Source: Thuidium tamariscinum (lineage: Eukaryota > Streptophyta > Bryopsida > Hypnales > Thuidiaceae). From it: a stretch of DNA of 64,000 nt. Made by a program: the position numbers and the translations under genes. Under the pieces are notes generated by a model. That model was not told the DNA's origin. It worked only from the letters and a program-made list of their open reading frames with translations, and did no database searches. The stretch spans positions 20,235,386 to 20,299,385 of the forward strand of contig OX344752.2 of NCBI GenBank assembly GCA_947034885.2, given 5' to 3'. This document shows positions 1 through 64,000 of this stretch, piece after piece. Position 1 is the first letter of the stretch. The number at the start of each line of letters is the position of its first letter.

Positions 1-456
1 CGTCATAAGAGTCTGTACATACCGTTGCAATGTCTCTATATTGAGTGGAAGATTGAGGATGCTCTTATATCTTCATTGAAAATTCCACCAAAACTTTGCA
101 TATGTCTCATAATTACTACCATAAGGATTCATTTGTTTTCTCTAAGCCAGTAAGTCTTGCCCAACATGCACATCCACTAGTTGATATAAAAAACAAATAA
201 CAATAATCTTTGTTTCCCTAAAAAATAGTTTTTACACTTCAAAAAAAAATTTGGTGCCAAATTTGACATTGAAGTTGAAAAAAACATTCTAATTTTTGCA
301 ATATTTGTTGAAATGACACAAAGCAATGCTTTACACGTAGATTATAATGATTAGCATCCATCCTAAAAAATTCATACAAAAATTCCAAATATTAAGTCAA
401 ATTAGCCTTCTCAAGTTCTCAAAGAGCCCAAAGTGGGTTCTTTGGTCCTTTAGGGG
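1..456. repeat. Right end of a TTAA-flanked repeat element, cut by the window edge
   Basis: The stretch ends with GGTCCTTTAGGGG directly followed by TTAA (457-460). This matches, as a right end, the terminal motif of the better preserved elements at 18737-19580, 21948-22829 and 51000-52722. The partner end would lie left of the window. No coding capacity is seen. The family assignment rests on the terminal motif only. Confidence 0.4.
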
Positions 457-460
457 TTAA

Positions 461-2893
461 ATGATATTCAATTGAAATAAAAAGTATCCAAAATAGTTTT
501 ATTAAATAAAATTATATTTGATTTGGAAGTTTAATGACTTTAATCAATAACAAAATATAATGCCTTGTACATTTAGGGAATGATGCCCAAAATATACATA
601 TGGAAAACTAACAATTTCACATGTGTATACATACATATAATATAACTAAAAATATTAAATTGCTTTAATGACTTAGGAATCTACTTAGATGATTACATCT
701 CTTTCAAAAGTTCTTTTTAATAAGCAATAATGCTAATGCTTGAGCACAATGCTAATTGCCAATATGTACTTACAACCATTTGAAGGTGTTTATATAATAT
801 TGATATAGATATACTTTTGAGTATATAATATAGGTACCTATTATATAAATACTTATGACATAGGAGGGTGCCTATAATATAGGATCTTGAATTCATATAC
901 TAGCACTCCCCTTCAATAAGGTAGGAGGTTCATAGACTGTCTCTCCAAGCCTACCTACTTCATCAATGACAACAATAGATATTTGAAGGCTATGACTATG
1001 AATATCTAAATCGTTATAAGTAGATATTAACAAATCTAAGTTCAAAGAAATAAAAACATATGTTTTTTTTTTGTTATGAAGGTATAAACAAGAAGGATGG
1101 AAACTTCTACTGCAAAATTTTGTTTACCATTTTCTTGCCTAAGAAAACCAATACCATAATTGTCTTGTATGTAGAAAAACCTCAAAAAAAAATCTTGTAC
1201 ACAAAGGATTGCATGAAAGAATTAGCTCCACCTACAACTTTAGGAACAAGTTAGAACTTTTTTATGCTAATCTAGAAGAAAGGTCATAGACTGAGGCAAA
1301 TAAATACAAATCGCGTGATTGTTGGGTTTTGTCTTAAGTGACCACATTGTAACTAGAAGCAGTAATTCCTATTTTGAGACCATTGCCCATTGTGTCACAC
1401 AAGGGCTCTAAAATTTTAAAATTTGATTTCATTGTAAAAATTTTAATATTAAAATTTTATTTTATTTATATACACATACTAGTACCCCATCCCTCTTATA
1501 ATTTTGAGAGGGTGGGATTCCATACAATCAATATGGGATAATGAAAATGTCATCTAAATCTATATGTCGTATCCATATGTCATATCTATATCTATATATA
1601 GTATTCAAGTATTTGTATCTATATGTGGTACTATATTCTGAATTTGTATTTGGACAACTCAGATTAAATGTCATAAAGATCAAACAGCTTGTGATTTTTT
1701 GAAAAATGGATAGCATTTTGGAAGGGAAGCATTTTTTTTTGAATCAATGGCTCATGATTTTTTTGAAAAAAGAGGACAGAACTAATGCAAATCAGGAGGT
1801 GATAGCTTCTTTTGAATTCATTGTACAGTGTGAATGCCATGTAAATAGGATGTTGAAACTTAGATTTAGAAATCATAGTTTATACAAGGGTCAATTCCCT
1901 AGTTTCAATATAAAGAATGGAGTTAATAAATCAAAATGTAATGAATTTTAAAAATAGAACTATATATTGTTGTACCATAAACCAACATAATTATTGGTTG
2001 CACCCTTGACCTTGCAATGTTAAGGAAAAATATAAATGTTGTAGGGAAATTCATTTTTTTTAACATCTTAAATCATTCTTTTAAGAACAACATTTGGCCT
2101 TATACACAAATAAGAAGTAGATTTTTGCCTTTAGAAATAGATACAATACCATTTTTCTTTTCCTTTTTTGGAAACCACCCACATTGAGTATTAGATGGAT
2201 GTTTGGGAGGCCCTTATGGATCGGAAGAGAGCAAAGGTGATGAAACTAGGAAGGAACTAAAAGTGGATAAGGGGCTAATTCTTATAGGTTTATGAAGGGG
2301 AAACAATGGCAATAATTTTCAAATGAGAGATATAAATCTCTTCATAAACCGTAATGTTTACATTTTCAAGTAAACACTAATTAAACTTTATATACTACCA
2401 TGAAAAAAATATTTAAATATTTGTAAGATGTTTTTTATTATTATTTTGAATTGTCATATCCTCCCCTACTTACACCCTTCTTTCTCCTCTAATACATTGT
2501 TCTTACAAGCAAGAAGATTTGTTTAAGGTATTTATATTGTCTATATTTATTTTTTCCTTGAGTAAAAAAACAACAACTCTTAAATAGAAATCTATTTTTT
2601 AATTTTTTATACAACAAATGATTATAAGTATTTTTATTTCTTCAAAATAAATTTGGCACTTAATTACCTGTATTTTGAATACTAGTTCATCCATCTTTTC
2701 TAAACACTAGTACCATGGTTGTAAAGGATTTTGAATATGTAAGGGAAGTTAGATACTATTATAGTGGAAATTAAATAAATAAATATTAAATGTAATTTAA
2801 TGAAATATTATATATGATTCATATAAAATAACATAAAAAATATATTTTTAAAATGAAAATTGAATACTATATCTATCAAATATTAAGATATAC

Positions 2894-2928
<35 letters not shown>

Positions 2929-4838
2929 GAGGGTTCCATCTATCAAGATGACATTTATATGATTTGAGAAAATATTTTAGCTAAATCATGAATCTTGAGC
3001 ATAATACCTAATTTACAATGACATGATGTGAAAAAATGTGCAATGATAAAAATGAAGATTCCAACAAATGAAAGCCATGATACATTGTTGTTGAACATCA
3101 TGAATAATATACACACAATTCCACCTACCTAAATTACACTCTTCTAGAAATTAAGAGAATATGACCCAAATATATGCAAAACCATGTGTAGAATCATAAA
3201 ATAATTTTCCTTATGATTTTCATCAACAAAGTCATTTTGAATGAGAATTTTCCTTCTAACAATTTTGTTTATGATTCAAAATTTTTACACAAGTTCTTTA
3301 AAGGATTAAATTGCAACACCAAAGATTGTAACAATGACATACATTGTCTTGTTCTCCCATCGTATAGTATTACTTCCTGAAGCATTTTCTATCCAATTAG
3401 TTCAACTTTGCAAATTATTCTCTTTTCTATAGGCCATTTATGTATCTACTCTTAAAAATTGAAATTAAAACATAAATTTTTAGTAAAACATTCATAAGAA
3501 TGAAAAAGTTCACCATCAATACTTTTGTCCCAAAAACAAGAAGTAGCCATGATCATGCCAGCTCCATTTTTTTGCATAATAACAGTTGTCACTGCATTAT
3601 AGAATCTACAATCATGGCTTATTTTTGCTTCACAAATGAAATAAAAAAACCAAATATCTTTGCTACTACGGAAAAATCATAAAGTTTTACTTATTTGATG
3701 TATTTGACCTCAATAAAGTATAATGCTAAGTTGACAAAAAAGTTGTTTGTCTCTATGTACTTACCAACATATTTAAAAGGTTTATTGAGCATAGCCAAAC
3801 GCTTGATGCAACTTTCTGAGACTCCATTTGTCCAATGTGTGACCTACACTTCAAAATTATAATTCAATGCAAAATATTTAATTATCATATAGTTTTAGAA
3901 TTAAAATTTAACATTATTGATATTATTTGAAGTAAAAAAGATTAATTTGCTTCCAAAGCAACCTTGTCATGATTGAATTGTTGACTCCCAATAGCCTCAT
4001 CTATAGAATCTTTAATTACAATTTTTATTTCATCCAATATAAACATACTCTATACATTTCAAAAATACTATTTTAGATCTTGTAATTTATCATGAATAAC
4101 TTTATGTCAATTAAAGTCAATAGATCTCAAAATCTATAGTAGTAGAGGTAATTTTTATTTTAAAAAATCACTTTTTTTATATTTTTGAAATTCTTCACTC
4201 CAAAAATATAAAGGGATGCAAAAAAATCAACACAAACAAACAAACAAACCTCTTCAAGCTCCTTTTTAGACATGGTTGCAAACCTTGTTCTAATATTAGA
4301 TCTCCAATTCTTTTGAGTTGCAAGGAAAGTATAAAAGCTATTAATATATGAATGTTTTGAAATATCTAAGACTTGATTTAAGAATATTAAGAAGAAAATG
4401 GACAAAACACATGATTTTTTTATTAAACTAATCAAACTCAATTGAAATTATAAAATTTGCAATTCATTGCCTAATCTTAATTTACAATAATTTTTGAAGA
4501 AAATTATCATAAACAATGCTATCCATAACAAGCACCTATCACACTTCTTTTTAATATAGAAACTATATCTTCAATATACATATGTTTTAGTGAGACAATA
4601 GTCAAGTACATACAATTTTTCCAATCCAAAAAATCAATTCATGTTTGCATTTACAAAAGATTATGAATATATTGAAGAAAGTCTAACAAATATCTAAATT
4701 TTTGTGTAGTACAATTATATATACAACAACAAAAGTGTTAAAATAGTCATCTATAAGCATTAAAGTGATTGAACTATATACATGAATTTATTTGAGATTG
4801 TTTTTTAAAATGTAGTCAATATGTTTTATTTAAATTAC
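461..4838. other. AT-rich intergenic DNA, no gene recognised
   Basis: About 4.4 kb of AT-rich sequence. All open frames are short (under 100 codons), have no recognisable domain and look like chance. A TA microsatellite lies inside. Some stretches around 730-1320 and 3750-4100 have the feel of degraded retroelement DNA, but no domain, primer site or terminal repeat could be supported. Confidence 0.6.
2894..2928. repeat. (TA)n microsatellite
   Basis: An uninterrupted run of alternating T and A of about 34 bases. It is a simple-sequence repeat in intergenic DNA. Confidence 0.95.
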
Positions 4839-4842
4839 TTAA

Positions 4843-5260
4843 TCCCTAAAGTGCCAAGCCATTTTTTATTGAAAAACATTCAAAACTTCCATTTTTAATA
4901 GAAACAAAAAATTTATAAACATTTTTTTTCATATTCAACAACAAAAACTTGCACTAGACTAATATGAAAATGTTTGGAAAAAATGTCAAAAACTTTGACC
5001 ATATTGACTATAAGATGTAAGTGTTTGAAGTGATAAAAATAAGTTTTTTGTTCCTAACCCTGTTCTACAACTTGTGAATTAAAAAAAAAATTGTTGACAA
5101 ATTGAGTTTACAAAAACTACAATTCTACAAATGTCGTGCCCTCTACCCCATGATTTTCATTCTTTAAGAAATAGTTATGTTGAATTAAGTACAAGATTGA
5201 AGGAAAAACTAAATTATTAATAGCTCTAAGATGGAATTGAAACACTTTAATACCAATAGT
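4843..5260 (-). repeat. Truncated copy of the TTAA element family, reverse orientation
   Basis: TTAA at 4839-4842 is followed by TCCCTAAAGTGCC. The next ~150 bases read like the reverse complement of the right end of the element at 10998-12366, sharing an AAACATTCAAA...TTCCATTTT segment and, further in, a CATATTCAAC...TTGCA segment. No opposite end was found, so the copy appears truncated; the inner limit given is approximate. Confidence 0.45.
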
Positions 5261-6435
5261 GAGATTGTTTTAGAAAGAAAACCAAACAATGTGCAACTTT
5301 TGTTTTTGAAAAATGATTAAATTTGAGTTTATAAATGGATCCAATACATTACATTTTCAAGAAGTTGCTAAGATTGCCTACAAAATAAGAAGTTGTACAA
5401 CTTTCACATTGCTTATCCAAATGTATTGAATCAATTCTTTCCACATAGAAAAAATACAATCTAAAAGAAAAAACATATTTTAAAATTATTTCAAGTTTTG
5501 TTTTTATTTTTTGCTATTTGTCCTTGCCTATTTTGGAATTATTGTGGCATAACATTTACTCTTATTCACTAATTGAAATAAAAAATTATATTTCTAGAAA
5601 GCTAATCAATTTACTTGTATTGAAAAAAAATTCAAAAAATCTTGCTAAAATTGAAATTATAGATACTTGCTCAAACCTTCAAGAATACACCAAGAGAACT
5701 CTTGGAACTTCATGGAATAAAGTCCTTTCTCATTGCCTCGATGAATCCTAGCACTTGATTCAAAATTCAATAATAGAAGTGAGAGCAATTGATTCCTATG
5801 GTATCCCCTAATTGTATAAAGTTTTGGGAATAAAGTACAAATATGCTTATATATATATATAAATACCTCAATTTTGTAAAAAATTTCATTAAATTTTTTA
5901 TTACCCATGATTTTAAGAAAGATATGCAAGTTCTAATTTTAAAATATCTATGATCCTTTTCCAAACCTGGGGAGATTACTCACAATTTTTAGAAAACTAC
6001 GTGACTTCAAATATAGGGTCCATTTAATTCAAAGGGGATAAATTTTATATAATATGTAGGGCTACTATAGGGTCATTGAAATGTTACATATCCTATTATA
6101 TATAAATTAGGCTATATAAAAACACCATTGAGTAGAAATTTTTATTAGTAAATTAGCCTTTACAAATATGGTCTATACAAATTTTTTGTAGTAAAATGAG
6201 TACAAATGTAGACAAATTTTTTTTAAGTGAATGATAAAACCTACACAATATAGTATGTACATACAAATCTTTCTATAAGTGTGCCAACTATATTATAGCA
6301 TGTAAGAATCTATTGTTCCAAGACAAAAGAATTAAGTTGTAAATTTACTATACTATATTTATTTCGGAGAAGAGATGGGTTATTGGTTATTGGTGCTACT
6401 ATATGCAACATGTGTGGTCAAAGGTTTGGTGTGAA
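5261..6435. other. AT-rich intergenic DNA, nothing supported
   Basis: No coding frame, RNA gene or terminal repeat could be supported here. Short opposing open frames around 5518-5964 have no domain and are likely chance. Confidence 0.55.
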
Positions 6436-6920
6436 TTGGACCTTGAAAGTGCTATTTTTGGTGGAGCTTATTTACAACAACTGTTGATTTATAGATTGGA
6501 ACCTTGAAGGTGTTATTTTTGGCTAGGGGAGGACACTAAACCGTTTTTTAATAACCTACGTGTGGTGGGATATAGGGTACATTTAAATAATCTTAGGTAA
6601 AATTTATAAAAAATTTACATATAAAATAGGGGACATTAAAAAGGCAAAGTGTTTTAAAAATAAAATAGGGATGATAATATGGTTGATTTTTCCACTTTAT
6701 GGTAAAATAGGGGCTCTTTTAATGTTGCCAAGTAATGATTACAAGTAATTGATAGCCCCCCTAAACATACCCCACCGCCACACGTGGGTCCCCCAAATAT
6801 ACAAGAAGTGTCCTCCCCGGGATTTTTGGTGGAGCTACTTATCTACATAGAGCCTTTGAAGGTGCTATTTTTGATGGACCTACTTATTTACAACAATTGT
6901 TGATCTATAGAAGTTGTTGA
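6436..6920. repeat. Degenerate direct repeats split by a MITE
   Basis: The phrase CCTTGAAAGTGCTATTTTTG, followed by a GGTGGAGCTTATTTACAAC-like stretch, recurs about three times (starting near 6440, near 6501 and near 6851). The middle copy is interrupted by the 299-bp element at 6523-6821. Joined across that element, the flanks restore the repeat, which supports both the repeat and the insertion. Confidence 0.55.
6523..6821. mobile_element. hAT-type MITE with 8-bp target duplication
   Basis: The 299-bp unit is bounded by ATTTTTGG on both sides (6515-6522 and 6822-6829), the 8-bp duplication expected for hAT elements. Its ends are inverted repeats: CTAGGGGAGGACACT on the left against AGTGTCCTCCCCGGG on the right. 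Subterminal arms near 6555 and 6760-6790 also pair (ACGTGTGGTGGG against CCCACCGCCACACGT). There is no coding capacity, so it is non-autonomous. The first two or three terminal bases are imperfectly paired, so the exact edge could shift slightly. Confidence 0.72.
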
Positions 6921-8487
6921 TCTACAACAATTGCATAGAATCTTTTCCATGCTTTGACACTAACTCTAAATTTGCCTCAATTACTTGTATATGTGCTTGT
7001 AAATGTTTAGAATCATCTTCTTTTTACTAGTATTTTATAAACACTCTTTTATTTTTTGATTCTAAACCCAAAACCATTACAAATGCATATATATAGATAA
7101 AATATATAGTTTCTATCTTACAATAGAGGTCATATTCTTGTGTTAATCTACACTGTTTTTAGAGTGTCAATTTCTCATGTTGTTCATATTGTATTGCTAG
7201 TATTGGTGTTTTTCTTAGTTTCATGATCATAGCTATGTTTAATGTTTTCATGATGTTGTTTGTTGCTCACTATATTAGATTGTTTAGAATACATGGCATA
7301 GAATCTAGAAATATTTAAAACTAATGTTGCATTTCACATTTTTATTTGTCATTTGAAATTGTACTACAAAACAAGTAGTGCATATATTAAAAAAAATGTA
7401 TATGAAAGACACTAATTTTATGGTGTGTATTGTATATAGGTATGAAAAAATTAAACATGTAAGTTTTGTATATAAGATAGCCTAATTATAAAAATCATAT
7501 AATTGAATTTATAAATAATCATAGAATATTAAAAATATGCCCTAAGTATCTTTATATGTAAAAATATGATTCTCTTAATTACTAAAATGAAGGTAGATAG
7601 CCCCATGTCAAATATCCTCTGAACTCAGGTGTATATTTAAAATTACAAGGAGTGATCTCTTCGAGTTTCCAAATCAATTCTAAAGTTTAACTTCAAAAAT
7701 TCATTAAAAACATAATTTTTTATTGTTAGTAATTAGATTTTGGTAAAATAAAACTATGAGGCTATTAACTTAAAATAGAAGTATTCTTGAATTTTGTGTC
7801 ATTTTTTTCCCAAGTAATTTGATTTATTGTCCAAAGTGAGTTTCCAATTAGTTGTTGGTAAAACTTGGAACCGTGATTGATTTTTTCTCAAGAAATCATG
7901 ATTTACATTTGTAAAGACCATCAATATATTACTGTAGGTAACCTTCTAAGACACTAGTCAACACCCCCATAAAAACTTTTAATTACTATATGTGTTTGTG
8001 TTTGGAAAAAAATGAATGCTTCAAAAGGTATTTTATGTAGCTAATGGCCTTAAAGAGTTCAACAATCCTAGATTTGGTTATTCTTATTGGCAATTAAAAA
8101 AAGGTTTCAAACACTTGTTTTTTGAAAACCCTATATGACTCTAAGCTCTCATTTTTCTTCTAATAAATATTTTAGGAAAAATTCAGATTGTTTAATTTAT
8201 ATAACAAGGTTGCAATTAGATTTCTTACCTTAGTTATCTGTACACTATCCAATAAGAATCATCATTTGATTCATTTTTTTTCATCTTTTCAATTTTTGGT
8301 TCTATGTGAGTTCGCCAACAAAGTACAAACTACTGAAACTAGTTGAATAATTGGAGAAAATAGTTTAAGTTTGTGTAAACTTGAGCCAAGTAATTACAAA
8401 AGATTATTTTGTCTAATTTTCTAATAGAATACTTTTAGGGCAATTAAGTTATGTTCTTCAATATTGAAAACAAATCTATAAAATTAG
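6921..8487. other. AT-rich intergenic DNA, no gene recognised
   Basis: No coding, RNA or transposon-end signal is firm here. GGCCTTAAAGAGTTCAA near 8048-8064 resembles a degraded right end of the TTAA element family, without a clear partner. Confidence 0.5.
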
Positions 8488-8517
8488 CCTTTTAAAGGAC
8501 CAAGTAGCATTTGGGGG

Positions 8518-8830
8518 CAATATGACATTTTTGGTCATCTGCTTATGAATGAGGTTTTTATTTTATTTCTTTGAAATTTTTACACATGTGGTTAAAGAGT
8601 TTGTAGCTATAAGGTATAACAATTATCATAACTTTTGACTACATGGCTAACTCTTGATAAAATGCCCAAACTATATTTTTAGCAATATAGCAATTTTGGA
8701 CAGCTCACTACAATGGAGTTTTCATTTTTTTTCTTTGAAATTTTTACATATCCTTTTCCTAAAGAGTACCTTTGAGGCCCAACAATTTTCGTAACTTTTG
8801 ACTACATAGTTAAAAAACTATTGTATGATA
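8518..8830 (+). repeat. Two-unit tandem repeat, period about 165 bp
   Basis: Two diverged copies start at 8518 and 8683. Shared blocks in order include CAATAT, ATTTTTGG-like text, TTTCTTTGAAATTTTTACA, AAAGAG and AACTTTTGACTACAT, with constant spacing. Function unknown. Confidence 0.7.
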
Positions 8831-8949
8831 TGTAGTTTTCAATGTTCAATGAGTAACAAAGGCAACAAAAGAAATTCTTAAAATTATTTTTTAGGAATAA
8901 AAATTTGGAAGATTTTTATCTAAATAGAATGACTTGAATCAATCTATTT

Positions 8950-9132
8950 TTGATTGATGAGTCAAAGTTTATGAAGAATTTTGGTTATGGTAGTTTGAAG
9001 ATAGTTATAAAATCTCTACATTACAAAAAGGTTGAAATCCTTTATTTAATTCAATTTTTAATGTTTTTGGAAAAAATAAGAACAATAGGTGCAACAATGT
9101 TAGTATGTGAGCATGAAAGTATGAGCATGTGA
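8950..9132 (+). other. Short open frame, not supported as a gene
   Basis: A 60-codon ATG frame with no domain and AT-driven composition, lying inside the putative TTAA element. It is listed only to state that nothing supports it as coding. Confidence 0.1.
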
Positions 9133-9363
9133 GCCTTGAGTATGTATATAAGTAGAAATCACGTAAACATTGAAGGTGTTTATAATATAAACACCTATAA
9201 TATAGGTATTTATAGCATATATGTACTATTATCACAAAAAATTACTATAATATAGACATTTATATTATAGGTGTATAGTCTTCTAGGCTCATGGACTTAC
9301 ACTTCTAAGCTTACACTATAGCAATCCTCAAATAGGTGTAGATTGTTTATTACAACATTTCAA

Positions 9364-9575
9364 CACTACAAGAGAAAGGGGTGTTTTAAGTATAGTCCTA
9401 GGGATAACATTTTAAGTAATGACCTTTTTAGGGGATTTTAAGTAAGAAATAAGTGTCATTCTATTAAAATTTTACTAGAAAGACACTTATTTCTTACTTA
9501 AAATCTCTTGAAAAGGTCATTACTTAAAATTTTATCTCTAGGACTATACTTAAAACACCCCTTTCTCTTGTAGTG
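9364..9575. mobile_element. CACTA-type MITE, 212 bp, CAA target duplication
   Basis: The unit starts CACTACAAGAGAAAGGGG and ends with its reverse complement, CCCCTTTCTCTTGTAGTG. The two arms pair over almost their whole length (for example TTAAGTATAGTCCTAGGGAT against its complement), so the element is a foldback. CAA flanks both sides (9361-9363, 9576-9578), the 3-bp duplication known for CACTA transposons. It is non-coding and must be mobilised in trans. Confidence 0.88.
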
Positions 9576-10036
9576 CAATCATTGAGATTGACATTTTTCA
9601 ATTCTATAAATAAATTATTTACAGTTTAGTATTTTGAATCATTTTCAACTTATTTCTACTTATTGTCATTTTTCTATATGTAGTACAAATCCAAATTATT
9701 TGAATTTTTCAATCATGTAGCCAACTTGCCTTGAAGAATAAATCCAAAGAGTAACCACAAAATTGGACTTTCTTTCATACAAATGTGAACTTGTGAAGTA
9801 CAACCACGTGGGTTTTCTCAAGCCAAAAAAATGATTTTTGTCCATTCAAATGCTAATATTTTGCAATCTACATAGTAGAAAATTATTAAAAAAAACTTCT
9901 ACATCTTTTCAAACCAATGTGCTACAAATCATATAGTTGTATGTGTCAATTGTTTTATAAAATTTAAAACTTGTATTAGAAATGGGAATTTTGAAGTATT
10001 TTTGGTCTAATGTTTTAAAAACCATTTAGGGGTTAA

Positions 10037-10997
10037 AAGATTATAAATGACATATAGTTTCTACTTATCAAGGGTAGTTTGGGCAACTCAAAAAATTAAT
10101 TGTGTTAAGTGATATGACTAGAACTAGGGCTTTAAGATTTATACATATGTGTAAAGCTTTGAATCATTACATTTTGATTAATAAAATGAAAGTTAGGATG
10201 AGTTCTAGTGTGTGGGCAATTATGGAATATCTACTCTAGAATAAAATTTAAAATCCTTTATATAACTCAATTTTCAATATTTTTGAAAAAAATAGAATTA
10301 CAAGATGTAGAATGCCTACTATAATATAATGATGTTTGGGATTGGAATTTTAAAATTCCATAATCAAATTCTTAACAATTAAGTATTTAAAATTATATTC
10401 TATCTCTTTTTTTTTACTATTTTCTAAAGGCATGAATATTAATTAAAAAAAAAAGTTTTAATATGTAATTCCAATTTATTTTTTCAATATATTATGCAGA
10501 GACAAAAGTTGTGGGATCTAAAAAGTTTTGGATAAATTTTTTGAAAGATGAAACCTAACCTTTGGAAAGACTTGAAAATCAATTCTTTTTGAAATCCAAA
10601 AAATCATGACAATTTTATATTAGTTACAATTATTTTATTTTAAGATTTTAGAAGCATTGTATTCCACCAAGTTAACTAAAAGATTCCATGGTAAGAGTTG
10701 TTAATGCTCAAATATAGATGAGGATTTTAGCCTTGCTTTTAATATAAGTACTATGAAGTACTTTTGGATCTAAAAGCATTGAATTTTATTAAGGCTTAAC
10801 TGAACATGAACCAAATATAATGTGCAACTTGTTATTGATTTATAAAAATGAGTATTATTGATTTATTGAAATATCTTATTTAAATATCTATCAAAATTTG
10901 AAGAATATTTCAATTTTCCAATTGACATAAAAACATATGCCTTTTTTGACAAAAGGCATTTAGTAAACTTTAGTCCAATGAAATAGTAATCTCTTAG
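10037..10997. other. AT-rich intergenic DNA, nothing supported
   Basis: No open frame above about 60 codons with any recognisable feature, and no terminal repeats were recognised. Confidence 0.55.
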
Positions 10998-12366
10998 TCT
11001 CTAAAGTCCTAGGGGAATCTTGAAGGTTTGGATAAGTACCTATAATCTCAATTTTGGAAAGATTCTTTAATTTTTTCTTATATAGGAAAATAGATTAACT
11101 TTAAGATAATACAATTTTTATTTCTATTGGCATGTGAGAACAAAAGTTACAACAACTAACAAAACCAATTAAAAATCTCAAATGTTTTCACTTAGACAAA
11201 CATACCATAAGCATCAATGGACAAAGTCAAAATGTATACATAGAGAAGTTGTAGTGTACCACATACTCTACATTTCCATAAAATCTTGAAGAAAATATTA
11301 GTTTTGATTTGAAGGAAAATTAATTTCAAAGTTAGCCATGTCTAAAACTCAATTTTATTGACTATGGATTGAAACTACTTAATTTTTTTCATAGAACCTC
11401 AAAAAATCTTTTTGTGCCTTGGCATGTTTGGTATACATCATTTTAGATTGTTGCAAAAATTGAAGGAAATGTACAATCTATAATATTTAAAATATCAACA
11501 ATTTGACAAACATACACATGATAGTGATTCTCACAATATTTGAGTTTCTTAGGGAATCGTGAGTATGGGAATGTATTAGCCATTGTATAGAGACCATAGG
11601 TTTCAATATGTACCATTGTTTCATATTAATGCCCTTGCATTTGGAATAATGCTTAAATATGACAATGCATTTAAATTATATTTTATGGCCACATAATTCA
11701 TTTTTAGGTGCAATTTTTTTGTATGAAGACTTGAGTTTATAATGCATATGTTTGTTAGAAAAACTCCGAAAAACTAAAATATCATTGTAGATATTGCCAA
11801 AAAACTAACAATTTGATGAAGGATAGTCTAATCTTTATCAAATTAAATTTATGGACTGAATATTAAGAAATTTTCAAAAAAACTTGGATATGATTTTTTT
11901 TTCCTTGAACAAAGTCATCATTGGAATTAGTTTGTTCCAATCCCAATATTCTATAAACAATTTATTTTTTCCTTCTTTCTTATACCTACTTTGACTTAGC
12001 AATTTTTTTAAGTATGAAAATTATAAAAAGGATAAGTATTTTTCTGAACTTTCAACTCAATTCTTCAATAGAAAAAAATCAAATTCAAAGTTTGTAGTAG
12101 AAAAATATTTGAATGAAGAGAATTCAAAGCCTTATTATCTAATCAATCTAGGAATAAAAAATTGGTTTTCTTCTATTACATTGATATCTAATAATTGATA
12201 TGGTTGAACTTTTTGAAATTTCTTCAAACATTTTTTATAAAGGTCTAATGCAAGATCCTTTAGTTGAATATGCAAAAACAATTAAATTTTTAATTTTGTA
12301 TTGTTTGCATTCAAAATGGAAATTTGAATGTTTTTTCATAGAAAAATAGCCTAGCAACCTCAGGAG
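10998..12366 (+). mobile_element. TTAA-family element, degraded copy
   Basis: The left end TCTCTAAAGTCC follows TTAG (10994-10997). The right end AGCAACCTCAGGAG precedes TTAA (12367-12370). Internal text is homologous to the copy at 51000-52722: for example CTTATACCTACTTTGACTTA near 11980 against CTTGTACCTACTTCTACTTG near 51513, each followed by a GCAATTTTTTTAAG-like block and a TCAACTCAATT block. No intact coding frame. The homology to another TTAA-bounded copy is the main support; the exact left edge is less sure. Confidence 0.5.
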
Positions 12367-12750
12367 TTAAAAAAAAGACTAAATTTGTCAATTTTTTTCA
12401 CTTGACTTTCCTATTTTTTTTTAGCACTAGAATTAAAGGAAATAAAAGGTTAGGATGAAATTACCCAAACCATTTCCCAAAGATGTGTAGTGTATTACCA
12501 AGTTCTACATGAGGTATTGTAGTCACAATGATATCTATACATTAAATTAGGTTGTTTGATTTTAAAATTTTTTTTTATAGTGAGATCTTTTAGACTATGC
12601 ATCCCCTTGTTGGTTGGTTCATGGTAGTGGAAAAAAGTTTTTTTGGTGTAGGATGCATAGACTTTTTTTTAGCATTTAGGTATACTATGGAAAATGGATT
12701 TTTGGGTTAATATTTTTGAATCTTAAATTGTCCTAAAATACGGATTTTGA

Positions 12751-12856
12751 GGGGATTGGATCATGACAAAAATTGGGCCAATGGCACAAGGTTACACTAG
12801 TTAGAGTCAACCAACCCAATGCCATTATTAACCCAATTTTGTCATCTATATGCCCC
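12751..12856. repeat. 106-bp hairpin (mini inverted-repeat element)
   Basis: The left arm runs from GGGGATTGGATC through ATGACAAAAATTGGG. The right arm mirrors it (CCCAATTTTGTCAT, then CTATATGCCCC). The inner parts AATGGCA and TGCCATT also pair. It may be a small MITE or a transcribed hairpin; no target duplication was clear. Confidence 0.6.
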
Positions 12857-13022
12857 TTTCATTTGTATTAGTTCTCCTACCCATTTTTGCAAAGTTTGTA
12901 TATACTATACTTTAGGCAAGTAATTGGGTGCTAGTGTTAGAATATTACTTCAAATTCAGAATTATTTATAAACAACTTAAGGTTGATAAAGATGTGGTTT
13001 TACAAATGTTGACTGAATCATA

Positions 13023-13283
13023 AGAGGATTTTCAGCTTGTGTAGAAGACTGCGAGTTCCTAGACTGTAGGAACTCATTGAAAGCTGCCACAGAGGCGATC
13101 TGATGTGGCTAAGAGACTGCCACATCAGATATTAATATTTAATTAATATTTTAATATTTTTTAAAAAACATTTAAAAACATTTAAAAATTTTTATTTTTT
13201 TATTTTTTTATTAATTAATTTGACGAGTTTACAAACTGGGGAACAGGGCTGAAACGGTCTCTTAGAGCCGTGAAAAATCTTCT
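13023..13283. mobile_element. TA-flanked inverted-repeat element, family copy 1
   Basis: The left terminus AGAGGATTTTCAGC and the right terminus GCCGTGAAAAATCTTCT pair as imperfect inverted repeats, each next to TA (13021-13022, 13284-13285). Related copies lie at 20179-20359 and 27241-27522. They share an early block (GAGTTCCTAGACTGTAGGA here, GAGTTTCCAGACTGTGGAG at 20207), a central GCCACATCA or GCCATGTCA block and an A/T-rich middle. TA duplications point to a Tc1/mariner-like source. Non-coding. Confidence 0.65.
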
Positions 13284-13593
13284 TATGCAACTTACTTGTG
13301 AATAAATACTTGTTAGAATAAATAGTAATTTCAGCCACTTAAGTAGGTGCCTTTAGAATGTTCAACTTTGTATTTAAAAACATTCATCAAATGGAAATTC
13401 GGATGGTTGGTCACTAAAATTAGAAACTTTTTCAATTGGTCATGATCCCACCTATTAGTGGTTTTATATATTTGGTTTGAAAAATTCATATCAAATCCAA
13501 TTCTTATTAGACCAATGTGATTTCACTTGGGTTTCATTCAATTCACCTAATTCTTTCTTTGAATATTAAGGTAGGTACATCCAAAAGCGCATC

Positions 13594-13675
13594 GTTCTTC
13601 AAAGTACCATCTACAATCAATGTACATTTCCCAAATGAGTAATGTATACAGGTTGTAGATGGCACTTTTAGGAAC
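13594..13675. repeat. 82-bp stable hairpin
   Basis: The arms 13594-13628 and 13641-13675 pair over about 35 bases with a few mismatches, around a 12-base loop. The arm core is ACCATCTACAATCAATGTAC against TGTATACAGGTTGTAGATGG. The size and geometry would fit a short MITE or a small-RNA precursor. There is no evidence of expression. Confidence 0.6.
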
Positions 13676-13976
13676 AAACTTTGAACTTTAATAACTGTTG
13701 CATACTGTATCCAAATGTTGCGTTTTTTGGTGTATTAGAATGTGCTTTTACTTGCCAACAAGGCTGTATGAAAATTTGAATAACCTAATAACAGTAACTA
13801 GGCACAATATGAATAAGTGGCACTTTTAGGTGCACCCAACTTACATTGATAACAACCAACACATTGCACAAGATACCCAAATTGCAAATCTGAGTAATCA
13901 TGGGCTATTCTACCTTATAAATGAAAACATAGGTTTCTTCTTACCTTGCAATGAAACTTGTTTCTTTTGTGTCAAA

Positions 13977-14082
13977 ATACATAAATACATAAATAAATAC
14001 ATACATAAATACACACATAAATACATAAATACATAAATACATAAATACATAAATACATACATAAATACATACATAAATACAT
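13977..14082 (+). repeat. (ATAC / ATAAATAC)n microsatellite
   Basis: About 106 bases of imperfect repetition of ATAAATAC and ATAC. It sits at the boundary between AT-rich intergenic DNA and the GC-richer ceramidase leader. Confidence 0.95.
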
Positions 14083-14265
14083 AGAAGAGGTGCATGTGAG
14101 CAAAAGTACACGGCAGTATACTACAGTATGATTTTCCTGCGTGTCGCGCCCCCAAGGAAAACAAAAAGAACAAGGCCGGACACTGGCAGTCTGGCACTGA
14201 GCGGTCAGGCCCCTCCAGCCAGCCAGACTCCGATGGAATCACGACTTCAATAGCTGGCCCCCAAA

Positions 14266-14301
14266 TTAGGGTTGTTATGACGTAATCACCGGAAACCCTA
14301 A
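14266..14301 (+). promoter_or_regulatory. Candidate promoter motifs of the ceramidase gene
   Basis: A reverse telo-box TTAGGGTT (14266-14273), a bZIP-type core TGACGTAA (14278-14285) and a forward telo-box AAACCCTAA (14293-14301) lie within 36 bases, at the start of the GC-richer island upstream of the ceramidase gene. Telo-boxes are known near transcription starts of plant housekeeping genes. A GAGA run follows at about 14389-14400. No clear TATA box was seen. The role is inferred from motifs and position. Confidence 0.45.
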
Positions 14302-15914
14302 ATTGACCACTACAGTAGCGGAGCAGAGAAGTTTCAGTTAGCGAATTCACCAAGTCGATGATGCCAGACCGACTGAAGTTACCGCCCGAGAGAGAGAGTG
14401 AAATCCCGCCGTGGGATGAGGCGCCAGCTACTGCGGAGCTTCAGTTCGGTGTCCGTAGACTGACGGATGACTGAGTGAGCTCACTTCGGTGAACTCGTTG
14501 GAAAAATTCAGTCTTCTCGAGTGTTGCTCGCGACGGAGCGATTCCGCATCTCGTCTCGCTTGCTGTCCCCTTCGTTACTCTGCTTCGGGTTTGGCGCGGA
14601 ACTCCTTGCGTGTCGTGCGTAGTGCCTGCCTCGATTCTAAGGTCTCGCCTGCTATTTAGGGCTGTTCTCGGTCGCTGTGGGGGACTGGGGTTTCTTTTGC
14701 TGCGCTGCGGAGGCTGTGGAGGTAAAATTCAATTTTGTAAGTGGTGGCCTGTCTTGGATTTTGCTGATTCGACTACTGATTGTGAATCTAGAGGCACGTG
14801 ACAGCCTAGGGAGTGTCGGTATGTGGAAATTTTGAGGCTATGACTTTCGGTTTTGGAAAGAAGCGACCATGAGCGATCTCTGCTCAAGCTAGTTGTTGTG
14901 ATCATTCTTTGCGTGGAGAGTGAATCACGGAATAAATTTTCTGGTTTACCTGCATCTGGGTATTCTTCATGCACGGATTTGACGATCTGTGTGATTGCAC
15001 CACGGAATTAGTTTGCGCGCGCGTTGTGACGGGAGTAAGGGTTGTAATCTGCCTTAAGCTGTAGCGGCAGAGATGTCGTGATATATACCAGTTGCTCGTT
15101 CAACGTTTTCGAGCGAGCATGTTTTCTCAGAGTAACTACTGAGGCAGGGTAAGTTCTTGTGATAGTAATTGCTGGAAAACGTCAGGTTGTTGACTGTTAC
15201 CAGCTGGAGTAGTTTTGGGGTTCCCTTGGGGTTTAATTGTACGGAGGAACTTTGAGCCATGTTGGGGAGACTGTTCTACGAGGCATGATTTGTGAGTTGT
15301 CTGAAAGCAAAGAACACGAATTAATGGAGAAGATGTTTCCTCTAGGGTTTAGTGTTGGGGTTCCAGCAATCTGTTGCGATGGTGAATCTTCTCATCGTTG
15401 CTTGGCTTTATGTCAGCAGGAAGACTCGTACTTCAGGGAGGTACTGGGGAAGTGCACTTGATGGATGGACCAGTAGTTGTGTATCGCTTTTGTGGGAAGC
15501 TTTGGATAATATCTGATCTCTCTCGAGGTCTGGATTCCCAGTTCCTATTTGGCGGAATAAAAACGCGCTGGTTCAACTCATTCTGCACTCTTGGCCAGAT
15601 TGTAAGGTCCTTCCTGACATAGGGTGATGAAAAGGAACGTTTTTGGGTTCAACGTGTTAGATTAGTGGTGGAAAGTATCAGAGCGGGCACACTTGAACGT
15701 TTGTTTCCGTCTATTTTTTTGGGTAGGGTTGTAATTTTTTTTCCTCTGACAGAGAACATGTTCGGTTTTTTTCAGGCTTGACTTGAGAGGCCATAGTGAG
15801 GGAGCTCGACTGTGAGCAATAATGGAGAATAGAGTTCTCACATTTTCAATTTGAAAAGTTGAGAAGCGGAAGTTTGGAGGTGGGGTCGGAGCTGTTGAGT
15901 CTTTTTTCTGTTCG
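14302..15914 (+). other. Probable 5' leader of the ceramidase gene with a leader intron
   Basis: This 1.6-kb stretch has gene-like base composition but no convincing reading frame. A textbook acceptor (GGTTTTTTTCAG, ending at about 15776) lies 138 bases before the start codon, and a possible donor GAG/GTAAAATT lies near 14722, so a leader intron of about 1 kb is plausible. Many small frames here are open on both strands and none has a domain. The leader-intron model is inference from splice-site appearance. Confidence 0.4.
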
Positions 15915-17027
15915 ATGGCTGGTTCTGAGGGGTATTGGGGGCCGATCACGGCGAGCACTGAGTGGTGTGAGAAGAACTATGAAGTCACGCCTATGGTGGC
16001 GGAGTTTTACAACACCATATCGAACATCCCGGGGATATTTCTTGCATTGATAGGCCTGTATTACTCCATCAGTCAAAGATTTGAGCGGCGGTTTAGTGTT
16101 CTTCACTTGTCCACGATCGCGTTGGGATTCGGCAGCATGCTTTTCCATGCTACTCTGAAACATGCGTAAGCGTCATATTCATCCTCGTAGAATGCGTTTA
16201 CAGGTTACCTTTTTTTCCTGGCGTTGCAAGGTCTGTCGGCTTGACTCAAGACTCTCCTGCTGCTGTGACATGATGTTCCATCCGTCTTTCTCTTCAGCAC
16301 TCATTTTAGTTTTGGGGTGTGGTATGTGGAAGTATCGAAACCATGTCATTGTCGGGTTTCGACAGCCTTGTGATGCGTGTGCAATTTGAGATATTATGAA
16401 GTTCATAGCACGCAGTGGTTGTGCTGGAGCGGAGAATGAATCAAATTGATGATTTACTGACTTGTGATTATCGTGCTTGCCTGGTTGCCTTGGAAGAGCA
16501 GTCAACAGCAGAGTGACGAGACTCCCATGGTGTGGGTGATGCTCCTGTTCATCTACGTGCTGTATTCCCCAGATTGGCATTACCGGAGTACGATGCCGAC
16601 TGTACTGTTTTTGTATGGAACCATCTTCGCTATTCTGCACTCGCAGTTCAGATTCGTGGCGGGGTTCCAGCTGCATTACGTGTTTCTGGCGTTGCTGTGT
16701 CTGCCAAGGATGTACAAATATTACATCCACACAACAGATCCTCTAGTGAGGAAACTGGTTCATCGGTATGTTTTGTTCCTGGTTGTGGGTGCGATGTTCT
16801 GGCTGGCAGACCGGCACTTGTGCAACCAGATGTCGAAGCTTCCGGTGAACCCTCAAGGGCATGCTTTGTGGCATGTGTTGATGGGTTTCAATTCATATTT
16901 CGGGAACATGTTCTTGCTGTATTGCCGAGCTCAGCAGCGCGACTGGAACCCGAGGATAGAGTACTTGCTGGGAGTTCTTCCCTTCGTGAAGGTTAAGAAG
17001 AGCGATACTGGACGAAAGGAGCAATAG
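15915..17027 (+). CDS. ACER: Alkaline (phyto)ceramidase, ACER family; two coding exons
   Basis: Hydrolyses ceramide or phytoceramide to a sphingoid base and a fatty acid; a multi-pass ER/Golgi membrane enzyme. Exon 1 is 15915-16165 (donor GC/GTAAGC) and exon 2 is 16502-17027 (acceptor GAGCAG/T). They join in frame as ...TLKHA-QQQSDETPMVW and give 258 residues, close to Arabidopsis ACER. The ceramidase family signatures are visible: the N-terminal calcium-site region EWCEKNY (16-22) with E30 and N33, Ser74 and His78 in GSMLFHATL, Asp89 in SDETP, SPDWHYRS (106-113), and HALWH with His204 and His208. By analogy with human ACER3, His78, His204 and His208 should bind the catalytic zinc. Several hydrophobic segments match the 7-TM fold. 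The start is the first ATG in this frame with homology directly after it. The intron (16166-16501) is 336 bases. All key residues are present, so the gene looks functional. It stands alone, with no neighbour within 15 kb. Confidence 0.94.
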
Positions 17028-17580
17028 CAAGATTGCATTCCCGACTGATAGGTGCTTTGTCTGGCGTCTTGTAGGCGCTCGGCCTCCGACCAGGTACAGT
17101 TATTAGAAATTTAATGTGAGAGTCAACGAATGTAATTTAACCTTTTTTTTTTTGGTATCATTGGCACGGGCAACATTAATAGCTCGGAGCTATTTGGTTC
17201 TCATTTGTAATATAGTGTCTTCTGGTGGATTTATAGCCAAGAGTTGTCTGGTCCGCTGAGGTTTAGGTACAGGCCGATCGCCAAACCGTGTGCTTGTGCC
17301 TTCAGCTGTTCGAACGTCAACATCTCTCTGGAGGGCAATATGCTAACTCGAGAGTTGACGAATATGAAAGTTGGAGGACTCATTTTCAGGTTAATGAAAT
17401 AAGGTTATCAGTGGATGTGGGCATCACATTTGCAAGTGTGTCTTCCATGAGTTGGAAGTATACGATTTTCTTAAACCTGCGTCAACCCTGGAATATCCAC
17501 ATTGGCATTTGGATGATTTCAATTGAGCATTGTACGATGAGTAACAGCATTTTCTTAATCCAATTTTTTTAGAGCTTCAT
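17028..17580 (+). other. Ceramidase 3' flank / probable 3' UTR
   Basis: The composition stays intermediate until about 17.5 kb, then drops to AT-rich. AATGTAATTTAA near 17130 and AATATAG near 17208 are possible weak polyadenylation contexts. An open frame at 17288-17572 (94 codons) has no domain and is more likely untranslated sequence. Confidence 0.4.
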
Positions 17581-18732
17581 GTATGCATGGGATGTTGGAG
17601 AAAATAATGTCATTGTATTATTCTATGTGAGAAGATGCTCAAAAAAATGGATCACAATAATGGATCCGATGGATCACTAATTAGTGCACCCTGGCAATTT
17701 ATTCTTCCTTGCTCTTGATCTTAATTTTGTGATAAAAATTATCTTTTTTGGATTTAAGCCCAACTAATAATTTGAAAAATATTTTCAAAAATTATAAATA
17801 TTCAATTTGGGATCAATTTTAGAACAGAGAATATTTAATATTTGGTTTCAAATTATTTTGGAAATATTAGTGGTGGTTGTAGGAATTGGTCTAAACCATC
17901 TAGGGATCATTTAAAAAAACTTTTGCCTAAACTCATCATTAAAACATTATTCAAAGTTGCACTTGTCAATACATTTCTTACTTGTAGTATTAGTATATTT
18001 CTAATAAAATAGATATCATAAATAATATTGACATTTCACTACAAAATTATTGTTTAAAGGGGACTTAAACAATTCATTTTGATAGCATCATAAACACAAC
18101 AAAATGAACAAATTCCTTTAGATGGCATTTTGCTACATTTCATAGTCTATTGAATTTCTAAAATACCAAATTGGGACCTAATACTTTGACCTATTATTAT
18201 TTATTATAATTCATCTATTTAAATAAAATCTTTATGTAGATATGTAATTATACCACCTACCATCTACCAAGGAAAAAAAATATTTGAAGAACAAAATATC
18301 TAATAAACTTCAAATGAATCAATTGGTAGAAGAAGAATGCATTTTTTTAGTGCCACACTAAACTCTAAAATTCAAGTAAGATGTATAGGCTCCAAAGAAT
18401 CACCTACAAAATCATACATTGAAAAAAGTTAAACCTTTTTGGTGGCTAGGATCTTTTGGGTTTTTTAAAAAAGTCTAAAAGTATTACTTGGCCATTCTCT
18501 TGGCAATGGCAAATGAAGTTGCTGCTTCTATAGGTGTTCATTGGCTTGAAATTACACCTTTGAGTTGTTGTATGTCACAATTATTGGCTTGGAAAGTATT
18601 AAATTTACAAAGTTGATGTTGGCATGCTCTTGTAGTGTGTTGGTGAATCTCTGAATGTTTGACTAGCATGAAGAATCTCATCAATTTAATGATTATATTG
18701 TGTGATGATGCAGGGACCTGTACAGCAATCCT
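17581..18732. other. AT-rich intergenic DNA, nothing supported
   Basis: No coding frame, RNA gene or paired terminal repeat could be supported. Confidence 0.55.
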
Positions 18733-18736
18733 TTAA

Positions 18737-19580
18737 CCTCTAAATACCCAAGGCCTGTTTTGAGCTTCTTGGAATTTGTTCTAAGTTGAACAAAATGCTA
18801 ATATTTCGATAAGTTGTATCAATTTTTTTGAATTGTAACCGTGCAAATTTAAACTAGACATGTTAGAAATTGCATTGGAAAATAAAATACAACAATATCA
18901 CTTATAAAGTGAAAGAGTATAATGTTTAACCATGAGGGTGTGAAAAGTGCAAAAGTAATGTGAAGTCTTTCTATCCTCTTCTTGCAAGTCAAATGTGAAA
19001 AGTTGGTGACCAAAAAAATATGAGGTTAGAGACCCTAACATGCATAACTCCAATCAATTTATGGCTTTTCAAAATCTACTCTACATTTTTTTGTAAATGA
19101 ATTTTGAATGTGATTTTTTCCCCAAGATCTAGTGTATTTGAGGCTCTTTTTCAAGAGCTTTCAACACTATGGAAAGTCAAGATTGCAAGGGTACCCTTTC
19201 ACAAATTCTCAATAGAAAAATCACCATCATTCATTTTCGAGATCAAATTTTTGACATCGAAATTAGACTTCTAAAAGAACTTTTCAAAAATATAAACTAC
19301 TAAAAATAGAAATTTGATTAGGTTTTATTTAACTTCAAAGTTTTGCAAATACCAAATCACTATTAAAAACTTGTGTTTTAAATGACAAATTTTAAGTGAC
19401 ATTCAATGTAGCAACTCATGTTTTTATGTCCAAACTGAAATCTACCATAACATCTTGATGTTATAGTAGACATCGATTTGAACATAAAAACATAGGTTGT
19501 TACATTGGATGTCACCTAAAATCCATCATCTAAAATACAAGTTTCTTATAGTGAAATTTGATGCCTTCAGCATTTAGGGG
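18737..19580. mobile_element. TTAA-family element carrying a nested CACTA MITE
   Basis: The left end CCTCTAAATACCCAAGG follows TTAA (18733-18736). The right end CCTTCAGCATTTAGGGG is followed by TTGA (19581-19584), a one-base variant of TTAA. The two ends pair as imperfect inverted repeats over about 17 bases. The element is 844 bp, close to the 882-bp copy at 21948. It has no transposase frame. A CACTA-type MITE (19358-19553) was inserted into it. Confidence 0.55.
19358..19553. mobile_element. CACTA-type foldback MITE, 196 bp
   Basis: Starts CACTATTAAAAACTTGTG and ends with the near complement (ACAAGTTTCTTATAGTG). The arms pair over most of the length, including ATGTTTTTATGTCC against its complement. 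The flanks are AAT (left) and AAA (right), a likely decayed 3-bp duplication. It shares a middle block (CAACCTGTGTTTTTATGTC-like) with the MITE at 24347-24562, so the two are one family. Confidence 0.78.
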
Positions 19581-19584
19581 TTGA

Positions 19585-20178
19585 ACGGAACACTACTGTC
19601 AAGTATTTACAATGTTGACTACAAATTAGAAACCATGTAAGATGAATGCAAATGAATGCTCACATTACTCAACACCAAAGAGAATTTCTTGCATTCCTGC
19701 ATGTGGTTGTTTGAATTAGGGTATTGTGTTTCAGTGGGAGTCTGCGAGTGAGCTCTCAAGGGACTCTCTTTTGTTCTTCTCTAGAAAAATTGTAAGTATT
19801 TCAAGAGCCAATCAAATGATGAGAAGTCATTTACGTGCTTACAAAATAAGCTAGAATTAATTGCAACAATACGAAAAAGCTTTCATCAAGTTAAAAAGTT
19901 GGTTCTTGTAAATAGTTTTTAAAATAAGTGTATGAAAATTGATTTGTTAAATTGGTGATATTCCATTCCTCTACTATGATGCAAGTAGTGCAATTTGAAA
20001 CCTAAATCAACATGTGCCCTAGTTTGTTGTGTAAAATTACACCTTCCTAAAGATGCATGCCACAATTTTTGATTTGGAAAATACTGCCAAATTAATGACA
20101 TTGAAGTTGTATACTTTTTGTTGTATCGTGATGCAATTTGTCTAGATTTGCCATCCTAAATTTTCTAGTAATACATTA
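19585..20178. other. AT-rich intergenic DNA, nothing supported
   Basis: No feature could be supported between the TTAA element and the next TA-flanked element. Confidence 0.5.
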
Positions 20179-20359
20179 GGGGAGATTGAGGCTAAAACAA
20201 GATTGTGAGTTTCCAGACTGTGGAGAATGAGGGAATTGCACAGTGGCAGCAATGTGACATAGATGAGACTCAGCCATGTCATTTTATTTATTTTTTGAAA
20301 AAAAAATTTGGACTTTTTATCATATTTCAGGACCCAATTTTTTGTTAGACTTGAAATCC
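20179..20359. mobile_element. TA-flanked element, family copy 2 (internally deleted)
   Basis: The left terminus GGGGAGATTGAGGC follows TA (20177-20178). The block TTTGGACTTTTTATCATATT near 20308 matches TTTGGACTTCTTTTCATATT in the 27241-27522 copy, and each is followed by TCAGGACCC. The sequence then jumps to TTGAAATCC/TA, so the 3' third seen at 27241-27522 is missing. The right edge is tentative. Confidence 0.5.
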
Positions 20360-20701
20360 TAGTATTATTACTAGGCTTTTTCAATATCTCTATAGCTATT
20401 TAATAATTATATATTTTAAGATTTGGACTTACTTTTATAAGATATTCTAAATCTTATTATATACTTCAATTTGTCAAAAGAAAATTTCTTCTTTTGTCAA
20501 ATAAAGAATATGATGCCATATATAGACACCAAAAAAATAGTTGTTCCAGAAACTAACACAAGCTCCAGTACATTGGTCATCCCTTACAAACTAACAAGCT
20601 ATACAATTTAAACCACCATGTGGCTATGCTTGATTAGAGACTTAATTAAAACTATTTTGACGGCAATTTTAAAACTTGTGCCTTCAATTCAGCCCAGTTA
20701 A

Positions 20702-20882
20702 GGTAGAGGCACCCAATGGCGTGTGTTTCTACAGCAGTCATTCATTCTAGAACAGAAATGTAGCGGGACTGTAGACTGCTTATTGTTTTAGGTCAAAAAA
20801 ATAAGTCATGTACTACCTACCTACATTTATAGCCTGAAATCATTGTGCGCTATAGAACTGCACGCCATTGGGTGCCTCTCCC
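20702..20882. mobile_element. TTAA-flanked 181-bp MITE
   Basis: The left terminus GGTAGAGGCACCCAATGGCG and the right terminus CGCCATTGGGTGCCTCTCCC are inverted repeats of about 22 bases with one mismatch. TTAA lies at both edges (20698-20701, 20883-20886). TTAA duplication is the known piggyBac signature, but the termini differ from the larger TTAA family in this window. Non-coding. Confidence 0.75.
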
Positions 20883-20886
20883 TTAA

Positions 20887-21943
20887 GGGGCCTCAACTAG
20901 CGGGTAACCAATGAGCTGACGGTTAATTGCTTACCATCCTAGCCAGTCCATCTCAAGATAGTTACTTTCTCTTATTTTCAATATCTCAAGCAATGGCTTG
21001 ATTTGTTGTTGCTTTTGCCAAGTTTTATGAACCAAAATAGCTCTTGCTTGTAGTGGAGAATACAAATTAGCTCTAGACTTTCAAAATGGTGTTAGGCTTG
21101 CAAAATAGCGGCCAATAGGTAGTGAAGAAGTTTGATATTAATTTTTTAATGACTTAGCTTTTCTATTGTACATGTTTGCAATACTTCTTTAGTGGACAAA
21201 CAATAACAAGTTGTGGTATACTTGAAGACACCTCGTATACATTGATTAGCATACTTACTATTCGCTGATTGGTACGGATACAGGTGAGGGTTACCACCCC
21301 TAGAGAATTTTTTCGAAAATCTCCAAACAATCTTTATTGGCAGGTGAAGGACCTGTATTTGTTATAGTTACTATACTTGGATATCTAAATCTCACATATT
21401 GCTCACAATTTGTCTTTACTTGTAGTCAATCATAGCTATTTTGATGGTCACTATTGTAGCTCTAATAATTTATTTTAGGCTTATGTTCTTTGACATGATT
21501 GGTAGACTGTTTGCACATACAATAGTAGTTGTGATAACTAGATACACGCAACTTGACTCTATCTCTTTGGAAAGGATTCCTTTACACATTTTTTAGGGAA
21601 TCTTAGGTTGGTTTTGGATTGTGGGCCCTTACTATAATCTTAATTGATTACAAGTTGACATTGGCTTACCTATGGTTGGACTTTTCTTATAATAGTCTCC
21701 TTTTCATCAACTTTTGCTCATCATTGTCTGTATACAGATTGATTATAACTTATCCAAAGAAGTTCATTTTTACAATAGAAACTTTTGTTAGCCTAGGGTT
21801 ATTATTGACTATTGAAAGCCCTAATTATGGTCAAGTTAGTAGTGATTGATATGCCATGAGAATGTTTGTGAGTTGATAGTCCACTACTTTTTTGACCAAT
21901 GTTCTTATCATGGTTTCCTACAATCTCAAGATTTGTTACCTTA
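20887..21943. other. AT-rich intergenic DNA, no gene recognised
   Basis: The longest open frame (21619-21849, plus) starts at a TTG codon and shows no domain. Nothing else could be supported. Confidence 0.5.
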
Positions 21944-21947
21944 TTAA

Positions 21948-22829
21948 CCCTTTAAGGACCGTGGTTGATTTAGAAGGCGGGCATAGTTCTTTAGGAAATT
22001 GAATTTTGTGGCCAATTTAAGGATGTAATCTTAGATCAAACCATATAAAGTTTTGCCATACAGGAGATTCTTCAACTTAACAAAAAATCAAACTCATCCA
22101 ACGGTACAAATTGCTATAAATAAAATAGAAGGTCCATAAATCAACCTTTTAAGGTTTAGAAGTGAATTTTGGGGGAAGTAGAACATTTTAAAATATTTTT
22201 CAATAATTTTTCCTCGAGAGGCGAGTAAAATAGACATCTAACCCAAGTTGTTTCATATTTTTTTGAAGCTTTTTGAAATTAGTTACAAATTTTTGAAGTT
22301 CATAGGAAATGATCATCTGTGGTCATTAAAAGCAATACCCTTCTAAAATGTGCAGATTTGGTACATTGAAGAAAGAAAAATGTACATCTAAATCATGTTT
22401 TCTTTTAGAGCCTTGTTGGAATTTGAATTATTTTCCTTAATCCTCAAAAATCAATGACTTAAATGGCCCTTTAGAATTTGTGCTACATAAATTTCAATGC
22501 ATAAGTTTACTTTGGGCATTCATGAGATTACAAAGCAATACTTATGCCTTGTTATGACATCAAGATACAAAAAAATGTCACAAATTGGTTGATATTTTTT
22601 TGTATTTTTGTTGAACGCTTCCCATTTTAGAATCTAGGCAATTTGAGTTTGCAACCTCACAGCTAATGCATTAATGCTCCAATTCTTTTTAAATTGGTTT
22701 TGTTTGAAGCGCATGAAGACATTCTAATTGTGTTACTCTTTGAGATTTTTGTGATCAAATGTATTTTGAACAATATTAGACCGAGAGTGCAAAAATCAAC
22801 CAAAAAGTGGTCGACCGGTCCTTAAAGGA
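21948..22829. mobile_element. TTAA-flanked element with CCCTTTAAGGACCG termini (best copy)
   Basis: TTAA (21944-21947) precedes CCCTTTAAGGACCG. At the other end CGGTCCTTAAAGGA precedes TTAA (22830-22833). The termini are inverted repeats of 14 bases with one mismatch, and the target is TTAA on both sides, the arrangement known for piggyBac-class transposons. The 882-bp interior has no transposase frame. It holds two diverged copies of a ~170-bp block (GACATCTAACCCAAGTTGTT near 22229 and TACATCTAAATCATGTTTTC near 22383). Non-autonomous. Confidence 0.72.
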
Positions 22830-22833
22830 TTAA

Positions 22834-24343
22834 TATACATCCTTACAATTTAACAATAATCTATATATTTGTTACACAAGTCCTATATGGTCAAGAATAA
22901 GATACTAGTTTTGAAGATATTCTCTCTGTATTAGCTAGTTTTTGGGTGAAATACTAGACTAAAAGCTATTCCTAAAACTGAGTATGATTTTCAAAAGGGA
23001 AATAGAATCTATCTTGATTCAATCGGTAAAGTATTGAAAAAAACTTTTTTTTCCTTTTATTGGGTAATTACTAGCCTTAACAATAGCCATATGTTTTTTT
23101 TAAATGTGTTTTGGGAATAGCAAAAGTAATAGGCCTAAAATGGCCATTCTTTACCTCAATCCCCCCTAATGACATCATGGGTAGTCAAAATCTAGATTTC
23201 CTAACAACAAATGTTGAGATTTCATATCCTTATTGAAAACTCAAGGTTAGTAGAAACTAAACTAAATTTTGAACGTGCACAAAGGTTTATTCTCCTAAAC
23301 CCTAAGCATAGTAACACCTATACATCTTATACTTAGATTTCATTTCTAATGCTGCTATTCTAGATAACCTTTTCAAACTTGTTGAAAGAGACGATACCAA
23401 TTCAATCCATGCAGTGCCAATGCCAATACTATACTTTTGAGAGATAAAGTGGCCATCTATACAACAACAAAACGGACAACATCAGAATATGAGTTCAAAA
23501 CGCCTCAAATGCAAATTTATCTCAAATTCTAATCATCACCTTGACAACCAAAAGTAGAGGATGTTGAGATTCAAAATACTAAGGTACAAAGTACATTGCC
23601 TATATCTACCCTCAACAAGAAACCTCAATTCCAAGATGCAAGAATTCCTTCCACACCGTGAAGTAGATGACTTCATCTAAAGTGGCAATTTGAAGTATAT
23701 CCAAACCCAAAGGCTAAAATCCTAATTTTCTATAACAAGCCCTACTTACCAAATGTGAATTTCTAAATTCAAACTTAAGATGCACTGATGTAGAAGAACC
23801 AAATACCTTTTAAATTTAAACACTGAAATTGGATGAGTTTTCAACAATAAGAAAATTTTGAAAACTAGCAACAATTGCCAAGTGCTCTCATCTACAACCA
23901 AATTAAAAAAATCCTAATTCTTGAATTACTTGCCGTCATAGGAAGGCACTCAACTTTCTCTAAATAGGTTCTATAGCTCAGGAAAACTAGCAATGATTGC
24001 GAAGTTCTTTTACCTCTAGCCAAATTAAACAAACCCTACACCAGATTGTTCAGATCTCTTCACCAAAGGTAGTTACATGAACACTCCAATTCTACAATCA
24101 AATTGAATACTCAATCCCATCGCCCTCTTACTTCATGGATATGGTACCCTTTAAAGGACAATGTCAACCTAACAAACAAACCAAGATCTATAAATGAGCA
24201 TTGACTTTTGCATACAAATTCTCATTAATATCTTAACAAACATTGATAGATTTCGGGATCATGATATACATTAAAAACCTCTCAAAGCATACAAGGGACC
24301 AAAATTGGACACTACATATAGAAGATGCCTTCGAAACAATTTA
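22834..24343. other. AT-rich intergenic DNA, no gene recognised
   Basis: No frame above 60 codons carries a domain on either strand. The block 23340-24200 is somewhat richer in C and may be degraded coding or transposon DNA, but nothing identifiable remains. Confidence 0.5.
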
Positions 24344-24346
24344 TTC

Positions 24347-24562
24347 CACTAGTAGAAACCCCCGTTTAATGTGACAAGGCCTAATTTTTCTTGACGGATT
24401 TTGTTAGGCATCAAAAGTAACAACCTGTGTTTTTATGTCAACAAAAATGTTCAACACAACATCAATGCTGACATAAAAATACAGGTTGTTACTTTTGATG
24501 CCTAGTAAAATCCATCAAGAAAAATTAGGCCTCGTCACATTAAACAGGGGGTTCTACTAGTG
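24347..24562. mobile_element. CACTA-type foldback MITE, 216 bp, TTC target duplication
   Basis: Starts CACTAGTAGAAACCCCCG and ends CGTTTAATG-complement text closing with CTACTAGTG. The arms pair over about 90 bases each. TTC flanks both ends (24344-24346, 24563-24565), the 3-bp duplication known for CACTA elements. High arm identity suggests it is the youngest CACTA MITE here. Confidence 0.9.
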
Positions 24563-24565
24563 TTC

Positions 24566-26558
24566 TTTCTTTAGAGGCCAACAACAAACTTGTGCTATCA
24601 TCAACTCCAAGAAGATAATCACTATACAATTGCCAAAAATCGTCTTTGGTATCAAAAACCAACATAAACAAGCTAGCTAGGCATATGTCTGAGTCTGTTT
24701 GCGTATAAAGAATAAAGAGTTTGAGATGGAGTCATTATATTTCATAATCCTCAATATAAACCAAGCCCTTGAAAAAGACCAACACTTCAAGAAAATAATT
24801 GTAGACTTCATGTTCTAACATTTGACAATCTTACTCAAAATTATAAAATCAGAAAGAACACACACCATAAGAACTCAATAGATTAGGTTTGCAGGTACAA
24901 CAATTTTAGTTTTACTCTACATAATGTACTTGTGCCATATACCTCATGGTTGGTGGAATTAATGATGTCAAAAATCAAATGACCCATGAGCACAATGTTA
25001 GGAAAGAACATCGGTGGCTTCTTTGTGCTCAGTGTCACCATAAGCTCCATGGGAACTTCCATAATTACCTGTGTAAAAAGTTAATTAGTGACTAGAAAAA
25101 TTAGTAGCATGAAAATGTACCTTGACTATTCTTAAGCACATTCCATAAAATAATGAATGGTTGCAGCCTCATAGTTCCACCTTGCAATTAAAATTGCATG
25201 CAAGTAAAAATTATAGTGCATAAACCTAATGTGTACTTTGCAAAGCACCAAAGAATATACAACTTTATAGTAAAAAACCTGCCATCTAGAGCAAACCATT
25301 CCAATTTTAATGAGAATAGGTTTTCTAAAACACCTGGTTTTTTTTGCTAGGGGTAGAAGCATGTTAATAGGAGCCAACTTGATCCACAATACTTCTTTTT
25401 TTGGAGAATCTTTATCAAAATTCTTGAATGTGACTTAAAATATGAATTTTTTTTGTGGTGCATTGTTTTAAAATTACAGCTAGTTGACATGATTCAAACC
25501 AAAAATAGATATTTTAAGTTACTTTCTAAGTATTAAAAGGACTCTATTGTAGTTGTTACCACTGCTTAATTGGAAGAATAAGCAACCCATCATAGATGAT
25601 TTAAAGACTATTTTGGATAAATTAGCAACGATGTTTGGTAAAGTATTCCAATATAAATTCATCATGAATGATTTTAAAACTATTTTAGATGGATAAGCAA
25701 CAATTTGTGAATAGAATATTCTAATAAGGACCTCCGTAAGCACCTTGGTAATGTCTATATGTGGCTCCTATTAACATGCTTGAACCCCTAGTGCCTTCTG
25801 TAGAATGTTCAAGGTCATTGCAAACATTCCTAGAGCAACAAGTTTGTTATAGTTACATCTTTACAAATGGAGGTATGATTACAAGTTGACTAAGTCTTAA
25901 GTTATGTTCATCTATCCCTTTCATTACTTAAGTGAACTCAATAAAAGCTTCAAGAACCATATCAATGAAAACCAGAAAGCATACATACCCTTGGCTTTTG
26001 AAAGAAAGGAAGGCTTCTCGCCGAATAAACACCGATTCCATCCGGTCCCTTTCTGAACTCAATACCATAAGTGCATGTATGCCGAATGTACCCCATTCTA
26101 TAGAAATCCGGTTCAAGCAACTCCAACCACATGAATGCAAGAGCTGATTTTAGATTAGACACCAATTCTAAGCACTCAAACTTCTTTATTATGACCTTCT
26201 CTATACGGCATTCTAAAATATTGTGCACACTTGCCATGTTATCCTTGATTGATGCACACTACTCACACATTGTGTTCCCAGTTTTAAAGTTTGGAATCCT
26301 AGCTCATAAGAATAAAGAGAATGGAGTGTACTTTCCAACCCAAAAAAGAAATGAAAGAGTAAGTTGCAAATTCACACAGCAAGATAAGACTTTGTCTATT
26401 TGCAAGATTTGATCTATTCAACACTTAGGGTGAGGGTTTAGGGTTTAAGCAACAAGCAAAAGAGTAAGTCCAAATTGACAGGAAAAAAATTCCTGAAGCA
26501 AATGTGTCAAGAACGTGAGTACCTAAAGTAGTTGGTAATTCCACAGACTACTAAACTG
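24566..26558. other. AT-rich intergenic DNA, no gene recognised
   Basis: Overlapping short frames at 25928-26412 on both strands reach 70-93 codons but show no domain. A minus-strand frame at 25132-25389 is equally anonymous. They may be fragments of a decayed gene; nothing supports a call. Confidence 0.45.
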
Positions 26559-26562
26559 ACCA

Positions 26563-26768
26563 ATGGTCAATTTCATTAAAATGGCGGTATTCTAATAAAA
26601 TGGCATGATATTCTGTTAAAATGGCACATTTTCTTCCTCTACTTCTAGGCCTCTATGTCAAAATGGTACACAAAATATGTCAAAATGGCACTTGAAATTT
26701 GTCAAAGTGGTACATGGAATATGTCAAAATGGCACTCGGAATATTGCCATTTTAACGAAATTGACCAT
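26563..26768. mobile_element. 206-bp inverted-repeat element with internal ~22-bp repeats
   Basis: The termini ATGGTCAATTTCATTAAAAT and ATTTTAACGAAATTGACCAT are inverted repeats with one mismatch, and the pairing continues inward. ACCA lies on both sides (26559-26562, 26769-26772), a possible 4-bp duplication. Inside, four ~22-bp units of the form ATGTCAAAATGGYAC follow each other from about 26654 to 26743. The superfamily is uncertain. Confidence 0.65.
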
Positions 26769-26772
26769 ACCA

Positions 26773-27238
26773 TTTGAATTGGGGCGAGAAAACGAACCTC
26801 AAATCCTCTTCCAGGCAATTTGCAGTTGCAACATACTACTTGCAACTGCGGCCATTATGGGGCCCAATCCTCAACCCTTCTTATTCTTGCAATTAGCACC
26901 ATCTTCTAGAATTGTTGCAGTACAAGCTGAAGTTGTGATGGAGAGGTCCGACTACTAAATTTTGACACATGACGACATTTTGGCCTCCACAAAATTACGA
27001 GAGGCTCGTGGAACAACAAGCAACATTGCATCCCAAGCAAAGTCCTTGCATTGCGTGTGGAGTCATTGTCACTCCAATTCGACAATCATTGAGCTCCAAT
27101 GACTTCCGCCACTGAGCTCAAAATCACTTGTACGCAGGAATCGTTATCTATTCCAAAAAACTTAGACGCAGTTGCACACATAGTGAGAATTCCACTTGAG
27201 AGAATGGATTCTACACAAACTACGTTCCCCTCACACAT
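26773..27238. other. Intergenic DNA of intermediate GC, no gene recognised
   Basis: GC is visibly higher than in the surroundings. The open frame at 26677-26958 lies partly in the neighbouring MITE and has no domain, and the opposing frames at 27086-27314 are equally anonymous. The block is bounded by a MITE on each side. Confidence 0.45.
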
Positions 27239-27240
27239 TA

Positions 27241-27522
27241 GGAGAGATTTGAGGGCTCTAGGAGCCCGCAAGTTCTCACAGCCCGAAATCGTGTTATCTG
27301 CCGCGGGAACGTAGTTCAGTAGGGAATCCTACGTGGTCGAGCGACTGCCATGTCATTAACTCTTTTAAAAAAAAATTTGGACTTCTTTTCATATTTCAGG
27401 ACCCCCCAATTTTTATTTTTTTTATTTTTTTGAGAAATGTTGGCCTGACAGCGGCCAGCTGTTCCCCAGACCAGTTTCGGGAACAATCCCAAAACGGCCC
27501 TTTTGAGCCCTCAAATCCCTCC
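27241..27522. mobile_element. TA-flanked inverted-repeat element, family copy 3 (best preserved)
   Basis: The left terminus GGAGAGATTTGAGGGCTC and the right terminus GAGCCCTCAAATCCCTCC pair with one mismatch. TA lies on both sides (27239-27240, 27523-27524). The element is 282 bp, with a CTGCCATGTCA block near the middle, an A/T tract and a TTTGGACTTCTTTTCATATT block shared with copy 2. TA targets suggest a Tc1/mariner-class source. Non-coding. Confidence 0.78.
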
Positions 27523-27524
27523 TA

Positions 27525-30500
27525 ATGCCAATGATTTCCCTTGAACAAACTCATCGAGTTCCCTTCAAAGGAGCCATCAAGTTTCTTGAAGGGACCTTTA
27601 AAATTTTTTAGAATTAATAGTATAAGCATTGGATTTTAGCCCTAATTTTTTACAAACGGCTTAATCAAACAAGTAAAACATAAAATCTACTATAATCACA
27701 ACTTAATATTTTAAACCCACAAGAAATAAGTTATCAATCATGAAAATCTTACACGAATTGAAAATGTACTCATTTTTTTGAAGGAAGTTCAATACGTGGT
27801 TTCAAACATTATTGAAAAATATTGGTTGATGTAGTTGATCCAACCATATTATGAGTTACATTTTACAATTTTTGTCTCAAAATTGACATCAAATTATTCT
27901 TTTGTATAGCAATTTGAAATACATTGTCACAAATTACAAATTTAGAAATCCAAACCAAACTAGCATTGAATTATTCTTTTGTATGCACTTATGATACACT
28001 GTCACAATTTTTGAAATTCAAACCATTGCTTGGACAATGGGGCTATTTTGTGAGCATGTGAGTGTAAGCTTGTGAGTGTAAAGTAAGGTTTCCATGAGCA
28101 TAGAGCTTAGAAATTTGAAGAAGTAGAAAATTTAATACCATTTGCAAAAATAGATTCTATCTTAAAATTTGAATCAAAATTTTATTATTTTCAATAAATT
28201 TTAGTAATTACTACCATGGGCCTACTACCATAATTATGTATAATTTAGATAAAAATTCTAATTTTCAATCTTATGTAAAAGTTTACTTTATGAAGATGAA
28301 GAATTCATTGATACAACAAATGAATGGAGATGGAAATAAGTTTGTTTAGAATATCAGTTGATCATTGTCCTATAATAGTAAAGATTCCTTTGGGGCCCAT
28401 AGGAAGGTACTAATAATTTTCTATTGATGTATTATTATTTTGGTATATCATTGTTTTGTAGCATTATAAGTCTTCTCAGGGTCAATAGGAGGGTATCAAC
28501 TATTCCCTCTTGATTTGTAAGTCAGTGGAGTTGTTTAGATTTTGGAAAAAATTCATTCTTAGGATTTCATTATGTGTGGAAAGAGCTTAGTTGTACCAAA
28601 TTTTGATTTGTTGGTTTCATTTTTGTAGTAATGTGGGGCCCCTTTGGGGCCAATGTAAATAGCTACACATTTTTATCCATCAAAATTATTTTTTATGCAC
28701 CAAAAATCGGACTTATTAAGATTTTAGAAAAGAAATATTCAATTGATAAAGATCAATTTTGTAAAGAATGAACCTAGTTATACAAAATCATTGATCACTT
28801 CATCATTATCCTCTTGTGGGATCCATTTCGAGATTCAACTCTTCTTTCTTAATTTAATGATTGTTTAATTGATCATTCTCTTCTTATTTCCTAGTACTTC
28901 TCAATGTTGAGAAGAAGATTCAGCATTTGTCATCTTGATATGATACTTATTGGACTTTGCTTGATTTTTGTGATCATTTGACTCCTCTTGTTTCTTTGTA
29001 CTTCTTAATGCTAAGAAGAATTTTGTGGCTGAGGCAAAAAAATAAAATAATTTTTTTTTTTTTCTTTTCTGTAGGGTTCTTTTTCAAACATGAGATAAAA
29101 TACTAAAGCCATTGAAAATAAGTATCTAGATTACAAAAAGTATTATAATAAACAAAGAGGGCAAAATATAAAAATAAATTCCTTCTTTGGCTATTTTAGG
29201 ATTCTAAAAATCCTATAATATGAAAAAGACATAAGTTAACATTGTGAGCTAAAGAAAGTAAAATATCCTACCCTCTCATCTTTATTATAGAGGATATATT
29301 ATAATTGAAGGAGATATTACTTATTGTTGTATTTTTTTCACTTGTTTTTTAAGCTCTAAAAGCTCAAAACCAACTCAGGATTTCAAACAACTTGAATTAT
29401 CTCTAAACACAATTTGTAAGTGATACAATGAATCAATGATTTGTTTTAATTCTAAAACTAGTGGTCAAATGACTAGATGGCCTGCTGGTTCACAAATGTA
29501 AGATACTGGATAATTAGAAATTTGTCCCTCAATTACAAAGACAACTATTACTAATTAAGCTATGGTGATCATTTATTTAGAGATGAAGCCCAAATTAAAA
29601 CCTAGCAAAGAATTTTGAACACTTTACAAATATTTGTTACTAATTTTTCTAATTGGTTCATTTGTTACCCAAAATATAAAATCTCTCCAATGTGTAGCTA
29701 CTATGACATGTTACAATTTGATTTGGATACCTTTGATTAAGACTATACAAACATATTCTATATCTATATCCATATCCATATATGTATTTTCAAAAAAAAG
29801 ATTGGCACTTGCTTGATGATCAAGAGTGTACATGATGAAAGCTTACATAGAAAACTTAATTATACACATATCTGTAATAAGTTATCTTCATAGGCAAACC
29901 ATGTCTTTCTTTATCAATAATTTGGGCTGATGTGCTTGAGACTTTCAAGTAGGGTTTATTTCATATCAACAAAGACTCAGTATTGACATGATTAGTATGT
30001 AGTAAACTTAGCTATGTTAAAGGGAGGAAATTTCTTAGAAGTTAAAGGAGTCATATAAGTGCCTGGGATATTAGATTTTAACCCCTTAGAGTCCACTCAT
30101 CCAAAAAGTTGATGCACCTTGGTCAACCTTGATAGTAACTTTCAATATAACCATTTTTAGTATTTGACCTAAACTATGAACATGAAGGTAGACAAGTATT
30201 CTTTCTACTTCAATTTAACATTTTGAAGAAATACAAAAATACAAAGAGTTATTGTAGTTGACAGCTCATCTCTTAAGATCCAAAACCACATTCAATATGT
30301 TGTGTTTTTCATTCATATTTTTTCTTCTTAATTAAATCTTTAAATTAAAGTGCCAATTAAAGTTTTCCAATCTAATTGTAGTAATTCAACATTGATTTAA
30401 TAAATGTTAGAATTGATATACTTTCAATTTTATTTTTCAATTAAAAAAAAAGTCCAATGATTAATTTTTTCATCAAAATTAACATAAAAAAATAAAAAAG

Positions 30501-30765
30501 TAAAGAATACAAATATTCACTAGTTGAAAATATCAAATTTAGTTATACATCTACTAAAGAAAGGGATAAATTTTGTTTGATAGTTGAATTTGACTTTATG
30601 GTCTTTGCTATATTTGTTTTATGAATAAAAGATAAAATAATCAATTGAATTTTTTTAGACAAGTCTTTACTGCTACTTATAACTCTTGAAAAAGTTTCAA
30701 GTAATTTGGAATGTTTAACTATTTTATGTATTCATTTAAATTTTCTGCAATAAGATGATAACAAT
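27525..30765. other. AT-rich intergenic DNA, no gene recognised
   Basis: About 3.2 kb without a supported gene or RNA. TTTTAACCCCTTAGAGTCCA near 30077-30096 resembles a left end of the TTAA family. A possible but weak partner, CTTAAAGGGTTAAG, lies near 31830; if real, the Stowaway and Tourist elements would be nested in that copy. Confidence 0.5.
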
Positions 30766-30767
30766 TA

Positions 30768-31342
30768 CTCCCTCCGTCCCAAAATGATCTTCTTGTCGGA
30801 AAAAATGTTCCGGATTAAGGCTAAAAATAACATTTTGTAAATTTTTTTTGAACTTCCAATAGATTTTGGTCCATTTCTATGATTCTAAAATTTTGACGTT
30901 TGGAGCCCTTTCTCAAATGCAGTTTTAGTACACTCAAATATTGAAATTTTGGGGTATTTTTTTAGAGCACCGGTGACCATTCAATTGCCCAATTTCTAGA
31001 GATGAGGAGCAAGAATCCATTGGTCAATTTCTATACAACTAGGCATGTTTCTGGGCCAAGTAGTTGTGGGGCCAAGGCTTGAACTCTTAGCAAATAGGCC
31101 AAGACCATGTGGTTCATACACATCTTCATTTACAATGGTTGTCAGATGATGGACAGTAATCTCAACAGTAGAAGCTAAATACAATCAAAATGAGGTGTTT
31201 TTATTGGAATTTCTTTTTGCCTTCTAAGGAGTTGCCTCTTGCCTCACAGCTTCCTTCTTTCCACATTACGTCATGTACCAAGAAGATCATCTTGGGACAA
31301 AAATTAAAGGGGAACCGGAAGATCATTTTTGGACGAAGGGAG
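30768..31342. mobile_element. Stowaway-type MITE, 575 bp, TA target duplication
   Basis: The left terminus CTCCCTCCGTCCCAAAATGA is the classic Stowaway end. The right terminus, read on the minus strand, is CTCCCTTCGTCCAAAAATGA. The pairing extends to about 25 bases with two mismatches. TA flanks both ends (30766-30767, 31343-31344). A further partial copy of the end motif (GATCATCTTGGGAC) lies 30-60 bases inside the right end, so that terminus is duplicated. At 575 bp it is longer than typical Stowaways. Non-coding. Confidence 0.85.
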
Positions 31343-31359
31343 TACAATTTTTCATATAA

Positions 31360-31689
31360 GAGCATCCCCTTGCCAACACTCCAAAAGCCAAGGAACGTTA
31401 ATGTGGCAGGTCTAGCATGCGGCATTGCCCCATGCCAAACAAACCGAGCTAAAAAAACACCCAATATATGCTACAAAATAAGAAGGGCATTGAAATATTG
31501 GGGGTCTTCCCTATGCCTCACTATCCCCTGTCTTATTCTTTTAAATCACACTCCCTTCACTTGTGATGTGCTTTTGGATGAATCTTAATTCAAGCATAGG
31601 AAGCTTTACAAATAGAAGACCTTGCAAGGTTGGAAACCCATGCCAAACCCCCTTGGTGCCCTTGCTTGGGGTGTGACATGGAGATGCTC
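31360..31689. mobile_element. Tourist-type (PIF/Harbinger) MITE, 330 bp, TAA target duplication
   Basis: The left terminus GAGCATCCCCTTGCCAACAC and the right terminus GGGTGTGACATGGAGATGCTC are imperfect inverted repeats of the widespread plant GAGCATCTCC type. TAA lies on both sides (31357-31359, 31690-31692), the target known for PIF/Harbinger. It begins only 15 bases after the Stowaway's TA duplication. The 132-codon frame at 31190-31588 crosses both elements and is not a gene. Confidence 0.75.
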
Positions 31690-31692
31690 TAA

Positions 31693-32200
31693 CCAAATGA
31701 ATTTCCTCATAATGCTATAAACTTCATAATTGAAAATAAATAAACTGTACGATTGATTGTTAAACACACTCCGATGGGCTAAATTCAACTTAGATATGAT
31801 ATTTGAGCAATTGGCAACGGACCTCTTACTTAAAGGGTTAAGAGAATAAAGCCTACACACTTACAATTCAGATTAAAGGCAAACGTCTTCAAGAACACGT
31901 GCATATTCGTCATCAATTTCCTTTGACGCCATGAAAAACAACTCTGGAAATTATACATCCCATACGACAACCTGGCAAGATGGTTTGGATTCAACCTTCC
32001 TGTTAAGAAATACAATAACTAGATCATAGGAACTGAAGAATGTACACATGGTTCCAAGAATCTATACAATTCATTCATCATCCATACAATTCATTCATCA
32101 TCTAGATAAAAGTAGTTTGACCTACGTAGTTTTTGGTGTGAACACAAAAAATTCATTCATGCGTTGAAAACACAGAAAAACAAGACTAACTCTCCAAATT
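31693..32200. other. Intergenic DNA, small tandem repeat
   Basis: AT-rich with no supported gene. A short duplication of CAATTCATTCATCATC lies at about 32067-32106. Confidence 0.5.
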
Positions 32201-33231
32201 GCGCATGGTTCAGCTATTGTCTAACAACTCTTCTCAACAATGTAGTGTGACCTGATTTCACTTCTCCACGGTTCTGGGCCGATGGTTTCGACATCACATC
32301 ATCCGCAAGCCCCTTGAAATCTTCTTCACAACGCAACGCAGCCTTACAAAACGGTAGACATGCTCAAATTCGCCACAGGGGATCAGTGATACAAAGTTAT
32401 GGAATCACCTGGAGAAGGTAGTGCTAATCCTCCAAAATCGTGTCCAAGTAAGTGTTACTCTCTCCCTACCTTGACCGCGGACACTCCCCATATCGTTATC
32501 GAAGGCAAACGACAACCGTGATTTCAGTCCACCTGCTTGGACTCCAAATGTCTGTTAAGAGTCGGAGGTCGTTCAAGGGATAAATTCCCGATGGATGCCA
32601 TACCAAACGGCTGCAGTCACAGTGGCCCTCGTGAAGGTGATGCTGACTACAGTCGTCGCACCGTGGAGATCAGGGGTGGCCAAACTCACGAGCACCTGGG
32701 ACACAAATCCTTCGGTGCAAGAATGACATAGTGCGAACTCTGTTCGACCACCTTCTCGATTCTTCGAACCTCGATCTCCAGGGAAGATCGTCCTTAATGG
32801 TGAGAGTGACCCGCTGACGGTTAGCTAACTTGAGTTTGAAACTAGCGACACGGTGGCCAACACCGAAGGGCCCCCCTCTTAGATCTGGTTGCAGATGCCA
32901 GCCATCTCCGCTTCGTTTCCCCAGGAGTAACCTATCCGAATGAGCACTCACTCACGGCACTGAGCAATCCCTAGTCCAAGCAGGCAGAATGGGCACAGAT
33001 CCAATGAACAGAAACAAAGTCATGGAGAAAAAGAATATAAAAAGAAAAAGAAAAGGATCAATATCTTGAGATATCCTACAGGCGTTCAAGCCTCCAATGT
33101 CACTACGCTCTGGAAAAAATGGCTACATGCGGAACGTCCAGTCCAACTGCAATCCCCCGGAATGAACCCGGACGCCCTCAAAGAGCGCTGCGTTCTACAC
33201 CAAGAAACGACTGCAGCTGCAAGTCTTGCAG
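32201..33231 (-). other. GC-rich flank downstream of PIE1, probable 3' UTR
   Basis: Base composition rises from about 32.2 kb and is continuous with the PIE1 block, so this is probably the 3' untranslated part of the minus-strand transcript. A minus frame at 32951-32670 (93 codons) has no domain. A terminal exon reached from a donor-like CAG/GTTGGA just before the PIE1 stop cannot be excluded. Confidence 0.4.
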
Positions 33232-36200
33232 CTAATCTCCAACCTGCCTGCCTCGGCCACGATGCCGCGAACCCGATCCGAGCGACAGACCCAACCCCGT
33301 GTCCACGGGAGACTCGGGGCTGGCCAGCGGCTGCCCTGGAAATGCTCCAGCTTCATGCGCTCGCTGACCACCCAGCGGACCAGGCCGCCCGCGCACACCT
33401 GCCATCCCACCGCGAGACGGGGAAGAGTGAGCCCGAGTGTGGGCCTGATGCAACGCGGACGCGCCGCTCGACGCTGCAGGTCGCACGGGGCTGGAAGGAC
33501 CCAACCGGAGCACCGGTCTCGAAAGATCAATTCCGCCCGCTTCGTGGCTCGCACCCGCTGCCTGGCCGTGACTTTCGGGAACCCGCCTCGGTTGCGGCCC
33601 GAGCATCCAAGCCGGTGTCGGACCACGCTGGTCCTGATCCGAAATGCCCCTCCTGGTCGGGACGTCCGAAGACTGCAGCCGCCCGACCGCAGAGGACGCA
33701 CCTCCCCTTCCCAGGATTCGTCCTGCTGCCTGTCGTGGAGGAGAGCTTCTCGACGGAGGGCCCCCAACCACCGACGACTTCGGCCTGCCCGACTCCAAAA
33801 ACGACGGATCTGCCGTGAAGTCCAGATCCTCGTTCAGCGAAGCCAAGGGCCCAGCGCCTGCCGCGGCGGGAGGCCACTGCACTGGGGACAGACCCTCGGA
33901 AGCCCCCGGCGACAGGAAGTCCGCAACCGAAGAACCGGCCAGCCTCGTCATCAGGTGCGATGCCAGACTCGAATCCTCGTCGACGACGACGCCCCCGTAA
34001 CCCGGTCCGCTGGACTTCGACGCGACAAAACTCGCCTCCTCCAACGAGCCTCGCTCCGCCGCGTTGGTCCTCTTCGTCCCATCTCTCGCGAGCTTCAACC
34101 TCCTCACAGGGCCTGCCACGGGAGGCTCCGATGCATCCGACGCAAATCGGCTGCCCGCTGACACCCCCACGATGGTCACGTCGTCGTCGTCGCTGGATCC
34201 GTTCAGATCGAATCCTCGACCGAGCCGGTCGTGGTTTCCGCCGCTGCCGCCCTTCAACTCGCGACCTGCAGGCGAAGTGGTGCCGCCGGCATGGCCTGAA
34301 ACCGCTCGACGACCGGACCCCGGGCCAGAATTCGTCGCTGGCCCAGACTGTGCACTCTTCAACGAAGACTTCTCCTGCAGCCTCTGGGCTGCTGCTGCCC
34401 CTGCTGCTGCGGAACCACCAGATGCTCCGACCTTCTTGGCATTCCTGAATACCTCGGCCACGGATACTGCGGGGTCGGCCCGCTGGTTCAAGTCCAATCT
34501 GCCGGAAACAGGCGGCGACGCGGGCACTGCGGAATTCGCGACGCTCTTCTTCGGACGCTTCACGACGACTTTCCCAGAGAGTGACGGATTACGACGCGAT
34601 GCTGCTTCCGGATCTCTCCCCTGCCCGTTCGCATCTCCCTCTCGAGTCCGAGGGACGTCCGAATCCTCTCCGTTCTCCGCCGGCTCGCCGGCTGTGGAAC
34701 CGGCGTGCCCCTTCTTCACGTCGGCCTTGGACGTCTTTGCCAACTTCGCCTTCGGCGGTTTGCTTGGGTCGGGGGCCGGCCTCTTCTTCCCCGCCACTCT
34801 TCCTTTCGAAGGGATGTGCAGCCCCAGAACGCCCGTGCCAGACCCACCCGCGGTAGCCCAATCACGAGTGCCCCCATCCCACCCGATCCTCGCGGCAAAC
34901 CTGACATGTCGAAAACAAACCACGGGTCAACACACAACCGCGTCACATCGAAAAAAACAATGCCACCACTTCGGCCTGAAGAAAAAAACACCATCCAAGA
35001 ACACGACAAACCATCAAACCGCATGCGGTTTCCCTCACGACGGGCCCAAGTCCGCTCTACAACCCCGAATCCGATTTCCCACACCGAGGGACACCCCACC
35101 AACACGAAGCAAGGAACCTGCACGGGGGGGAGAGGATACAGCACCTGAACCGATTCTCCACCAGCATTTCCGCCAGCTTTCGTACGGCTTCCGAAAGGAC
35201 ACGGGTGGGAGGCGATGGACCCAACCCCAACCCCAACCAGTCCTCCAGACCCACAGCAACCGGGGCCCTGTGGGCAGGCAAAGCTCTCTCGCCGTCCAGC
35301 GCACTCGGCTCGCCGTACTCCGCAGATCCCACCAGGAACTGCGTCACGCTGAAGCCCTCGCTCTCGGCCCCAACGACCGGATCCTTCGACGCGGACTCCT
35401 TCGCATGCGCCTTCGATGCGGCTGGCTTGGACACACCTCTTCTCTCTCCTTCGGCCTGAGCCAAAGCAGCCGACACTTCGCGAGGGGACAGCTTCCCGGC
35501 CACCACCTTGCTCGGCGCGACATGGGACTTCACCAAACTCCTCAGGGCGACGAAACCGCGACCACCTGGCGCGTGCGTCCCACCGGAGGAACCTGCCAAG
35601 TCGGGATCCTGCCGGAAACCCACCTTCCCCGCGCTCTTCACTGCGGCTAACACGGCCACAAAATGCCGCTGCAGAAGGAGCTCCTGATCGGGCAGCTGCA
35701 ACACGGCATCCAGGAGACGCTTCGTATGTTCCTGAAACGGAACACGCACACACAATCACAAACAACCCGCGCTGCCCAAAATCCCAACCGCCATAATTCC
35801 ACACCATCCAGCACACTCCACAACACCGAGACCTCGGCGGAACGCGTACCTCGGTCACCTTCAGCTGAGCATTCGTCGCAGCACTCAGGGCACTCTTCTC
35901 GCTCGTCGGATCCCCACTCGCGGCAGCCGCGTTTTGAGCCAGAAGCTGACGAAATCTCTCCCTGCAGTGAACGGGATGACGGTATCGACCTCGGTACACA
36001 CCACCGTCCGGGACCCCGGCCAAAGCATCGCTCGCCAGCTGCCAGTTGCCGCCGTACTCGTGCACCACGGCGCAAAGCACCGCATCCTCCCCGTGCGTCC
36101 ACGCGGAGGCGGCGGGAAGGTGGTCCAATGACCTCAGACTGTCCTTCTTCCGCTCCTTCTCCAGCATCACCAGAGGTCCCTTCTTCGCAGGCAATCCCAA

Positions 36201-39200
36201 GATGATCAGTTTCCCACCCTTCTCCTTCCCGAGGCTCGCACCAACTCCTCCGTGACCACCAGAGCTCGCCTCCCCACCAGCCGACGATTTCGGGTCGCTG
36301 GAAATCCCGAAAATGGTCCTGAAAAGACTGGCCTCCAACGTCCTCGCCCTTCCTTTGCCCTGCAAACAACACGTCCCAACGAGTTCCGAACACATCAGAC
36401 GCGAACCAACACAGCGTCCGCAAAAGCACCCACACGTTCCACGGACATTACTAACGTCCTACACGTCCGCATTGGCAACTCCCCGCACTTCCCATCATCA
36501 GGCCCCGGAAGCGACGACGCTCGGTCTACTCCCAAACTCTCATCGTCCCAAACGGCACTACTTGCGCCGGGAAGGCCACGGAAGACACCAGCGGACCCTG
36601 TCGCGCTTACCAAGTGATCCTTCTTCAACTTCTTCGAATGCTTCTCCGCCGACAGCTCTTCCTCCAGTAACCTCGGGGCCTTTCGCTTTCTTTGAGAAGG
36701 GCTCCGATGCGGAAGGCCCATCAGCTCCGACTGCGCGTCCCGGTAAGAAGGGTCGCCGCCCCCGTCCAGCTGATAATCCTCTCCCACATTCTCCTCTTCC
36801 GTATCCGACATCAACGAACCTTCCGCCAAGGATTTGAACTTGGCCTTCTTCAACTTCTTCTTTCCTCTCGACTTCGGACCGAAGTTCTCCGCGCCTCTCA
36901 CCGTCGCGGCAGCTGCCGCTAAAGCCCTGGTCCACGCAAACCACAAACGGCATCGTCAAAAACTCGGCTTCACACACGACACACGGGCTGCTAAACCCAC
37001 CCCACGGAAAACGGAACGACCTACTGCCGCCACAACATCCCTCGTGACCGGGCTTGGACGAGGAGAACCAGCCACGACCAAGGGTCCAGAACCACCGTCT
37101 ACGACCTCCAGGATGCACCGGAACCAGAAATCCTGGAGGCGACACGCCAGCCAGCTTCCACGTCCGCCCAGGTTCGTGTCCCATCAGAAAATGGCAGCAT
37201 TTGCCCAAGAAGAGAGCGATCGAACACGGCACAAGTTCACGGAAGGAAGCCGACGGGACCCTCACCTGTCAGCGTCACGCATTTCGGCCTCCATGGCTTC
37301 CCACTCCAGCTGCTTCTGTTCCTGCTCAGTACAGAGTGCGTCAGAACCATCAACCCACATTCACTTTCAAAGCTCTCCAACGCCTCCAAAACAACACACA
37401 AACCCATCCGCCCCGCCGCCCAAACCGACCTGCGACATATCCATCGCCTGCCAGAACTATAAACAACCAAAGAACACCCTAAGCCGCAACGGAAACGCAG
37501 CTCGACCACGTCTGACCATACCACCCTTCCCATCCAAGCGTCCACCGTCGACCAGCACAATTCAAAAACAAAGGAAACCTCCAAAAACCAAACCCAAAAG
37601 ATCTCGAGAACGTCGGACGGACTCCGAAAGGGATGTGCCCACCTGCTGCTGAGCGAGAATGTCCACTTGCTGCCGATAAGCCTCGTCGGCGAATGCTGTG
37701 TCCCAAGCTGCAAGACATGCGCCACACTCGGTCATTTCATCCGCACCTACTGCTGCTCGACTCAAATACTGCCAACGACTGCCAGACCCACCATCATCGC
37801 ACCCTACCGTTTCCAGAGACGACCGACACAACTGACAGTGGCCCCACCAGGAACAGACCATCCGATGATAAACAGACCAGGGCCATGCGAACTGACCACG
37901 CACTACAAAATTCACAAGAAACCCGACGCTCTCAACGAACTCCTGCACCCTCAAACCACCCCTACTTCGCCCACTGGAGGCCACGTTCACTGACTCCGCA
38001 TCGACTGACCCACCCGATCCGGACAACACCCCACGCCCAGAGGAACTGGTCACCACGTACTCTCGTAAAACAAAGGCTCATTATCCTCGTCGATCTCGGC
38101 TTCCTGTTCCTCTTTCAGCTTCTCCAGCTGATCCAACTCCCACTCCTTCTCCTCGAATGCAACCTGCAATCCAAAAGAGCACGCACACCAATGTTTCAAA
38201 AAAACAGTGACAAACACAACGATCCTCCCCCTCCGGGATCCCGCCGTAAATGCCGTCACAGGCCCACTCCAGCTCAGTCCGACGCCGTCGGGATGAAAGC
38301 CCATACCCAAACGCCACACCCTCACCACAACCATCGCTCACAATCCGATATCGCTCCATAAGGCATCCCTCCACGTGCGATGGTGGAACGACAATATCGA
38401 TCCCAAGGATCATCGTAAAACAGTACTCCCACGATGCTTCAAATCAACTCGTCCCGTTCCAGCATTACATTCTAAACCACTCACACTCGACAAACACGCA
38501 ATCAACACCACACGTTCATTGAAGGACAGACCGAACAACAAACCCTCGTTGACGAAACGGGCACCGACCACCAGCAGACACATTCCTTGTCCACACCACG
38601 ACGCCAATGCACCCAGTGGAGTACCTGTGCGACGACGGCCAAGTTGTCCACTCGCGGATCCCACACTTCCAGAAACCGCATCGCATAACGCTCCACCGGA
38701 CGCAGCTGGTCTTCGAAGGACACGCTCCCACGTCCGGAGGCCGCGGCGGCGGCGGCCATCTGACGCACGTCCGCCAGCATGTCCATCTCTTCGTCGGCGT
38801 CCGTGGGAAGCAGGGAAGACTCACCGAACGGAAGGTCCTCCGTTCCCACCAACGCCACGCCATCCTCCGAGACCCTGTCCCCGGCGGCAGGACCACCCAC
38901 CAACGCCACGTCGCTCCCAGGTCTGCCGCTCCTCCCGTTCTCGTCCAGGTCGTCCGCGAGATCTTCGTCGTCCAAATTACCAGCGAACAACTCTTCCGTG
39001 AACTCTTGGTTTTCCGCCGCCTCCTCCTGCTCCACTCGTTTCATGGCCATGTAGTCCGCCTCGTCTTCCGCGTTCTTCAAGGCCGCTTCCACTTCGGCAC
39101 TCGACAGCTCCTTGGGTTCGAACGCCTTCGCGCTCGCTTCATCCGGACTTCCTGCGCCAGAAGAGGCCGATCGGCCCGCTCCGGAGATCTTGTCCGACGA

Positions 39201-42200
39201 TCCACCCACTTTCACCCCCTTCAGCCCGGAAAACAGCTCCATCGGGTCCAACTTCTTGAAAAAATCCGTGTTGTAACTCCCGCTCTGAATCACCAAATCG
39301 TCCAGGATCCGCTTCTGGTTCGCCTTCTTCAGAATGTTCTCCTCGATCGTGCTCTCGCTGATCAGGCGGTAGATGTGAACCTCGCGAGTCTGACCGATGC
39401 GATGGCAACGGTCCTGGGCTTGCAAGTCCATCGCCGGATTCCAATCGCTGTCGTAGAATATCACGGTGTCCGCGCCCACCAAATTGATGCCCACGCCGCC
39501 ACTACGCGTCGACAAAATGAACAGAAAGATCTTAGGATTCGTGTTGAAGCGCTGCATCAGAATCTGACGCTGCTCAGGCTTCGTCGAACCGTCCAGGCGC
39601 ATGTACGTGTACCCGTACAAGTTGATGAAAGACTCCAGCACGTCCAACATCTTCGTCATCTGAGTGAAAATCAACGCCCTGTGACCCTCCGATTTCAGGC
39701 GACGCAGAAGCAACGCCAGCTCCTGCAATTTCCCGCAGTCGAACTGAAGCAGGCGGCGGTCGGGGAAAAAAAGCTGCCGTCGCACCACCACGGGACGCAG
39801 AGGGACCAGCATCCGGCTCGCTTCCTGCAGCGCGTCCTCCGACACCGATCCACTCAGCACGGGCCCGCCGACGATCGCACGGCTGCACCAAGCCACCGGA
39901 ACGGGAGCCCGAGCCGCAGGAATCGCGAACATGAACGCCGTCACCAAATCCATCACGCGCTCGCAACGAGTCGTCGGAAGCTGCACCATTTCCGACAAGA
40001 TGCTCGAAAACTCCAAGTACTGACTCGGATGGCCTTCCACCCGGTGCACGTCGTACACGGGATGCAACACCCCCACCCTCCTCAAAATGTCGGAGCCATA
40101 CACCGGCTGCTGCCCGCAGCGCAGCTCGTTCACCGCCCACAGCGCCAGAACACGCTCCCTCCTCCGCCTCTCCCTCTCGTCCCGAAGGGCCCACTGAATC
40201 TCGTCGATCACGCTGCGGACCTCCCGGCTGGCCTTCTGCCGCGACTCCTGCGCCTTCCAACTGTCCTCGCCCGTACTCGCCAGCTCCACGATCAACGGAC
40301 CCGGAGTCTTGATCTTCGAGACCTCCTCCGCCTCCCACCTGCTCATCGCTCCGTCCAAACCACCGAACCGAAGGTTCAGCGCTTCCAGGCCCACAGCTCC
40401 CAACGGGCCCCTGCACAGGGCCGAGCACGCGGCCGAGCTCAGCTGGAGCTCGATGCCCGGCATGTCGAACGACGACACGATCGGACGGCCCTCGAACAAG
40501 TCCGGATGGTTGCACACTTTGCGCAGCTGCATCAGCACGTTGATCAGGCCCAGAAAATTGCCGCTCGAAAGAGTCGCCTGCGTGTCCGAGCTCGCCATGA
40601 AGTCCTCGTACAGGTTACGCTGACGCTTCGAAAGACGGCAACGGATCACGTGCTCGAATTTCCCGGGAAGCTGCTTCTCCACGTCCTTCTTCAAACGGCG
40701 CAGTAGAAACGGACGCAGCACGTTGTGCAAACGATCCACAAGCTCCTTGTTCACCTGAAACACACTCACGCAACAGTCAAACCTACCCGCTTCCACCAAC
40801 GACAGACGTACCACGCTACCTCCCGCCCCCTACGCACTCCACCTCCGGGACGCGCGACGGGTACACACAAAAGCTCAAAACGACACAGAAAGGCCGCGCC
40901 AGTACCTGGTCCGCGCCCTCCACCATCCCACTGATCGGGTTCGAGAACCAGTCGCGAAACTCCTGGTGCGACTGGAACACGTGAGGCATCAGGAAATGCA
41001 TCAGAGACCACAGCTCCATCAAATCGTTCTGCAGCGGAGTCCCCGTCAGAAGAATACGGCGCTTCGAATTGAAGTTCAGCAGAGTCTGCCATCTCTGAGA
41101 CTTCCAATTCTTGATCAGGTGCGCTTCGTCCAGGATCAAATACTTCCACTTCTTCCGCTTGAAGGCTTTCGCATCCTGGATCACCAAGCGGTACGTCGTG
41201 ATGCAAACGTGAAACGAGTTGCCGCGAGACCACCCCTGACGCTTCACTTTACGTTCCTTCGCGCTACCGAAGTACGTCAGGATCTTGAAGGCAGGGCACC
41301 ACTTCATGAACTCCGTCTCCCAGTTCAGCATCACGCTCGTGGGCACCACGATCAGATGCGGGCCCCAGATGCCCTTCTCGCAAGCCAGGTGAGCCAACAA
41401 GGCGATCGTCATGATCGTCTTACCCAGACCCATTTCGTCGGCCAGAATGCCGTTCAGACGCTTCTCGTACATCGTCACTAGCCAATCCAGACCGATGTGC
41501 TGGTACTCACGCAGCGAATGCTTCAACAGAAACGGAAGCTTGGTCTTCACCTTCGTCGTCGAGAACGTGTACCCAGTGGGTTGCGCCGATTGAGCAGCTG
41601 CGGCAAAATCCGCAAGACGGTCTTCGCTCTTCTTCTCCTCAACCAATGCAGCATTCGACGCCTCGACGCCACCCACGTCCTTCGCATCCGCACTCTGGAG
41701 GTCCAAGCCGGATCCCGCAACGGCCTCCAACGAACCTCCAGCGACCGCATTCTCAGACTCCAATGCCACACCTCCGTTGGCTACCACGCCGCCGACGTCC
41801 CCGTCGACAGCCACAGGGAGGGCAGCCGGGGAGACCTTGTCGCCGCGGGCTTCGCTCGCCTCCGCTTCTCCCGTCTTCGCAACGGCCCTCGCCTCAGAGT
41901 CCCCGCCGACCTCCCAAACTCGCATGCCTTCAGCGGACGACCTCATCAGGATACGATCGCCACGACGTCTGGCGGCCTCACTCACATTCGCCACAGCTGC
42001 CGCGGTCTCCGCATCCACCTGGTCCCACCCTCCCAGCAACAGGCCTGTGGATGATACCGAGTCCTTCGAACTCGCTGCTCCCGATAGCCCGTTCCTCCTC
42101 AAGAGAGGGGCCGAGGAATGCAACGCCCTTCCCTGGACGTCCATCTACCACATCCCACCACACCATGAAACCACGCAACATCAACAGACAGAACCAAACG

Positions 42201-45200
42201 CAGGCCCCACATTCACGTCAACGAGGACCCGCAACTACACAATTCGCCGCCCTGACTGCAACGGCAAACAACTCCCCACATCTCTCATCAACCCCCAACA
42301 CGCGACCCGGCTCCCTCGCACATAGCGACTCACTATCGTCCAGAGACCACACCTTCCCAGGCGCTCCCACGGCGTGGCTCGACAGCTTCGCCTCGACGAT
42401 CTCTTCCTTCACCTCGGCCGTGTCTATCGCTCCGCTCGACAACGCGACCCGGTGGTCCCGCCCACTCGTGCTCGGTTCCCCCATCCTCTCTCGCACGTCC
42501 GAAGAGTACCGCGCATCCTCATCCACGTCATCTTCGTCTTCGGCGCTACCACTCCCACTCGTGCCAGCTTCACTCGTACGATCTCGACGATCCTCCGAAA
42601 AATCGTCACTCTCTTCTCCGCCATCGCCCATACCCTGACTCAAAGCAAAACACGGCTTCAGCACCCACATGGAACCAACAACATCCGCAACGACCGCACT
42701 CTCCGACCGGGCGACCCCTTCATCCTCGCTAACCAAGGCCCACTCACCTCCCGCGTCACGCAAACCAAAATGCTACCCTACCACACGAAAATAAGAAACC
42801 CGAGGCACAAGCCCGACCCGGCAGCAGGGCAGCCTCCGGAACGACCTAACCGCACGCAGCACGAAGACTGGACCTCGCTCCCACAAGAGAGAACACTCCT
42901 TCCTACCACACCAAGAGCTCCAACCAATCCCCTACCCAAAGTGAGAAATGTGAATGCACCACAGCCAACGTTCAAGATCACTTACAGATCGGTACTGCGC
43001 CAATAGCTCTTCCAACGGCATCTCGCTCTCCAACTTCAGCGCATCGATCTACAACCACCACCACCACCACCAAACAAACAAACAAACATGGATCACGCGA
43101 CGCAACTCAGCGTAATCCGAATCGCAAACCAACTCAACAACCTCCTACGCCGTGCCTCAACCATCACCCAACTCCAGTCGGCACCACCCCTTGCATGCAT
43201 ATACATCACATCGCAACACCAGCGGAACCCCATTCCACATACACAAACAAAACTCGCACTGGGACACCAGCACAACCAACATCACTCACCTCGTTCGCGT
43301 CACCGTCTCCCTCTTCCTTCGCAAGTCGTTCCTCTTCTTCCAGCGTTCTCTCATCGTCAGCCTGACACAACGACGACAAACCGTCGGACATCAGTTTCGT
43401 CTTCACAAGCGTCGTCCCACAGCACTGCAAATACCCCTACTTAACGTGCCCGACCATCCGTGCAACACGCAACTCCAGCTCACGGACAAATGGGACTTCC
43501 ACGAAGCAAACAAACCAAGTAAGTGCACGCGGAAAGACTTAGACGCAGATTCGCCAAATAAACAAAAACATAGCGCGACGACATATCCCGCCATCGCACA
43601 CACTAATCACTCCGGGCAGTGCAAATAACCCAAGACTACGCACACATGTCTACGCATAAGGCAGTGCACAAGAGTTCTTCCCGATGCACACGTCCTGATT
43701 CACTCGGTAAAAAGAAAACGCCAGAAGCACACAGTACCTCGTCGCTCGCGTCGGCTAAAGCGCCGGGGACATAGTCCGTGTCATCCTGCAAAACACATGC
43801 CCCAACCCAATCAAACGACGTTCAAAGCCTTCCCAGGTGTCGCGCGTTCACTCAAACGCCCAACAAGAGACCTGATCGCCATCCAAAGACCTCCAAACCA
43901 CTCTTCTCGCTCTCACACACTCACCCAAAGATTCTCGTCGCCCCACGTACCAGGGCGACCAGATCCCTCATGGACCCATCCCTCAACCAATGGAATCTCG
44001 CAAATCACCTGTGTACTTCATCGTCACCACGCGGAAGGACATACCTGCAACTCAACGCCGCGCCCGTCCCAAGACTTGACATGGGTCCGTTCCTCCAGTT
44101 TCGCCTCCCTCCAAGACCGACCCACGCCTCCGAAATTCCGATGGCTCAACTCCACCACCAGCTTCGTCGACTCTACGCCAGCCTCGACCTCTCCACTACC
44201 ATGGGAACCCCGCCCAACTGCGACAGACACACCCACACCAGCAGCTTCTCCGACCTCACCTTCGTCCACCCGACTCACGGATGCCTCGGACCTCGACAAT
44301 GCACCTGCTGCCACGCCAACGCCCACTCCAGGCGTCCCTTCCTTCGCGCCCGCAATCGGACTCGAAAAACCCACATCCACCACATGTCCACCACGGTCGG
44401 GACCCAAACGCCCCTCCACGGAAACGGTCCCTCCGACCGCCCTGGCGTCGGGTAAGTCTGAGCCAGACCCTTCTGAGGTCGACGCTGGATGCTTCTTCGA
44501 CTCGTCGCTCACTGGGACGCCCGCAGGCACTCGACCACCCGCGCCCTCCGACGACTCCTCGTCACCAGCGCTACCCTCATCTCCGCCGACTTCTCCGCTC
44601 TCCTCCTCCGATGCCTCCTCCGATGCCTCGTCCTCACTCTCGCTGACGGAATCACCTGAGAAACCACGAGACACAATCCACTCGGACTCAGCGACTACCC
44701 GATTCCTCGCCTCCCACTCAGATCCCTAAATCCTCCCAAGAACCTCTCCCGCTCCACTCCACCCAAGCCACACATCAATCCCCCAAAATGCCTCCTAACT
44801 CACGTTATTGTACGACCTGGCAAACCGATACACAGGTCCGCGAAAGCGCTACAACAGGCCGGACCCTTCCCACGGCAGGCTTTCTGACAAAGTCGCACCC
44901 CAAGACAATCACCAAATACGAAGAACCCCTGCCCATCATATCCACAACCACACGTCCAAGAAGCTCAGCTTTCGACACCCCACGGAACTAGACAAAAAAA
45001 AGCCTCAAAAAAACACCAACCTCTCATCAGTTTGTACGCATTCAGAAGATCTTCCAGCGGAAGCTCACTCTCCCGCTGCAATGCACTAAGCTCCTCTTTC
45101 CTTTCATCTTCCGTGATCAACGCTTCGTCCGCTTCTAACGTGGCTTCGTCATCCTCCTGCGGATGCCAACGTTAGGGAGCGTCACAAGCACAGGGTCTAC

Positions 45201-48200
45201 CACAACATGGACAGCCCTCGATCCATCCATGATTCAAACGGAGTCACCGAAACACAAAGGCATCCCAACACCTAAATCACCCGTCTCAACACCAACCTCG
45301 ACCGCCTACTTGATCATTTCCTCCGCTACATAAAAAAAAAGACACAACAATTCGCATCGCTTACCAGCTCCTCTCCGTCCTCGACCATGAAATCCGCATC
45401 CGCGCCGCCCTCGATCTCCATCGCAACAGACCCGTCCAAATCGCCGCCGACGGCGACGGGCTCCGACGCAACTCCTCCATCAACAGGCAAGGCAGCCTTC
45501 GCGGGCACCGGGGGCAACAGGAAAACGCCTTCAGGTTCCTGCGCGCTAGCAGTGTCCCCAAGATTCTCGGCCAACATCGTCGAATACCTAAACAAAACAG
45601 TCCACCACCACCCCATCCCGCATCGGTCCCAACCCTCAGTTCTCAATCAAAACCAACACCAGCAGCAACGCGGACTGCAACCCGCCCTCTGAATGCCAAC
45701 GCAACACTGATGCCTCCACTGGCCCGACACGACCATTCAGCTACGAACTCACAACGGCTACGCCATCACAGCGGACTGATAAAACGAATCCCAATACCCG
45801 ACATCTTCACAAACCCCGTGATCAACAGGAACATACAACACATCACACGCGACGGAACCCAGCAGCCCTAAACCTCGTACCTCTCTGTCTGTCCCAGCAA
45901 AAAGTCCAGGTGCTTGTCCAGCGCCTTCTTCTTCCTCTCCTCCACCAGTAATTGCTGCTTATACGAAACCTGCCAAACAGAATAAACATCGACCATTGAG
46001 CACACACTGTCCCTCACTCACCCCTAGCAAAATTCCCCATCATCCCCACGATGGACAAGGCTCGACTGGGTGTCTCCGGAAACCGAGGAAAACGAACCCA
46101 CGGAATCGACCCCACGCAAGATGAAACTTGAAAGCCCAACACACGCGTCACCAAGTGCTCCGAACAAATGAGTTCCTATCACCACCCAAGACACGGACGA
46201 GAGTGACGTTACCAGCTTGTCCACTTTCAGCCAAAACTTCTTCACGTCTTTCGCGATGTTACTCGCCACTCGACGCATTCGCTGCTCCTCCTCCTGAGCA
46301 ACAACCACACACATTCCAAAGCGTTCATACCAACCACATGCTCCTCCACCATGACGGGGAAAAAAATCCGCACGCACGCGCAAACAATGCAAACAACCAT
46401 TACCAAGATCAAGCCGAAAAGAAGACCAACCCCACCTTCAATCGCCGGTTCTCCCGGGCCACCACGTCCAGCTTGCTTCGGTTCACACGCAAAGAGACCT
46501 TCTTCGCCTGACTCAACTTCCATTTCCGCTCCCTCTCGAAATCCTGAAATGGCACAACAACCACATCAAACTCCATCACTCGCGCACCTTGGGGGGTCCA
46601 AAGCAGATGTAAAAGCAGCATCTTGGACAACCTCAGACACGCAAGAGACACACACAAACGCCCCACGACGGCAGAATTACAATACAGGCCAAGGCGCTGC
46701 AACCTCGGATCCCAACGACCGACAAAAACCCTACAGCCGCAAACAAACCCGCGGAAACGGAACAAGCAAATCAAGACAAACGTTCGCCCACCTTGGCCAG
46801 CCAAGTCATCTCCTCGATCACGAAATCCCAGTGAGTCTTCGGTCGAACGGGCTCCTTGCTCTTCGGCAGACCCTTCTTGTCTTTATTCGCTTCCACGTAC
46901 TGCACAAACAACGGGTCAGACCTGACCCGACAACAACAACAATAACACGGAGGTACTTCACGTCCCTCACAGGCCTGCTGGCACTGCACCACCACGCCCA
47001 TTCCTAGCAACCCAAGGAGCTCCGGCCTCGTTTCCCACATAAACCTCACCGCTCACCACGAGGCGCTCCGACGAGAACCCAGGACCAAATGCGCAATCCT
47101 CCGATCCGCCATTTCGACAACGGCCGACAGAAACCGACCGATTCACAACACGCATCGGACCCAACGGAGGTCCTCCGTAACCACACCCCATGCCCACACA
47201 GGATGTCACGCACCCCGACGACCGTGCCAGACATGGGATGGGTCGTTCGGGAATGACGTACAAGTCCAGACGAAAACAAAACCCTACCATCCAAAAACCA
47301 GGTGGAGCACAAGCGCTTAAGACGGGATGAAGGGCTCGTGAAAAAAGAATCGCACCTCTTGCTTCAGAAGGATGTCGTCTGCCTCAGCAAGCACCGCGTC
47401 TTCGCGCTGCCGTCTCTGCAAGGCCAGGAGCCGACGACGAGACGCCAATGTACCCTGCAGGACAACGCCTTCCCTGTCTCCACCGGAATGACCTCCGTCC
47501 CTCCTCTCGCGATGGGGTTTGCCAGCCACGCTCTTCTCCGCAATGGATGGGCCCCCGTGCCTCCTGCCCGTCCCCCCGTCCCCTGCATCTCTTCTCTCGC
47601 GATGAGACTTTCCACCCACGCCCTCCTCCCTCTCTTCGACCGCCTGCCCCACTGCGTCGTCGCGCTCTCCCTGCGACCCTCCTCCACCCGCTCTGCTGTC
47701 CATGGCCGCTCGCCCGTCATCTCTCCTCTCCACGACCTGCTCTCCAGCAATTCTCCTCTCACGACGATGATGCTTCCCACCCGCTCTCTTCTCCGAAACG
47801 GGGGGTCCCTGCTCCGCCTCGCCCACGACCGGCTCTCCTGCATCGAGACTCTCACGATTCCCATTTCCGTCCAACCCCCTCTCCTCATTCGACTGCCACT
47901 CGCCGTTCCCTTCGCGGACCACCTCCACCTCTCCTGCTCTTCCCCGACCACCCTGGACTCCGTCGCCGCGAGTCTCCTCGTCCGCAGCTCGCCGGGCTTC
48001 CTGTCTCGCGATTTGGCCCCTCGTCTTCTGAGAACCAGGAGAAGCAGAACCCAGGCTCTTGCTCCGGCCATGGTGGTTGGAGCCCCCATTGCTGAACGGA
48101 CCCACGATCCTCACTCTCACCGGCACTCTCTCCTGGGGCTGGGGCTGGGGCTGGGGCGGACCCGGAGTCGTCTTCAAGGTGGAACCCTCCGAAACCGAAT

Positions 48201-48570
48201 CCTCTACGGGGGTCGAATCCCGGACGACCTCCCGGCCTTCAGGTGCCAACAGCCGGACAGCCGAGCTCCTCGTCGTCGGCACATTCTTGTTGGCCACATC
48301 GCCGGGCGATTTCGCCCCCGGCTTCGGACCACCCAAGACCTTTCTAGGTCTGCCCCTGCCTGCATGCCGCTTCTCTGGCTGAGCAGCCGCACCCTCCACC
48401 GACGGGACGCTCGCTGCGGCGGGCGCCTGAACCTCTTCCGACACCGACGGGGCTCCCCTCACATCCCGGACCGCAGGAAGACCGGACTCGAGGCTGGAGG
48501 TGGTGGTCTCGGGCTTTGCACGGTTTCGTCTCCCATAGCATTTCAGTTGCTTCGACGAAATCTGTTGCAT
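33232..48570 (-). CDS. PIE1: PIE1/SWR1 catalytic ATPase (Snf2 family, Swr1 subfamily), 21-exon gene
   Basis: Motor subunit of the SWR1 complex, which replaces H2A with H2A.Z in nucleosomes using ATP; nuclear. The model encodes 3,236 residues, against about 2,055 in Arabidopsis PIE1. In order: a low-complexity N-terminus (1-405) with an AT-hook-like GRGRPRK near residue 72; the HSA domain (about 417-504: RPKTHWDFVIEEMTWLAK, ERKWKLSQAKKV, DVKKFWLKVDKL); acidic segments with repeated ESELPLEDLL-type motifs; the ATPase core with Walker A DEMGLGKT (1248-1255), DEAH (1351-1354) and LLTGTPLQN; a long insertion between the lobes (about 1520-1770), which in this class binds RuvB-like proteins; the second lobe, ending in QAQDRCHRIGQ (1870-1880); and a SANT/Myb domain (about 2389-2455). 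The C-terminal ~750 residues are low-complexity, Ser/Gly/Ala-rich. An in-frame stop lies just before the chosen ATG. All catalytic motifs are intact, so the gene should be functional. The extra length lies in the N- and C-terminal disordered parts. Confidence 0.93.
33232..48570 (-). other. PIE1: Exon map of PIE1 (inferred from splice sites and homology)
   Basis: Coding exons, 5' to 3' on the minus strand: 48570-47356, 46899-46792, 46543-46436, 46293-46213, 45969-45881, 45587-45365, 45156-45021, 44655-44045, 43785-43738, 43361-43290, 43048-42986, 42634-42353, 42144-40906, 40754-38625, 38163-38061, 37707-37643, 37321-37266, 36926-36611, 36359-35850, 35731-35145, 34900-33232. Every proposed junction has GT and AG, the phases agree across every junction, and the total is 9,711 bases, divisible by three. 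Confidence is highest for the exons covering HSA, ATPase and SANT. It is lower for the acidic exons 43785-43738 and 43048-42986, which rest on short matches (DDTDYVPG, ESEMPLEELL), and for the start of exon 21 at 34900. Introns are short, mostly 80-460 bases. Confidence 0.8.
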
Positions 48571-49290
48571 TTCTTACCTGCTTTTAACATTCTCGCTTCA
48601 TGCACTCCCAAGGCACAATAAACTCCTCACTCCACCCCCGGCGCCAATCCTCGCAATCCCTCAGGGCCTCCGCATTCCCACGGACTCGGCGCCGTCCCCC
48701 TGGGCCCGGAACGCTGGCCTCGCGGCTCCCGCCCAACAATTCCCAAGCCCGATCGCTCCACGACCCCTGCGCAGACGAACTCTCGCCGCTCTCTCATGCA
48801 CACCCTAAATCGCAATCACCCCGCGCTCGACGCGGTACGCCTCCCACAACGGCGACGCAAACACTCCTCCGCGCACCAGCTCAGCAATCTGCATCGCCAA
48901 TCGCCACCGGGGTGCCGACGGACTGCATCGCCCGGGGGCGGGCGGGCGCTAGGGTTTCACCCGTTCTTGATCAAACGCGGACACAGAGCAACCGAAACCC
49001 TAACCACGCTGCACGCATCCAAGCGTCTGCACGATCAGGATGCCGTGGCGTCGCACACCAGCCAAAGCTATCCTAAGGAGCAGACAGACAGGGAGAAGGA
49101 GGCAAGAGCAGCGGCAAGAAACCCTAAGCTTACAAGAACCTGGAGAAAAGACGGCCTCGGGACCCGACGAGGCGGGATGCACGACGCAGTTGGTGGTTCT
49201 TGCGAGCGAGCCTTGGACAATCCGGACTGCTGCGCCTGGGGTGGACGATTCGCAGAAGCTCACCGACGAGCCTAATATAAAGGAGCCATC
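48571..49290 (-). promoter_or_regulatory. PIE1 5' leader / promoter region with telo-boxes
   Basis: GC-rich, without a convincing frame. Telo-boxes AAACCCTAA lie at 48995-49003 and 49119-49127 on the plus strand, and TAGGGTTT at 48950-48957 in the opposite orientation. A TATA-like TTTATATTA (minus strand, near 49270-49280) could place transcription start nearby, giving a leader of roughly 650 bases. A strong donor-like CAG/GTAAGA sits immediately before the start codon, which could hint at alternative leader splicing. Roles are inferred from motifs and position. Confidence 0.45.
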
Positions 49291-50760
49291 ATCCGAGCAA
49301 CATATTCTCTTCTGGCACGACGTGGAGGAAACTGACAAAGCCTTGCAACAGGGGCAGCAAGCAGCTTCGAGGCTTCAATGCTTGTGGCGCGGCTCTGGCT
49401 CGGAGAGGTGAAGATGGTGCAGTTGTGCGATTGTCACAATCAGCACACCTCGACTCTCCACAATTACGTTACAGCATTTCCCGGCGTGCTCTCGAAGTTT
49501 TAGCTCGCAACAGACGCCCCTAACTTAACGACTGCTGCGCTGCTGCTGCTGCATTTTGGTCGACAAAAATTCTTCGACGCCTTCGATGAAACTTGGCACC
49601 GCTGCTTCTGATCAAGAGTCCTAAATAGGCCCCCAAGCAATTTCCTGGCGGCTCTGGCGAGGAGATGATGACGAAGTAATTGTGCAGGTTCCATTATCAG
49701 CATAATTCAACCTTTTCCGGAGGCCAGGAATGGCTTTGGATTTAGCCTCCTTCGACTCTGCGAGCCTTCTTCGTAGGGCCCAAAAGTGGAAATGTGGAGC
49801 TCCGCTCCAAATTTTTTTTTAATTTTCATTTCTGATTGGGAATGAAAGATCTCCATCAAACATGGTTGGGAAAGTTTCAAGCATACAAAACTAACAATTT
49901 TGAAGAGGGGCCAAGGTTTTACATTTGTTCTTGCGTGCGGGAAGGAAAATCTCATCTTCCCTCCCCTATTTCTTAGGACCATTGCAACACAATCTATGCA
50001 ACAACTAATTGACACTATGCAAGGGTCAAATTGGGGATAAACTGATTGATCTTTGTTCCCCAAAAAATGTCATCCGCCATCTTATAGTTGGTTGAAGGTG
50101 ACCACCGTATGTTGGGAGAAGGCCAAATTTGGAGCATCGGGGCATCCAAGGGTTAAGGATGAGGAGTATAGTTTTGATTTTCTCATAATTGTTGATCTTA
50201 TAAAATACAAATTGGAAGAGTAATTTAACACTAACTTCCAAATAAATGTTTTAAAATTTGATTTATAGATCACATTTGTTCGTTTGATTAACTACCACAC
50301 TCATTAATGTTTATCAATAAAATTTGGAACCAAAAAATTAAAATTTCCTCCTAAACGTGATTATAAGTTAAATGTTTGTAATCTTAACAAAATTTTGCTT
50401 CCATTGAGTTCAAAAAATTAAGTTCTAATTATGTTCATTTATAATGGTTTACTTTACATTTTTATTAAAAACATCTTTGAAAGGTCTTTTTTGAATTGAA
50501 AGTATTAGTTTTTGAAGTTAGACATGGATGTGCACTTTGAAGTACATAATGTTTGCAAATCAAAGTCTAGAAAATCTATACCAAGAAAATGCAAGAAAAT
50601 TAGCACAAAAAATTTGCAAGTATTTTGATGGATGAAAAAAACTAAGATTGCTTGTTTCTAGATCATGTATTTAATTCACAAGTTGTTTGGACTATAAAAA
50701 CTTGGTCCATTAGATTTAATTATATTCATATTACAACATTTGACTAAAGAAAATCATCAA
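49291..50760. other. PIE1 upstream flank passing into AT-rich intergenic DNA
   Basis: GC falls gradually over 49.3-49.8 kb. The minus frame 50063-49707 (118 codons) starts at a non-ATG codon or lacks domain support, and others are shorter. No gene or repeat could be supported. Confidence 0.45.
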
Positions 50761-50837
50761 AAATACAAAATTATTTTTAGAATATATTCCAAAAACTACT
50801 TGTGATGGAATATATTCTAAAAAATAATTTTGTATTT
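50761..50837. repeat. 77-bp near-perfect hairpin
   Basis: The arms 50761-50791 and 50806-50837 are reverse complements over 31 bases with one extra T, around a 14-base loop (AAATACAAAATTATTTTTAG... on the left). It is very AT-rich. It may be a tiny MITE remnant or a small-RNA-type hairpin. Confidence 0.75.
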
Positions 50838-50999
50838 CTCCTTATTGTATAGTCAGGTCTAATAATCTTACAAACTGTCTATTGTGCCTTTCAAAGAATT
50901 TTGCATAATATTGAATACAATTGGTTTTTTGGTCTTGGATAATTAACATTCAATCTATAACCCCTTAAGGACCAAGAAGACACAATGTGTTCTCTTTAA

Positions 51000-52722
51000 C
51001 TCCTAAAGGACCATTGTCCCTTTCGGGGACAAATGGGATTTTAAGCAAGTACATACATGTTCAAATTTTTGTCCTATTTTTTTGGAAGATAGAGAAATTG
51101 ATTAGCTTTGTGAGAATACATTTTTTTTGAGTTGGTTCCCATGAACAAAAGTTATGCCCAAGTAAGCTCAAAATAAGGGAGAAGGGGCAACTTCATCCAA
51201 AAAATTAATTTGAGTTCTTAAAAAATAAATTTTTTTCTTGTAGGTTATGTTTTTGTTTACATTGAATGCTTTGATTCATTCCATTTGGATTTGTAACGAG
51301 AAAATTATGGACAATCTTGTTCTTCAAACAATTTGATCACCTTCTTGAAAAAATAGCTTGTAGAATCCATTTCTAAATGCAATTTTTACAATCTTTTAAG
51401 AAAAATAGTTCCATATGGTTTACTTTATTTTCTACAAAAAACTCACCATTGGAATCAGTTCATTTTAATTCCTTCTTGGTGGTGCTAATAATTTAGATTT
51501 TCCTTCTATCTTGTACCTACTTCTACTTGACAATTTTTAAAAGAATAAAAATTAAGTCTTTTTGTATTTTCTTTTCTTTCCTAGACTCTCAACTCAATTT
51601 TTAACCATAAATATTTAAAGCCCAAAACTTTGTGGTGCAAAAAATTAAAGTTAAGAAGGTTCAAAGTCAAATAATTTAGTATTGTAATGAACTTGTTTTT
51701 TTCACTTTAAGCACAAATATCTTGCAATTTGTGTGGTCAAAATTTCTACACATCTTCATACTATATTCCTACATTTAGATGTGCAATAAAACCAATTTTC
51801 AAACTTTATTACTCTTTGCTATAGAAATAGAAATTTTAAGTGTATTTTCAATGGCAAATTCTTGGTAGGATGAAACAAATCTCAATATTTTGTGAAATAG
51901 GATCTTGTGCAATAACAAGTTTACATACTTATTGCATTTTTTTATTTTCAAAATTTTTGGGTGAGAAATATTTAAGATTTATTTCAGGAAATATAGTCTG
52001 ATCAGAAAAAGGAGAAAATATAACTTTTTTTCCAATAGAAGGGGTAGTACAGATGGAAAAAAGTAATTTCTTTTACATTTCTAGTCTTTACGCAAATAAA
52101 CAAACTTTGAAGAATTTTTTTTTCAAATTTGTACTTAAATTAGGAATTTTTAAAATATAAGGTTCACCTAGAGTGATTAAAGATACAAAATAATTAGAAT
52201 GATTCCAAATTTTGAAGATATTCCAAACAATATAATAACCATATCAATTGTTAAATTTCAAAAATTGACACATATATACATTTTTAAAATTAACGTAGGA
52301 TCCAATTTGGTCAACTTTGGCTTTCTACTCCTTCTATTTGAAAATGTGTGTAAATTTGAGAGAGTTTTTTATTTCTCAATTTTTAAAATATAAAAACACT
52401 ACATTTGCCTTAGATTTCAAGATAATTTGGGAGGGAGGGGTGGGCGGTGGTATTAAAAAGCATTATTCATCTTCATATAATTTTTTTTCTCCAAAAGCTA
52501 CATTTTTGGTTATAAAGTTGATCATCCAAAAGTATAATAATCTAAAAATCCAATGGTCAAAAGTTTCTACAATTAATTTTATGAATACAAGACAAATAAA
52601 TCTTTACTTTTGTAATGATAAAATTAAAAATTTCAAGCAAATCTATGTGTGCAAAAAAATATGAATGTGGTACAATTCATTGAAAACCTTCATTGTCAAA
52701 AAGTCATTGGGCCTTGAGGGGT
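51000..52722 (+). mobile_element. TTAA-family element, long copy
   Basis: TTAA (50996-50999) precedes CTCCTAAAGGACCATTG. The right end CATTGGGCCTTGAGGGG precedes TCAA (52723 on), and the ends pair as imperfect inverted repeats. A second, similar left end (CCCCTTAAGGACC) lies just outside at 50961, so the left terminus is doubled. The interior is homologous to 10998-12366. Open frames at 52199-52664 (64 and 115 codons) have no domain. Non-autonomous or decayed. Confidence 0.55.
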
Positions 52723-52726
52723 CAAA

Positions 52727-53268
52727 TAATCTTAGTCAAAAATTCTTTCATTTAATGTTCATGGTTTTATATAATAAATTGATAATTGATCAAAATTGAT
52801 TGGTAATGATTTTCATGGATTGAATTGTGCAAATATGTAGAAATTTTCTTTTTGCACATTTTCATTGAACAAGTAACTCCAAAAAAAGTTTCAAAAGCAA
52901 AGATGTATTGTAGTCAGAATTTTTTGATAAAAAATCTCTATTTTCATTCTTTGGAACATAAAAGGTAGATTATTCCTAAAAAATACAAATATAAATAAGA
53001 ATTTTTTTAAAAATAAATGCTTTAGTACTTAAAAAAAGGTTCAAAAAATTACAAAATGTTATTACAAAATGCAAAAGAGAAAAAAAAAGGGGGAAAAAAG
53101 AACAATCACCAAGACCTTTGGAAGGAATTGTGACTATTCTATAGGAGATTATAAATAGATAAATTTGAAGAAAAAAATTGGCATTTGGTGAATGCTCTTC
53201 TATATTTGTATTTTTATATTAATATTATTATCATTATTGCATTTTTTCTATGCTACATAATTCATTTG
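52727..53268. other. AT-rich intergenic DNA, nothing supported
   Basis: A-rich runs (for example near 53085) and no coding frame. Confidence 0.5.
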
Positions 53269-53270
53269 TA

Positions 53271-54639
53271 TAGTGGGGTACCAATCAAAATGTCATTTTC
53301 GAATTCGCAGTGAGAGAAATTTCAGTACTGCCAACTTTGAAAGCCTCCCGAGAGCTCAATAATTGGTATTTAACCACGAAATTTATACCACAGCATCATC
53401 TTTAAGTTAATTATATGTATGACAAATTTCAAGGCCAAAAGATTCACCAACAAAAAGTTATTCAAAATCTACCAACATGGGTAGTGGTGAGAAACATTTC
53501 ACTACTTTCAACTTTGACACCTTCCTAAGGATTGAGTTTTGCCATGAAATTTTTGTCATAAAACAATCTCTATGTTTTTAATATGTATAAAAGCTTCAAG
53601 GTAAAATGTTTTTTTTAAGAAAATATTTGAAATCTCCCAACAAGTGTAGTTTTTAGAAAATTTTCACAGTTGCCAACTTTGACACCCTTCCAAGGGTTGA
53701 AAATATGGTTTCTTACCATGAATTTTTTTGGTGAAGTCATCTCTATGTCAATAATATGTGCTCCAAATTCCAAATTCAAATGAATTATGATAAAAAAGAT
53801 ATACAAAATCTCCCAACATGTGTAGTTGTGAGGAGTTTTTGAGCCCTTAGTATAGTGTTATTTTGTGAAGCAAAGTTTGACACAAATGTAAAAACTCAAC
53901 CTCACAACTCCACATAATGAGAGATTTTGAATATCTTCTTTTGGGTAAGTGTTTTGAACTTGAAATTTGGAACATACATTATCAACATAAAGTTGATCTT
54001 ATTCAAAAAATTTCATGTCAAATAGACAAATTTTCAGCCCTTGGGAAGGTGTCAAAGTCGGCAGTAGTGAAAATTTTCTCACAACTACATATGTTGGGAG
54101 ATTTTGTATATCTTTTTTATCATAATTCATTTGAATTTGGAATTTGGAGCACATATTATTGACATAGAGATGACTTCACCAAAAAAATTCATGGTAAGAA
54201 ACCATATTTTCAACCCTTGGAAGGGTGTCAAAGTTGGCAACTGTGAAAATTTTCTAAAAACTACACTTGTTGGGAGATTTCAAATATTTTCTTAAAAAAA
54301 ACATTTTACCTTGAAGCTTTTATACATATTAAAAACATAGAGATTGTTTTATGACAAAAATTTCATGGCAAAACTCAATCCTTAGGAAGGTGTCAAAGTT
54401 GAAAGTAGTGAAATGTTTCTCACCACTACCCATGTTGGTAGATTTTGAATAACTTTTTGTTGGTGAATCTTTTGGCCTTGAAATTTGTCATACATATAAT
54501 TAACTTAAAGATGATGCTGTGGTATAAATTTCGTGGTTAAATACCAATTATTGAGCTCTCGAGAGGCTTTCAAAGTTGGCAGTACTGAAATTTTTCTCAC
54601 TGCGAATTCGAAAACGACATTTTGATTGGTACTCCACTG
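53271..54639. mobile_element. 1.37-kb palindromic foldback element built of ~170-bp subrepeats
   Basis: The left end TAGTGGGGTACCAATCAAAA and the right end, read on the minus strand, CAGTGGAGTACCAATCAAAA pair, and the pairing continues through most of both arms (about 53271-53840 and 54060-54639). Both arms encode the same 63-codon frame in opposite directions (53615-53806 minus, 54104-54295 plus), so the arms are almost identical. Each arm is itself a tandem array of diverged 166-178-bp units, marked by TTGGGAGATTTTG-like starts near 53916, 54094, 54268 and 54435. TA flanks both ends (53269-53270, 54640-54641), suggesting a TA target. No transposase is encoded. Confidence 0.85.
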
Positions 54640-54641
54640 TA

Positions 54642-55642
54642 CAAGTTGCTGGATTTGGATTGTAATTCTTTCCATTATGCATATGAACAAATTTATTGGT
54701 CAATTCTTATTGTTGATTGTAAGGGCCTACAATGAACGATTGTTGCAATTGTTTCAAGAGAACTTTTGGAATTGCTTTGCGAGTACAAGTTTGGAATTGT
54801 ATGTTGCAATGGAGATTGAGTGGCAATAGTAGAGATTGACAGTTAATCAAAAGAGTAGGAAATGGTGAGAGCAAGCAAATCAAGAATTCAAAACTAATAG
54901 GATTTGAGTGGCACATTGTAGGCCCTATAGCTTGGTCCATTACTATGGAGATTTTCATAAGGTCTTTTCCACTGCAGAGTTGACGAATTGCCACATCCGG
55001 AACAAAATCACGTCCAAAATTCGGACGTCCAGACCCATAGACGCAGTGGCAGGCGGATGGCCGATGCCGTCCAGTGGTCGCACGGACGGGTGGACGGGTG
55101 GGTAGGGGAAAGAACTAGAGAAGGCTACAAAAGGCCATTCTCCAACTCTCCACTGTCTCTAGTCTCCATCAGAGTTAGTCATTTCAAAGATGCAAGTAAA
55201 AATAGAAGTATCCTATTTTGTGTTCAAGAAACTAACCTAATGAATTCAAATTGGTTATTTTGAGTGCTTTGGTTGCAAAAATGAGTTTAAAATTTGCAAA
55301 TTGATTAATTTCTACAAGACAAAAGATTTCAACATTTTCTAAAGTGGTCAAGGAAAGAAGGGTGAGTGGTTGAGTGCACCTTGAATAGACAAAGTAGATA
55401 AAATGACAAATATTTCAAAGAATAAATAGATTATTTGATTGAGTTCTTAAAGAAGAACAATTGAATTTCTAGAAAGGATCATGTCAATTTGAAAATATAA
55501 ACTTGTATTATAATGAAAGGGTGCAACCATCAATTGCCATCACATAAACAATTCAGTACATGCCAAATTGTCAATATTCTATATGATTTGCACATCATGA
55601 GGTATGAACATCTAAACACCTAAGCTTACATCATTTTTGCTT
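54642..55642. other. Intergenic DNA between palindrome and hAT remnant
   Basis: No gene could be supported. The block 55000-55110 is unusually GC-rich and holds GGACGGGTGGACGGGTGGG. A similar GGTGGACGAGCGGACGGGTGG block lies at about 59980 beyond the other side of the hAT coding region, so both may be subterminal parts of the hAT element; no terminal repeat or 8-bp duplication was found to prove this. Confidence 0.45.
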
Positions 55643-58600
55643 CTAAGGATTGTAATCACTGTCTCCTTTCACCTCAGCCCCACTACTTTCACCCACTTTC
55701 TTCCATCCAGAATCTTCATCATCGGATGTGTCTTTCACACCATCTGATGAAGATTCTACAATTGTGTGTCCTTCTTTTGGTACTTGCTTACATGATCGCA
55801 TTGGTCCGTCCTTCTTTTCCTCTCTTCTTGCTCTTAATAGGACCTTCCCGATGCCTCCTTCAACGCAAGCAACCAGCTTTAATTTCTTTTTTGAAATATG
55901 TAGACTTGCATCAAGGGGAGTTCTACTTACAATATGTTTTTTGGATGGGGACATTGCAAAAAGCTCCATTACTCTTGTCCGATTGACTTTAATGGATTCT
56001 TTCACCACTGCTTGTCTTTCTTCTAGCTCCCTATTCAAAGTTATCTTCTTTGCATTTGAAGATTGCGGCATAGAATTCAACAATTTTCTAGTGTCACATC
56101 ACCGAGAAAGTAGTGAAGCCAATGTCTCATCATTATCATCATTGCTATGTTATGAAAGGGCTTTCTTTTTACTGATGTCAAACCACGTTTCTTTTGAACT
56201 GCTCAAATGTTGTTCTTCAAGACGCAAACTTCCTAAACCACCAACAGTTATACTTGTGGCCTTAAAAATTACATGTGGAGGAGTGCTACGTGGTGGTAGT
56301 AGGGGGTCTCGTATGAGCTCCTTCTTCCTTTTGCCATTGTACATTCTCCTCGACTTCATGTGGTTTAGGATTTGGAGTATTTGGTTCTCCATTTCCCTTG
56401 GTCACTAATATCCCTATTGAATCAACTTTTGTGTTGTCAATTTGTATTTGGACCTTCATTCTACATCTTCCGTTGTCATTGTGTTCAATATTCTCCCTCT
56501 CTTTTGGCATTGTTGTAGATGGAGATTCAGAAATCGGAATGACTTTATCTATTTGCAAGATCCCATCATTGGTAACCGTTGTCCTATTCTTCTCTCATAT
56601 TCGTATATGACTATCATCCTTGTTGGCTAAAAGGTTCTGGCTAATCATATATCCAATTCCATCTACATATTTGGCTATAGAAGGTATATCTTCATCATTT
56701 GCACAATTGTCATCATCCGAATGAAAGGCAAAGAGGTCTCCGGCCTCTCAATCATTGATTCTCAAATCTTCATCAATCCGGTTGGACATTGCAAACATTT
56801 TATTATCAAAATCATCAATGTCATTGTTCATAGGATCTTGATCATTAAAAAGAGAATTACCATCTTCACCATTATCATCTTCCAAAATCAGCCCCTCTGA
56901 ATCCTCTACTTCCTCCAAATCTACGTTGTCGTGGTACCACTTCTTTTCATCATTTTCCTTTGATGCAGCTAAAATTTTGGAATCGGTGTATACATACACC
57001 AAATCATTACCTCTTTTTGTCGTCAATTGATTTCGAGATTTGTTGTGAACAAAAGAATAGCTACTCCAATTACGTTCACATGAAGATGAGGAAACCGGTT
57101 GGGCCAATATCCTCTTTGCAATTGGTGCTATTAGCTTTCCGCATGCGCCTTCAAAATCTCACCAAGCGTGCAGCGATAACTTCTGTTCACTGGGCTCCAA
57201 CATCTCGTGGAGGGTGATTGCAAGAAACACTTGTCCTATTTTTTGTCCCCTTGACCTCCAACAGGTAGTTTTTTGCTCATAACTTTTGCATAGTTTGCCC
57301 TATCAACTTGAAATTTGGAATGAAGGTGCACAGAAAAGTTTTACATGTTGTGTAATTTTTTCAATTTTTTTAAAATTATTTTACTATTTTTAAACTGCCC
57401 CCGATTGGCTGTCTACTTTAGCCATTTTGGGGGTTTTTAGTCCTATTTTTGACTCAAAAATCCGAATTTGAAGCTACAAATTGGACAAGTTGGAGTTCTA
57501 CTAACATTTCAAAGATTGACGGTGAGTTTTTATAAAAATAATAAAGTATCTATTGTCCACATAGGGTCAAAGTGACCTTCCTTTGCACAAACTCTACGAA
57601 GAGGGAAAAACTTTTTTAGAAGAATTTTTTCTTGCAATGTGTGCACAATTTTGTTTAGAAAAATGGATTTTTTTAAAATAATTTTTTGATTTTTTTTTGA
57701 ATTATTAAAAATAAAAAGGTCCACAGACCCTTTTTCTGCTATTTTCTGCTCCCTGTGGCCTGTGAAGTACTTGTAGTGGTCCATAGTACTGCATAATACT
57801 GCATAGTACTACATTGACGGCCCAGATTTGAAATTGCCCGAAATCAACGGTTGAGATTTGCAGGTGCGCGTCAGACGCGCTGTACTGTCAGGATTGCGTA
57901 GTACTGCCAGTACTATGCCAAAAAACAGCATTTTGAGACAAAAACGTGAAGTGTTTCTTGCAATCACCCTGGAATGGAGGTTTTCTAAGTCGAAACACCA
58001 TAAATTCCTTCTCAACATCTGTATACTACTGTGGGTCACAAATTTGCATCAAGACATGCTTGCATACTTCAGTTGCATCTGGATTGTTGGCCAATTTTGT
58101 ATCATGAAGAAGGTAGGGGTTCAAAAGAACGCCTGCATAATGTAGATCTATGCAGCATTTCGTACCGGTCTTGAAAGGCCTTTTCCAATAGAAAGGTCAT
58201 ATGCGGAGCCAAATTAAAGGGTTCTTTCTGCAAAGAGAAGATATGCTTCTCAAATTTCCTCACAATATAATATATTTTGCATGCATAGTATCTTTGCATC
58301 CAAATCATGTAGCCCTGCATAAATGGAAGCCACCAAATCCTCAAAATTATTGTAGCGCCTCTAGAATGGTCCTCTAGTATTGTTTTCTTCACCTCTTAAG
58401 ACAATATGCAAACTTTTCTATTGTTCTTGTTCCCTAACTTCTTCACATATTCATTCCATTGTGGGTCTGTTACACTTTGTTGTAATGGACCCTTGACCTT
58501 CAACAACCACTCAATCATAATGAAGTTAGAGGCAAACTTTGTTTCCGCTGGATTCAATAAGCTGTACTTTGTCTCATATTTCCGAAATATTGCAAGTGGC

Positions 58601-59710
58601 ATTTGCCTCTTCTTGAAGAACCTCACTATCATTTGACTTTTGATCACTTGCTCCTTTATCCATTCTTCTTTCCTCCAATCTTTCAACAATAAGTTCACGA
58701 TGTGTACCACACAACCTTGTAGAAAGATGTGTGAATTTTTGGGAGCTATCAATTTCCAAGCTACTGGATTTGTAGCTGTATTATCTATACTTACTTGCAC
58801 CACATTGTTGGGACGTACTTTGTTAAGGAAGTCCTCCAATACAGACTCCACATATGGTGCATTTTTCTCCATTCCACTTGCATCTATTGATTTTATGAAT
58901 TGTTCACTTACACAAGACACAAGCATGCCATTTATCAATGGTCTCTTTTTAACCGAGCTCCATCCATCAATAGACAATGTTGCTCCAAATTTTCGAATGT
59001 TGTCATCAGTTTTCGATGTCTACCTTCGCTTGTTCAAGTAATTTATGGCGTAAATCGTGATATGATGGTGGCAAGTTCGGTTTCTTGAACTTAGCCGTTT
59101 TCTTCACCAATTCTTTAAATGCTGGATTTCGTGCTACAAAAAATGGTATGTTTACTACATAAAAGAAATTGGCTCACATTGCATTCAAGCTCTGTCTACT
59201 TGCTTCATCAAAGCCATCTACTAGCCTACTTTGTCTCTGAGGCTTACTACTTGATGCCCTCGGAGTTTCACGTTCATTGAACCTTTCAAAATTTCGATTT
59301 ACTTGGGAAGCTACAACTTCTTCTCCCTGCGGTGTATATGAACCCTCTTGTGCTGCAACGGTAGCACAAGGTGTATTTCTTCCATTTGAAAGATTGTTGT
59401 CAACTATAGGCGTGTCACTGCCATCCACATTGTCTAGGGCTGATCTTCGTGAGAAGAGTCCATTGCAATGGAGAAACAAAGCCCGAATTAACTCAGTTAA
59501 TCTTAAACAAAGGCTAACCCCTTTGTCACGACAATCTAATTTGCCTTCATATCTTAGGTGGCTCAATATACGATCGTGTCTCTTTGTAAACACCAAGTTG
59601 CAAGCCCTGCACCGCACTTTGTTGTCTTTCAGCCCAGAGATATACCAACCAGAGGAATCCTTACTCATCGTAATCCACTTGATTCGTTGATAATGGACAC
59701 CAAGTTGCAA
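55643..59710 (-). pseudogene. Decayed hAT transposase (BED zinc finger, DUF659, hAT dimerisation domain)
   Basis: Read on the minus strand: a BED-type zinc finger (Cys34, Cys37, His45, His51; CRACNLVFTKRHDRILSHL, about 59558-59611), then the ANFFYVVNIPFFVARNPAFK segment (near 59150), the DUF659 region (about 59040-58396; LSIDGWSSVKKRPLINGML), a conserved KKTILED stretch near 58385, and the C-terminal dimerisation motif ILAQPVSSSSCERNWSSY (near 57080). An acidic, low-complexity tail follows to 55643. The frame shifts at least three times and carries in-frame stops, for example TGG-TGA-GAT just before the dimerisation motif and TGAs in the tail. A 758-bp element sits inside it. It cannot make an active transposase. 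Element ends were not found. Confidence 0.87.
57212..57969. mobile_element. 758-bp inverted-repeat element nested in the hAT transposase
   Basis: Positions 57212-57232 and 57949-57969 are perfect 21-base inverted repeats beginning GGGTGATTGCAAGAAAC. TGGA occurs on both sides (57208-57211, 57970-57973), a probable 4-bp duplication. The insertion separates two parts of the hAT coding region. The right third holds repeated TAGTACTGCAT-like units (57776-57915) and the palindrome GCGCGTCAGACGCGC. There is no transposase frame. The superfamily is unclear: a GGG start would suit PIF/Harbinger, but a 4-bp duplication would not. Confidence 0.8.
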
Positions 59711-61375
59711 ATGGATAGGTTTTGGATAAATAGTATCGCGAAGATCAAAAATAATATGTGTACAAAGCCTTGGAAACCAAAATCCCCAGGTTATCCAGTG
59801 AACTATGCAATATCAAACAAGAGATAAAGAATTTTGCAGCTTTAAGCTCTTGAAAGTCTTAGCGTTTAGTTTCTCAAGAGTACTTGAAAATGCCAATTTC
59901 CTTGCACTTATAGTCTTTCCAAATGTATTGATCACCGTTGATTGGCCCCACCGTTGGCTGATCGAACGTCTAGTCGGGTGGACGAGCGGACGGGTGGAGG
60001 GCAGTGCATCGAGGGGCAAACGCGGCTTTCAATAGGGTAAAACTTATTTTACTAAGGGTTCATTGAGGTTTGGGGTTTATGTTTTTGTTGGGTTTCTTGG
60101 TTGCTTGTACTTTGTAGGTCTCCCTACATTAATTTCAGGTCTCTAATGCCAAATATGAACTCAGAATTTTTTTTATAAATTTACGCAAAAAATTAAAAAA
60201 ATTCATTGTTTACTCTATCATAAACTTAGGGACTTTGTGGGCCTCATTTAACATCGCGCCTCGGAAAATACATCACAAGAAATATACCATGAAGCAAAAG
60301 GAAGTCAAAATAAAGATTTATTTATTTATTTATATATATTTTGTGAAAGCAAATAAAAACATATCATTACTACACTTGATTTACAGTATAATAATAAAAT
60401 AATACTTGATCAAGCCTTATACAATCCTAACAACACTATATTACTATGTATGTAGGTCGTTGCAAAAAACACCACGCAAAAAGCATAGCATTTTCAAACG
60501 TATTTTTTTTTTCGGGAGTACTTTAAAATTAAAAAAACAAGTTTTAAAAAAATTGAAAAATATGTTTCATGTATAAACCTTTAAGAAGAAAATAACCTAG
60601 AAAGGAAAGGCATAGGAAAAATCTCTAAGTAGGAAATCCAGAAAAGTACAAAATCTCATGAAAATTAGTACTTCCACATTTTAATTTGTAAGGAATAGGA
60701 AAATCAATTTTAAGTAAACTAAAAATTGGCCATTTGAGGAAAGTTGATTTTGATGAGATTTGACCAAAAGAACAATCTTAGAACCATCATCAATGTTCAA
60801 AAATTGTGTGCCATGGGAAAAAATTTGTATTCATGTGGAGGACATAAAAAAATATATTTTTAGATTTTTATTTGGAATTTATAGGTTTTACACCTATGCA
60901 AATAGACCATGAAAGTTTTGTCTTCAAATAATTAAATTTAGACACTTCGAACGTAATGATAACCATAAACGTAATTTTGTGACAACTCAACGAAAATGTT
61001 TTTTAAATATAAAATAATTTTATTTAATTTCTAAAAAATATATTTCAAATAAGGAATTAATAAACTTCAAGGTAGGTATGTTCAATAAAAACTTCATGTT
61101 CATTGGACTTAATTACCAAAAGTTAAAGTGGAAAACAAAAAAAAGCTTCACGTTGTGACGCGAATAGGACCAGTGTTTCTTGCAATGAATGTCTACTTTT
61201 TGGGCCTATATTCCTAAAATCTTAATACAAATATGGTCCACTTCTATATATTTCTTTCACTGCTACCTTCTCTTGAATCATGAGCCCTTCGTAATGGCCC
61301 TTCTATAGCCATCGGTCTAACAATTAATCGACGGGTTTGAGGTCTTGAACTATCTTGCAAATGATGTCCTTCAAA
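59711..61375. other. Intergenic DNA, no gene recognised
   Basis: Begins with a GC-richer block (59930-60030), then AT-rich DNA without a supported frame. AGTGTTTCTTGCAATGAATG near 61172 matches the end motif of the nested element at 57212-57969 over about 15 bases and may mark a related, degraded terminus. Confidence 0.45.
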
Positions 61376-63961
61376 TTAAACTTGCACATCTATTAGTAGA
61401 GTTGTTCGTTTAGGTGGACGGTAGTAATCATTGTCATCTTCAACCTTCCATTTCAACTTCCGCTTGGGAAATAAATCCACTTCTTCTACCTTCAAGGTTC
61501 TCAAAGCAGCATCCACTCGCTCTACTATCACATTCACCGCCTTGTCATCACTTTGCATGTTGAAGAATGTTGATCCCTCTCTTCTCACCAATGGTAATTT
61601 CTTCCAATAGTAATTTTTTCTAATGAGTAATAATATCACTCATCCTCCTATCAAAGGCCCTGGCCACATCTACCAATGCATGTCTTATACTCGATTGCTT
61701 ATATATGTCCACTTAAGCACGAACTCATGCTGCTTCTTCTAATTTTGATAATAAAAATAGGGCCTTCCCTATCAAATTGTGTTGTATGCATCGTATTGCT
61801 TATGGAACTCTTGAGCCCACTCCACCTCCACACAAGTGCCATCTGACCCTTTTTGAACCTCTTTTCCTAGAAATCGAAAGAATTTTTTGTATTGTTTGCT
61901 CCAATGCCCTCCCATACTGCGACGAAATAATTCCCGATCTTCATCATCTTCAATACTACGGGCACACAACTCCACGTCTCTATCCATGGTCATCCACATG
62001 AAGGTCTCTTTCGATTCTCTAGAATCCTCATATAGTTCATGTTGTTGTTGAACAATACAATTCCATGTTAAAAGTTTCTCTCAATGCAAGTAATTTTGAA
62101 AGTTGTATAGCCCTTGATCAAGTAGAAGGGTCCATCGATTGTATTCGTGGCTAGGGGGTATACTTTCCGCAATTCCAAGCATTTTGTAAAACCTAGGGCT
62201 CAACGGCGAGCGACACTCAGCACAAATGGAACGGACAAGGGATGCTTTCACAATGCATGTGACATGGAAAGTGTGGCAACATTGGCCCATAACTAAAGCT
62301 CCCTTGGGAGCAAATGCAACTTGACAAAGGCCTCATTGAGCCTTTAAGATGTTGGAAGGAGGATCACAAGCATGCACTATTATCTTCTCATTCTCTTTGA
62401 TGTGTGCTGAAAAGGTGTTGTGAGGCACCCATCCTTCCTCTATTTCCAAGGCCGAAGTGATGAAGGAAAGGTCTTCCTTCTTTGCATGGTTTAAGCGCTC
62501 AAACATTGCATACATCTCTCCCCAACATGTAATGTTGATAGACCCCCTTGGATGCAACTCAAACATCTTCTTCAACTGATACAAAGAAGTCTCCATGACA
62601 TTGCATTCTTCATCCGACCAATGAGAGTCTAAATTGCCATTTGGCAATTGTAATTGTATGCGAGACACTCGTTTCAATTGTTCAAGCTCCAAATGAGTGC
62701 TGGTTTTTTCTTGGATGGCTTCATCCAATTTGAGCTTCAACTCTACAACATCATTGCCTTCGTTTTAGATCGAAGCATCTTGAAATGTTGAATTAGGCTT
62801 CACGATGATGGCAAGTTCCTTCCCTTTCCGTTTTGAAATGTCTTCAATCTCATGTGACCTCGCTTGGCTCAATTTCTCTACTACTTCGGCCTTCTCAAAA
62901 GGAAGAGAAAGTTGATCGCTCTCTTATGATGTCTTCACAAATGGGACTCTTATACAATTTTTGAGGGTTTTATCCGCTTTCAATCAATGTACATCATCCT
63001 CCAAATCTAGAACCAAACAAGTTGTCTTCTCCAATTTATTTGTGGTCAACTCTTTGTACGTCTTGAACTGTTGTTCCAAATGGTCCCGCTCTTCCTTCAA
63101 TTTCTTATTTTCTTCTTCTAAGGCTACTAAACGTTTGAGGTTTTCCCTCTTGTCTTCCAGAAGTGGCAACACATACGAGGAGAACTTTTAATAAGACAAA
63201 GCAGCCTTCAAGAGGTCAAGTGACAATGCGGCAAAATACTGTGACATTTCTATCATAGAATAAGTCATTTCAGCTACACCTTAGGTTGCATATGACAACG
63301 TTGCTACGGTTTGAACAAATTCCCCTAATCCACCTTGTTCATTGGCTTGAGTTGAGGTGCTTGGTTCATTTGCAGACTCACGTTGCCTTTGCTTTTCTTC
63401 AAATGCCTCCAATTGAATAGAACACTTCAATAAGTCTTCGAACTGATTGGCATTCAGTATCCGTTGAAGAGCATCTCATTGGGGTGTACTAAGAGCAGAC
63501 AAATGTGGATGCTTGCTCTCATTCTCAGCATAGGTAGTAATTTGATTTACTGCCATATTGTCTAATTGCTCTTTATTTTGAGAGGACGGAGGTACTTCAG
63601 TTGTTGGATTGAGTATTGGGCTCGACATCATTGCCACTCCCCCGTTGTAATCAGCAAAGGTTAAGCTGTCTAGGACCCTATTGTCAATTAGATTATCGAT
63701 TACAACATTAGCATGTGCAACTTGTTCACCCATCGATCGTCGTGCCGGTTCACGTGCCCCAACCTCTTCCATATGCATTTGTTGGTTTTGAACAATGCCT
63801 TGTTCACCGACAACTGATTCATTTGGTATGGCCATCAAAAAAGTAAGAGGAGTTACAAACACCTCTCCCTCAGCACCTGTGGAACAATCATTGTTCATTT
63901 TGGTTAGAGACTGCAAGACATCCAATTGAATCGTACCCCTTCTGACATTCCCCCCCTTCAA
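61376..63961 (-). pseudogene. Decayed coiled-coil / RING-like protein gene, unknown function
   Basis: One minus-strand frame can be followed for about 860 codons, with no frameshift visible over at least 63961-61769. In order: a Gln/Asn-rich N-part; a coiled coil (LEEENKKLKEERDHLEQQF, near 63120); a second helical part (LDEAIQEKTSTHLELEQLKR); a C-terminal RING-like cysteine cluster (CCHTFHVTCI, then CAECRSPL, about 62190-62285); and a conserved-looking tail (MGGHWSKQYKKFFRFLGKE). In-frame stops occur at 63476, 63281, 63188, 62984, 62924, 62765, 62333, 62081, 61772 and 61769, plus others further 3'. The upstream end is unknown and there is a stop at 63965. I do not recognise the family. It could be a dead host gene or cargo of a transposon. 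Confidence 0.6.
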
Positions 63962-64000
63962 ATGTCACGTTGGCCACATTTGTTGATGCCCCCGACTTGT

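What the first reader, a model, noticed from the sequence alone, without database searches (positions are those of the whole stretch)
53271..54639. Large palindrome whose arms are tandem arrays of ~170-bp subrepeats
Seen: two arms of about 570 bp are near-identical inverted copies, including the same 63-codon frame in both directions, and each arm consists of diverged 166-178-bp units. The subunits within an arm differ far more than the two arms differ from each other, so the array is old but the palindrome is young or is homogenised between arms. Known: foldback elements such as Drosophila FB have inverted arms made of short tandem repeats; plants have few described examples of this size. Inference: a foldback-type transposon or an inverted duplication of a satellite fragment. 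Transcription across it would make a long double-stranded RNA.
Basis: partly seen in the sequence, partly recalled or inferred. Interest (0 to 1): 0.72.

Follow-up and report, generated by a model that had tools for sequence, protein, structure and literature searches.

The report
Foldback transposon of a Tc1 lineage
This is one copy of a large family of hairpin-shaped, gene-less jumping DNA pieces that appear to have been moved by a Tc1-type transposase, an enzyme type best known from animals but here in a photosynthetic organism, and whose two mirror-image arms are kept alike by copying from one another.

Summary
Window 53271-54639 is a full-length copy of a dispersed foldback family (consensus 1394 bp from 40 copies). 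Ends are CAGTGGGGTACC...GGTACCCCACTG with a TA target duplication, supported by empty sites of other copies, one empty site lying in the window (9606-9751). Left arm: 50-bp head plus 3 units of about 170 bp; right arm: 4 units. A 24-base end motif occurs 2021 times in the genome, the reversed control 0 times.

The genome also carries 3.6-3.7-kb elements with matching ends and arms of 5 such units around a Tc1-type (DD34E) transposase; 6 of 7 less close relatives read have plain 31-37-bp ends. So this is a non-autonomous Tc1-lineage foldback, not a satellite fragment.

Arms of one copy are more alike (96.0%) than arms of different copies (90.8%); about half of an arm's private variants are in both arms, so arms are rewritten from each other.

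No complete transposase frame was found in 8 of 8 armed loci read, so present activity is doubtful. The units do not repeat the terminal motif (tested, not significant); their function is inferred only. One end of a 21-kb inverted duplication, identical wherever read, lies in this copy's hairpin loop.

The parts
53269..53270 (.). TA target duplication, left
   Evidence: boundaries; 32 of 35 copies in which both ends were found have TA on both sides
53271..53319 (+). left terminal head, (C>T)AGTGGGGTACCAATCAAAATG..., not part of the units
53320..53489 (+). unit 1, left arm
   Evidence: unit profile
53497..53652 (+). unit 2, left arm
   Evidence: unit profile
53662..53830 (+). unit 3, left arm (innermost on this side)
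   Evidence: unit profile
53831..53902 (.). hairpin loop between the innermost units; breakpoint of the 21-kb inverted duplication at 53835
53903..54072 (-). unit 4, right arm only
   Evidence: unit profile
54080..54248 (-). unit 3, right arm
   Evidence: unit profile
54258..54413 (-). unit 2, right arm
   Evidence: unit profile
54421..54590 (-). unit 1, right arm
   Evidence: unit profile
54591..54639 (-). right terminal head, ends ...GGTACTCCACTG
54640..54641 (.). TA target duplication, right
9606..9751 (+). empty target site in a copy of another repeat; foldback copies L010, L018 and L022 sit at this position in other copies of that repeat (77-78% identical flanks)

Best explanation
A non-autonomous foldback DNA transposon of the Tc1 (DD34E) lineage. 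It has no gene. Shown: its ends and outer unit match those of a 3.7-kb element in the same genome that carries Tc1-type transposase pieces between arms of five of the same kind of unit; insertion is into TA, mostly within a TGTACA-like palindrome, and duplicates the TA. Inferred: the transposase made by such relatives binds the 50-bp heads, and perhaps also the repeated units, pairs the two ends, and cuts and pastes the foldback. Shown: the two arms of a copy share that copy's private variants. Inferred: arm-to-arm copying (hairpin template switching or repair at or before transposition) rewrites one arm from the other, after which an inserted copy's arms drift apart. Present-day activity is doubtful because no complete transposase frame was found.
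For: Dispersed full-length copies; end motif 1034+987 sites against 0 for the reversed control; loop motif 861 and unit motif 4211 sites, controls 0. TA on both sides in 32 of 35 copies in which both ends were found; empty sites for L036 (in L055, 89% over 160 bp) and for L010, L018, L022 (window 9606-9751, 77-78%). A DDE_3 search led to L050, L056, L057 with matching ends and units; read in full they have 5+5 units and arms of about 947 bp, 98.4-99.8% alike. Spacing D-34-E, HTH_Tnp_Tc3_2 and DDE_3 domains, match to Sleeping Beauty transposase E 2.6e-26. The foldback consensus is 90-100% identical to element T3 over the first 200 bp in 40-base bins. Arms, 35 complete copies: within copy 96.0%, between copies 90.8%; 60 of 70 arms have their own partner as nearest; 602 variants in both arms, 749 in one; variants private to a copy: 88 in both arms, 180 in one.
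Against: No complete transposase frame: in 8 of 8 arm-bearing loci read, the longest ATG frame with a catalytic-domain motif is 213 aa of about 335; other matches were not read. Beyond the outer 200 bp the foldback is 65-85% like T3 and 53-82% like T1, and its loop has no significant counterpart in them (best E 0.007), so it is not a simple internal deletion of a sampled full-size element. The terminal head has no significant match inside the arms (p 0.29, 0.24, 0.70), so units as binding sites lack sequence support.
Confidence: 0.92

Rival explanations
1. A fragment of a tandem satellite that was duplicated in inverted orientation at this place, with no transposition.
For: Arms are arrays of about 170-bp units, a common satellite length (the remark on length is recalled).
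Against: Many dispersed copies with the same ends, TA duplication and empty sites, transposase-bearing relatives with the same kind of arms. Whether the unit also forms long arrays elsewhere was not tested.
Confidence: 0.02
2. A classical FB or Mutator-type foldback whose likeness to Tc1 is superficial.
For: Same shape as FB and Tm1 (PMC3169594, passages seen).
Against: TA duplication, not 9 bp; CAGT...ACTG ends; DD34E transposase inside relatives.
Confidence: 0.02
3. Arms are alike only because each copy is young, with no arm-to-arm rewriting.
For: Arms of a copy do differ (mean 4%), and 337 of 749 one-arm changes are C>T or G>A, as in decay after insertion.
Against: Copies differ by about 9% in the arms while own arms share many of the differences; 88 variants found in no other sampled copy are in both arms, where independent double hits would give about 0.1-1 (my estimate).
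Confidence: 0.05
4. The units are extra transposase-binding sites, as in Galileo or the IR/DR elements, and this is why the arms are kept.
For: Galileo's tandem arm repeats hold further binding sites (PMC3688188, abstract; PMC3573991, passages). Some 15-base stretches of the unit reach 1.6-1.7 bits a site against a mean of 1.4.
Against: Head motif not found in inner units; unit numbers differ between families (3/4, 4/4, 5/5).
Confidence: 0.4

Closest known systems
PpTc1 and PpTc2, Tc1-like elements of the moss Physcomitrella (PMC4054914; parts 1-2 of 5 of the text and find passages seen)
   Same: CAGT...ACTG ends, TA duplication, DD34E transposase (338 aa there, pieces of 125+210 aa in L062 here) in a photosynthetic eukaryote
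   Different: TIRs of 33 bp, 1,584 and 1,709 bp long, 85 and 22 copies; no unit arrays mentioned in the parts seen. Here arms of 570-950 bp of tandem units and a large gene-less foldback family. Not compared by sequence
Galileo, P superfamily, Drosophila (PMC3573991 passages; PMC3688188 abstract)
   Same: Transposase element with long arms that can contain tandem repeats (about 210 bp in subfamily F), repeat number differing between arms, linked to chromosomal inversions
   Different: P-type transposase with THAP domain; arm repeats shown to hold binding sites, here not shown
Tm1, Mutator/Foldback of root-knot nematodes (PMC3169594 passages)
   Same: Foldback arms of tandem units, with transposase-coding, MITE-like and hairpin versions in one family
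   Different: Units of 13-15 bp, 9-bp target duplication, Mutator-type grouping
Mcmar, a Tc1/mariner-like element of Meloidogyne chitwoodi (mentioned in a passage of PMC3169594; the original not read)
   Same: Tc1/mariner element with TIRs made of direct repeats and palindromes
   Different: 355-bp TIRs, animal host; no gene-less foldback family mentioned in the passage
IR/DR Tc1 elements such as Bari3 and Sleeping Beauty (PMC4120734 passages)
   Same: Tc1-lineage transposase, long ends with spaced direct repeats
   Different: Ends of about 250 bp with two or three binding repeats; here 3-5 whole-arm units that do not repeat the terminal motif
Tnr8 (rice) and FARE (Arabidopsis) foldbacks (only titles in a reference list seen; the rest recalled)
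   Same: Plant foldback elements
   Different: Recalled as not of the Tc1 lineage; not compared by sequence

Membership tests
Tc1-like (DD34E) lineage of Tc1/mariner | TA target duplication | tested here: met
   32 of 35 copies with both ends found have TA on both sides; empty sites with a single TA
Tc1-like (DD34E) lineage of Tc1/mariner | CAGT...ACTG termini | tested here: met
   Family consensus CAGTGGGG...CCCCACTG; the window copy has C>T at its left end
Tc1-like (DD34E) lineage of Tc1/mariner | DD34E transposase with HTH in same-ended full-size relatives | tested here: met
   34 residues between second D and E; Pfam DDE_3 and HTH_Tnp_Tc3_2
Tc1-like (DD34E) lineage of Tc1/mariner | The element itself encodes a transposase | tested here: not met
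   No conserved frame in the foldback copies: non-autonomous
Tc1-like (DD34E) lineage of Tc1/mariner | Mobilisation by that transposase | not testable with these tools
   No bench assay; no complete frame in 8 of 8 armed loci read
Foldback elements in the structural sense | Long inverted arms built of tandem subrepeats, in many dispersed copies | tested here: met
Drosophila FB / Mutator-type foldback | 9-bp target duplication (as given for Tm1; recalled for FB) | tested here: not met
   TA only
IR/DR group of Tc1 elements | Terminal binding motif repeated further inside each end | tested here: not met
   Local alignment of head against inner arm, 500 shuffles of the head, p 0.29/0.24/0.70
MITE | Gene-less, high copy, shared ends with a transposase-bearing relative | tested here: met
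MITE | Short, usually under about 800 bp (recalled) | tested here: not met
   consensus 1394 bp

The most novel reading that the evidence does not exclude
A Tc1 lineage in a photosynthetic eukaryote, probably a plant, independently evolved Galileo-like arms of nucleosome-sized units that serve as a multi-site transposase platform; the arms are rewritten from each other each time the element passes through a hairpin state, and such a hairpin seeded the 21-kb inverted duplication whose end lies in this copy's loop.
Probability: 0.25. Interest if true: 0.78.

Novelty: new variant of a known kind. Interest (0 to 1): 0.52.

Why it matters
Foldback arms made of tandem units are known from P-type and Mutator-type elements and, in a passing mention, from a nematode Tc1/mariner element. 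Here they appear in a DD34E Tc1 lineage of a photosynthetic eukaryote, next to relatives with plain 31-37-bp ends, so the gain of arms can be placed on a tree. The family has hundreds of copies with two comparable arms in each, which makes arm-to-arm gene conversion measurable copy by copy, and one copy marks the breakpoint of an inverted duplication that carries a SNF2-type gene.

Tried and rejected
Satellite or local inverted duplication: rejected by shared ends, empty sites and copy number. Coding arms: rejected. CACTA superfamily: rejected because the 5' end reads CAGTG and the transposase found is Tc1-type. Simple internal deletion of a sampled full-size element: rejected; likeness to T3 falls sharply after the first 200 bp and the loop has no significant counterpart. 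Units as copies of the terminal motif: tested, not significant. No Rfam match at gathering scores and no tRNA in the window. A 17.6-kb query did not return even its own place, so it was not used as evidence on the duplication; the place was read directly. The empty-site search for the window copy found none. Searches for a prior description; judging by titles and abstract starts, none of the papers listed describes a Tc1-type foldback family with unit arms in a plant; only open-licence papers are held. Searches looked for moss inverted duplications, gene conversion in Physcomitrella and the worm element Tc4; nothing from them is used.

Selection notes: the 40 aligned copies (the window's and 39 others) are the best-scoring of 1885 candidates for the window's own sequence, hence biased to window-like copies. 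Five incomplete ones (L033, L041-L044) were dropped before the arm counts. Spans: one search listed only its first 100 zero-mismatch places; the 92 on contig C1 were used and give 22 pairs, 17 of 1374-1406 bp, the others 1576, 1674, 1773, 2003 and 3368.

Full report
What was checked. The window holds two arms, 53266-53840 and 54070-54644, 575 nt and 98% complementary, 229 nt apart. A profile of the repeat unit (170 positions), built iteratively from one unit of a relative, finds three units in the left arm and four in the right. The arrangement is unequal: the fourth right unit has no left partner and the real loop is about 60-75 bp. Outside the units each end has a head of about 50 bp.

It is a transposon family. 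A search of the same genome (363 Mb, 19 contigs) with the element scored 40 of 1885 candidates; besides the window's own place it listed 39 other long matches, covering at least 1221 of 1379 bases. Aligned, the 40 give a consensus of 1394 bp that begins CAGTGGGGTACC and ends GGTACCCCACTG. The outer 24 bases occur at 1034+987 sites with up to 3 mismatches, control 0; a 27-base loop motif at 428+433, control 0; a 27-base unit motif at 2137+2074, control 0. Copy number is thus several hundred, perhaps near a thousand counting sibling forms (inference). On contig C1, 17 of 22 zero-mismatch end pairs span 1374-1406 bp, the window's size class; the other five span 1576-3368 bp (from the listing). 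L059, of the 1576 class, has four units on each side, so the window's 3+4 form may come from a 4+4 form by loss of one unit (inference).

Insertion sites. Of 35 copies in which both ends were found, 32 have TA on both sides. The bases before the left TA are mostly TG (T 29/35, G 32/35) and those after the right TA mostly CA (C 32/35, A 33/35). Related empty sites settle that the duplication is TA and that TGTACA belongs mostly to the target: L036 against L055 (89% over 160 bp), and L010, L018 and L022 against the window's own bases 9606-9751 (77-78%) and against L017. Other alignments are weaker (about 69-78%, most without a clean single TA) and are not relied on. L010, L018 and L022 sit at one position of the same host repeat. 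L018 looks like a separate insertion (96.4% like L032, 92.8% like L022); L010 is as close to L022 as to any copy (93.4%), so for that pair one insertion copied with its host is not excluded. L047 is at the same place with a damaged end. No empty site was found for the window copy itself. Two copies on contig C1 stand side by side sharing one TA (52029586-52029587).

The transposase-bearing relatives. A search for the DDE_3 domain gave 48 matches. Of the ten loci fetched with it, L050, L056 and L057 had matching ends and units. Read in full, these are T3 (C9), T1 (C1) and T2 (C6): 3.6-3.7 kb, five units on each side, arms of about 947 bp that are 99.8, 99.1 and 98.4% alike. T3 has the foldback's CAGTGGGGTACC end; T1 and T2 have CAGTAGGGTCCC. 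The coding pieces contain DDE_3 and HTH_Tnp_Tc3_2, align to the Sleeping Beauty transposase (E 2.6e-26), and have 34 residues between the second D and the E. Of 143 protein matches in the genome, 15 loci were put in one tree: the 8 with unit arms lie on one side of a split with support 1.000 and the 7 without on the other; those 7 are 50-56% identical to T2 over the aligned part. Short inverted ends of 31-37 bp were found in 6 of the 7, not in L054. L048 also has one unit near the edge of its stretch, outside its own short ends. In none of the 8 armed loci was a complete frame found; the longest ATG frame with a catalytic motif has 213 aa (L067). Weaker or partial matches were not read.

How the foldback relates to them. 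Over the first 200 bp the foldback consensus is 90-100% identical to T3 and then drops at once to 65-85%; unit 1 is 94% identical, units 2-4 at most 81% to any unit of T1 or T3. Its loop has no significant counterpart in T1-T3 (best E 0.007). The simplest reading is a mosaic: an end recognised by a T3-like transposase joined to inner units of another branch (inference). Same-position units of T1 and T3 are 79-85% alike, but only positions 1, 2 and 5 pair up in the unit tree, and units 3 and 4 of T1 are as close to a neighbouring unit of T3; so at least part of the array is older than the split of T1 and T3.

The arms are rewritten from each other. In 35 complete copies, own arms are 96.0% alike (85.8-99.8), arms of different copies 90.8%; 60 of 70 arms have their own partner as the nearest arm, 10 do not; 602 departures from consensus are in both arms, 749 in one. 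Among variants seen in no other sampled copy, 88 are in both arms and 180 in one arm; private changes in the unpaired block run at 1.14% per base, one-arm changes at 0.48% per base and arm, both-arm changes at 0.47% per site (the arm figures are the stricter, being held against 68 other arms instead of 34 other copies). Independent double changes would give about 0.1 to 1 (my estimate). 'Private' means private among 35 sampled of hundreds. One-arm changes are rich in C>T and G>A (337 of 749), both-arm changes less so (190 of 602), as expected if the first are decay after insertion (inference). The correlation of arm divergence with private change in the unpaired block is weak (rho 0.27, p 0.12), so the test of 'reset at each transposition' is open. 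Arms differ more between copies (9.2%) than the unpaired block does (6.0%); I have no explanation.

Do the units bind transposase? In Galileo further binding sites lie in the arm repeats (PMC3688188, abstract; PMC3573991, passages). Here the head has no significant match in the inner arm, so the IR/DR description is not met. The unit has more conserved stretches, compatible with binding but not evidence of it. As RNA the element would fold into a near-perfect hairpin of -1014 kcal/mol; whether it is transcribed is unknown.

A breakpoint in the loop. One search found the window copy's left flank, 170 bp at 100%, inverted, 47 kb away. Reading that place showed that window 53835 down to 32560 is repeated in inverted order at C4:20334982-20356257; about 8.7 kb of the 21.3 kb was read (4219 bp in one run, eight probes of 401 bp, 1358 bp at the far end) with no difference. 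Beyond 32560 the likeness continues at 90% with 40 gap columns to about 31855, which argues against a plain assembly copy. The near end lies 5 bp inside the left arm's inner end; the other place has only the left half of the foldback, joined to a copy of the host repeat that elsewhere carries foldbacks. A hairpin-seeded duplication and a long conversion tract are both possible. One case cannot show cause.

Host. Light-harvesting genes show a photosynthetic eukaryote. The nearest published Tc1-type elements seen are from a moss (PMC4054914), but the species was not identified, and 'plant' is an inference.

Verdict. A real, well-preserved foldback element of a Tc1-type lineage with unit arms: a new variant of a known kind, with two points beyond routine: the arms' concerted evolution is measurable, and the loop marks a duplication end.

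Noticed in passing
window 32560-53835 and C4:20334982-20356257 (L071, L072-L079, L090): 21.3-kb inverted duplication, identical in the 8.7 kb read, ending in the foldback loop at 53835; beyond 32560 it continues at about 90% to 31855. Probes at 38, 40 and 42 kb show that it includes the SNF2-type gene.
   Followed up: partly
G000, light-harvesting gene matches: Several light-harvesting genes occur as nearby pairs in opposite orientation with equal scores (C6:563839/633145, C1:112866/136018, C9:17062358/17064868), which hints at more homogenised inverted duplications in this genome.
   Followed up: no
window 33000-49000: A 16-kb block of 53-64% G+C in surroundings of mostly 25-40%, with a SNF2/helicase gene on the minus strand (38502-42144; Pfam SNF2-rel_dom and Helicase_C).
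   Followed up: no
window 8500-10423: Copy of a dispersed repeat that in other loci carries foldback insertions at one fixed position, empty here at about 9685.
   Followed up: partly
window 58396-59019: DUF659 domain on the minus strand, perhaps part of an hAT-type transposon (the hAT link is recalled).
   Followed up: no
L048, L049, L051, L052, L053, L055: Tc1-type transposase loci with 31-37-bp inverted ends beside the armed lineage in the same genome.
   Followed up: partly
L058 (C1:6943700-6947360): A 3.4-kb end-to-end stretch with 18 units in changing orientation, apparently a foldback nested in or recombined with another.
   Followed up: no
arms against unpaired block in 35 copies: Arms differ between copies by 9.2%, the unpaired block by only 6.0%; unexplained.
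   Followed up: no
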